Of a stretch of 36,994 nt of DNA, positions 1-36,994 are shown piece after piece; positions within the stretch are counted from its first letter, which is position 1; each line of letters begins with the position of its first letter. The notes under the pieces were generated by a model. That model was not told the origin of the DNA. It was given only the letters and a program-made list of their open reading frames with translations, and did not search any database. Where the stretch lies: the IMG/VR virus record IMGVR_UViG_3300034073_004811, positions 1-36,994 of that record, one strand, 5' to 3'. The position numbers were made by a program, and so were the translations under genes. This stretch comes from a virus.

Positions 1-1
1 G

Positions 2-76
2 AAGACTGATGATGATATGCCAGTTAAAAAGCAATCATTAGATGACGCATTTGCCGATTTGATGGGCGACGAGTGA
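2..76 (+). CDS. C-terminal end of an unidentified acidic protein (partial)
   Basis: Frame 2 is open from the window edge to a TGA at 74-76 and encodes 24 residues ending in SLDDAFADLMGDE. The tail is acidic with hydrophobic residues spaced through it. Single-stranded DNA-binding proteins of phages often end this way, and the next gene is a RecA/UvsX recombinase, which often sits close to the ssDNA-binding protein. That identity is only a guess from context. A strong terminator follows directly. Confidence 0.5.
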   Translation, partial: KTDDDMPVKKQSLDDAFADLMGDE

Positions 77-97
77 TTTAACCTACTCAAATATAAG

Positions 98-130
98 CGC
101 CGGAAATCAATTTGGTTTCCGGCGTTTGTA
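98..130 (+). terminator. Rho-independent terminator
   Basis: A perfect 9-bp inverted repeat, CGCCGGAAA at 98-106 and TTTCCGGCG at 116-124, encloses a 9-base loop and is followed by TTTGTA. It lies 21 bases after the stop of the upstream partial gene and so closes that transcript before the recombinase gene. Confidence 0.8.
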
Positions 131-154
131 CTATCTACAGATAATAGGGATAAT
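125..154 (+). promoter_or_regulatory. Putative leaderless promoter of the recombinase gene
   Basis: TTTGTA at 125-130 and GATAAT at 149-154 are separated by 18 bases, as in a sigma70-type promoter. The -10 ends 7 bases before the ATG at 162, so transcription would begin at or next to the start codon. A similar layout recurs before several other genes here. AGGGA at 146-150 could instead serve as a ribosome binding site on a transcript that starts further upstream. Confidence 0.3.
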
Positions 155-161
155 AGCAGAT

Positions 162-1358
162 ATGGCAAAATCGAAGACAGAAGACAATCAATCCAAGAAA
201 CAAAATAACGAAGTTGATAGCATGATGAAGGATCTTATTTCCTCTATCAACAAGGAATTTGGAACAAGAATAGCGTTTAATCTTTCCGAGATGGATGCGC
301 CCACTGTAGTAAAGCGTTGGATCGACACTGGCTCTATTCAACTAAATTACGCCATTAAAAATGCTCTCGGTGGAGGTTATCCCGAAGGTCGCATTATTGA
401 GATTTCTGGATTGCCATCGTCGGGTAAATCTCACCTTGCATATCATGCGGCAGCTGTTGCTCAGTCCATGGGTGGATTAGTTGTTTATATCGATACCGAG
501 AATGCCACTCCCGTTCAAAAGCTTGCTGACATGGGTATTGATGTTCGTAAGCGATTTGTGTATTGTGATTCACATTGCACAGAAGAAGTTTTTGCCATCA
601 TCGAATCGACTATTCTTAAGGCTAAACAAATTATTGATAAGAACGTACCGATTTTGGTCATTTGGGATTCGGTCGCAGCAACCTCGCCGAAAGCAGAGTT
701 GGATGGCGAGTATGAACAAAATTCTATCGGTTTGCAGGCAAGAGCTATCTCTAAAGGTATGCGCAAGATTACGGGCGTAATTGGTCAAAATAATGTGACG
801 CTACTTTGTCTCAATCAAATTAGAGACAATATTGGGGTGATGCATGGTGATCCATTGACTACGCCGGGTGGTAGAGCTATTCCATTTCATTCTTCGGTTC
901 GAATCCGTCTCGGTAGCGGAAATCAAGTCAAGGACAAGAATGGCATGCCAATTGGTATTCACACGACCGTTACGATTAAAAAGAACAAAGTAGCTCCCCC
1001 ATTTAGAAAATTAGAGTTTGATATTATTTTTGGAAAAGGAATCGTCGAGGATGAATATCTGTTCGATGAATGTCGTACGCACTGCAAAGAAAATGGGCCA
1101 GTAAAGAGAAAAGGTCATACCATCAATATTTCGGGTGAAGGTGCCTGGAAGGAATTGAACGTTGTCGATGAAAAGACTGGCGAAGTTGTGGTAGAAAAGA
1201 AGTTCTATAAGAACGAATTCGGAAATCTAATGAGAGACAATCTACATGGACCTTTCATCATGGAAGTGATCGATTCGGCTTTGACTCTGACGACAGGTCC
1301 CGCCGCGCCATTAGAAGGTGATGACAATGTGTCTGACGATGGAGGCAGCGATGAGTAA
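162..1358 (+). CDS. uvsX: UvsX/RecA-family recombinase
   Basis: 398-residue RecA-fold strand-exchange ATPase that would coat ssDNA and drive homologous recombination and recombination-dependent replication. Walker A is GLPSSGKS at residues 83-90. The Walker B region is the VPILVIWDSVAA stretch, followed by the RecA-like segments NQIRDNIG and TTPGGRAIPFHSSVRIRL that correspond to loops L1/L2 and the core strand after them. The C-terminus is acidic (EGDDNVSDDGGSDE), as in RecA and UvsX. A TTG at 126 is in frame, but it lies in the terminator T-tract, so ATG 162 is preferred. The gene overlaps the dUTPase gene by 8 bases, the first link in a replication operon running to the helicase. Whether it is closer to bacterial RecA or to T4 UvsX cannot be settled by eye. 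Confidence 0.93.
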   Translation: MAKSKTEDNQSKKQNNEVDSMMKDLISSINKEFGTRIAFNLSEMDAPTVVKRWIDTGSIQLNYAIKNALGGGYPEGRIIEISGLPSSGKSHLAYHAAAVAQSMGGLVVYIDTENATPVQKLADMGIDVRKRFVYCDSHCTEEVFAIIESTILKAKQIIDKNVPILVIWDSVAATSPKAELDGEYEQNSIGLQARAISKGMRKITGVIGQNNVTLLCLNQIRDNIGVMHGDPLTTPGGRAIPFHSSVRIRLGSGNQVKDKNGMPIGIHTTVTIKKNKVAPPFRKLEFDIIFGKGIVEDEYLFDECRTHCKENGPVKRKGHTINISGEGAWKELNVVDEKTGEVVVEKKFYKNEFGNLMRDNLHGPFIMEVIDSALTLTTGPAAPLEGDDNVSDDGGSDE

Positions 1359-1809
1359 AACACGAGATAAATTGACGAACCCCGTTTGGGTGAATGTAGT
1401 CTCTCTCGATGACGAATTAATTCCCGAGTATCAAACCCCAGGTTCAGCTGCCTGTGATTTGAAATCTACAGATGAATTTATTCTACCTTCAGGATCGAGG
1501 ACTGTCGTTGGTACAGGTATAAAACTGGAAATTCCTAAGGGCTTTGCTGCGATGGTATGTTCGAGGTCTGGTCTCGCAGCGAAGAATGGAATTCAAGTCC
1601 TTAACGCCCCAGGAATCATAGATACCGATTATCGAGGTGAAATTAAGGTCATTCTTCACAATACTAGTGGCGAAGAGTTTATTATTAAAAAAGGCGATAG
1701 GGTTGCACAACTTTTATTTTTCCCTATTTTTCAAGCAGTTTTTCATAAGGTGGATGAGGTGACCTCGACACAACGCGGTGAAGGTGGATTGGGCAGTACT
1801 GGGGTTTGA
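1351..1809 (+). CDS. dut: Trimeric deoxyuridine 5'-triphosphate nucleotidohydrolase (dUTPase)
   Basis: 152-residue homotrimeric dUTPase that hydrolyses dUTP to dUMP and pyrophosphate, keeping uracil out of DNA and providing dUMP for thymidylate synthesis. The family motifs occur in order: PGSAACDLKS (motif 1), CSRSGLAAKNGI (2), GIIDTDYRGEIKVILHN (3), GDRVAQLLF (4) and RGEGGLGSTG (5), the last being the mobile C-terminal P-loop-like arm. The ATG at 1351 is chosen because GGAGGC at 1341-1346 lies just before it and because the protein then has normal length. An in-frame GTG at 1318 would add 11 residues inside the recombinase gene. The gene overlaps uvsX by 8 bases and directly abuts the exonuclease gene. 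Confidence 0.95.
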   Translation: MSKTRDKLTNPVWVNVVSLDDELIPEYQTPGSAACDLKSTDEFILPSGSRTVVGTGIKLEIPKGFAAMVCSRSGLAAKNGIQVLNAPGIIDTDYRGEIKVILHNTSGEEFIIKKGDRVAQLLFFPIFQAVFHKVDEVTSTQRGEGGLGSTGV

Positions 1810-2775
1810 ATGACAGATAGACCTATTTTAATCGTTGATGGTGCCAATCTTTTTTTAAGATCATGGGCTGCCTATCCAACCATGTCTTCTCATGGCTATC
1901 AAATGGGAGGATGTATTGGATTTATGAAGACTTTGGGCAGAATACTCAGGGAAATTCAACCAAAAATAGTTTGTGTAGCTTGGGAAGGTGGCGGTTCTGC
2001 CCGCCGCCGCAAACTTTACCCCGAGTATAAGTTAGGACGAAAGGCGCAAAAACTAAATCGTTTTTATGGCGAAGACATCCCTGATTCTGAAGAAAATAAA
2101 AAACATCAATTGATAGCGTTGTTGGGAATGCTTAAATTTGCGCCTGTTTGCCAGATTTATGTTTCTGATTGTGAAGGAGATGATATCGTTGCCCATCTTT
2201 GTAATGGTCCTTATCGAAACGACAATAAAATAATCGTCTCTTCTGACAAGGACATGTATCAACTTCTGAATAAAACGACTAACTTGTATTCGCTTCACAA
2301 AAAAATTGTTTTAAAAGAAGAAGATATATTTGAAGAATATAGAATTAAGACGCATAATTTTGCTCTCGCAAAAGCATTGTGTGGCGATCCTGGCGATAAT
2401 ATCCCCGGCATCAAAGGTATCGGGTTCAAGACGGCATCAACGAAGTTTCCAATACTTGGGTCGGACTCACAAATTCTTTTGCAAGAAATTATCGATTTTT
2501 GTCAAGCACACTCGTCCGAGTCTACTATTTATCGACGCGTTTTAGAGAATGAACATGACCTTAAAAGAAATTGGAGATTGGTTCATCTTGATGGAAGCAT
2601 GCTTTCTGCAGATCAGATTTCCAAGGTACAATACGCGATCGATACATTCGTTCCTCAGATTAATAGGATTGGTCTCATTAAAGCCCTCGTAAAGGAAGGC
2701 GTCACCGATTTCGACGTAGAAAACTTTTTTTATTCCTTTAATTGCATAGAAGGACTTGGATCTTCAAAGAATTAA
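1810..2775 (+). CDS. 5'-3' exonuclease / RNase H (flap-endonuclease family)
   Basis: 321-residue FEN/5'-nuclease family protein, similar in size to T4 RNase H (Rnh), which removes RNA primers and flaps on the lagging strand. Acidic metal-binding residues are visible in family order: ILIVDGANLF near the N-terminus, YVSDCEGDDIVAHL, VSSDKDMYQLL, then the helix-hairpin-helix segment GDPGDNIPGIKGIGFKTA that binds DNA. The arginine- and lysine-rich ARRRKLYPEYK stretch matches the helical arch region of the family. The ATG follows the dUTPase TGA with no gap, so translation is probably coupled. The DNA polymerase in this window is C-family (DnaE) and has no built-in 5' nuclease, which makes a separate primer-removal enzyme expected. 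Confidence 0.88.
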   Translation: MTDRPILIVDGANLFLRSWAAYPTMSSHGYQMGGCIGFMKTLGRILREIQPKIVCVAWEGGGSARRRKLYPEYKLGRKAQKLNRFYGEDIPDSEENKKHQLIALLGMLKFAPVCQIYVSDCEGDDIVAHLCNGPYRNDNKIIVSSDKDMYQLLNKTTNLYSLHKKIVLKEEDIFEEYRIKTHNFALAKALCGDPGDNIPGIKGIGFKTASTKFPILGSDSQILLQEIIDFCQAHSSESTIYRRVLENEHDLKRNWRLVHLDGSMLSADQISKVQYAIDTFVPQINRIGLIKALVKEGVTDFDVENFFYSFNCIEGLGSSKN

Positions 2776-2784
2776 GAGATCACA

Positions 2785-4233
2785 ATGCTAGAAAACGAAA
2801 ACAAAACTACCAAAGTAACTTTCGGTACTTACGGAAAATCATTTCAAGAAAAAATTGGTCAGGCACTTCTGACTGATTCGAAGTGGGCAGAACAGATGCT
2901 CGAAGTTTTTGATTCATCTTATTTCGAGCTAAAATATCTTCAGTTTCTTGCTGATCGCTATTTTACGTATGCGAAGAAATATAAGGTTTTCCCAACGCTT
3001 CAACTTCTTGCGACAATTATCAAGGAAGACTTGAAGGTAGGTACAGACATCATCCTTCGCGATCAAATTATCGAATATCTTCAACGAATGAAGGCCAATC
3101 CAGATCCAGGCGATCTTCAGTTCGTCAAGGATAAGTCACTTGATTTTTGTCGTAAGCAAGCACTTAAGGCAGCGCTAGAAAATGCGGTCGATCAAATGCA
3201 GGCCGAGAAGTATGAATCTATCGTAGAATCGATCAGGAAAGCAGTTCTTGTAGGAACAGCACCTGCTCTTGGTCATGACTTCTTTACTGATTTTGAGGCT
3301 AGGTTTACTAGACTACAGCGTAACTGTGTTGCAACAGGTCTTGATGAATTAGATCGTAAAGAGATTCTCAATGGCGGTCTCGGCGCAGGTGAGATTGGTG
3401 TCGTTGTTGCTGCGACTGGTGTTGGTAAGTCCCACTTTCTTACCATGCTTGGCGCTAATGCCTTGAAACAAGGCAAAAATGTTTTGCATTACACGTTCGA
3501 GTTGTCTGAAACGGCAGTCGGCGTGCGCTATGATTCTAATCTTTGCGATATGGAATCTAACCAAGTTATCGATCGTAAGGACGAAGTATTGACTCAGTAT
3601 AAGGACATGAAGCTTGGTAGACTTATCATCAAGGAATTTCCTACAAATACTGCGTCGATTTATACCTTGCGTTCTCACATCGAACGATTGGACGTAAAAG
3701 GATTCGTTCCTGATTTGATTGTTATCGATTACGCAGATATCATGCGATCAACGCGACAATTCGATTCACTTCGACATGAACTCAAATTAATCTATGAAGA
3801 GTTAAGAGGATTTGCTTCTGAAAAAGGTATTCCGATTTGGACGGCGTCACAGTCGAACAAGGAAGGTTCTAGCGCCGATGTTGTCGATCTTAGCAATATG
3901 TCAGAGGCGTATGGTAAGGCGATGGTTGCTGACGTGGTACTCTCTATCTCTCGCAAGTCGCATGAGAAGGCAACTGGATGGGGTCGACTCTTCGTTGCAA
4001 AAAATAGAGCTGGTAGAGATGGTCTTGTCTTCCCAATAAAGATAGATACAGCAAGAAGCAAATTTGAAATCGCTGGTCAAGCCGGTTCCATGGAGGAGTC
4101 TAAGCTTGATGATGATGCGGCTCAAAAACAAGCTCTCCGTGCAAAATGGCGAGAATTGAAGAGCGAATTTTCGAGTAATCGCAAAGAACATCACGAAGAT
4201 AGCACAATTTCAGCGACAGCTGCAGGACATTGA
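2785..4233 (+). CDS. DnaB-type replicative helicase
   Basis: 482-residue hexameric replicative helicase of the DnaB/gp41 family. The N-terminal ~150 residues are helical, like the DnaB N-domain and linker (FQEKIGQALLTD onward). The RecA-like motor carries Walker A ATGVGKS at residues 210-216, FELSETAVGVRYDSN (motif 1a region), DLIVIDYADIM (Walker B) and WTASQSNKEG (motif 3), and the pre-motor GLDELDRKEILNGGLGAGE typical of the family. It would unwind the fork ahead of the DnaE polymerase. It sits 9 bases after the exonuclease gene in the same operon. The last ~45 residues are charged and appear disordered. No primase or helicase loader is recognisable nearby. Confidence 0.92.
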   Translation: MLENENKTTKVTFGTYGKSFQEKIGQALLTDSKWAEQMLEVFDSSYFELKYLQFLADRYFTYAKKYKVFPTLQLLATIIKEDLKVGTDIILRDQIIEYLQRMKANPDPGDLQFVKDKSLDFCRKQALKAALENAVDQMQAEKYESIVESIRKAVLVGTAPALGHDFFTDFEARFTRLQRNCVATGLDELDRKEILNGGLGAGEIGVVVAATGVGKSHFLTMLGANALKQGKNVLHYTFELSETAVGVRYDSNLCDMESNQVIDRKDEVLTQYKDMKLGRLIIKEFPTNTASIYTLRSHIERLDVKGFVPDLIVIDYADIMRSTRQFDSLRHELKLIYEELRGFASEKGIPIWTASQSNKEGSSADVVDLSNMSEAYGKAMVADVVLSISRKSHEKATGWGRLFVAKNRAGRDGLVFPIKIDTARSKFEIAGQAGSMEESKLDDDAAQKQALRAKWRELKSEFSSNRKEHHEDSTISATAAGH

Positions 4234-4267
4234 ATTATAGTTATAAAACCTTCCGTTTGGAGAAAAA

Positions 4268-6853
4268 ATGAATACATTTACTAGAGACGAAGCTTTTTCA
4301 GCATCATTAAAATATTTTAACGGAGATGAGCTAGCCGCTAGCGTATTTTGCGACAAATATGCCCTTCGAAACCCAAAGGGCGAGTTGTTAGAACTTACGC
4401 CATCAGATATGCATCGTCGCCTGGCGCGTGAATTCGCTCGAATCGAGTCGAAGTATCCGAACCCAATGACTGAAAAGGAAATTTTTTGCCTCCTCGCGGA
4501 TGTTGAGCATATTGATGCTTCTCAGCGCGCTGTTATGTCTCTTGAAGAACTTGCTAAGGAGTCTCGCGGATTCGGACCTGTAGTTCCTCAAGGTTCGCCA
4601 ATGTCTGCTATTGGTAATGATTTTCAATATCAATCGCTATCAAACTGTTTCGTAATCCAATCACCTTTCGATTCCTATGCGGGTATTTTAAAGGCGGATC
4701 AAGAGCAAGCCCAAATCATGAAACGCCGTGGTGGCGTCGGTTTTGATGTTTCTACAATTCGTCCAAAGGGTATTGTTACTGCCAACGCTGCCCGCACCAC
4801 CGACGGTATTGGAGTCTTCATGGAGAGATTCTCTAATACTTGTCGTGAAGTGGCCCAAGGCGGTCGTCGTGGCGCTTTAATGTTAACGATCGATGTTCAC
4901 CATCCAGAGATTCGTACCTTCGTCAATATTAAGCGCGACCTCAAGAAGGTCACCGGTGCAAATATCTCGATTCGTTTAACGGATGAGTTCATGCAAGCTG
5001 TAAGGGACGAGGGACAAGTTCAACTTCGTTTTCCAGTAGAACGAGACGCTCCTCATTCTATCGAACAAATGGTTGATGCCAAGCAACTTTGGCATGAAAT
5101 CATCGAGGCTGCATGGGCCTCAGCTGAACCCGGTCTTCTTTTTTGGGATACAGTAAAGCGTCGTACTCCAACCGAGGCATACGCCAGCGTCGGATATGGG
5201 TCAACATCAACGAATCCATGTGGCGAGATTGTTCTATCTCCTTACGATTCGTGCAGATTGCTTCTAGTCAATCTTTATAAGTTTGTAAAGAATCCATTTA
5301 CTTCAGCTGCTGCATACGACAATGAAAGATTCAAGGACGTCGTCATCAAGGCTCAACGTCTTATGGACGACCTCATCGATCTCGAGATTGAAGCCGTAGA
5401 TAAGATTATTTCTAAGATTAAAAAAGATCCTGAGCCTGATGATGTAAAACAATCGGAACTTAATCTTTGGATTAAAATTAAGGAAGCAGCTTTGGGCGGT
5501 CGTAGAACCGGTCTTGGAATTACCGCTTTGGGTGATGCTTTGGCTGCTGCGGGATTTGTTTATGGGTCAAAACAATCCATTCAGATGACAGAATCTCTTT
5601 ATAAGACGCTTGCACTTTCTGCCTATAAGTCAACGATCAAGATGGCCGAGGAGCGAGGAGCATTCCCAGTCTTTTCACACAAACTTGAATCAGAGCATCC
5701 TTTTATTAAGCAAATCCTGGAAGCAAATCCTGAGCTCGTTAGAGATTATAAGAAGCATGGCCGTCGCAATATTGCTCTTACTACGACCGCGCCCGCTGGA
5801 TCTGTCTCGGTTCTTACCCAGACCACATCCGGTATCGAACCGGCATTCATGTTGTTCTACAAACGCCGCAAGAAGGTCAACGGTGATGATCCATCAGTTC
5901 GTGTCGACTTTGTTGACCCGCTCGGCGATAAGTGGCAGGAATTCATGGTCTACCACCATGCATTCAAGAAGTGGATGGAGGTCAACCACAAGACCGAGGA
6001 GAACGTCGCAGAATCTCCTTACCATGGTGGAACCGCCAACGAGATCGATTGGGTCGCCAAGGTAGATCTTCAGGCCGCGGCCCAGAAGTGGATCTGCCAT
6101 TCTATCTCCAACACGACAAACATTCCTAATTCAACTTCCGTAGATGTTGTCAAGGAGATCTACATGAAGGGTTGGGAGACTGGATGCAAGGGTGTCACTA
6201 TCTACCGTGATGGATGCCGAACCGGTGTCCTCGTGGCTGAGACGAAGCCTGAAGAGAAGAAGGTGGACCTTGATGGTCAGCCGGAGACCATGGTAGAAAG
6301 CCATGCGCCAAAGCGACCTAAGGAATTAACCTGTGATATTCACAGAATTAACGTGAGGGCAGGTGGTGACAACGAGAGCTACTTGGTGTTGGTCGGACGG
6401 TTGGATGACAAACCTTACGAGATCTTCTGCGGTCTATCTCAACACGTCGAGGTACCAAAGAAGGCGAAGACAGGCACTCTTATCAAGAATGGTAAGAAGG
6501 ATGGTGTAGCGACGTATAATCTCCAGATTCCAATCGGCGACGATGATCACCTCCTCTTTAAGGATGTTGTCGAACTTTTTGCCAATCCAAACCACGGAGC
6601 AATGACGAGGACACTTTCTCTTGCTCTTCGCCATGGAGTTCCTGTTCAATATGTCGTCGAACAGTTGCAGAAAGACAAGCACAGCGGATTGCAGTCTTTT
6701 TCAAAGGCGATTGCTAGAGTCTTAAAGAGCTATATTCCAGATGGGACCAAGTCCAACTCTGATAAGATCTGCGGGTCGTGCGGACTTGAAGGAATCGTCT
6801 ATAAAGAAGGATGCGCTACATGCGCGTCTTGTGGATGGAGTAAATGCTCGTAA
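4268..6853 (+). CDS. nrdJ: Adenosylcobalamin-dependent (class II) ribonucleotide reductase
   Basis: 861-residue class II RNR that would reduce ribonucleotides to deoxyribonucleotides using a B12-generated thiyl radical, with no need for oxygen or a second subunit. SNCF holds Cys127 and DSCRL holds Cys329, the redox pair; NPCGE at 316-320 holds the radical Cys318 and Glu320. TTTAPAGSVSVL is the phosphate-binding loop. A TSCPD-like region follows (about 670-810), then a C-terminal zinc/redox tail with CGSCG, CATCASCG and a final CS. Start: TTGGAG lies 8-13 bases before ATG 4268. No NrdA/NrdB genes are present. Bases ~5780-6550 are clearly richer in G/C-ending codons than the flanks (see findings). 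The host or its surroundings would need to supply cobalamin. Confidence 0.93.
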   Translation: MNTFTRDEAFSASLKYFNGDELAASVFCDKYALRNPKGELLELTPSDMHRRLAREFARIESKYPNPMTEKEIFCLLADVEHIDASQRAVMSLEELAKESRGFGPVVPQGSPMSAIGNDFQYQSLSNCFVIQSPFDSYAGILKADQEQAQIMKRRGGVGFDVSTIRPKGIVTANAARTTDGIGVFMERFSNTCREVAQGGRRGALMLTIDVHHPEIRTFVNIKRDLKKVTGANISIRLTDEFMQAVRDEGQVQLRFPVERDAPHSIEQMVDAKQLWHEIIEAAWASAEPGLLFWDTVKRRTPTEAYASVGYGSTSTNPCGEIVLSPYDSCRLLLVNLYKFVKNPFTSAAAYDNERFKDVVIKAQRLMDDLIDLEIEAVDKIISKIKKDPEPDDVKQSELNLWIKIKEAALGGRRTGLGITALGDALAAAGFVYGSKQSIQMTESLYKTLALSAYKSTIKMAEERGAFPVFSHKLESEHPFIKQILEANPELVRDYKKHGRRNIALTTTAPAGSVSVLTQTTSGIEPAFMLFYKRRKKVNGDDPSVRVDFVDPLGDKWQEFMVYHHAFKKWMEVNHKTEENVAESPYHGGTANEIDWVAKVDLQAAAQKWICHSISNTTNIPNSTSVDVVKEIYMKGWETGCKGVTIYRDGCRTGVLVAETKPEEKKVDLDGQPETMVESHAPKRPKELTCDIHRINVRAGGDNESYLVLVGRLDDKPYEIFCGLSQHVEVPKKAKTGTLIKNGKKDGVATYNLQIPIGDDDHLLFKDVVELFANPNHGAMTRTLSLALRHGVPVQYVVEQLQKDKHSGLQSFSKAIARVLKSYIPDGTKSNSDKICGSCGLEGIVYKEGCATCASCGWSKCS

Positions 6854-6891
6854 TTTGACTTGAGTCTAATAGTTATATGGCGGAGCACGAT

Positions 6892-7347
6892 ATGAAATTA
6901 AAGAAACTTCAACAAGATAGAATCGAACAAATTATTCGAGAAGAATTAGCTTCTTTAAATGAAGGATGGGCGGCAGCAAACGCTTTTAAACGATCATCCA
7001 TTCAGAACGAAAGACAGCTTTTTGAAGGCGCAACTGAACTTGAGCAAGATCTTTCAGAAGCCTCGATATCTTCAGCGTTGGAGCAAGTTTCTTATGATTC
7101 TGCGCAATCCTGCGTCGTAGAATTTGACAACGAGGTATTGAAACACGTCGCTACCGTGTTAAAAGGTCATGGTCTAATGAGCGCTGGCGAAGATGCAGGC
7201 GATGTGTACGATCGATTGGCTGATTTCGACGAAGGCGCAATGACTGATGCACAAATGGAATGTGCTTCAGACATCGCACTTGCGCTTGATAAATACGCGG
7301 CTTTCATTGCACAACTTGTAGCGAATTCTTATTCAGGTATGGAATGA
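6892..7347 (+). CDS. Small protein with N-terminal amphipathic 'REE' tag, unknown function
   Basis: 151 residues, no recognised family. It opens with MKLKKLQQDRIEQIIREEL, then ASLNEG, matching the tag shared by several proteins in this window (basic/hydrophobic helix, R-E-E, then an L-x-E). The rest is acidic and helical, with two regions rich in E/D/A and a segment with repeated cysteines (QSCVVEF, QMECASD). ATG 6892 is chosen because CGGAG at 6881-6885 is well spaced from it and it puts the tag at the true N-terminus; ATG 6877 is an alternative that adds 5 residues. The gene is coupled to the next one by an ATGA overlap. A virion-internal role is inferred from the tag only. Confidence 0.75.
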   Translation: MKLKKLQQDRIEQIIREELASLNEGWAAANAFKRSSIQNERQLFEGATELEQDLSEASISSALEQVSYDSAQSCVVEFDNEVLKHVATVLKGHGLMSAGEDAGDVYDRLADFDEGAMTDAQMECASDIALALDKYAAFIAQLVANSYSGME

Positions 7348-7634
7348 AAAAAAACGAACAACAAGTAATCTCGAAATTGACATTAGGTCAATTGCGTAAA
7401 TTAGTTCGCGAAGAATATGCTCGTGGTATTCCTGATTTTGTAACTTTGAACGCCGCGTCTAATTGTTCGGAAGAAATGAAACGATACCTTGTTAGATATG
7501 TTCAGCAAAAGGCCAATGATCCTCGCATGCAAAGAGAATTGTTGGCCCGCGCTAATTCTTCTTTAGATGCGATGGAAAAAGAAATTAAAGAAGTTATTGA
7601 AAAGCACATGATGGCATTCATATACAACGCTTGA
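7344..7634 (+). CDS. Small tagged helical protein, unknown function
   Basis: 96 residues, unrecognised. The first third contains KLTLGQLRKLVREEYARG, the same L-x-x-L-R-x-[IVL]-[IV]-R-E-E core seen in neighbouring genes, here preceded by about ten extra residues. The rest is predicted helical with alternating charge (RYVQQKANDPRMQRELLARANSS in outline) and ends in a hydrophobic patch. No L-x-E follows the tag directly. It overlaps the previous gene by 4 bases (ATGA), so the two tagged proteins are translated together. Followed by a 39-base gap before thyX that holds a putative promoter. Confidence 0.7.
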   Translation: MKKNEQQVISKLTLGQLRKLVREEYARGIPDFVTLNAASNCSEEMKRYLVRYVQQKANDPRMQRELLARANSSLDAMEKEIKEVIEKHMMAFIYNA

Positions 7635-7636
7635 TT

Positions 7637-7667
7637 TTGATAAATTTATAGCCGTGTGTATTACAAT
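7637..7667 (+). promoter_or_regulatory. Putative leaderless promoter of thyX
   Basis: TTGATA at 7637-7642 and TACAAT at 7662-7667 are 19 bases apart; the -10 ends exactly 6 bases before ATG 7674. No Shine-Dalgarno sequence precedes that ATG, which fits a transcript that begins at the start codon. The spacer is slightly long for sigma70. Confidence 0.3.
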
Positions 7668-7673
7668 TGCGGC

Positions 7674-8333
7674 ATGCCTTTTCAACCTAATAAAGTCGAA
7701 TTAATTGGTTATTACGGATCCGACGAAAGTCACGCATTATCGGCATGGACTTCGACATCTAGAGATTTAACAGAAGATAAAAAAGCAAGAATTCCTCAGC
7801 TTTTAAAGATGCTTGCCCAAAATGGGCATGAAACACCTTTCGAAAAATCTTCTATTCATTTTCTCGTGACGAGTGACATTGCTTCTCATATTCACCTGCT
7901 GAAGCATAGAATTGGTATTTCGATTAATGCTGAATCAGCAAGATATAAAGAGCTTAAGGAAGACAAGTATTACGTTCCTGTAGATTGGGACTCTGAAGAA
8001 AAAGAACTTTATATCGAACATTTGGAGTCTAGTCTTCAAAAGTATCATGCGTCTCTTGAGAGATTAGTACAAAAAGGAATGAGTCGCAAGAGAGCGAAGG
8101 AATCAGCGCGATTGTATCTTCCATATGGTAATCAAATTACGGCAGACATAATGTTTAACTTTAGATCATTCGCGCATTTTCTCAGATTAAGATATTCCAG
8201 TCATGCGCAAATTGAAATTAGAGATATAGCCCAAAAAATGTTAGAACAATTGATTCAAACCAATTCGTTTACGCATACACTAGAGGCTTTTGATTTCGTA
8301 AATCAAGGTAAAATTTGTAATCCATTCGATTGA
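7674..8333 (+). CDS. thyX: Flavin-dependent thymidylate synthase
   Basis: 219-residue ThyX, which converts dUMP to dTMP using FAD, NADPH and methylene-tetrahydrofolate. The signature RHRxxSxxxxSxRY appears as KHRIGISINAESARY from residue 77, with Lys replacing the first Arg. HETPFEKSSIHFLV upstream and LPYGNQITADIMFNFRSFAHFLRLR downstream (in outline) are the usual substrate-binding segments. GTG 7656 is in frame and would add 6 residues, but ATG 7674 gives the normal start MPFQPNKVELI. ThyX coexists here with a ThyA-family protein at 30109. The pair makes sense if ThyX provides dTMP and the ThyA-type enzyme makes a modified pyrimidine. Confidence 0.92.
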   Translation: MPFQPNKVELIGYYGSDESHALSAWTSTSRDLTEDKKARIPQLLKMLAQNGHETPFEKSSIHFLVTSDIASHIHLLKHRIGISINAESARYKELKEDKYYVPVDWDSEEKELYIEHLESSLQKYHASLERLVQKGMSRKRAKESARLYLPYGNQITADIMFNFRSFAHFLRLRYSSHAQIEIRDIAQKMLEQLIQTNSFTHTLEAFDFVNQGKICNPFD

Positions 8334-8345
8334 TAGGAGTAAATC

Positions 8346-9356
8346 ATGAAAATAGTCGCTGAATATATCTGGTCAGATGGTACGACGCCAACGCAAAAAT
8401 TGCGTAGTAAAACAAAGATTTTTTCTTCTTCTAATTTTGACGGAGATTTTCCAGATTGGACATTTGATGGATCATCTACGGGTCAAGCCTCAGGTGATAA
8501 ATCAGATTGCGTTCTTAAACCCGTAAAATCGGTAATAGACCCGACTAGATCAATTTCGAATGCAAAGTGTTTTCTAGTACTTTGCGAAGTTTTTAATTCC
8601 GATGGGTCGCCTCACAAAACGAATACTCGAGCGCGTTTAAGAGAGGTTTATGAAAAAACCGAATTACAAAAACCCTTATTCGGAATCGAACAAGAATACA
8701 CAATGTTCAAAGACGGAAGACCTTTCGGGTGGCCGACGGGAGGATATCCGCCCAATCAAGGTCCATTTTATTGCGGTGTTGGTTCTGATGAGATTTTTGG
8801 AAGGTCCCTCGTTGAAGATCATTTGATCGCCTGTATTGAATCAAAATTACCAATTTGTGGAATTAATTCAGAAGTAATGCCTGGACAATGGGAGTTTCAA
8901 ATCGGGCCTAGCGACCCTCTAGAAATATCGGACAGTTTGCTGTTAGCTAGGTGGATTTTGTATAGACTCGGCGAAAAACAAGGAATCACAGTAAAGTTAG
9001 ATCCAAAACCTGTCGCGGAGTTGAATGGCGCTGGCGCCCATACTAATTTTTCAACCGAATTAATGAGAGGTAATAATGGATTGGATCACATCGTAGCAGC
9101 TTGTGGTAAACTTAAGGATCGTCATTTTTATCATATCGAAAACTATGGATATGGTATCGAATCGCGACTAACTGGTAATCACGAGACGTGTTCTTATAAA
9201 GAATTTAGATATGGTGTTTCGGATAGAGGAGCATCTATTAGAATTCCACTCCACGTTGCGATGGACAATAAAGGATATTTAGAAGATCGACGTCCATGTG
9301 CCAATGTTGATCCATACGTCGTTACTAGGTTATTATTAGAAACGGTGTGTTTATGA
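8346..9356 (+). CDS. Glutamine synthetase, type II (eukaryote-like GSII)
   Basis: 336-residue ATP-dependent ligase making glutamine from glutamate and ammonia. It is of the short GSII type, not the ~470-residue bacterial GlnA. Landmarks are EYIWSDGT at the N-terminus, WTFDGSSTGQASGDKSD (latch loop), FGIEQEYTMF (metal-binding Glu), GINSEVMPGQWEFQIGP (metal-binding Glu and substrate loop), GAGAHTNFST (ATP-binding His) and the arginine segments SRLTGNHET and SDRGASIRIP. TAGGAG at 8335-8340 is a good ribosome site. The gene overlaps the kinase gene by ATGA. A phage copy could raise glutamine for amide-transfer steps in nucleotide or modified-base synthesis. A nitrilase-family amidase sits at the far end of the window. 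All core motifs look intact. Confidence 0.92.
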   Translation: MKIVAEYIWSDGTTPTQKLRSKTKIFSSSNFDGDFPDWTFDGSSTGQASGDKSDCVLKPVKSVIDPTRSISNAKCFLVLCEVFNSDGSPHKTNTRARLREVYEKTELQKPLFGIEQEYTMFKDGRPFGWPTGGYPPNQGPFYCGVGSDEIFGRSLVEDHLIACIESKLPICGINSEVMPGQWEFQIGPSDPLEISDSLLLARWILYRLGEKQGITVKLDPKPVAELNGAGAHTNFSTELMRGNNGLDHIVAACGKLKDRHFYHIENYGYGIESRLTGNHETCSYKEFRYGVSDRGASIRIPLHVAMDNKGYLEDRRPCANVDPYVVTRLLLETVCL

Positions 9357-9946
9357 GTAAAATAGTTGTTATCGAAGGCGCCGATAGGTGTGGAAAAGCC
9401 ACACAAGCATCAATGCTTCGTGAGTATTTGATGAGCATCGGATGCTTAACAAAAATTGTAGAAGTACCTATTCGTTCTGCAGTAACCTATAAAATCATAT
9501 ACTGGATGCTTCGAAATGGCTTTGCAAAAAGCTATCCGAAATTATTCCAATGGTTTCAGTTTTTAAATAGAAAGATCTTTCAGTTATTCGTTTTGCCAGA
9601 TTTGGAAAGACAATACGATATTATCGTAATGGATCGTTGGAGTTTATCTACGATAGTATATGGTTCTGCAGAAGGCGTGTCTGAAGAATTTACTGTTGCT
9701 TTATCTAAAAAACTAAGAAGTCCAGATCACACAATAATTTTGTATGGTCAGTCTTTTCCTCATGAAGCTGAGGATGTCTATGAGCAAGATCAGGATTTAC
9801 AAGACAGGGTGCGCATGGGTTATGCTCAGTGGGCAGCTAGTAATCCACAAGAATGTACGTTGATAAACTGCAAACAAGATAAAAAAACAATTTTTAAGAA
9901 GATTAAAGCTAGTTTAGAACTAAAAGGAATAATTCCGAGACGCTGA
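9353..9946 (+). CDS. Thymidylate kinase-like dNMP kinase
   Basis: 197-residue P-loop kinase of the thymidylate kinase family, expected to phosphorylate dTMP or a modified dNMP. Start MSKIVVIEGADRCGKAT gives the P-loop at residues 9-17; IIVMDRWSLSTIVYG holds the DR[YW/H] motif that binds the acceptor nucleotide. Odd point: the P-loop reads G-x4-G-K-A-T, with Ala16 where almost all P-loops have Ser/Thr, a residue that coordinates Mg. The following Thr17 might substitute, or activity may be altered. ATG 9353 overlaps the synthetase TGA (ATGA); GTG 9347 would add only two residues. A terminator follows at 9985. A second dNMP kinase-like gene lies at 23951. Confidence 0.8.
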   Translation: MSKIVVIEGADRCGKATQASMLREYLMSIGCLTKIVEVPIRSAVTYKIIYWMLRNGFAKSYPKLFQWFQFLNRKIFQLFVLPDLERQYDIIVMDRWSLSTIVYGSAEGVSEEFTVALSKKLRSPDHTIILYGQSFPHEAEDVYEQDQDLQDRVRMGYAQWAASNPQECTLINCKQDKKTIFKKIKASLELKGIIPRR

Positions 9947-9984
9947 AACAAGTTTTATATCCGCGTTGACATTGTTTAAACATT

Positions 9985-10010
9985 GCTCCAATTTTTGATT
10001 GGAGCTTTTT
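9985..10010 (+). terminator. Rho-independent terminator
   Basis: GCTCCAAT at 9985-9992 pairs perfectly with ATTGGAGC at 9998-10005 around a TTTTG loop, followed by TTTTTG. It lies 39 bases after the kinase stop and ends the thyX-glutamine synthetase-kinase transcript. Confidence 0.85.
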
Positions 10011-10056
10011 GTTATTTAGATGTATAACCGCAAAGTAAATTTTGATTTTCTACGGC

Positions 10057-10086
10057 TTGATACAAAATCTTTTGTTGGAATAAAAT
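10057..10086 (+). promoter_or_regulatory. Putative leaderless promoter
   Basis: TTGATA (10057-10062), an 18-base spacer and TAAAAT (10081-10086) form a good sigma70-like promoter directly downstream of the terminator. The -10 ends 6 bases before ATG 10093, and no Shine-Dalgarno sequence is present, so the transcript would be leaderless. Confidence 0.4.
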
Positions 10087-10092
10087 GGTGTT

Positions 10093-10347
10093 ATGAGCTA
10101 TAAAATTTCAGATTCAGTCGCGATGCGTTTTATTCAAATTTTTCAGGAAGCAGTTCTACTTGGCGTAGATGGCGCCGATCTAATGAGACAAGTTAGATTG
10201 GTTGTCGATGACAAAGAACCAGATACGGTCACATTGTGTCCTCAATATGAAAAACAAGTTGTAGAGATGCATAAAAAATATCTAGAAGATGCTGAAAAGC
10301 TAGCCTTGTCAGGCAATTCAGGAACCAATTCTGGGTTTAATCATTGA
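10093..10347 (+). CDS. Small protein, unknown function
   Basis: 84 residues, no recognised family. The first ~45 residues form a hydrophobic/amphipathic helical region (SVAMRFIQIFQEAVLLGV) and the middle is acidic (VVDDKEPDTV). Two cysteine-free helices follow, then a Ser/Asn/Gly-rich tail, probably flexible. It is the first gene after a terminator and a putative promoter. Its TGA overlaps the next start codon (TGATG), coupling it to a tiny membrane-protein gene and then an NTP pyrophosphatase gene. Confidence 0.65.
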   Translation: MSYKISDSVAMRFIQIFQEAVLLGVDGADLMRQVRLVVDDKEPDTVTLCPQYEKQVVEMHKKYLEDAEKLALSGNSGTNSGFNH

Positions 10348-10430
10348 TGATGACTCTTAAAGTTGCAATATTTGTGATATTATTTTCTGTTATTGTCATA
10401 ATGAAAATTTCAGACATTAAGGATTATTGA
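10347..10430 (+). CDS. 27-residue putative membrane micropeptide
   Basis: Short ORF filling the space between two clear genes: starts at ATG 10347 (or ATG 10350) overlapping the preceding TGA, and ends at TGA 10428-10430, which overlaps the next ATG by one base. The product begins MMTLKVAIFVILFSVIVIMK and ends KISDIKDY: one hydrophobic span of about 15-17 residues with a short charged tail, a single-pass inner membrane peptide. Both junctions are TGATG, typical of translational coupling, and without this ORF the 82-base gap would be unusually long for the cluster. The function is unknown, and the ORF could be fortuitous. Confidence 0.45.
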   Translation: MMTLKVAIFVILFSVIVIMKISDIKDY

Positions 10431-10795
10431 TGGATAAATTACGATTAATGTGGAACCAACAAGAATCATTCATGAAATTGTTACAGGAAAAAAGGAATTT
10501 TCCTAGTTTCCCAATTGATCCAACTTCTAAGTCGGGACAAAAACTTCTTAAAGGAATTACGCATGAATGTATGCACGAACTTTTCGAAGCTAATCAGGCT
10601 TTGAAAAATTCAAAAGATCATCGAGCTACCGACGTAAATGAATTTGATAAAGAGCACTACGTTGAAGAGCTTGTTGATGCCCTCCATTATTTCTTTGAAA
10701 TTGCAATTTTAAGCGGAATTTCGATGGAAGAACTCTATGATGCTTACCTAAAAAAAGGACAAATTAATATAGAACGTATTGAAAATGGTTATTAA
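10430..10795 (+). CDS. All-alpha NTP pyrophosphatase (MazG / dimeric dUTPase-dCTPase-like)
   Basis: 121-residue protein of the all-alpha NTP-PPase superfamily, which hydrolyses (d)NTPs to monophosphates. Metal-binding acids are visible as HECMHELFEA (E..xE) on one helix and EELVDALHYFFEIA (ExxD) on the next, followed by LYDAYLKKGQINIERIENGY, a tail very like that of dimeric dUTPases. T4 gp56 (dCTPase-dUTPase) belongs to the same superfamily. With a trimeric dUTPase already present, and a dCMP-hydroxymethylase candidate at 30109, this enzyme is a good candidate for dCTP/dUTP removal, but substrate cannot be read from the sequence. The start overlaps the stop of the micropeptide ORF. Confidence 0.75.
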   Translation: MDKLRLMWNQQESFMKLLQEKRNFPSFPIDPTSKSGQKLLKGITHECMHELFEANQALKNSKDHRATDVNEFDKEHYVEELVDALHYFFEIAILSGISMEELYDAYLKKGQINIERIENGY

Positions 10796-10817
10796 GCAAA
10801 AAAAGTAATTAAGGGGG

Positions 10818-10875
10818 GTTTCAATTCTTGAAACGATGATTATCATAATCATGTAACGGTAAATAACAACCGTTA
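10818..10875 (+). promoter_or_regulatory. Three consecutive hairpins in the hsp20 leader
   Basis: Three perfect 7-bp inverted repeats stand side by side: GTTTCAA/TTGAAAC (10818-10824, 10828-10834), ATGATTA/TAATCAT (10836-10842, 10846-10852) and TAACGGT/ACCGTTA (10854-10860, 10869-10875). They fill most of the 101-base gap and end 5 bases before the AAGGAGGAG ribosome site of the hsp20 gene. This could be a structured regulatory leader, stabiliser or operator. None of the stems pairs with the Shine-Dalgarno sequence, so a simple RNA-thermometer model is not directly supported. Confidence 0.5.
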
Positions 10876-10896
10876 ATTCAAGGAGGAGTAAAAATA

Positions 10897-11259
10897 ATGT
10901 TGACACGGTATTACGATACAATGCGTTCGCCCATGTTTGATCTTTTTGAGCCTTTTAAATTACTAAGCGATTATGATCAACGCAGTTTTACGAGGCATCG
11001 AACTGACACTATTGATGAGGAAGGCATCAAAATCGAATTACCTGGCGTAAAGCCTTCTGAGGTCGACGTTGCAGTTGACGGTCGTACGCTTAGAATTACA
11101 GGGAAATCAAGACATGGTGTGGATTTCAGTTACGCTTATACGCTAAAGTCCACTGTGGATGATGCAGCTATTACTGCGAAGTTAGAAGATGGACTCTTAA
11201 GCATCACTTTACCAAAAAAAGAAGAACATACACCGAGAAAAATTGTTGTTACACCCTAG
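10897..11259 (+). CDS. Small heat-shock protein, Hsp20/alpha-crystallin family
   Basis: 120-residue ATP-independent chaperone. After a short N-terminal arm (RYYDTMRSPMFDLFEPF) comes the alpha-crystallin domain: IKIELPGVKPSEVDVAVDG, LRITGKSR and AKLEDGLLSITLPK, with the conserved A-x-x-x-[DN]-G-[LV]-L-x-[IV]-x-[LV]-P motif. The C-terminal IVV replaces the usual I-x-I/V anchor. Hsp20 genes are common in T4-like phages of aquatic bacteria, where they are thought to help virion protein folding. It has one of the strongest ribosome sites in the window (AAGGAGGAG, 10880-10888) and its own terminator, so it forms a single-gene unit that can be highly expressed and separately controlled. Confidence 0.9.
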   Translation: MLTRYYDTMRSPMFDLFEPFKLLSDYDQRSFTRHRTDTIDEEGIKIELPGVKPSEVDVAVDGRTLRITGKSRHGVDFSYAYTLKSTVDDAAITAKLEDGLLSITLPKKEEHTPRKIVVTP

Positions 11260-11280
11260 TAGAGAGTTTGTAGACGAATT

Positions 11281-11310
11281 AAAGGATCCGAATTTCGGAT
11301 CCTTTTTTTT
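11281..11310 (+). terminator. Strong Rho-independent terminator
   Basis: AAAGGATCCGAA and TTCGGATCCTTT form a 12-bp inverted repeat around a single central T (11281-11305), followed by an unbroken T run to 11310. It ends the hsp20 transcript. Confidence 0.9.
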
Positions 11311-11345
11311 GCGCGATCGCAAAAATGTAAATTTAACGATCTTTT

Positions 11346-11354
11346 TGATAGAAT
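11346..11354 (+). promoter_or_regulatory. Putative extended -10, leaderless promoter
   Basis: TGATAGAAT (TG-n-TAGAAT) is an extended -10 element. It follows the hsp20 terminator and ends 6 bases before ATG 11361. There is no Shine-Dalgarno sequence and no clear -35. Confidence 0.35.
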
Positions 11355-11360
11355 AAAGCC

Positions 11361-11771
11361 ATGAGTCCAGAATTAGACGCGCTTCTCTGTCAAAGATATC
11401 CAAAAATTTTTAAGAATAGATACGGATCAATACAGGATACCTGTATGGCGTGGGGCTTCGAATGTGACGACGGATGGTTTAATGTTATAGATGTTCTTTG
11501 TCATGAAATCCAACACTATATTGACTGGAAATCCAAAGATTCGTCGGAAGAAGAAAAGGAATCTCTACAGGTCATCGCTACACAAGTAAAAGAAAAGTTT
11601 GGTTCATTAAGATTTTATTATTATGGTGGTGATGATGTAATCGAAGGTATGGTATCGTTTGCAGAATCATTAACTGGTCGAACATGTGAAGCCTGCGGAA
11701 GCGTCGGCCACAAGCGTGGTGGTGGATGGATTAAGGTTTTGTGTGATTCGTGTGAAGAAAAAAGAAAATAA
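11361..11771 (+). CDS. Conserved phage protein with C-terminal zinc ribbon, unknown function
   Basis: 136 residues. The order is recognisable: an N-terminal LCQRYPKIF segment, CMAWGFECDDGWFNVID, a helical linker with HEIQHYIDW, QVKEKFGSLRFYYYGGDD, then a CxxC pair (CEACGS) and CDSCEEK forming a probable zinc ribbon. From memory, proteins with this W-G-x-E-x-x-D-G-W and KEKFGxLRFYY pattern are widespread in phages and bacteria as hypothetical proteins, with no assigned role. It sits alone between the hsp20 terminator and the HNH gene and appears to have its own promoter. Confidence 0.75.
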   Translation: MSPELDALLCQRYPKIFKNRYGSIQDTCMAWGFECDDGWFNVIDVLCHEIQHYIDWKSKDSSEEEKESLQVIATQVKEKFGSLRFYYYGGDDVIEGMVSFAESLTGRTCEACGSVGHKRGGGWIKVLCDSCEEKRK

Positions 11772-11796
11772 ACTTTGAGGATAATTTATTTATTTT

Positions 11797-12348
11797 ATGA
11801 CGCGTGTTCTTTTATTAAACGCCGATTGGTCTCCACTACAGTTTATTAGTTCGATGCGCGCGCTTCGATTGCTAATGAAAGGCAGAGCTGAAGTTATTAC
11901 GTTAGCCGAATCGCCGAGCGTCTGGAATGAATACTATACGACGGTTTCTAAGTCGTTTCAGATTCCAGCAACGATTAGATTGCATTTTAGGGTGCATGTT
12001 AATCCATCCGTTGCTAGATTTAGAAAAAGAATTTTATACAATAGAGATAATTGGTCTTGTCAATACTGTAACAAAAAATTGAATTGGAACAACGTTACGA
12101 TCGACCACGTTTTACCAAAATGCAAAGGTGGTAAAACCACGTGGAAAAATTGCGTCGTTTGTTGTAAAATTTGTAATAGAAACAAGGGTTCAAAATTGCC
12201 CCATGAAGCAAATATGAAATTATTAAAACAGCCCAGCGAACCTCGTATCGTTCATTTTTGGAATCTAAATGACGATCATAATTGGCATAATGATTGGACG
12301 ATTTTTGTAAATCCATCCGACATTTATTCTAACGCGGCAGCGGAATAA
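11797..12348 (+). CDS. HNH endonuclease
   Basis: 183-residue HNH nuclease of the free-standing type with an N-terminal LLLNADWSPLQFISSMRALRLL region, as in many bacterial and phage HNH proteins. The nuclease core is CQYCNKKLNWNNVTIDHVLP, with a first CxxC, the D-H catalytic pair, and a second CKICNRNKG zinc pair. It may nick DNA in homing or in packaging/replication; the family does both. GGATAAT at 11779-11785 is a weak promoter-like sequence, and no clear ribosome site is seen. No intron or split gene is visible around it, so it is a free-standing nuclease. Confidence 0.85.
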   Translation: MTRVLLLNADWSPLQFISSMRALRLLMKGRAEVITLAESPSVWNEYYTTVSKSFQIPATIRLHFRVHVNPSVARFRKRILYNRDNWSCQYCNKKLNWNNVTIDHVLPKCKGGKTTWKNCVVCCKICNRNKGSKLPHEANMKLLKQPSEPRIVHFWNLNDDHNWHNDWTIFVNPSDIYSNAAAE

Positions 12349-12405
12349 TAAAATTTCGCGAAAAAAGCTGTTGTGGCTGTATATTTAGCAATCAGGAGTC
12401 TGTTC

Positions 12406-13530
12406 ATGAGCTTGAAGCTAAACGAGCTACAGAAAGTGGTAAAAAACGTTGTGAAAAAAGAAAAAAATATTGATATTCTCCGTAGCGAGATCGTCAGAAC
12501 TCTTGGACCCACAATTCTTGTATCGCGCGGTCTAGAGCGCATGGCAGAAAGCGCCAACGAAAGACTAGACATTCTTGAAGCGATGGATAGACCATTCGAA
12601 AAAATTCGTCCTGCTTTATTGCTTAAATTCGTCGATTCTGATTCTCCTGAGGTTCGTAAACTCGTTGCGAGACTTATTCCAGAATCTTTTTTGAAAGTGT
12701 TTATGAAAGATTCTGACGCTGGCGTACGCGCTGCCACTGCGCGCCGATTATCTTCGCAGTTTGTTAGCGAAATGGTTCGTCGTTTTCCATACGACGATAC
12801 TCTCCGCGACATCGCGAAGAATAAGCGATTGTTAGAAGCAGGCGTACCAGATCCAGAAATTGATGATGAAGAATTTGACATGTATGGAATGGAACCTATC
12901 GGTGAGTTTTTCGGCTATGAGTATCCTGATCTCTCCGACGCCTGGTATGACACGATGGCTTTGAAAATCTTAAACATGTATGGTCGTAATATCGAAGAAC
13001 AATGGGAAGAAGCTACTGTTCATCGTTATGTCGATAGCGTGGCTTCTATGGGCGTCGACGTCGATCGTCAAAAATTATTAGATGCCGTCAATGACCTACT
13101 AGAAAAAAGAGCCGATGCTGTTTTAGAAGAAAATTCCTTATCTTCTTTTGCCAAAAAGTTGCGCTTAGAAGACACCACAGCGATGCCTGTTATTTCTGAG
13201 TCTGTAGATCCTGCAAAACAAATGATCACAGCAGGTTATACAACCAGCGAATATATCAAAAACTTCGAAAATCTATTTTTAGTTCGTCACGCGACCGTCG
13301 TGAACCCCGCGTATAAAACGTTGCGCGAAGGTAACGAAAGAGTAACGCATCCTATTTCTGCACGTATTCCTGGTTCTTCTTTTAGAAACGTCGATGAACG
13401 TGCACTTGATACGTATGTAAATGCCTGGAACACTCGCGAATCAATATTAAACAAACCCCATTATAGGTTACAGTGGTCGCCAGATCCAGAAAATATTAGT
13501 ATGGTTAATTTTTACCTGGAGTTAAAGTGA
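12406..13530 (+). CDS. HEAT-like helical repeat protein with N-terminal tag, unknown function
   Basis: 374 residues, no named family. The N-terminus MSLKLNELQKVVKNVVKKE resembles the amphipathic tag of neighbouring small proteins but lacks the R-E-E. Residues ~60-145 look like HEAT/armadillo-type helical pairs (DSDSPEVRKLVARLIPESF, DSDAGVRAATARRLSSQF). A strongly acidic, aromatic middle follows (DPEIDDEEFDMYG), then a mixed C-terminal domain. ATG 12406 is chosen because CAGGAG at 12393-12398 precedes it; an earlier in-frame start at 12373 lacks one. The gene overlaps the Dps-like gene by one base. A virion or scaffold role is possible but not shown. Confidence 0.7.
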   Translation: MSLKLNELQKVVKNVVKKEKNIDILRSEIVRTLGPTILVSRGLERMAESANERLDILEAMDRPFEKIRPALLLKFVDSDSPEVRKLVARLIPESFLKVFMKDSDAGVRAATARRLSSQFVSEMVRRFPYDDTLRDIAKNKRLLEAGVPDPEIDDEEFDMYGMEPIGEFFGYEYPDLSDAWYDTMALKILNMYGRNIEEQWEEATVHRYVDSVASMGVDVDRQKLLDAVNDLLEKRADAVLEENSLSSFAKKLRLEDTTAMPVISESVDPAKQMITAGYTTSEYIKNFENLFLVRHATVVNPAYKTLREGNERVTHPISARIPGSSFRNVDERALDTYVNAWNTRESILNKPHYRLQWSPDPENISMVNFYLELK

Positions 13531-14087
13531 TGAAAAAAAGATTTTCCGAATCATTAGAAATGATGTTGACTGTCGAACCGAACATCCAGGTTTTAACAGA
13601 CAATATGATCGCAGAATGGTCTAGCGTACCATATCCACAACTTTCTGTCGTGCTAGTTTATCTTAAGTATTTAGCTGCTGTTCACCAGAATCACCATTGG
13701 ACGTGCATGGGCGATCCATACTATGGAGACCATCTGTTGTTTGAAAGACTTTATGGCGATTTAGCAGATGAGATCGATGCTGTCGCAGAAAAGTCGATTG
13801 GTCTTGGTTGCACTGTGAACGTTGATCTTCAACTTCAGCATTCGCAACTTTTAAAATTAATTTCTGGTTCGGGAACTGCTACAATGATACCTCAATCGAC
13901 AGATTTAGCAAAAAAATCCCTAATGGCAGAAATGAATTTCCTGGCCGTTATGAAGCATCTTTGCGATTCTCTCAAAGAATGCGGTCTCATGACGCATGGT
14001 CTTGACAACCTATTAGCGGGAATTGAAGATAAACATGAGGGTCATGTATACCTCTTAAAGCAAAGAATTTCTAAGCCTTTAGTTTGA
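13530..14087 (+). CDS. Dps-like ferritin-superfamily protein
   Basis: 185 residues with the Dps dimer-interface ferroxidase site preserved at exact E. coli Dps spacing: His56 (HHW, equals His51), His68 (equals His63), Glu72 (in place of Asp67), Asp83 (equals Asp78) and Glu87 (equals Glu82). Dps proteins oxidise Fe(II) with peroxide, store iron in a 12-mer and often bind DNA. A second helical half includes EDKHEGHVYLL. The N-terminal ~25 residues are basic then acidic (MKKRFSESLEMMLTVEP) and could bind DNA or act as a targeting tag. ATG 13530 overlaps the upstream TGA. With the SOD-fold protein at 32383 it suggests protection of phage DNA against oxidation. Confidence 0.8.
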   Translation: MKKRFSESLEMMLTVEPNIQVLTDNMIAEWSSVPYPQLSVVLVYLKYLAAVHQNHHWTCMGDPYYGDHLLFERLYGDLADEIDAVAEKSIGLGCTVNVDLQLQHSQLLKLISGSGTATMIPQSTDLAKKSLMAEMNFLAVMKHLCDSLKECGLMTHGLDNLLAGIEDKHEGHVYLLKQRISKPLV

Positions 14088-14329
14088 GAATTACCGTGGA
14101 TCCATTGTTAGCAACAATTGAGTATTTCGCAGGAAACTTTGCTCCACGGGGCTGGATGTTCTGCAATGGTGCAACGTTACAAATTCAACAGAATCAAGCC
14201 TTATTTTCTCTTCTAACGAATAGATTCGGTGGAGACGGCGTACGGACATTCTGTCTTCCAACAATACCAGATCTAAACGGATTAAAGGCGATAATTCGTG
14301 TTGAAGGTGTATATCCACAGAGACCATGA
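14084..14329 (+). CDS. Stand-alone phage tail-collar domain protein
   Basis: 81 residues, nearly all of it a tail collar (microcystin-dependent-protein type) domain: IEYFAGNFAPRGWMFCNGAT, NQALFSLLTNRFGGDG and TFCLPTIPDLNG match the family pattern of a gly/aromatic-rich tail-fibre tip domain. The start is probably TTG 14084, which overlaps the preceding TGA, although GTG 14096 is possible. Full-length tail proteins carry this domain at the end of a long shaft, so a free domain may trimerise on its own or decorate a fibre. It is the only gene in the window that can be tied to the tail by sequence. Confidence 0.8.
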   Translation: MRITVDPLLATIEYFAGNFAPRGWMFCNGATLQIQQNQALFSLLTNRFGGDGVRTFCLPTIPDLNGLKAIIRVEGVYPQRP

Positions 14330-14337
14330 GGAAAAAT

Positions 14338-14679
14338 ATGAAAATCACGCTACAACAATTGCGCAGAGTCATTAGAGAAGAAATAGTTAGATTAACCGAG
14401 GCAGCCGATCCAGAGATAGTTGCCAAAGATGGTAAGGTCCAAATTACTATCGGAAATCAAATGTTTGATTTTTCTCCTGACAAAGTCAGCAGCGTCATAA
14501 AAAAGCCATTATGGTCCGTTAATTCGGATGATTTTGACGATGAAGAAGAGACTGGCGCTACGATCATGAAAACTGGTAAGTCTTCGCCTCCTGACATCGC
14601 GGTTTTTGAAAAAGGAGCTCGCGTTGCCGGCGACAAGATCGATGAAGAAGAATTAAAGAATGCTTTAAGCGGAGTGTGA
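14338..14679 (+). CDS. Small tagged acidic protein, unknown function
   Basis: 113 residues. It starts MKITLQQLRRVIREEIVRL followed by TEA, the clearest copy of the shared tag and a perfect L-x-E site. Next come a predicted beta segment (GKVQITIGNQMFDFSP) and an acidic patch (DDFDDEEE). ATG 14338 is chosen: GAGGA (14329-14333) is well placed and the start matches the MKIT of the next gene, whereas ATG 14326 overlaps the collar gene stop. No known domain. Followed 3 bases later by another tagged gene, so the two are co-translated. Confidence 0.75.
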   Translation: MKITLQQLRRVIREEIVRLTEAADPEIVAKDGKVQITIGNQMFDFSPDKVSSVIKKPLWSVNSDDFDDEEETGATIMKTGKSSPPDIAVFEKGARVAGDKIDEEELKNALSGV

Positions 14680-14682
14680 ATT

Positions 14683-15375
14683 ATGAAAATCACGGCAATG
14701 CAACTTAAGAAATTTATTCGTGAAACAATCGAAGTTGAACTTAACAGCAAGAAGAACCTCAACGAGGCCATGACTCGCATTACAGCTGAAGAGGTCGAAG
14801 CCTGGAAGAATGGCGATTGGGGATATGTTGCTGGCGATGAGAAGACTCATGATATGAATACGATGGACGTTTCTGACGTCACAGACCCAGAACGTTTTCT
14901 GCACGGTCACGAGCACGATCATCCTCATGACGATGAAGGATCAATGGTCAAGTCCCGTCTTTATGCGATGAAGCAAATGGCCCATGATCTTTGCGACATA
15001 ATTGAAAACGGAGATCAACTTCCTGGTTGGACGCAAGATCATATTGCAGTAGCGCATGAAAATCTTCAACAAGTCCATGGTTACATTACAGGTCAACAAC
15101 ATGCTGTTGAACACGGTAAACAGCTAGATAGAATCGGAGAAACTAAAACGAGACTATCAGAGGCACATAATAAAATTACAAAAGAAGAAATGAATGCGTG
15201 GATGAGAGGCGAATGGGGTTTTATATCAGAAGCTGAAGGCGCTACAAAAGAGCCTGATGAAAGTCCCGGCGCGTGGGCAGCAGATTATGAAGAGTGCAAA
15301 GTCTGTGGGTTTGATCATCGATATGATCCAGCAGACGCTATTGCAGCTCACAAAGAAAAGAATAAACCGATGTAA
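14683..15375 (+). CDS. Tagged protein with internal duplication and His-rich loop
   Basis: 230 residues. Tag: MKITAMQLKKFIRETIEVEL, followed by LNEA at 26-29. A 25-residue unit at 25-49 recurs at 157-181 with pattern L-x-E-A-x3-I-T-x-E-E-x2-A-W-x2-G-x-W-G-[YF]-[VI]. Between the copies lie a His-rich stretch (HGHEHDHPHDDEG) and a helical region with LPGWTQDHIAVAHENLQQV, a pattern that from memory is frequent in phage virion-associated proteins. The C-terminus has CKVCGFDHRYDP, possibly metal-binding. It may be processed at the L-x-E-A sites if the phage has a T4 gp21-like protease. The function is unknown. Confidence 0.75.
   Translation: MKITAMQLKKFIRETIEVELNSKKNLNEAMTRITAEEVEAWKNGDWGYVAGDEKTHDMNTMDVSDVTDPERFLHGHEHDHPHDDEGSMVKSRLYAMKQMAHDLCDIIENGDQLPGWTQDHIAVAHENLQQVHGYITGQQHAVEHGKQLDRIGETKTRLSEAHNKITKEEMNAWMRGEWGFISEAEGATKEPDESPGAWAADYEECKVCGFDHRYDPADAIAAHKEKNKPM
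14755..15225 (+). repeat. Internal protein duplication (two 25-residue units)
   Basis: Bases 14755-14829 and 15151-15225 encode two copies of the same 25-residue unit, separated by about 107 residues. The identity is at protein level (ITAEEVEAWKNGDWGYV versus ITKEEMNAWMRGEWGFI). Both copies carry an L-x-E-A at their start. Confidence 0.7.
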
Positions 15376-15390
15376 TTTTCGTTTACATCG
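15368..15390 (+). terminator. Stem-loop at a gene end, possible terminator
   Basis: CGATGTAA (15368-15375) pairs perfectly with TTACATCG (15383-15390) around a TTTTCGT loop. The stem includes the stop codon of the tagged gene. The downstream bases are A-rich (ATTAGAAAAA), not T-rich, so this is not a textbook Rho-independent terminator; it may protect the 3' end of the mRNA. Confidence 0.4.
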
Positions 15391-15400
15391 ATTAGAAAAA

Positions 15401-15406
15401 TATAAT
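15401..15406 (+). promoter_or_regulatory. Putative -10 box for the IMPDH/GMPR gene
   Basis: A perfect TATAAT 36 bases before ATG 15443, in an AT-rich gap. The -35 is unclear (TTCGTT at 17 bases, or TTTACA at 13 bases). Confidence 0.3.
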
Positions 15407-15442
15407 TTATAAATTTAGTCGTCGTTGGAATATGGTGTTTTT

Positions 15443-16540
15443 ATGCATCGAACACTATGTTTTGACGACGTACTTTTAGTTCCACAATATTCTGAAATTG
15501 AATCCAGAGCCAACATAGATCTATCGGTATCTGGATTCGATACGCCAGTCGCCAAATTACATGAGACTTTATTTAATTTGACGTGTCCAATCGTTGGATC
15601 TCCGATGGATACTGTGATGAGTCCTGAATTAGCTAAAGTTTTGGTAGATATCGGCGGGTTTGGAGTTTTTCATAGATACTGTACGATCGACGAAGCACGT
15701 GTAACTTATCTTAAGTTTATCGAATTAGCAAAAACTTGTGACGTGCCGGTAATGGCTAATTTCAACTCCATGGTTGCTATTGGAGCAATGGGCGATTATT
15801 TAGAAAGAGCTCATGCACTTTTTGAAGCTGGTTGTAGGGCGTTTTGTATTGATGTTGCGCATGGTCATCATGCTTCTGTAAGAAACGCGTTGAAAGAATT
15901 GCGTCTTAAGTTCGGAGATTCAATTCACATCATGACTGGCAACGTCGCGACGCTTGAGGCGTTTAACGATTTAGCAGACTGGGGTTCAAACTCCATTCGC
16001 GTGGGAGTTGGAGGCGGTTCGATGTGTTCAACACGAATTCGTACGGGTCATGGAATTCCGACACTTCAATCGGTGATGGATTGTGCGAAATCAGATCGTG
16101 ATGTTTTTATCGTCGCAGATGGTGGAATTAGAAATTCAGGAGATGCAGTAAAAGCATTAGCAGCTGGTGCTGATATGATCATGTTAGGATCTATTCTTGC
16201 AGGACACGATGAATCGCCCGGCGACCTAATAGATGGTAAGGGTTTCGCGTATAAGGAAAAACCTTATGGAATTAATCTATTCAAAAAATTTAGAGGCATG
16301 GCTTCTAGAGAGGCACAGCTCAAATGGCGCGGGCGAGTGTCTGTGGTTGAAGGAGAATCAACGGTTATTCCATATAAAGGCGCAGTTTATAACACATTAG
16401 TAGATCTATTGGAAGGTATTCGATCTGGCGTTTCATATTCAGGCGCAAGAACGATTAGGGAATTAAGATCTAAGGCCAAATTTGTTACAGTGACTCCTCA
16501 GGGAGTCAGAGAAAATGGACCGCATGGTAAACTATATTAA
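15443..16540 (+). CDS. IMP dehydrogenase / GMP reductase family protein
   Basis: 365-residue TIM-barrel enzyme without CBS domains. The catalytic loop [11 protein letters not shown] has Cys195, followed by TGHGIP. The phosphate-binding [19 protein letters not shown] and MLGSILAG segments and the flap FRGMAS are present. GMP reductases use a Glu in an A/x-E-G-K/x-T segment, and here VVEGEST puts Glu303 in that position, while the Arg-Tyr pair of IMPDH is not evident. GMP reductase (GMP to IMP) therefore seems more likely than IMPDH (IMP to XMP), but the call is tentative. ATG 15443 is used; a TTG at 15425 is in frame. It would rebalance purine pools. Confidence 0.85.
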
Positions 16541-16544
16541 TTAA

Positions 16545-16563
16545 ATTGATTTTTTTAATCAAT
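16545..16563. terminator. AT-only hairpin between convergent genes
   Basis: ATTGATT (16545-16551) and AATCAAT (16557-16563) form a 7-bp stem around a T5 loop, in the 18-base gap between the plus-strand IMPDH/GMPR gene and the minus-strand Cys-rich gene, overlapping the latter's stop codon. It could work in both directions but is weak because it contains only one G-C pair per arm. Confidence 0.35.
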
Positions 16564-17143
16564 CTTCGCGCGGATATTTACCCGTTATTTTTTTGGTCGC
16601 CCACGCAGCAAAAGCTTTAGGGTCGTCGATGCCTTTCATCGCTTTAGCTGTATCAACCTTATCATCGAAGGTTTTGTCGCCTTTAAAAATTTTCTTTAAA
16701 GTTTCCTTAGAAGGACCCTTTTCTTCTTTTTCATTCATACCACATTGACACATGCCTTCAGTCATACCACACTCACGACACATACCTTCTGAAGCTTCGT
16801 TCAATCCACACCCGCACGGTGAATCGATCTGCGTCGGCATCATTTGACAACTTGGACACACGTCGTCATGCGTGCAACCACACTGTCCTCCGACAACCAT
16901 CATATTGCAACCAGGACAAATCGTACCTTCATCGTCGCCAGAACTATGGTCACAATTACAAGAACCGTCGATGGGCATTTCTCCACATGCGGGGCAGACC
17001 ATCACATCTTCTGACTGTACGTCTCTTACACCGACAGCGCCTACGTCGGAAATTCCTTTTACATCCCCAATTTTGGTACCGAATACCGGCTCGATGGGAT
17101 CTCCGAACATTTCATAAAGGACTCTGTCTAGAACATTTTTCAT
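16559..17143 (-). CDS. Cysteine-rich multi-zinc-knuckle protein, unknown function
   Basis: 194 residues and the only gene on the minus strand. The middle holds four related Cys units: CPACGEMPIDGSCNC, CPGCNMMVVGGQCGC, CPSCQMMPTQIDSPCGC and CRECGMTEGMCQC, i.e. C-x2-C-x6-10-C-x-C, likely to bind zinc or an Fe-S/other metal. The C-terminal ~50 residues are basic with a DPKAFAAWATKKITGKYP motif; short D-P-x-A-x-x-A-W-x-x-x-x-T-G-x-x-P motifs, as I recall, occur in other phage proteins. The N-terminus MKNVLDRVLYEMFGDP is amphipathic. ATG 17143 is chosen over the longer ORF start at 17191, which overlaps the divergent gene. A TATAAT lies 10 bases upstream of it. Confidence 0.75.
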   Translation of the reverse strand: MKNVLDRVLYEMFGDPIEPVFGTKIGDVKGISDVGAVGVRDVQSEDVMVCPACGEMPIDGSCNCDHSSGDDEGTICPGCNMMVVGGQCGCTHDDVCPSCQMMPTQIDSPCGCGLNEASEGMCRECGMTEGMCQCGMNEKEEKGPSKETLKKIFKGDKTFDDKVDTAKAMKGIDDPKAFAAWATKKITGKYPRED

Positions 17144-17153
17144 GTTATTAATT

Positions 17154-17159
17154 ATTATA
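17154..17159 (-). promoter_or_regulatory. Putative -10 box for the Cys-rich minus-strand gene
   Basis: Read on the minus strand, this is a perfect TATAAT, preceded by TG, 10 bases before ATG 17143. The 38-base AT-rich gap between the divergent genes contains no Shine-Dalgarno sequence for either, so both transcripts may have very short or no leaders. Confidence 0.35.
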
Positions 17160-17181
17160 CATACATAAATTATCTTACGCC

Positions 17182-17490
17182 ATGGCAACAATCGACCCTA
17201 TGATTATCACAATAAACGTGCTTTTATATGGAACTGCATTTATTTTGGGATTTATCCTAGGAAAGATTACTACAGGTTCTAATCATTATGAATCGATCGA
17301 TGCGAAAGATTCTTTTTTTAAACCCCAACAAAAATCAAGAAAAAAAATAGAAATTGATGAAAAAAAGTTTGTGACAGCGATTTCGACAAATTCGCTTGAG
17401 AAAAAAGGTAAAGAATTAGGTTCACAAACGATAGTTGACGATGACGTTGCTGCGGCAGCATCCAAATTAGCGATGCTTAAGAAAAAATAG
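17182..17490 (+). CDS. Small single-pass membrane protein, unknown function
   Basis: 102 residues. One transmembrane span near the N-terminus (IITINVLLYGTAFILGFIL, residues ~8-27) is followed by a basic, coiled-coil-like cytoplasmic tail (QQKSRKKIEIDEKKF, LEKKGKELGS) and an alanine-rich C-terminus (DDDVAAAASKLAMLKKK). It could anchor something at the inner membrane. It lies just upstream of the actin-like ATPase gene, so a link to filament positioning is tempting but unproved. ATG 17182 has no ribosome site and lies 38 bases from the divergent gene start. Confidence 0.7.
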   Translation: MATIDPMIITINVLLYGTAFILGFILGKITTGSNHYESIDAKDSFFKPQQKSRKKIEIDEKKFVTAISTNSLEKKGKELGSQTIVDDDVAAAASKLAMLKKK

Positions 17491-17496
17491 TATAAT
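17491..17496 (+). promoter_or_regulatory. Putative -10 box for the actin-like gene
   Basis: A perfect TATAAT directly after the stop of the membrane-protein gene. ATG 17516 lies 19 bases downstream, with AGGAGA (17505-17510) as ribosome site. A possible -35, TTAGCG, is 18 bases upstream and is poor. Confidence 0.35.
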
Positions 17497-17515
17497 TGAA
17501 GCCCAGGAGAATTTT

Positions 17516-18520
17516 ATGGCTAAAGGTTTAGACGTTGGAACATCATTTATCGTATTAGCAGAAGAAGGTTCAAAAAATAAAGTAGCATACAAGGATTTTA
17601 GAGATGCGTTTTATGTTATTAAACCATCAACTCCCATCGCAACAAAAATGATTGAAAAGGGCTTAGCGGGAAAAACTTTCGTTAAAGACGCCGATGGGTC
17701 TTTTATTATTTTAGGTAAAGATGCTATAGAAAAAGCTGTTGAAAGAAATGACTCTGCAAAACGTCCTATGCATAAAGGCGTCGTTTCCTCGAAAGAGAAA
17801 GACGCTCGTCGAATTCTAACATATATTCTAAAGGAAGTTGCGGGCAAACCATCCGAGCCAGAAGAGAAACTGGTCTTCTGTGTACCGGCGCAACCAATTG
17901 ATCAAGAAGATGAAGATTTTGATGTTTCTTATCACGAAGATGTAATTGTTAAGCTTTTAACCGAAGTTGGTTATTCTGCTCGAGCCATCAACGAGGCCGA
18001 GGCTCTTTGTTATTCAGAGTTAGAAAACGATGATTATACGGGAGTTGCACTATCTTGGGGTGCCGGTATGGTGAACGTTTGCGTCATGCTAAATGGCGAA
18101 CCAGTAGTTAAATTTTCTACTACAAAATCAGGAGATTGGGTCGATCGCATGGCGGCCGTAGCGACCGGTGAGACAGATTCAATCGTTCAAGCTGAAAAAG
18201 AGCAAGGTGATTTTATAGTTGGACAACCAAATGATAATCAGGTTTTATCAGCCGTTGCGATATATTATGATCGTCTTATCGATTATACGACAAAGCAATT
18301 GGCTTCAGCGATGGAAGGTCATAAGTCAATTCCAAAATTCAAAGATGCGCTACCCGTTGTCGTAGCAGGCGGAACATCAAAGGCTAAAGGATTCGTCGAT
18401 CTTTTTGCAAAAAAGTTGGAAGAAAATAGTTTCCCGCTACCAGTAAAAGAAGTTCGTCATGCAGCAGATCCCCTGCATGCAGTTGCACGCGGCTGTTTAA
18501 TTGCTGCGCAAGTTATGTAA
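17516..18520 (+). CDS. Actin-like ATPase (ParM/MreB superfamily)
   Basis: 334-residue actin-fold protein. Phosphate-1 is GLDVGTSFI at residues 4-12, phosphate-2 is ALSWGAGMVNV (the usual D-x-G of the family is S-W-G), and the adenosine motif is VVVAGGTSKAKGF near residue 285. PMHKGVV corresponds to the post-phosphate-1 segment and the GDWVDRMAA region follows phosphate-2 as in actin-like proteins. The family forms filaments that position plasmids, organelles or, in a few cases, phage DNA. From memory, homologs of this length exist in bacteria as unnamed actin-like proteins. Replacement of the phosphate-2 Asp could lower ATPase activity. Ribosome site and promoter are both good. Confidence 0.78.
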   Translation: MAKGLDVGTSFIVLAEEGSKNKVAYKDFRDAFYVIKPSTPIATKMIEKGLAGKTFVKDADGSFIILGKDAIEKAVERNDSAKRPMHKGVVSSKEKDARRILTYILKEVAGKPSEPEEKLVFCVPAQPIDQEDEDFDVSYHEDVIVKLLTEVGYSARAINEAEALCYSELENDDYTGVALSWGAGMVNVCVMLNGEPVVKFSTTKSGDWVDRMAAVATGETDSIVQAEKEQGDFIVGQPNDNQVLSAVAIYYDRLIDYTTKQLASAMEGHKSIPKFKDALPVVVAGGTSKAKGFVDLFAKKLEENSFPLPVKEVRHAADPLHAVARGCLIAAQVM

Positions 18521-18523
18521 TAT
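18518..18523 (+). promoter_or_regulatory. Putative leaderless -10 box for the methyltransferase gene
   Basis: TAATAT overlaps the stop codon of the actin-like gene and ends 7 bases before ATG 18531. No ribosome site is present. The -35 (TTTAAT at 18496-18501, spacer 16) is weak. Confidence 0.25.
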
Positions 18524-18530
18524 AGCATGC

Positions 18531-19295
18531 ATGAAGAAAGTTGAATTCAAGGATGGCCTCGCTATCAACGGCGACTCTACGTCGCAAGAAGTGGTAGACG
18601 AGGTCAAGTCTTATTTGGGAAATGATACTTGCGTACCTCTTATCGCAACAGATCCGCCATACGGTAACATCGTTATGGAACATTGGGATAGAACAAAGAT
18701 GTCCGATGATGAATATGCCGATTATATGATTCAATGGACACGTCTTTGGTCACAAGTATTAGTTCAAGGTGGCGCGTTTTATGTATGGGGTGGCATTGGT
18801 CTTCCCAATTTTAGGCCATTTATCAAATATCTAACGCGAGTCGAAGACGACAATTTTAAGATGTCCAATTTGATAACTTGGTCAAAAAAACGGGCTTATG
18901 GCGTTCAAAATAATTATTTGTTCACTAGAGAAGAGTTGGCCTACTTCACGAAGGGAAATCCCAAAAAGCCTTACAAGTTTAATATACCTCTTTTAGAAAC
19001 CAAGCGAGGTTACGCGGGTTATAACAAAGAATACCCAGCAAAGAGCGAATTTTTTAGACGTACGAACGTGTGGATGGACATCAATGAGATATTCAAGGGG
19101 AAATTGCACCCGACGCAAAAACCATCCCGAGTCGTAGAAATTCCAATTGAAGTTCACACCGATCCAGGTGAATATGTGATCGATCCTTTTGCTGGTTCTG
19201 GCGCTACCGCGTTTGCTGCTAGAAAGTTGGGCAGAAAATTTATCGTTGTTGAAAAAGACGAGGAAATATTCGCTAAAATCATAGACAAATTATGA
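18531..19295 (+). CDS. DNA N6-adenine or N4-cytosine methyltransferase, beta-type order
   Basis: 254-residue site-specific amino-methyltransferase using S-adenosylmethionine. The catalytic DPPYGN is at residues 41-46, before the cofactor motif DPFAGSGATA at 218-227; this order defines the beta group. HPTQKP just before the cofactor motif is typical of the family. The C-terminal VVEKDEEIFAKI completes the fold. It may protect phage DNA from host restriction. No partner endonuclease is visible; the next gene is a PD-(D/E)XK nuclease but of homing type. The longer ORF start at 18501 lies inside the actin-like gene; ATG 18531 is preferred. Target base cannot be read from the motifs alone. Confidence 0.9.
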   Translation: MKKVEFKDGLAINGDSTSQEVVDEVKSYLGNDTCVPLIATDPPYGNIVMEHWDRTKMSDDEYADYMIQWTRLWSQVLVQGGAFYVWGGIGLPNFRPFIKYLTRVEDDNFKMSNLITWSKKRAYGVQNNYLFTREELAYFTKGNPKKPYKFNIPLLETKRGYAGYNKEYPAKSEFFRRTNVWMDINEIFKGKLHPTQKPSRVVEIPIEVHTDPGEYVIDPFAGSGATAFAARKLGRKFIVVEKDEEIFAKIIDKL

Positions 19296-19417
19296 TTACC
19301 TCGAGACTACCTGCAAAGGTAAGATTAATATAATCGAATACCTATTAGTTCATCTTAATATTGAAAAACTAGTGTGTTTGTGAAAACCAACGCATATTTA
19401 TTCTCATGAGGTGAGAT

Positions 19418-20341
19418 ATGTTGGTCTTTGCCAAGTGTGAGATATGCGATATTGATTTTCAATATGAAGAAACTAAGCGTTCCAAACCAATTAAAAAAAC
19501 TTGTTCTAAAGATTGCTCGTATAAACTTAAAGCTAAAACAAGAAATACAAAGCATCCTGCGATCGAAAAGAGCTGTTCTGATTGCGAAAATATTTTTCAG
19601 GACACGTCTAAAACAAAAACGGTGACGAGATGTTTTGTTTGCATTCAAACTTCGATGGTACAAACTAGAATGCGATCCGGAAGCTACGTTAGAACACCTG
19701 AGCAGAATGAAAAATTGTCCCAGACGTTGTTAAAAAAATACGAGAATGGTTGGGATCCCAACAGCGAAGAAAATCGTAAAAAGTCCTCGGCACACATGAA
19801 AAAATTGTGGTCATCTGGGGAACTGCAACAAAAAATAAAAAGTACCATGCTTGAAAAGTATGGTGAAGAACATTGGACAAAAACAGAACAAGGAAGGAAG
19901 TTTGTTTCTGATTTGCATAAAGGTAGAGAAACAACCGAAGAAACTAGAAGAAGAATGAGTATTTCAGCCTCCGAAAGAATTAGAAATAAAAGAGAGATTT
20001 GTTATACTTCTGCTCGAGGTGGTCATAGAAGCGACTTGGGGTTTTATTTCAGAAGCTGTTGGGAAGCCAACTTTGCACGTATTTTGAATTTTCAAAACAA
20101 ATCTTGGGAGTACGAACCTAGATCGTTTTTGTTCAGCAATGGTAAAACCTACACTCCTGATTTCCTGTGTGAAGGGATTTACTACGAAGTCAAAGGCAGA
20201 ATGATGGAAGAATGCGAAGTAAAACTTTCATTAATGAAACTTGAATATCCTGAAGTTCAAATACGATTAATTGATGGTGCAAAGTATAGAGATCTGGCAG
20301 TAAGATATAAACATCTAATCCCAAATTGGGAAGGCAAATGA
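19418..20341 (+). CDS. Free-standing homing-type endonuclease, PD-(D/E)XK with zinc fingers and NUMOD-like linker
   Basis: 307 residues. N-terminus: Cys pairs CEIC, CSKDC, CSDC and CFVC (two zinc fingers). Middle: basic repeats ending in TTEETRRRMSISAS, a NUMOD3-like DNA-binding motif. C-terminus: RSCWEANFARILNF, WEYEPRSF, then YTPDF (Asp248) and YYEVKG (Glu257, Lys259), the PD-(D/E)XK catalytic set. The build is that of a mobile endonuclease that cuts a site near its own gene. It sits directly before a broken dnaE reading frame. Good ribosome site GAGGTGAG (19408-19415). The 122-base gap before it holds no gene, only a small GCAA-loop hairpin (TACCT/AGGTA, 19308-19321). Confidence 0.82.
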   Translation: MLVFAKCEICDIDFQYEETKRSKPIKKTCSKDCSYKLKAKTRNTKHPAIEKSCSDCENIFQDTSKTKTVTRCFVCIQTSMVQTRMRSGSYVRTPEQNEKLSQTLLKKYENGWDPNSEENRKKSSAHMKKLWSSGELQQKIKSTMLEKYGEEHWTKTEQGRKFVSDLHKGRETTEETRRRMSISASERIRNKREICYTSARGGHRSDLGFYFRSCWEANFARILNFQNKSWEYEPRSFLFSNGKTYTPDFLCEGIYYEVKGRMMEECEVKLSLMKLEYPEVQIRLIDGAKYRDLAVRYKHLIPNWEGK

Positions 20342-20352
20342 AGGAATCAATC

Positions 20353-20433
20353 ATGAACACAGGAGAAAAAAAGAATCCCGTGCGCGTGCCCCACCGGTTT
20401 ATCGGTCTGCACTCGCACAGCGGATTCTCGTAA
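20353..20433 (+). pseudogene. dnaE: Displaced 5' end of dnaE (PHP domain start), out of frame with the rest
   Basis: ATG 20353 opens 26 codons ending RFIGLHSHSGFS and a TAA at 20431. This is the start of the DnaE PHP domain (E. coli: RFVHLRVHSDYSMIDG). The downstream polymerase frame resumes as TFDGMDLP. Removing the five bases TAACG (20431-20435) gives HSGFSTFDG, exactly the family spacing. So the gene is split by a 5-base insertion, or joined by recoding. In the zero frame the codons GAA AAA AAG include A AAA AAG (20367-20373), a classic -1 slippery heptamer; slippage there would also enter the polymerase frame but would replace the His-x-His motif. Assembly error must be excluded. Confidence 0.7.
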
Positions 20434-20447
20434 CGACCTTTGATGGA

Positions 20448-23400
20448 ATGGATTTGCCACAAGAACATATAAACTACGTCATCGAAAATGGAATGGACGC
20501 ATGGTCACTAACCGACCATGGCCACATGAATGGATTTGGTCACGCATATCTTCATGCTGAAAAATTGCGTAAATCAGGTAAGAAGTTTAAGTTCGTGCCT
20601 GGTTGCGAAATGTACGTGCATCCTGATTTACAGCAATGGAAGAAGGATCTTGAAAAATCGAAAGAGAAACCTGCAAAAGACGAATCTATCATAACACCAA
20701 TTACGGCAGTAGTAGATAGCAACGACGAGACTATCGATGTAACTACCGAAGAGTCTACTTTGACCATCGAAAACGAGGAGGAGACGAAGTCGGGCAAATA
20801 CAACGATCCAGTGAAGCGCAGACACCACTTGGTTGTGCTTCCAAAAACGTCCATTGGTCTACAAAGGTTATTTCACTTAGTTTCTAAAGGCTATCTGGAG
20901 GGCTTCTATAGGTTTCCTCGAATCGATTATTCGATGCTAAAAGAGGCAGCGAGTGGCGGACATCTCATGGTCAGCACTGCGTGTCTTGGCGGTCCGTTGT
21001 GTTATGATATTTTTGAACAGTTACAAAAAGTTTCTTTTGACGATCTCAAATACAACTTGCTAGACGACGCTGTCCTCTTCGAAAAGATCCTCAATTCTAT
21101 GGGGAATACTTACGACAAACTAACGAACGCTGTCGGTAAAGAAAACGTTTGTCTCGAGATTCAGTTTAACAAACTCGAAGCGCAGCATCTGGCGAATCGC
21201 GCCATTATCGAATTTGCTAAGCGTAATTCGTTGACCGATAAACTCGTAGTTACTTGCGATTCTCACTATTCAAGACCAGAGCACTGGAAAGAGCGAGAAA
21301 TCTATAAGAAGTTGGGTTGGTTGAATTACCAAAGCTTTGATCCAAATTCTCTTCCTAAATCCCCTGAAGAATTGAAGTGCGAGCTATATCCTAAGAACGC
21401 TGATCAAATTTGGGACACGTACCGTAAGACGACGTCCGGCATGTCTTTTTACGACGATACGATCGTTTGTGATGCGATCGAACGCACACATGATATCGTG
21501 CACAACGAGATTGGAGATATCCAACCCGATCGATCGATGAAACTACCTTCTTATGTTATTCCAGAGGGATTAACCGAAGACAAGGCGTTGGTCGAAGCGT
21601 GTAAACAAGGTTTGGTTTGGCGAGGCCTCGATGGTAAGCCTGAATACATCGAAAGACTCAAATATGAACTAAAAATCATTCGTGACAAGAAGTTTTCGAA
21701 CTACTTCCTTACCATGAAGGCGATCCTTGATATTGCAAGAGAAAATATGCTTCTCGGCCCAGGTCGCGGATCTGCCGCCGGTGCCCTCGTTGCGTACGTT
21801 CTTGGAATTACGAATCTCGATCCTATTGAGTACGATCTACCGTTCGAACGATTCATGAATCCAGCTCGTCAAGGTTATCCTGATATCGATTCAGATATTT
21901 CGGATCGAGATAAGCTTCTCGAGCTTCTCCGCGAAAAGTTCGGCGGTCAAAATGTTATTCCGATTTCGAACTATAACACTTTCAAACTAAAGAGCTTGAT
22001 CAAGGATATTTCTCGCTTTTACGGTATTCCCTTCGAAGAGGTTAACGCCGCGATGGCGCCGATTGAAGACGACGTCAAGCGAGAATTGTTCAAACCTGGA
22101 ACGGATAAAAATCTTTTCGTTTTGACTTATGAGGATGCGATTAAGTACTCAAAGTCTCTACAGGATTTTATCGCGGCTCATCCCGAAGTCGCCGGACCGA
22201 TTAAAATTCTCTTTAAACAGAATCGTTCGTTGGGTCGCCACGCGGGAGGTGTAATCATCTCCGAGAATATCGCGGAAAGAATGCCTCTGATTCTTGCGCG
22301 CGGCGAACCACAAACTCCCTGGGTCGAAGGTATGACCTACAAACATCTGGAAGAACTAGGATGGATTAAGTTCGACCTACTCGGTCTTGAAACTTTGCGT
22401 ATTATCGAGCGCACGATTCATCTAATCCTCCAACGTCGTGAAGGAATTGCTAATCCTACTTTCTCACAAATTCGAGAGTGGTTCGATAGGCACATGGATC
22501 CGAAAAATATTGACCTTAATGATCAAAAGGTTTATGAATACGTTTATCACGAAGGTCGATTCGCCGGTGTGTTTCAGTTAGCAAACGCTGGCGCTCAACG
22601 CCTTTTCATGAAGGCAAAACCGAGAAGCATTATCGATATTGCTACGCTAACGTCGATTTATCGTCCTGGGCCTCTTGCGGCGAATGTCGACAAGCTATAC
22701 CTCGAGGCGAAGAACAATCCTGAAAAGATTGACTATCAACACCCACTAATTAAAAAGGTTCTTGAGCCGACTTATGGCTGTATCGTTTTTCAGGAGTCAA
22801 TCATGAAATTGTGCTCAGTCGTAGCGGGCTTTCCGGAGGCTGAGACGGATACGATTCGTCGAAATCTTTTGAAGAGAACAGCCGCGAAGCGAGATGCAAA
22901 CTTCGACGAAGCGAAGAAAACAAAGGACGAGTTCGTCGCTGGTTCTGTTAGGAATGGAGTTCCCGAGAAGGTGGCAGATGAACTTTTCGAGAAGATCCTT
23001 TATTTCGCTGGTTATGGTTTTAACGCCTCTCATGCAGTTTCTTATGCTATCGATTCGTACTATTGTGCGTGGCTTCTTACTTACTTCGAGGAAGAATGGC
23101 TTTGCGCTTATCTTGAATCCATGTCAGGTAGCGATGATAAGCGTTCAAAAGCATTCTCCGAGGTAAAGGCTCTAGGTTACAAGATCGTTCCTATCGACAT
23201 TAATTATGCAACAGATAGTTGGACGATTCTTGATGGAAAGCGATTTATGCCTAGTTTCCTTTCGTGTAAGGGCGTAGGTTCAGCGGCGATCGAAGAAGTC
23301 ATCGAAAACCGTCCGTATAATTCTATCGAAGAAATGTTGTGGTATCCAACGGGACAATGGCGACATTCGAAGTTTAACAAACGAGCCCTTGAAGCGCTCA

Positions 23401-23951
23401 TTGCGATTAAGGCGTTTGATTCTTTGGACTGCGTTGGACCCGACAAAACTTTCAACAACTACAAACAAATGCATGAGATTCTTGTTAATCGAAATAACGA
23501 AATCAAAAAGTGGACAAAGAAGAATCCAACCGCGGGAATGGAGACGTTCCGCAATCTATTGATTGAAACGCAAGATATCGATGATTGGTCGCGACGAGAA
23601 ATTGTCGACAATAGCATCAAGTATCTTAGTTCCTTTAATCCATCGACACTCGTCCCGGATTATTTGTTGAATAAATTTGAAGAGAAGAGTATCAAGCCGA
23701 TCGACGAACTCGAAGCCAGCGACATCTACTGGTTCGTGGTGATGGGCGTGAAGGAAAAGAAAACGAAGAATGGTAAACCATATCTTCTCTTGGAAACTTC
23801 GGGACCTACGGGACAAATTAAACGTTTGTTCTGCTGGGGGTGGAACGGCGAGACAGAAATTCCCGTTTATTCGGTTTGTATTTCTGAAGTTACAGTTGAT
23901 AGTTTCGGATGCAAAACTTTCGTAAGTAAGATTAAGATTTTGGAGAGCTAA
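20448..23951 (+). CDS. dnaE: DNA polymerase III alpha-like (C-family) replicative polymerase
   Basis: 1167-residue ORF from ATG 20448, the main part of a DnaE-type polymerase. PHP domain: SLTDHGHMNG, PGCEMYV, HHLVVLPK, TACLGG, CDSHYS; an acidic low-complexity insert of ~50 residues (about 65-115) interrupts it. Palm: LGPGRGSAAGALVAYVLGIT, PDIDSDIS (catalytic Asp pair), RHAGGVII, IYRPGPLA. Fingers and helix-hairpin-helix: GYGFNASHAVSYA. A C-terminal OB-like region follows (VVMGVKEKKTKNGKPYLLLE). No 3' exonuclease is fused, and no tau-binding domain is obvious. The true N-terminus is probably the 26-codon fragment at 20353. If ATG 20448 is used after TAA termination, the protein loses the first PHP histidines, perhaps tolerably for polymerisation. 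Confidence 0.9.
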   Translation: MDLPQEHINYVIENGMDAWSLTDHGHMNGFGHAYLHAEKLRKSGKKFKFVPGCEMYVHPDLQQWKKDLEKSKEKPAKDESIITPITAVVDSNDETIDVTTEESTLTIENEEETKSGKYNDPVKRRHHLVVLPKTSIGLQRLFHLVSKGYLEGFYRFPRIDYSMLKEAASGGHLMVSTACLGGPLCYDIFEQLQKVSFDDLKYNLLDDAVLFEKILNSMGNTYDKLTNAVGKENVCLEIQFNKLEAQHLANRAIIEFAKRNSLTDKLVVTCDSHYSRPEHWKEREIYKKLGWLNYQSFDPNSLPKSPEELKCELYPKNADQIWDTYRKTTSGMSFYDDTIVCDAIERTHDIVHNEIGDIQPDRSMKLPSYVIPEGLTEDKALVEACKQGLVWRGLDGKPEYIERLKYELKIIRDKKFSNYFLTMKAILDIARENMLLGPGRGSAAGALVAYVLGITNLDPIEYDLPFERFMNPARQGYPDIDSDISDRDKLLELLREKFGGQNVIPISNYNTFKLKSLIKDISRFYGIPFEEVNAAMAPIEDDVKRELFKPGTDKNLFVLTYEDAIKYSKSLQDFIAAHPEVAGPIKILFKQNRSLGRHAGGVIISENIAERMPLILARGEPQTPWVEGMTYKHLEELGWIKFDLLGLETLRIIERTIHLILQRREGIANPTFSQIREWFDRHMDPKNIDLNDQKVYEYVYHEGRFAGVFQLANAGAQRLFMKAKPRSIIDIATLTSIYRPGPLAANVDKLYLEAKNNPEKIDYQHPLIKKVLEPTYGCIVFQESIMKLCSVVAGFPEAETDTIRRNLLKRTAAKRDANFDEAKKTKDEFVAGSVRNGVPEKVADELFEKILYFAGYGFNASHAVSYAIDSYYCAWLLTYFEEEWLCAYLESMSGSDDKRSKAFSEVKALGYKIVPIDINYATDSWTILDGKRFMPSFLSCKGVGSAAIEEVIENRPYNSIEEMLWYPTGQWRHSKFNKRALEALIAIKAFDSLDCVGPDKTFNNYKQMHEILVNRNNEIKKWTKKNPTAGMETFRNLLIETQDIDDWSRREIVDNSIKYLSSFNPSTLVPDYLLNKFEEKSIKPIDELEASDIYWFVVMGVKEKKTKNGKPYLLLETSGPTGQIKRLFCWGWNGETEIPVYSVCISEVTVDSFGCKTFVSKIKILES

Positions 23952-24445
23952 TGAAAATCAAAACTGGTGGTATTATCGTTGAGGGCGCTGAGCAGCAAGG
24001 TAAATCAACTTTTTGTGAGAAGTTGAGTAAGCGTTTAGGTATCGAAGTAATTCATATGCATAAAGGCTATGGATTCGTCGAGGGCAAGTTCGATTACCTG
24101 ACCGGATATTTCTATGATATCGATAGACGTCCTGGACCGTTTATCTACGATCGATCGTATGTTTCAGAGTTGGCGTATGGCAAGGTTTTTAATCGAAACA
24201 ATATCACACCAGAAATTTTGCAAGGTATCGAAGATAGATTTAGGGAATTAGATTATTTGTTGATTTTGCTGGAGCTCAATCGACCATGGATCGAAAGAGA
24301 AGAGACAGTCACGAAAGAACAGAACGAGAAAGTTAAAGAAGCTTATCGACAAATTTTTCCAGCTTTGAAGATCGATAAGTTTTTGATAAATCCAACCGAT
24401 GAAGCTGTAGAATTCATCGCAAAGCAGTGCGAGGTTCGACGATGA
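23951..24445 (+). CDS. P-loop deoxynucleoside monophosphate kinase-like protein
   Basis: 164 residues with a complete P-loop GAEQQGKST at residues 12-20 and IYDRSYVSELAYG, the DR[YSH] nucleotide-binding motif of thymidylate kinase-like enzymes. It is short (family ~200) and lacks a clear LID arginine cluster, although RPWIEREETV may serve. It overlaps dnaE by one base (TAATG) and the ATP-grasp gene by four. Since another dTMP kinase-like protein occurs at 9353, this one may act on a modified dNMP such as hydroxymethyl-dCMP, made by the 30109 enzyme. That substrate is inferred from context. Confidence 0.75.
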   Translation: MKIKTGGIIVEGAEQQGKSTFCEKLSKRLGIEVIHMHKGYGFVEGKFDYLTGYFYDIDRRPGPFIYDRSYVSELAYGKVFNRNNITPEILQGIEDRFRELDYLLILLELNRPWIEREETVTKEQNEKVKEAYRQIFPALKIDKFLINPTDEAVEFIAKQCEVRR

Positions 24446-25701
24446 AAATTTTGTTGTTGACTTACGGGAACGAAAGTTCCATCGAGATGGTTCGTAGTAT
24501 TTCTGAACTCAATACACATGAAGTGTATGGTTGTCATTATGACACCATTAATGCTGGTCAAGCTTATCTAAACAAAAAATATATCTTCGAATGTCCCAAT
24601 CCATGGAAGTCTGCTACTGACTTTTTGTCGTGGTTGGAGATTTTTATCAAAGATAATGGCATCGACAAAGTATTCGTTACGAATTGTAAGATGCTAAAAT
24701 TTTTATACGATAATTGGGAATCGTTGGAGTGCATTGATAAGTTAATGATACCTGGTCGCGAGAATCTGGCGCCTTGTTTATTCAAAAATAAACTATATGA
24801 ACTATTACCGGATATTTCTCCAAAAGTTTTAAAGAATCATTTTGAAGCACCAGCCGATATCGAGCTTTTTGCTAAGCCTTGTTATAGTTCGTCGGCCGAA
24901 GGAGCACGTCGAATAAAAAACACGATCGATGATTGGCAAACAATTACGTCGATGGATGTTGTGACCGAATTTTTACCAGGCGAGGAATTTACAGTTGATT
25001 GTGTATCAACACCTACTGGTGAGATTGTAGACTGGAATGTTAGGCTTCGTACCAGAATTAGAGATGGAATAACTTCTTATGGGCGTTCCGCACCTGAGTA
25101 TTGGGAACTAATTGGTACTCACATTAAAACGATCGCTGCGAAGTTGAAGTTGCCATATTTTTGGTTCGCACAATTTAAGTTTGATTCAAGCGGAAATCCA
25201 AAACTCTTAGAGGTCAACTGTCGAATTAGCGGTAGTTTTTGTATTACGAAGTCCTCGCGTAAGGACTATATTAAACTTGCGATGCAAGATTTTAACGAAA
25301 TTGCTATCGTTAAAGGTCCAACGGGTGGAAGGCATTCAATCGCTCGTCATATGAATGTATTGCCCGCAGGCAAAAAATCTTGGGTGTGGGATATTGATGG
25401 CACGATTTGCACCGAAACAGGTGGCAACTATCACTTGTGTGAACCTTTTCCAGTAGCCATCGATGCTCTTAATAAGTTGTATGATCGTGGTGATGAAATC
25501 GTACTTCACACAGCTCGCGGCATGAAACGTTTCAATAACGACGTGGCGATGGTTTATCAAAATCTTTATGAGCTAACAAAAAAACAATTAGACGAGTGGG
25601 GTGTAAGATATGATAAACTCATTATGGGCAAACCATATGGTACGTTGGTCGATGCCGACGCTATCAAAGTTTCTGATTTGCAATTGAAGGAGACAACATG
25701 A
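24442..25701 (+). CDS. ATP-grasp ligase fused to a HAD phosphatase domain
   Basis: 419 residues. Residues ~1-300 form an ATP-grasp protein: a pre-grasp domain (MKILLLTYGNESSIEMV), AKPCYSSSAEGARRI, VVTEFLPGEEFTVDCVS and the metal-binding LLEVNCRISGS. Residues ~312-419 form a small HAD domain: WVWDIDGTIC with Asp317 and Asp319, IVLHTARGM (motif II), LIMGKP (motif III Lys) and DADAIKVSD (motif IV). ATP-grasp enzymes activate a carboxylate as acyl phosphate and join it to an amine or other nucleophile. A fused phosphatase suggests a two-step synthesis. It overlaps the carbamoyltransferase gene (ATGA), so it may prepare that enzyme's donor or acceptor; the substrate is not recognisable. ATG 24442 overlaps the kinase stop. 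Confidence 0.8.
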   Translation: MKILLLTYGNESSIEMVRSISELNTHEVYGCHYDTINAGQAYLNKKYIFECPNPWKSATDFLSWLEIFIKDNGIDKVFVTNCKMLKFLYDNWESLECIDKLMIPGRENLAPCLFKNKLYELLPDISPKVLKNHFEAPADIELFAKPCYSSSAEGARRIKNTIDDWQTITSMDVVTEFLPGEEFTVDCVSTPTGEIVDWNVRLRTRIRDGITSYGRSAPEYWELIGTHIKTIAAKLKLPYFWFAQFKFDSSGNPKLLEVNCRISGSFCITKSSRKDYIKLAMQDFNEIAIVKGPTGGRHSIARHMNVLPAGKKSWVWDIDGTICTETGGNYHLCEPFPVAIDALNKLYDRGDEIVLHTARGMKRFNNDVAMVYQNLYELTKKQLDEWGVRYDKLIMGKPYGTLVDADAIKVSDLQLKETT

Positions 25702-27467
25702 AAACGACAACAGCTCTAATGCTAACTCTAGGACACAACGCTTCTGCAGTCTATTTTGATGGCGAAAAGGCAACTGGATACGAAGAAGAGAGACTTAATC
25801 GTGTCAAGTCGTCGAGCGCATATCCTCGGATGTCTATTGATGAAATTGAAAAGAATGTGACAATCGCGGAGGGGAGTTTTGTTTTCGTTTCTCACTGGTT
25901 TGACAAGCTAGATTTTGATTCTTCATCAAACAAGTATTTTGACAAACTGCACTTTGACAATCTCGTCAAAAAATATTCTTTAAAGAAAGTCGTTTTGAGC
26001 GAGGGTTTTACTCATCACGATGCTCACGCATGGTCGGCCGTTTCCTTTTTGAGAGATAAATGGTCAAATTCTTTTGACAAATTTGTTGCTTCAAAAGATA
26101 AATTTCATGTTATCGCGGCAGATGGCTACGGTACATTCCAAGAAGTTTTTAGTGTTTATGAATTCGATGCTAGTAATAAGTCTTCGAAGTTAAAACTTCT
26201 CGAAAGATATCACGGTTATGGATATTCGCTAGGTCTTATGTATCAATACGCAACTTCGTATTGTGGTATGAAAGAAAATCAAGATGAATATAAGTTCTTG
26301 GGATATGAAACCCACGTTACTAATGTTCTGTCTTGGGATTCTATACAACTTCTAAGAGAGCTAGCTAGAACTAAAGCAGACTCTATGTTTGATAATATGG
26401 TGACGTCACCTGATGGTAGAGAAATGAACTGGAAGGACGAGTCTAATTTGGTTAATTTCCACGCGCTAGCAAATACCAAAAAACAATGGAAACAACATTT
26501 CGATAGCGTTATCGAATCTGTTGCCCCAAATACATCGGGCCGAGATTTGAGAATTATCATTGGTCATTATATTCAAGAGCTTATCGAAGGCGTCGTGTTA
26601 AAGATGATTGAACGTCATTCGATGAAACATCTGGCATTAGCAGGCGGTATCTTTTATAACGTTAAGTTAAACAATAGAGCCTTAAATAAAATTCCAGGAT
26701 TATTTTCTGTCGTTCCTCTTGCTGGCGACCAGGGTTGTGGCGTAGGTATGTACGAGGCTCATGTCGGTGGATTTAAGTGGGGCGATTTGAAGTGGGGCAT
26801 TCGTCCTGCGTTTAGTAACTGGCGTGACCAAATTTCTGCCGAAGATTTTGCTACATATGGAAGTCATATTAAATATTATTCTTCTACACAAAGAAACGAG
26901 GCAGTCTCTGATACCGTAAAGGCATTACAGTCAAATGAATTAGTGAATGTTGTAAAGTCTCGAATGGAGTATGGTCCCAGAGCTTTGTGCAGTACAACTA
27001 CCTTAGCGATTCCGACAACTTCCAACGTCGAAATTATTAACGACATCAATGAAAGAGACACTGTGATGCCAATGGCGCCTGTTATGCTCAACGCTGTTGT
27101 CGATCTGTTTTTTAATACCAACAATAGCGATAGAGTAATTGGCTCCGATCGATTTATGATTCTTACTTACGATTATACTTCTCCTGATTTACAAAATTAT
27201 GGAGGCGTTGCTCACAAGTATCCAGGCGTAGATGTGTGGTCAGGACGTCCTCAATTAATCGACGATAACGATACGTTTATGACGTCAGTTTTAACTGACA
27301 TTTATCCACAATCGAAAGCTTTAATCAACACTAGCTTTAATGCGCATGGACGTCCAATCGTATATTCTTTAGATAGCGTCATGGATAGTTTTAAATTTGA
27401 ATTCGATAAGGCGAAAGAATTGGGTCATAAGCTTCCGCTTCTTTATCTTTGCGATTTTGATGGTTGA
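25698..27467 (+). CDS. Carbamoyltransferase, NodU/CmcH/TobZ family
   Basis: 589-residue O-carbamoyltransferase. N-terminal kinase-like (YrdC-Kae1-type) half: LGHNASAVYF, FTHHDAHAWSAVSF (His106-His107 and His110, metal/nucleotide site), AADGYGTFQ, LAGGIFYNVKLN, GDQGCGVGM. C-terminal half: RMEYGPRALCSTT, NERDTVMPMAPVML, INTSFNAHGRPI. All family motifs appear complete. The family transfers carbamoyl from carbamoyl phosphate, via carbamoyl-adenylate, to a hydroxyl of a sugar or antibiotic; as I recall, a relative in phage-like DNA acts on 5-hydroxymethylcytosine. With the hydroxymethylase candidate at 30109 in the same operon, DNA-base carbamoylation is plausible. Two sugar epimerases nearby make a sugar acceptor an equal alternative. 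Confidence 0.9.
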   Translation: MKTTTALMLTLGHNASAVYFDGEKATGYEEERLNRVKSSSAYPRMSIDEIEKNVTIAEGSFVFVSHWFDKLDFDSSSNKYFDKLHFDNLVKKYSLKKVVLSEGFTHHDAHAWSAVSFLRDKWSNSFDKFVASKDKFHVIAADGYGTFQEVFSVYEFDASNKSSKLKLLERYHGYGYSLGLMYQYATSYCGMKENQDEYKFLGYETHVTNVLSWDSIQLLRELARTKADSMFDNMVTSPDGREMNWKDESNLVNFHALANTKKQWKQHFDSVIESVAPNTSGRDLRIIIGHYIQELIEGVVLKMIERHSMKHLALAGGIFYNVKLNNRALNKIPGLFSVVPLAGDQGCGVGMYEAHVGGFKWGDLKWGIRPAFSNWRDQISAEDFATYGSHIKYYSSTQRNEAVSDTVKALQSNELVNVVKSRMEYGPRALCSTTTLAIPTTSNVEIINDINERDTVMPMAPVMLNAVVDLFFNTNNSDRVIGSDRFMILTYDYTSPDLQNYGGVAHKYPGVDVWSGRPQLIDDNDTFMTSVLTDIYPQSKALINTSFNAHGRPIVYSLDSVMDSFKFEFDKAKELGHKLPLLYLCDFDG

Positions 27468-27470
27468 AAT

Positions 27471-28124
27471 ATGCGTGTAATTAAAAATCCCGAATTTGAA
27501 AACGACGATTATTTGATTAGGTTGGAACTAGCAAACATTCCAGTCGGTGATAGCGCTATCGATGAATTGAGAAAGATTGATACAGGTCTTGCTAACTATT
27601 ACGAAATAAAGCGTAATGCTTTTTTGAATCAAAATACTGATCCCCAAAATTTTTTAAGCTTCGTTGATGATCGACCAAGTTTGCGTTCTTTGTTGGAATT
27701 GCAAACTTTAAATTCAACGATTTATACTGTCGCGTGTGAAAGAGAAAATCGTAAAAAATATCTTGAGTTATTGAGCGATATTAAAACGCATCTCGCTACG
27801 AAGCCAACTACAAGACGCTGCATGGTAAGATTTGTCAACGGATTTGATGATTATTTTGTTAGTGAAACTTCTTCTGCGTTAGATGTTACTTGTTTAAACC
27901 TTATTCACTATTTGAATTCAGGTCCTAAGTTGGTGTTTAGGGCGTCAGATATAAAAAATGAATTGCTTGTTGATATCTTGACGATTTTTGAATTTTTTAT
28001 TAAACCTGTCTATTCTGATTACAAAAATCTTCAAATGTCAGTATATTGTTCTACTGCACAAGGTATTTCTAGCTGGAATGAATTCATAGGATTATTCGAC
28101 GCTATGTGTGGAGATAATGTCTAG
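27471..28124 (+). CDS. Short thymidylate-synthase-fold paralog
   Basis: 217 residues, no obvious name. The second half follows the thymidylate synthase/dCMP hydroxymethylase pattern: RRCMVRF (phosphate-binding Arg pair), LDVTC with Cys141 (compare LDVPC in the 30109 protein), FRASD at 156-160 (compare MRSSD) and Asp168 eight residues after that Asp, just as Asp189 follows Asp181 in 30109. The later His-x-Tyr of the family is Ser-Val-Tyr here. The N-terminal ~110 residues are not recognisably similar. So it may be an active pyrimidine-modifying enzyme with an unusual pocket or a partner subunit of the 30109 enzyme. It follows the carbamoyltransferase stop after 3 bases. Confidence 0.6.
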   Translation: MRVIKNPEFENDDYLIRLELANIPVGDSAIDELRKIDTGLANYYEIKRNAFLNQNTDPQNFLSFVDDRPSLRSLLELQTLNSTIYTVACERENRKKYLELLSDIKTHLATKPTTRRCMVRFVNGFDDYFVSETSSALDVTCLNLIHYLNSGPKLVFRASDIKNELLVDILTIFEFFIKPVYSDYKNLQMSVYCSTAQGISSWNEFIGLFDAMCGDNV

Positions 28125-28134
28125 GAGATAACTA

Positions 28135-29124
28135 ATGAAATGTTTGGTTACAGGAATAGCAGGTTTATTGGGAGCAAATTTCGCAAGACATCTTTTAAGC
28201 AAAGGGCACAAAGTAGTTGGTATCGATGATTTGAGCGGTGGATACAAAGAATTCGTACCAAGTCAAGTCGTTTTTTATAAAGTTGATTTGATTAATAGAG
28301 AAGCTTGTGAAAAAATTTTTAGAAATGAAAAACCAGATTGCGTTTATCATTTTGCTGCGTACGCTGCAGAAGGTTTAAGCCCATTCGTCCGAAATTATAA
28401 TTACACAAACAATGTAATTGCCTCCGCGAACGTTATTAACGCTAGTATTAATAGCAACGTTAAAAAAATAATTTATACGTCGTCAATGGCGGTATATGGG
28501 GTCGGTAATCCACCATTCACAGAAGATCAATTACCGACGCCAGAAGACCCCTATGGAATCGCTAAATATGCAGTCGAGATGGATCTAAAACTTGCGCATG
28601 AAATGTTTGATCTTCAATATAGCATAGTTCGTCCTCACAACGTTGTCGGCATCTATCAAAATATTTGGGATCGATATAGGAACGTCATTGGTATTTGGAT
28701 TCGTCAAGCTTTGGCGAATGAACCTTTGACTTTGTATGGCGATGGTACACAAATTCGTGCTTTTTCGGATATCAAGTTTTATATGGAACCATTCGAAAAA
28801 TTGTCGACCGAATATAACGGAGAAATTTTTAATATAGGCGCTGACAAGTATTATACAATTAACGAAGCAGCTGATCTTGTCATCGATGTTGCGAAAGAAT
28901 TCGGAATTAGCGCGAAAAAAATATACTTGGAAAAGCGTAACGAAGTGCATGCAGCATATTGCGATCACTCAAAAGCTAATAAATTATTAGACTTTAAAGA
29001 CGAAACAGATCTGCGAGAAACTATAAAAGATATGTTCGTTTGGGCGATGCAACAACCCAAAAAACAATCTAAGAATATGACTTACGAAATCGAAAAAAAC
29101 ATATACTCTTTTTGGAAAAAGTAA
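28135..29124 (+). CDS. NAD-dependent sugar-nucleotide epimerase/dehydratase (extended SDR)
   Basis: 329 residues. Rossmann motif TGIAGLLGANFARHLL (G-x-x-G-x-x-G) at residues 7-22, acidic IDDLSGG (NAD binding), YHFAAYAAEG, IIYTSSMAVYG, and the catalytic Y-x-x-x-K as YGIAKYAVE. RPHNVVGIYQN and FSDIKF follow as in UDP-sugar 4-epimerases. It would epimerise or modify a nucleotide-activated sugar. Ribosome site TAGGAG overlaps the stop of the previous gene. The C-terminal ~25 residues (KNMTYEIEKNIYSFWKK) are extra. The next gene is a second SDR, so the two probably act in sequence on the same sugar. Confidence 0.85.
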   Translation: MKCLVTGIAGLLGANFARHLLSKGHKVVGIDDLSGGYKEFVPSQVVFYKVDLINREACEKIFRNEKPDCVYHFAAYAAEGLSPFVRNYNYTNNVIASANVINASINSNVKKIIYTSSMAVYGVGNPPFTEDQLPTPEDPYGIAKYAVEMDLKLAHEMFDLQYSIVRPHNVVGIYQNIWDRYRNVIGIWIRQALANEPLTLYGDGTQIRAFSDIKFYMEPFEKLSTEYNGEIFNIGADKYYTINEAADLVIDVAKEFGISAKKIYLEKRNEVHAAYCDHSKANKLLDFKDETDLRETIKDMFVWAMQQPKKQSKNMTYEIEKNIYSFWKK

Positions 29125-29149
29125 GATATGATTACGAAAGGCAAACAAT

Positions 29150-30112
29150 ATGAAGATAGAACATGCATTAGTAACTGGTGGTGCTGGATTTATTGGCAGT
29201 AACCTTACGAAAGAATTAGTTTCGCGCGGCGTGAAGGTTGACATTGTAGACAACATGTCTAATGGTCACATGGAGTTTGTACCTAAAGGCTGTACTTTAC
29301 ATGTAGATGATTTTGCCTCTGATAAAATCTTGAATAAAATTCGTTCAAAAACTTATGATGTTGTAATTCATCTCGCGGCTATTCCTCGCGTAAGTTATTC
29401 GGTCGAGTATCCCTTAGAGACTCACGAAACAAACGTTAACGCGACTTTAAAATTAATGGATGCATGCCGTGACAATGTAAAGAGGTTCGTTTTTGCATCT
29501 TCTTCGTCTGTTTATGGTGGCGCTGACGAGTTACCAACGCCTACCTCAACGCCGAAAAATCCAAAGTCACCATATGCTTTACAGAAATCCATAATAGAGG
29601 ATTATTTAAAGCTCTATTATCAATTATACGGATTGGATTCGGTTTGCTTACGTTTCTTTAATGTGTTTGGCCCAAATCAATTAGGCGATTCTCCTTATGC
29701 GACAGCTGTGTCAGCGTGGTTAACAGCTATTCATGCGAATAGATCGATGAGGTCTGATGGTGATGGTTCGCAATCGCGCGACATGTGTTATGTTGATAAC
29801 ATAGTCGATGCCTGCATTAGAAGCGGTGAAGCTGATGGTTTGTTAAAGGGCGAACCACTTAACGTAGCTTGTGGAGACAGAACGACGAACAAAGCTATTC
29901 TTGAGTTCTTGTTATCCAAATATCCAGAAGCGAAATACCATGATGCACCATGGCGGCCCGGCGACGTTATGCACACTCAGGCAGATGTTTCCAGAACGAA
30001 TGAATTATTGGGTTATGTGCCTTTAGTTCGTTTTTGGGAAGGTCTCGAGAGAACCATGAAGTGGTATGATGAAAACTGGCAGTTGATTAATTCATTGAGA
30101 TTGTCAAAATGA
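29150..30112 (+). CDS. UDP-sugar 4-epimerase-like SDR
   Basis: 320 residues, an extended SDR close to the GalE/WbpP group. VTGGAGFIGSNLTKEL gives the G-x-x-G-x-x-G motif, VDNMSNG the cofactor acidic site, IHLAAIPRVSYSV and FASSSSVYGG the Ser of the catalytic triad, and SPYALQKSIIEDY the Y-x-x-x-K. RFFNVFGPNQ and DMCYVDNIVDA are usual in UDP-GlcNAc/GalNAc 4-epimerases. With the previous SDR it suggests a route to a specific activated sugar. Whether the sugar goes onto phage DNA, virion protein or the host envelope is not visible. No glycosyltransferase is recognised in the window. It overlaps the next gene by 4 bases. Confidence 0.87.
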   Translation: MKIEHALVTGGAGFIGSNLTKELVSRGVKVDIVDNMSNGHMEFVPKGCTLHVDDFASDKILNKIRSKTYDVVIHLAAIPRVSYSVEYPLETHETNVNATLKLMDACRDNVKRFVFASSSSVYGGADELPTPTSTPKNPKSPYALQKSIIEDYLKLYYQLYGLDSVCLRFFNVFGPNQLGDSPYATAVSAWLTAIHANRSMRSDGDGSQSRDMCYVDNIVDACIRSGEADGLLKGEPLNVACGDRTTNKAILEFLLSKYPEAKYHDAPWRPGDVMHTQADVSRTNELLGYVPLVRFWEGLERTMKWYDENWQLINSLRLSK

Positions 30113-31119
30113 AAGTATATCAAAATTTTACCGAAGCCTATGTTGACATTCTTCGCGACGTATATTCGGATCCTGAATTCGTATCTTCCCCTCGTGGGAT
30201 GAAAGTCAAGGAAATTCTTGGATATCAATTTAAAATTCTAAATCCGCGAAATAGAATTCCATACATCAAAGGTAGAGAATTATCAATTCACTATCTTGTT
30301 GCAGAATTACTTTGGTATCTTAGTGGTAACGATTCTACCAGCTGGATTTCAAACTACTCTGCGTTTTGGTCTAAAATTTCTGACGATGGTAAAACAGCTA
30401 ATAGTGCCTATGGCGCTAGAATTTTTAAACCTCATGCAAGAATAGCGTCTAGTATCGACGCAGCATGGACGCAGTGGGAATATATCGTTAATGAATTAAA
30501 GTCTGATCCTGATTCGCGTCGAGCTGTTATTCATATTCGTTCCCCACAAGATTCGATATTGGCCAGTCTAGATGTACCTTGCACGTTATCATTGCAATTT
30601 TTCTTGCGTAATGATAAAGTACACATGGTCGCGTCCATGCGATCTTCGGACGTTATTCTTGGTTTAACCTATGATGTTCCCGCTTTCACAATTTTTCAAG
30701 AATTACTTGCCCTACAATTAACGCAAGAGCTTGGTCGACCAATTGGGTTAGGGTCTTATACACACCTTAGCGCTTCTCTTCATGTTTATGAGAGACACTT
30801 TAAAATGGTCGAAAAAATACTTGATGAAGATACGCGTAGGGATTATCAAGACGTTGTTGAGATGCCGCAGATGCCGACCATGCCTCCACTAGAGGCGCTG
30901 TGCGAGTTGGAATTAGAAGTACGTAAATGCATGACTCCTACTGCGGTTCTAAGGTGTCTTGATCGAATTACTTTGAGCGATTCATATTGGGTTGATTGGT
31001 GTAAAATTTTAGTATCACACCGATTGTTAAAGTTAGATAGCTTAGATGAATCTAATCGATTGCTTCAATCAACAATGTTTAAAGGTTACGAATATTTTGT
31101 AAAAGAGCGAACGACATGA
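30109..31119 (+). CDS. ThyA-family enzyme, predicted dCMP (hydroxy)methylase
   Basis: 336 residues. DSRRAVIHIRS (phosphate-binding Arg pair), LDVPCTLSLQFFLRNDKV with catalytic Cys158, MRSSDVILGLTYD with Arg178 and Asp189, and LHVYERHF (His225, Tyr227). E. coli ThyA has Asn177 where Asp189 stands; Asp is typical of T4 dCMP hydroxymethylase (gp42), which also shares Cys-Thr, M-R-S-x-D-V and L-H-V-Y-x-R-H-F. This supports dCMP as substrate and 5-hydroxymethyl-dCMP as product, although methyl transfer is not excluded. It is longer than gp42 (246 residues) by a C-terminal helical region. A separate ThyX (7674) would provide dTMP. Confidence 0.82.
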   Translation: MKVYQNFTEAYVDILRDVYSDPEFVSSPRGMKVKEILGYQFKILNPRNRIPYIKGRELSIHYLVAELLWYLSGNDSTSWISNYSAFWSKISDDGKTANSAYGARIFKPHARIASSIDAAWTQWEYIVNELKSDPDSRRAVIHIRSPQDSILASLDVPCTLSLQFFLRNDKVHMVASMRSSDVILGLTYDVPAFTIFQELLALQLTQELGRPIGLGSYTHLSASLHVYERHFKMVEKILDEDTRRDYQDVVEMPQMPTMPPLEALCELELEVRKCMTPTAVLRCLDRITLSDSYWVDWCKILVSHRLLKLDSLDESNRLLQSTMFKGYEYFVKERTT

Positions 31120-31676
31120 ATCCATCTTTTGTTGTTTATACTGGTCCGATGTTTTCTGCAAAGACGACATCTCTATTGTCAACACTCGATCGTTACAAAT
31201 ATCAAGGTAAGCGTATCGCTACATTTAAACCGATGTTAGACGCACGCTATAGCGTCGATAACATTTCGACACACGGTGGTTGGAAGATTCCAGCAGTTTG
31301 TGTTGAATATGGAAGCGATATTCTTGAATACCTAACTTCGCTCGAAGAGAATCCTCAAGTTATCGCAGTTGATGAAGCGTTTATGATTCCCGGAGTCGCC
31401 GAGGTACTAATCTGGCTGTATAGAAGTGGATATACTGTTGTTGTATCTAGTCTCGACTTATCTGCTACAGGTAAACCATTCGACGAAGTAGAAAAGATGC
31501 TACCTTGGGCGACGAAGATAGAAAAGTTAAGCGCAGTTTGTGTCGTTTGTAACAAAGACGCCTTTTATACGTACAAGAAACAAACTGGTGGTGATGAAAT
31601 TGAAATAGGCGGTGGCGAGCTTTACGAGCCGCGTTGTTCCAAATGTCATCCATCCATCGCAAACCCAGAGGAATAG
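31116..31676 (+). CDS. tdk: Thymidine kinase (type II)
   Basis: 186-residue TK1-like kinase that phosphorylates thymidine and deoxyuridine. P-loop GPMFSAKT at residues 10-17, VIAVDEAFMI (Walker B), SSLDLSATGKPF (substrate-binding lasso region), and the zinc-binding CVVC and CSKC pairs of the C-terminal lobe. Salvage of thymidine would support phage DNA synthesis. ATGA overlap with the preceding gene; the stop is 1 base before the dCMP deaminase start. Motifs are intact. Confidence 0.93.
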   Translation: MNPSFVVYTGPMFSAKTTSLLSTLDRYKYQGKRIATFKPMLDARYSVDNISTHGGWKIPAVCVEYGSDILEYLTSLEENPQVIAVDEAFMIPGVAEVLIWLYRSGYTVVVSSLDLSATGKPFDEVEKMLPWATKIEKLSAVCVVCNKDAFYTYKKQTGGDEIEIGGGELYEPRCSKCHPSIANPEE

Positions 31677-31677
31677 T

Positions 31678-32118
31678 ATGGAACTGTCAAGACCAACCTG
31701 GCCAGAAATCTGGATTGGCATTGCAAAACTTGTTGCGCAACGTTCATATGATGAAACGCTTAAAGTCGGTGCCGTTGTAGTGTCAGAAGATAATTCACAA
31801 ATGTTGTCTATGGGCTATAACGGAAACTATAAGGGTGGTCCGCATGAAAGGGAATCGGAACAACCTGGATTTAGCGGATTTATTCATGCAGAAGTTAACG
31901 CGCTAGTAAAATGTGATTTTAATTTTCACAAAAAGAAACATATGTATTTGACGCATTCTCCGTGCAGAAATTGTGCAAAATTAATTGTAAATGCAGAAAT
32001 TGATAAGGTGTTTTACGATATTCAGTATAGAGATACTTCAGGATTGGAAATTTTGACTTCGGCTGGAATTAAGGTTTTTAATCTGCGTGATGTTATAATT
32101 AAGAACAAGATCCCATGA
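31678..32118 (+). CDS. dCMP deaminase
   Basis: 146-residue zinc deaminase converting dCMP to dUMP. Zinc/catalytic motifs: FIHAEVNAL (H-A-E) and SPCRNCAK (P-C-x-x-C). VGAVVVSEDNSQMLSMGYNG and GGPHERE precede them as in the T4-type enzyme, which is regulated by dCTP/dTTP. It supplies dUMP for ThyX and competes with the hydroxymethylase candidate for dCMP. ATG 31678 follows GAGG (31669-31672); the longer ORF from 31612 lies inside the thymidine kinase gene. ATGA overlap with the next gene. Confidence 0.92.
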   Translation: MELSRPTWPEIWIGIAKLVAQRSYDETLKVGAVVVSEDNSQMLSMGYNGNYKGGPHERESEQPGFSGFIHAEVNALVKCDFNFHKKKHMYLTHSPCRNCAKLIVNAEIDKVFYDIQYRDTSGLEILTSAGIKVFNLRDVIIKNKIP

Positions 32119-32396
32119 AGAATTTACAAGAAGAAGACATTATTAGAATCATGAGGGAGGAGTGGCAAGCAAAAGTTGCCAAACTTTCTGAAGATGTTGA
32201 TTTAACTTTTAAGTCAAAGGTCGATGGAGAAAACAAAGAAGTTATTTCTAAAGATCTAAAAATAAGACACAAGAAGAGTCAGATTCTATACACCGTCGTT
32301 TCAGTTGGCCCCCGTGACATTATACTTAAGACACCTGAGGGTGAAGATTTTTTACTAGACAAGGAAACTTTGGAGGACGAATATGAGCTTGATTGA
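32115..32396 (+). CDS. Small tagged protein, unknown function
   Basis: 93 residues. Begins MKNLQEEDIIRIMREEWQ, followed by AKLSED: the same R-E-E tag and an L-x-E site near residue 25. The rest is a small beta-rich domain: KSQILYTVVSVGPRDIILKTPEG looks like an SH3/KOW-like barrel strand pair. The tail is acidic. It overlaps the deaminase gene by 4 bases and the next gene by 14. The function is unknown; virion packaging is inferred from the tag. Confidence 0.72.
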   Translation: MKNLQEEDIIRIMREEWQAKVAKLSEDVDLTFKSKVDGENKEVISKDLKIRHKKSQILYTVVSVGPRDIILKTPEGEDFLLDKETLEDEYELD

Positions 32397-33093
32397 TAAA
32401 GACCAACTAGATGAAATGTTAAAGGGCTTTGTTAAGCAAGCCGTTGGCGATACTGTTGTTTCGCTTCCTAAGCTTGACGAAGCATTCGTTCATGAACCAA
32501 AACCGTTTAAGCAGGTTTCAGAACTCGTTTCTCAAAAAACCAAAACTGCGCATGAAGAACTCTATAAGGGATATGTAGAGTCGTTCAATAAGGTGTCAGC
32601 TGAACTAGATACTGCAGAGAGAACAGACGTAAATTCTCGACATTCCCAATATAGATCTTTAAAAATTGATGAGACGTTTAATCTAAACGCCCTTTGGTTG
32701 CACGAATTATATTTCGCCAATTGTTTTGATCCGCATTCAGAAATCGTGATGGACTCGATGGCGTACATGAGACTCGAAAGAGACTTCGGTACTTTTGAAG
32801 ATTGGCAAAGAGATTTTATGGCTTGCGCACTTGCTTCGAAGACGGGTTGGGCTGTAACAGGTTATCATATGTTTCTTCGTAAGTATGTTAACGTCATGAT
32901 CGACGAGCACAGCGGACACGTGCCAGTAGGAATCTATCCAGTGATTGTAGTCGATATGTGGGAGCATGCATATTACCGCGATTATCTCGCTGATAAGAAG
33001 TCATACCTTATCGCCCAAATGAGAGAGTTTAACTGGAACGTTATTGAAGAAAGAGTTAAAAAAGCCGAAGGCATCGCTCAGGTGGTGAAGTGA
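32383..33093 (+). CDS. Fe/Mn superoxide dismutase-fold protein with N-terminal extension
   Basis: 236 residues. The C-terminal ~180 match Fe/Mn SOD: AHEELYKGYV, NALWLHELYF (His107, second ligand), FEDWQRDF, VIVVDMWEHAYYRDYL (Asp191, His195, ligands 3 and 4). Counting from the gateway Tyr64, the first ligand (E. coli SodA His26) falls on Ala56, with His57 beside it, so the metal site may be altered. The first ~45 residues are an extension, MSLIDKDQLDEMLKGFVKQ then LDEA, that resembles the tag of nearby proteins. SOD removes superoxide. Here the product could be a repurposed fold or a packaged enzyme. The gene overlaps both neighbours. Confidence 0.78.
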   Translation: MSLIDKDQLDEMLKGFVKQAVGDTVVSLPKLDEAFVHEPKPFKQVSELVSQKTKTAHEELYKGYVESFNKVSAELDTAERTDVNSRHSQYRSLKIDETFNLNALWLHELYFANCFDPHSEIVMDSMAYMRLERDFGTFEDWQRDFMACALASKTGWAVTGYHMFLRKYVNVMIDEHSGHVPVGIYPVIVVDMWEHAYYRDYLADKKSYLIAQMREFNWNVIEERVKKAEGIAQVVK

Positions 33094-33617
33094 TGTCTCG
33101 CTTAACCGTCGACCAGCTTCGTCGTCTCATCGTAGAGGAGATTCAAAAGAATCTTCTCGAGGTTGGCGAGAAAGATAAGAAGGAAGAAGGGGAAGATTCT
33201 CTCGATGCTCAAATCGATAGATATTTTGCCGATTATGAAAGCGAATCAAAAGATGCGAAATTGGAAGGAAAAGATTTTCGCATGATGACTCGTCGTTTTC
33301 TTTTAGAAGCAGAAGAAGATGAGAAAAAAGAAGAACCAAAGAAATTAACTGGCGAAGACATCGATGTAGAAAACTTTTTAGATAGCGTAATGCGCTTGGT
33401 CGACAATTACGATGCATTGTTAGAAGTTCGTAATACAATTTTGCGTCGAGCGATTAATTTCCTTGTGAAGGGATATGAACCTGCTGTCGTCGATGCATTC
33501 AAGGAAAATTTGATGGATATTTACGGTGTTGAAATAGGAAAGTCTAAGTCAGAAGTAGAAGACGAGGAATTTCCATCTCCTGATGCAGATCGCGCCGGCA
33601 TGTCGCCAGGTGCATAA
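33093..33617 (+). CDS. Tagged helical protein, possible virion-associated
   Basis: 174 residues. Tag MSRLTVDQLRRLIVEEIQK followed by LLEVGE. A long acidic/basic linker (residues ~25-85) follows, with a second L-x-E (FLLEAEED). The C-terminal domain DIDVENFLDSVMRLVDNYD and INFLVKGYEPAVVDAFKENL is a compact helical unit; similar D-x-x-x-F-x-x-x-V-x-R-L-x-x-N-Y-D segments, from memory, recur in phage structural-region proteins. ATG 33093 overlaps the preceding TGA by one base. The tail ends PSPDADRAGMSPGA, probably disordered. Confidence 0.73.
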   Translation: MSRLTVDQLRRLIVEEIQKNLLEVGEKDKKEEGEDSLDAQIDRYFADYESESKDAKLEGKDFRMMTRRFLLEAEEDEKKEEPKKLTGEDIDVENFLDSVMRLVDNYDALLEVRNTILRRAINFLVKGYEPAVVDAFKENLMDIYGVEIGKSKSEVEDEEFPSPDADRAGMSPGA

Positions 33618-33919
33618 TGAGATCAGATATATTCATCGATAAAAAAAGCGTACACATTAAATTAGATAAAGATACTCATATAGCTCTGAGATCGAAATTG
33701 TTTAAATACAACATGTCGATGCAAGAGTTGTTTGATGAATTTGCAAAAATGGTTGTGTCGGAAATGCCGAAGGCGCACTCCATTTTTGAGTCAATCATTG
33801 ATAAAAAGCTAAGATCGACTTTGTCGGAAGGTCCCCGTCGCAGAAAAAAGAAAGAATCTGTCAGCGATTTTGAAGCCGACGTATTGTATAATATGATAAA
33901 TGGGACTAATGATCAATGA
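33617..33919 (+). CDS. Ribbon-helix-helix (Arc/CopG-like) DNA-binding protein
   Basis: 100 residues. SVHIKLDKDTHIALRSKLFK is a beta strand plus helix, followed by YNMSMQELFDEFAKMVVSE, the second helix, giving the ribbon-helix-helix layout of Arc/CopG-type dimeric regulators. The C-terminus is basic (PRRRKKKESVSD). It could repress phage promoters or bind DNA in the head. The one-base TAATG overlap with the upstream gene indicates coupling. No target can be assigned. Confidence 0.6.
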   Translation: MRSDIFIDKKSVHIKLDKDTHIALRSKLFKYNMSMQELFDEFAKMVVSEMPKAHSIFESIIDKKLRSTLSEGPRRRKKKESVSDFEADVLYNMINGTNDQ

Positions 33920-34194
33920 GTCAAAAGAATTCTTTTAAAACGATGATCGAAAATTTTATTGAAGATGCGATAGTTTCTTCTTCGCATATTCATAAATTAA
34001 TTTCGAGCGTTACTCTAATAGCGCAAGAATCAAAAAGAATTACCGAATTGATATTGGTGCTTAACGACAGGCTTAACACTCACGAAGAATTAATTTTAAA
34101 ATTAGCACAAGCTAATCGCAATGCTGCTAAAGACCCGTTAGATTCAGTGGGTATCAATGCAAAGTCTAAACAAAATCCACCAAAATCAAATTGA
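33916..34194 (+). CDS. Small coiled-coil protein, unknown function
   Basis: 92 residues, mostly one long heptad-like helix (ISSVTLIAQESKRITELILV, then LNDRLNTHEELILKLAQAN), with a polar, proline-containing tail (AKSKQNPPKSN). No cysteines, no transmembrane span. It overlaps the ribbon-helix-helix gene by 4 bases and lies 6 bases before the next gene. It resembles the many small coiled-coil proteins of large phages but matches no named family that I recognise. Confidence 0.65.
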   Translation: MSQKNSFKTMIENFIEDAIVSSSHIHKLISSVTLIAQESKRITELILVLNDRLNTHEELILKLAQANRNAAKDPLDSVGINAKSKQNPPKSN

Positions 34195-34200
34195 GGTTTT

Positions 34201-34590
34201 ATGATAGACAAATTTAAAGATTTTTTAAAGAACAACTGGGCTTATCTAGCTATCGGTTTGTTCGTCGTTCTTGGTTTCGCGTCATATAGAAAGAAGGTCG
34301 ACGCTTATGAAAACATCGTGCGCTCGCTGCAAGAATCTCACCAAAAAGAACTCGATGAAATTAAAAAAGTTAGAGAAGAGGAGCGAAAAGGTTATGAAGC
34401 GAATGAGAGAAAATATAAAGAAAGAATGGCGGCTATCGAGAAGGAATACGAGACGGCAAAGATCGCTTTTGAAGAAAAAAAGCAATCCGCAGTCAAACAG
34501 GTCATCTCAACGACTGGTGGTAAGCCTGATAAGTTGGCTGAAAAACTTGCTGAGGTTACCGGTTTCAAAATAGTCATGCCTGAGGAATGA
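34201..34590 (+). CDS. Membrane-anchored coiled-coil protein, inner-membrane spanin candidate
   Basis: 129 residues. A single N-terminal transmembrane segment (WAYLAIGLFVVLGFASY, residues ~13-29) preceded by charged residues is followed by a long charged coiled coil (residues ~33-100) and a small C-terminal domain (GGKPDKLAEKLAEVTGFKIV). This is the shape of Rz-type i-spanins, which link inner and outer membranes in phage lysis. Also consistent: the next genes encode an exported protein and a two-span membrane protein. No endolysin is seen nearby, so the lysis role is inference from topology alone. Confidence 0.65.
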   Translation: MIDKFKDFLKNNWAYLAIGLFVVLGFASYRKKVDAYENIVRSLQESHQKELDEIKKVREEERKGYEANERKYKERMAAIEKEYETAKIAFEEKKQSAVKQVISTTGGKPDKLAEKLAEVTGFKIVMPEE

Positions 34591-34592
34591 AC

Positions 34593-35135
34593 ATGAAAAT
34601 TAATAAATTAATTTCTTCAATCGTTCTTTTGTCTTTTTTAGCGCCACAAGTTGTTTTGGCACAAAGCGTGCCGTCACCAGACCCAGATCCAAAAGCTATT
34701 AATATCCCTCCACCAGCATTGATTCCTGGTGAAAAAGATCCAGGATTGGCGTTGTCTCCGATGAAGAAAAGACAACGCGCTCCATTTACAGGTGTACTAT
34801 TGTCACCTTCCGCCGTCGCGAATATTATTGTTGAGTACGAAATGTTTGAAGAAAGAATTCATATCGAAGTTATGAATGCTATTGCGCAATCGAAAGCAGA
34901 TTGCGATAAACAACTAAGCGATAAAGCTACAGAATATACCGCTGATAAAAAAATCATGGAAGCAAATATCAAAAGCAAAGATGCGATGATTAAAAGTTTT
35001 GATATTGAAGTAAAAAGACTTAACGACGAAAAAAATTCGAGATGGCATCCTGGCGCATGGGTAGGTCTTGGTGCCGCGAGTGGCATCGCGCTAACGATAT
35101 TAACTGCTTTTGCAATTTCAAAAGCTTCGCAATAA
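34593..35135 (+). CDS. Exported protein with signal peptide, coiled coil and C-terminal membrane segment
   Basis: 180 residues. The signal peptide MKINKLISSIVLLSFLAPQV leads to VLA-QS, a signal peptidase I site at ~23/24. No lipobox Cys. A proline-rich segment (VPSPDPDPKAINIPPPALIP) follows, then a coiled coil (~95-150), then a C-terminal transmembrane span (VGLGAASGIALTILTAFAI, ~160-178). It resembles phage spanin or envelope-spanning proteins but in an unusual arrangement, with the hydrophobic anchor at the far end. ATG 34593 is preferred for spacing from GAGGA (34582-34586); ATG 34587 would directly abut it. Confidence 0.65.
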   Translation: MKINKLISSIVLLSFLAPQVVLAQSVPSPDPDPKAINIPPPALIPGEKDPGLALSPMKKRQRAPFTGVLLSPSAVANIIVEYEMFEERIHIEVMNAIAQSKADCDKQLSDKATEYTADKKIMEANIKSKDAMIKSFDIEVKRLNDEKNSRWHPGAWVGLGAASGIALTILTAFAISKASQ

Positions 35136-35171
35136 TTCTAGATCTTTAATATTTAGGAATGCGAGGATATT

Positions 35172-35441
35172 ATGGCTGAAGAAAACAGTAACGTCGAGAG
35201 ACCGAAACCATCGTGGTTTTGGATTAAAAACAGTAAAGGTCAAGCTTCTTTATCAGTTACTTTTTTAACAGTTTCTTTTTTAGTTACTACGGCTGCGTAT
35301 GTCGTTTCAATGTTTGAAGAAGTGGGCCCCCTTAAGTTAAGGCCGTTTGATGTCGGTGCGACTTCTACTTATTTTATTCCTCTACTTACTCTATACTTTG
35401 GTCGTCGTTGGACGGATGCAAAATTTTCAGGTGAAAAATGA
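35172..35441 (+). CDS. Small two-span membrane protein, holin candidate
   Basis: 89 residues. Two hydrophobic segments: SLSVTFLTVSFLVTTAAYVV (~27-46) and TSTYFIPLLTLYFG (~63-76), separated by a short acidic/polar loop (FEEVGPLKLRPFD). N-terminus charged and hydrophilic, C-terminus basic (RRWTDAK). Size and topology fit small phage holins (class II), and the gene follows two spanin-like genes. Evidence is topology only. GAGG upstream of ATG 35172 is a fair ribosome site. It overlaps the next gene by 4 bases. Confidence 0.6.
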   Translation: MAEENSNVERPKPSWFWIKNSKGQASLSVTFLTVSFLVTTAAYVVSMFEEVGPLKLRPFDVGATSTYFIPLLTLYFGRRWTDAKFSGEK

Positions 35442-36373
35442 ATAATCGCTTAAAAGAATCACAACTTCGAGCAATGGTAAAAACATTGCTAGAAAACAAG
35501 GCGTTAGGACCAGATATGGTTAAGATTAATCCAGTCGTAGATCCATCTGCCTCATTGACAGATCCGAGCAATTCGGATTATAAGCCCAACAACAAACAAG
35601 AATTACAAGTTACTTTAATGGCGATGATTGATGATTTATCCGACGATAAGGTACCAGACGTTTATGACTCATTAAAGCATGCCATGCAATCGCAAGAAGA
35701 AGACAAAGGAAAAGATCAGATGGATAAAAGTAATGCAAAAATAGAGGAAACGATTCGTTTAGCGATTAGAAACATCTTGAATAATATCGAATTGCCAAAG
35801 CGTTCCCTAAAAGAATACTTTCAAAAAGACCCAGCAACTGGTGAAATGGTTTGGAAGGGATCTGGTCCTGCTCCTAAGTTAGCTACCGGTGCTGCCGTAA
35901 AAAAGCTTGATCCTGAAGCTCGTGGTATCGCAGTTGGTCCAAAAACGCCTGAAGTTAAGGGTCTTAAAAAGACTTTAACAAAAATGAAAGATGAAGATCT
36001 AGAGGCGGTTGACTCATCTGATCCTCAAGCGGGTCGTACGCGTCGTAACCAAAAGGGCGAAGTAAAATTGAAAAAAATGGCAGTAGAACTTGGATTTAAA
36101 AATCCAAATGGCTCATTGCAGTTTATGAATCGAGTTCTTGATAAATTCAAGACTCGTTATGAAAACTTCGATGATGTTCAAGTGGCGACTCTCGAAATCA
36201 TGAAAGAATATATTGACGAATTAGCATCTCCTTATAAGCATCGTGGTGTGACTACAAAGCCTGTTATTACGCCACAAGATGCCGAGTTAATGCGCCAACA
36301 CCCAGAGATGATAGAAGACTTAGAAACTTTCCGAGTTTATTTAAGCAAAAAACTAAAGGAAAGAGGATTCTGA
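35438..36373 (+). CDS. Tagged virion-associated protein candidate, unknown function
   Basis: 311 residues. It opens with MNNRLKESQLRAMVKTLLEN, a divergent copy of the tag that contains L-L-E, and has a second similar helix at ~100-130 (KIEETIRLAIRNILNNIELP). The mid-region is low complexity and rich in Lys/Asp/Gly with FQKDPATGEMVWKG. The C-terminal ~100 residues form a helical domain (MAVELGFKNPNGSLQFMNRV, YENFDDVQVATLEIMKEYID). No named family. The next gene starts one base after its stop codon. Confidence 0.65.
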   Translation: MNNRLKESQLRAMVKTLLENKALGPDMVKINPVVDPSASLTDPSNSDYKPNNKQELQVTLMAMIDDLSDDKVPDVYDSLKHAMQSQEEDKGKDQMDKSNAKIEETIRLAIRNILNNIELPKRSLKEYFQKDPATGEMVWKGSGPAPKLATGAAVKKLDPEARGIAVGPKTPEVKGLKKTLTKMKDEDLEAVDSSDPQAGRTRRNQKGEVKLKKMAVELGFKNPNGSLQFMNRVLDKFKTRYENFDDVQVATLEIMKEYIDELASPYKHRGVTTKPVITPQDAELMRQHPEMIEDLETFRVYLSKKLKERGF

Positions 36374-36374
36374 T

Positions 36375-36994
36375 ATGTCGCAAGCGAGTTGCGTAGTTGC
36401 AGCAGTTCAATTTAAACCTGAGCTGCTGGACGTTCATAAAAATTTAGCAGTAGCTAAACAACTCGTTTTTGAAGCAGCGGGTAAAGGTGCCAAAATTGTG
36501 GTACTGCCCGAACTTTGTTTAAGCGGTTACGTGTTACGTTCAAAAGAAGAAGCAGCCTCAGTTTGTCAAGAACGAGATGGTTATCAAACCGAGGCTTTTA
36601 TTCCACTCGCTAAAAAATTTAATTGTCATGTTGTTTTTGGTTATGTAGAATTAAAAGAGGGTAAGTTTTATAATTCAGCTGCTATAGTTGGTCCTTCTGG
36701 CTTGGCTGGCAATTCTCAAAAACATAATCACTGGGGTTCGGATGCATTGTGGGCGGAATCTGCAGAAACCTTAGCACCAGTCGTATCAACGCCTGTAGGT
36801 AGATTGGGAGCTTTAGTGTGTCGCGACGTGATGAATAACTATAGAGAATCTTATAAGTTTTACAAGTCAGAACAACGCTTTTATAAGCAAGGTTCTGTAG
36901 ATACAATAGCCTTGTTAACTAACTGGGGATCCGATTATGGTTATCCCGACAACTCTTGGGTTGAACTTTCGGAAGAAACTGACGCTAATATAAT
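36375..36994 (+). CDS. Nitrilase/amidase-superfamily enzyme (3' partial)
   Basis: ATG 36375 opens a frame that runs off the window end (206 complete codons). The nitrilase (C-N hydrolase) triad is clear: Glu46 in VVLPELCLSGY, Lys116 in NSQKHNHW and Cys149 in LGALVCRDV. The family hydrolyses amides, nitriles or N-carbamoyl groups, or feeds ammonia as a glutaminase domain of synthetases such as NAD synthetase. At least 206 residues are present and families run 260-320 or, for NAD synthetase, ~550, so a fused synthetase domain cannot be excluded. Together with the glutamine synthetase at 8346 it may belong to a nitrogen or amide pathway. Confidence 0.85.
   Translation, partial: MSQASCVVAAVQFKPELLDVHKNLAVAKQLVFEAAGKGAKIVVLPELCLSGYVLRSKEEAASVCQERDGYQTEAFIPLAKKFNCHVVFGYVELKEGKFYNSAAIVGPSGLAGNSQKHNHWGSDALWAESAETLAPVVSTPVGRLGALVCRDVMNNYRESYKFYKSEQRFYKQGSVDTIALLTNWGSDYGYPDNSWVELSEETDANI

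Follow-up and report, generated by a model that had tools for sequence, protein, structure and literature searches.

A Volactin/Mad28-family actin-like gene and an adjoining gene for a small membrane protein, a probable cassette of large uncultured phages

The window analysed here is a stretch of 36,994 nucleotides from a large uncultured phage (IMG/VR record IMGVR_UViG_3300034073_004811). Two genes that follow each other on its plus strand are the subject of this work, and they contain the following features.

17182..17490, plus strand: gene for a single-pass membrane protein of 102 residues, the proposed anchor or adaptor of the actin (family HMM, adjacency)
17197..17274, plus strand: predicted transmembrane helix, residues 6-31, with G23-x-x-x-G27 (AlphaFold2 model)
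17446..17484, plus strand: conserved C-terminal helix, residues 89-101, consensus ..vsKLAqLKK, a candidate actin-binding peptide (conservation, model)
17505..17509, plus strand: AGGAG, the likely ribosome-binding site of the actin gene (read from sequence)
17516..18520, plus strand: gene for a Volactin/Mad28-family actin-like protein of 334 residues (Pfam, model, viral relatives)
17525..17542, plus strand: phosphate-1 motif G-L-D-V-G-T, residues 4-9 (family alignment)
17993..17995, plus strand: connect-1 Glu160 (aligned with a Glu of MreB)
18053..18076, plus strand: phosphate-2 loop S-W-G-A-G-M-V-N, residues 180-187 (alignment)
18053-18067, plus strand: codons of S180-W-G-A-G184, within the phosphate-2 loop
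18368..18376, plus strand: adenosine motif G-G-T, residues 285-287 (alignments)

The actin reading frame at 17516-18520 is intact and begins with ATG. A Shine-Dalgarno-like sequence is present in 49 of 60 distinct stretches upstream of actin genes; a scan for promoters and terminators gave nothing above the shuffled expectation. When the gene is compared with ten relatives, synonymous sites are 72-90% different, which is near saturation, and dN is 0.04-0.09: the gene is under strong purifying selection. In 44 of 53 loci it is more conserved than any other gene compared (the 53 being those of 80 with at least three other window-gene homologues at 60% coverage), a ranking that is biased because the loci were picked by actin similarity. 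At position 138 (17927-17929) the window protein has Ser where all 80 viral relatives have Gly.

The original prediction was of an actin-like protein with its fold motifs in order, and the evidence for this is now strong. Against the Pfam family Volactin (PF25216) the protein scores 229 bits (cut-off 35, E 1.3e-67) over residues 1-331, and in a control using 14 well-known genomes Haloferax volcanii alone came above the family cut-off. At E values up to 1, the only other Pfam families found were Salactin and MreB_Mbl, both below their cut-offs (25 bits against 27 for the latter), with no ParM-type match. The score against MamK was 29.5, for a cut-off of 400, and no PHROGs family matched at E up to 0.01. 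AlphaFold2, supplied with an alignment of 58 sequences, produced a model with a pLDDT of 93.8 and a pTM of 0.91. The closest solved structure to it is the MamK filament 5ljv (Z 28.5, rmsd 2.8, 291 residues aligned), followed by BeeR (Z 27.7) and MreB (Z 26-27). A search of BFVD found no close viral structure, the best matches being Hsp70-like proteins and unlike actin-fold proteins at 11-14% identity. Because of the Pfam E value, the pLDDT and the Z score to MamK, identity as an actin is far beyond chance, and by sequence the protein is a member of the Volactin/Mad28 family, to which the original prediction had not assigned it. The expected motifs run in order through it, as GLDVGT, Glu160, SWGAG, GGT and the connect-2 Gly326.

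The nucleotide-site motifs were compared, in one alignment, between 74 family rows and four outside proteins, two MreB and two MamK-like (a label assigned from sequence). The four come from three genomes in which the family is represented as well. The phosphate-1 Asp6 is found in 71 of the 74 family rows and in 4/4 MreB/MamK-like rows. Glu160 is Glu in 74/74 and 3/4 rows respectively, and it aligns with a catalytic Glu of MreB. GGT is invariant in a nine-row alignment, and in the larger one Gly285 is present in 73 and Gly286 in 72 of 74 rows. At residues 180-184 SWGAG does replace the usual D-x-G-x-G, as had been noticed from the sequence. However, the replacement extends well beyond this protein. 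Residue 180 is Ser in all 73 informative family rows and Asp in all four MreB/MamK-like rows, and residue 187 is Asn in 72 of the 73, as against Asp or Glu (4/4). The window protein and 80 viral relatives all have Ser180 (81/81), and S-x-G-x-G is also found in a further 88 of 88 viral loci, those retrieved with two other phage proteins. Haloarchaeal volactins have a loop of the form S-x-G-[AGS]-G-[ML]-x-N, the sequences compared being homologues of HVO_2015 and not that protein itself. A phage-specific loss of the phosphate-2 Asp was rejected, the Ser being common to the whole family: on this alignment it is the mark of the family, nothing peculiar to the window protein. It is worth adding that the Asp-to-Ser change has already been published for Mad28, as xxxSxGxGxx (PMC10653835), a site to which the window protein conforms.

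It had also been suggested that the protein, with the Asp replaced, may be a non-hydrolysing scaffold. In support of such a non-hydrolysing or very slow actin, making stable and static scaffolds through loss of the phosphate-2 Asp, one can cite the clean split at position 180 between family and MreB/MamK-like rows, together with Mad28, whose filaments form in vitro with ATP-gamma-S and are described as stable (PMC10653835). However, the same Ser is carried by the haloarchaeal volactins, and volactin of H. volcanii is described as forming dynamic filaments that depolymerise fast in vivo (PMC10869688), so Ser alone does not imply a dead scaffold. The phosphate-1 Asp and connect-1 Glu are also retained. 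We therefore regard a static scaffold as unlikely, and the suggestion is not supported in the form in which it was made.

Inteins tend to sit in essential nucleotide-site motifs. In a phage contig of 128,872 bp (L277, actin at 2899-5010), an in-frame insert of 370 residues lies exactly after Ser180. The insert matches LAGLIDADG_3 (43.9, cut-off 22.5) and Hint_2 (28.9, cut-off 28.4), falls just under the cut-off for Intein_splicing (35.3 against 35.8), exceeds it for the intein C-terminal match, and ends Cys...His-Asn|Cys. In a second contig the two halves of the actin are separated by an insert, matched as two pieces, that is 98-99% identical to it. An Rfam scan around the L277 actin for an intron gave no match over the gathering score. 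In another contig, of 166,764 bp (L303, 3001-5175, nearest to the phage genome LR745208), an insert of 399 residues follows the equivalent of Asn187; this matches Intein_splicing (56.7 bits, cut-off 35.8) and lies just under the cut-off for HNH (24.6 against 24.8). The two inteins, one of LAGLIDADG and one of HNH type, are unlike each other, belong to two phage lineages and lie seven residues apart. Besides L277 and L303, loci L294/L295 are noted as positions of these inteins. Because two unlike inteins have inserted within seven residues, the loop appears to be a conserved functional site, and their position would fit an essential nucleotide site. A search of the open-access literature gave no relevant title on inteins in actin-family proteins.

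The gene at 17182-17490 had been described as coding for a small single-pass membrane protein, and the prediction of one N-terminal helix, with a best 19-residue hydropathy of 2.23, agrees with this. The helix is followed by a charged tail and the conserved C-terminal helix. The AlphaFold2 model is weak outside the first helix, helix 89-101 being modelled at low to moderate confidence (block means 65-75). Conservation was assessed over 62 sequences (93 upstream ORFs gave 68 distinct sequences, six of which were dropped by hand as other proteins or fragments). Gly23 is present in 62/62 and Gly27 in 56/62, and in the C-terminal helix both Leu96 and Lys100 are present in 62/62. The Lys/Arg-rich stretch after the membrane helix, judged by eye, suggests a protein with its N-terminus outside and its C-terminus in the cytoplasm.

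Linkage of the two genes, which had been noticed to lie in this order, is very consistent and much stronger than the sequence alone could show. With the window membrane protein alone as query, tblastn found homologues in 81 of 95 loci, and a family HMM, which is partly circular in having been built from upstream ORFs, matched in 79 of the 80 viral loci L002-L081; the exception (L049) is a stretch that begins inside the actin gene. In 87 of the 90 loci with both genes they are adjacent, with a gap under 150 nt. The three others have a DNA methyltransferase gene (L015, L016) or another ORF (L060) in between. In the reverse direction, starting from the membrane protein, the actin gene adjoins in 20/20 loci, 17 of them on contigs already in the actin set and three new. 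Outside this lineage, the HMM gave nothing at E up to 1 in the examined stretches of cellular relatives, nor in those of LR745208, LR756511, L092, L100 and L113, and GenBank phages likewise gave no match to the membrane protein at this limit. Since it was not found in the examined stretches of the other phage branches and of cellular relatives, the Volactin family in general does not need this protein. On gene order, actin and membrane protein are a two-gene cassette in the lineage of the window.

Comparison with Mad28 provides a clue to why the actin might have such a partner. Mad28 also polymerises in vivo (PMC12713370, PMC10653835), and the protein of RS-1 is reported to pellet with liposomes and to give no filaments when truncated at the N-terminus (PMC12713370). 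The proteins compared here are 28-33% identical to the window protein and come from genomes titled as magnetotactic bacteria (MTB), their Mad28 label resting on titles and motif. Ahead of the first motif the open frame extends for a median of 59.5 residues in 12 Magnetococcales ORFs and 101 in 17 Nitrospirota ORFs, as against 11 in 145 phage-clade ORFs and 4 in seven Archaeoglobales ORFs; the contrast is not absolute, some MTB ORFs having Met starts only 12-28 residues before the motif. In the window, the open frame allows at most about 18 residues. Because the phage actin has no room for a Mad28-like N-terminal region, a separate membrane protein could fill the membrane role, and in phages of this lineage membrane contact would then have been handed to the partner. 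The short N-termini of some MTB-titled homologues weaken this argument. Window ORFs scanned with Pfam or PHROGs include replication, nucleotide-metabolism and sugar genes. A Pfam scan of ten ORFs around a Magnetominusculus locus (L145), looking for magnetosome genes, returned FeoB, a ParA-like protein and signalling proteins but no family whose name is specific to magnetosomes, so the Mad28 label of such loci is tentative.

Relatives of the actin are abundant in viruses. A scan of IMG/VR gave 366 relatives among 384 pattern matches, and an alignment scan at least 581 among 599 matches; the best 80 of each were kept, and these two lists overlap heavily. The large-phage setting of the original prediction is confirmed, eight near relatives lying on contigs of 151,782-297,894 bp. 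Among 50,697 GenBank phage records just two match, both uncultured genomes, of 485 and 595 kb. Nine of ten viral records tested have a large-terminase match, two of the nine being weak, so the relatives are tailed phages. The TerL of a related 298-kb contig is about 41% identical to those of Microcystis phage Mel-JY01 and Flavobacterium phage immuto, while no matched phage record reaches 60% identity to the DnaE or DnaB of the window. Matches among 72,556 plasmids number four and all are from haloarchaea; in these large plasmids (H33-H36) the volactin homologues are annotated as hypothetical proteins.

A genome scan gave 66 loci matching the actin family, with titles that include Magnetococcales, Nitrospirae/Magnetominusculus/Magnetocorallium, Omnitrophota, Planctomycetota, Archaeoglobaceae, Haloarcula and others. 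Since phage proteins supplied the scan patterns, this is not an unbiased census. Within one haloarchaeal order, a match was present in 30 of the 59 genomes sampled. Three of the loci (L089-L091) look like pieces of phage binned into MAGs: they show 70-72% identity, fall inside the phage clade of a quick tree and have the membrane-protein gene. A fourth (L154, 51% over 81 residues) may be another. Loci from Omnitrophota and Planctomycetota (L093-L099, L096, L106, L115) have tandem pairs of family actins, in which frequently one member is short and the other has a longer extension at the N-terminus.

For phylogeny, clustering reduced 146 viral sequences to 20 and 119 others to 54; a further 26 rows were thinned from the rooted tree, which has 52. 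The family splits from the MreB/MamK-like rows (99/97). MamK and MreB, although they are the closest solved folds, differ from the window protein in keeping the phosphate-2 Asp, in their position in the tree, and in family cut-offs that it does not reach. The window clade has 11 rows (100/100) and joins L092 (100/99) and, weakly, LR756511 (87/83), whereas LR745208 is placed elsewhere, with L100 and L113 (100/99). The L092 contig has clamp-loader, IMPDH and homing-endonuclease genes. The window protein is separate from the Magnetococcales and Nitrospirota groups, and the archaeal volactin clade (8 rows, 95/95) excludes it. Volactin itself (VolA, HVO_2015) belongs to PF25216, whose cut-off the window protein passes easily, and haloarchaeal family members have a similar loop and are 36-39% identical to the window protein; the latter differs in being phage-borne and in being paired with a membrane protein that is not found in the archaeal stretches examined. 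A single viral clade of the window clade, L092, LR756511 and LR745208 was rejected (p-AU 7e-58), the group having been named after the quick tree and LR756511 being a long branch. It follows from the tree and this test that the viral members form at least two, and perhaps three, branches.

Used as queries, the LR745208 protein found eight viral relatives, two identical to itself, and the LR756511 protein 108, the best 80 of which are 58-80% identical to it. In the LR756511-like branch (L309, L327), a small hydrophobic ORF lies upstream of the actin in 8 of 79 loci. This branch also has an ORF of 331-341 residues beside the actin (60/80 loci), a conserved downstream ORF (75-76/80) and a small ORF directly upstream (the 74-residue form of L327 in 65/80, the 82-residue form of L309 in 7/80). 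In the downstream protein of L327 a unit of about 70 residues is present twice, judged by eye. A much bolder reading is that, as a cytoskeleton, actins of the Volactin/Mad28 type are no less viral than cellular, with several phage lineages having their own deep branches and partner genes, and that phages may have donated actins to archaea and magnetotactic bacteria, where they turned to cell shape and organelle positioning; this we consider very doubtful.

Around the cassette the flanks differ while the two genes stay together. Arrangements include guaB before and a methyltransferase gene or dnaE after, recA-dut before and exo-dnaB after, thyX, or no window genes. Homologues of recA/dut/exo/dnaB, thyX or dnaE lie near the cassette in many loci, and are frequent but not universal: many loci at 74-78% identity have no nearby homologue of the window replication genes. 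Fourteen neighbour proteins from related contigs were scanned. They gave one clamp-loader homologue, which adjoins the cassette in L074, two protease-family matches and one methyltransferase; two more matched weakly or to families of unknown function, and eight had no match. Upstream in the window, on the minus strand, 16559-17191 is a Cys-rich ORF, zinc-ribbon-like by eye, with no Pfam match and a probable start at 17143. Homologues occur in 13 of 95 loci. Since this ORF is divergent from the membrane-protein gene, the cassette may have its own promoter in the window.

An AlpA-like array of DNA repeats beside the cassette was not found, there being only pairs of short imperfect repeats. A defence system was rejected, since PADLOC gave no match, and so was a PhuZ-type system. 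PhuZ is the phage-encoded cytoskeleton of large phages; it has a tubulin fold, and no tubulin-family match was found in the ten phage records searched, using a search that was positive in 13 of 14 control genomes.

Further genes in the window give an impression of the phage. ThyX (PF02511) and a ThyA-type thymidylate synthase homologue (PF00303) occur together in it (7656-8333 and 30109-31119), the latter adjoining thymidine kinase (31116-31676) and lying near a carbamoyltransferase (25698-27467), a combination which may point to modified DNA bases. Auxiliary metabolic genes at 8346-9356, 15425-16540 and 32383-33093 code for glutamine synthetase, IMP dehydrogenase and a superoxide-dismutase-like protein. 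Three ORFs (7344-7634, 14326-14679 and 14683-15375) have a similar Leu/Arg/Glu-rich N-terminal stretch, approximately L-x-x-L-R-x-x-[VI]-R-E-E by eye, which looks like an N-terminal tag common to several small proteins. The window has no tRNAs.

These surroundings bear on what the cassette does. Its membrane protein would suit capsid or virion assembly, or transport, at membrane sites late in infection. Some loci lack the window replication genes nearby, and in L214 (E 2.5e-74) and weakly in L074 the gene directly downstream of the actin matches a protease family. The proteases could be prohead proteases, which would also suit a late, assembly role. However, no head, tail or packaging PHROG was matched by any of the 14 neighbour proteins, and where the flank is recA-dut, the gene for the membrane protein starts right at the end of dut or close to it, making a late role improbable. 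The cassette might alternatively remodel the host, the membrane-tied actin interfering with MreB, with cell shape or division, or with superinfection, and not acting on phage DNA. That the partner is a membrane protein agrees with this, as do reports that volactin affects cell shape and is linked to disk shape (PMC10869688) and that Mad28 responds to cell curvature (PMC12713370). On the other hand, none of the 14 neighbour proteins falls in the PHROGs host-takeover category (two genes of the window, 7-10 kb downstream, do so as sugar and carbamoyl transfer genes), replication genes are nearby in many loci and PADLOC found nothing; host remodelling seems distinctly unlikely.

The best explanation, which we hold to be probable though by no means secure, is that the viral Volactin/Mad28-family filament protein and its membrane protein act as a cassette, forming a membrane-tied filament that organises infection, most probably by acting on phage DNA or the replication machinery. 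The membrane protein would sit in the host inner membrane by its one helix, which may pair through the G-x-x-x-G face, while its charged cytoplasmic tail and conserved C-terminal helix would hold actin filaments assembled by the 334-residue protein on ATP. The tethered filament would position or hold phage components during infection, with replicating phage DNA or its replication machinery as the most probable cargo. Polymerisation, ATP turnover, topology, binding of the two proteins and cargo are all elements that we infer. The replication role is the least certain step, and is proposed because of the neighbours recA, dnaB and dnaE and the precedent of AlpC. In prophage CGP3 of Corynebacterium glutamicum, AlpC is described as a phage actin without which the phage does not replicate efficiently, its loss cutting phage copy number by half, and as having the gene for its adaptor AlpA next door (PMC4446434). 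AlpA binds DNA, whereas the partner here is a membrane protein, and the actin has no ParM-type match. The earlier idea of a role in organising infection fits this explanation.

The occurrence of the family in viruses seems to be new; it is on hundreds of contigs from uncultured phages that belong to at least two lineages. No report of it in phages was found in the open-access literature, a search largely outside subscription papers and preprints. The main text of three Mad28 papers has no word beginning 'phage' in a word search, the accessible part of a jumbo-phage review names actin only as a cellular protein (PMC7950403), and actin, MreB and PhuZ are absent as whole words from a paper on aquatic phages (PMC12619734).

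The wider meaning would be as follows. Both genes of the cassette lend themselves to direct expression and testing in laboratory strains, and because nature offers a series of such actins with Ser for the phosphate-2 Asp, whether they hydrolyse ATP becomes a testable question. Known phage cytoskeletons are the PhuZ tubulins and the ParM/AlpC-like actins. If the explanation favoured here is true, the volactin/Mad28 family would add a third kind, one with a dedicated partner that apparently ties it to the membrane, and virus-made filaments that organise infection would be commoner than cultured phages suggest.
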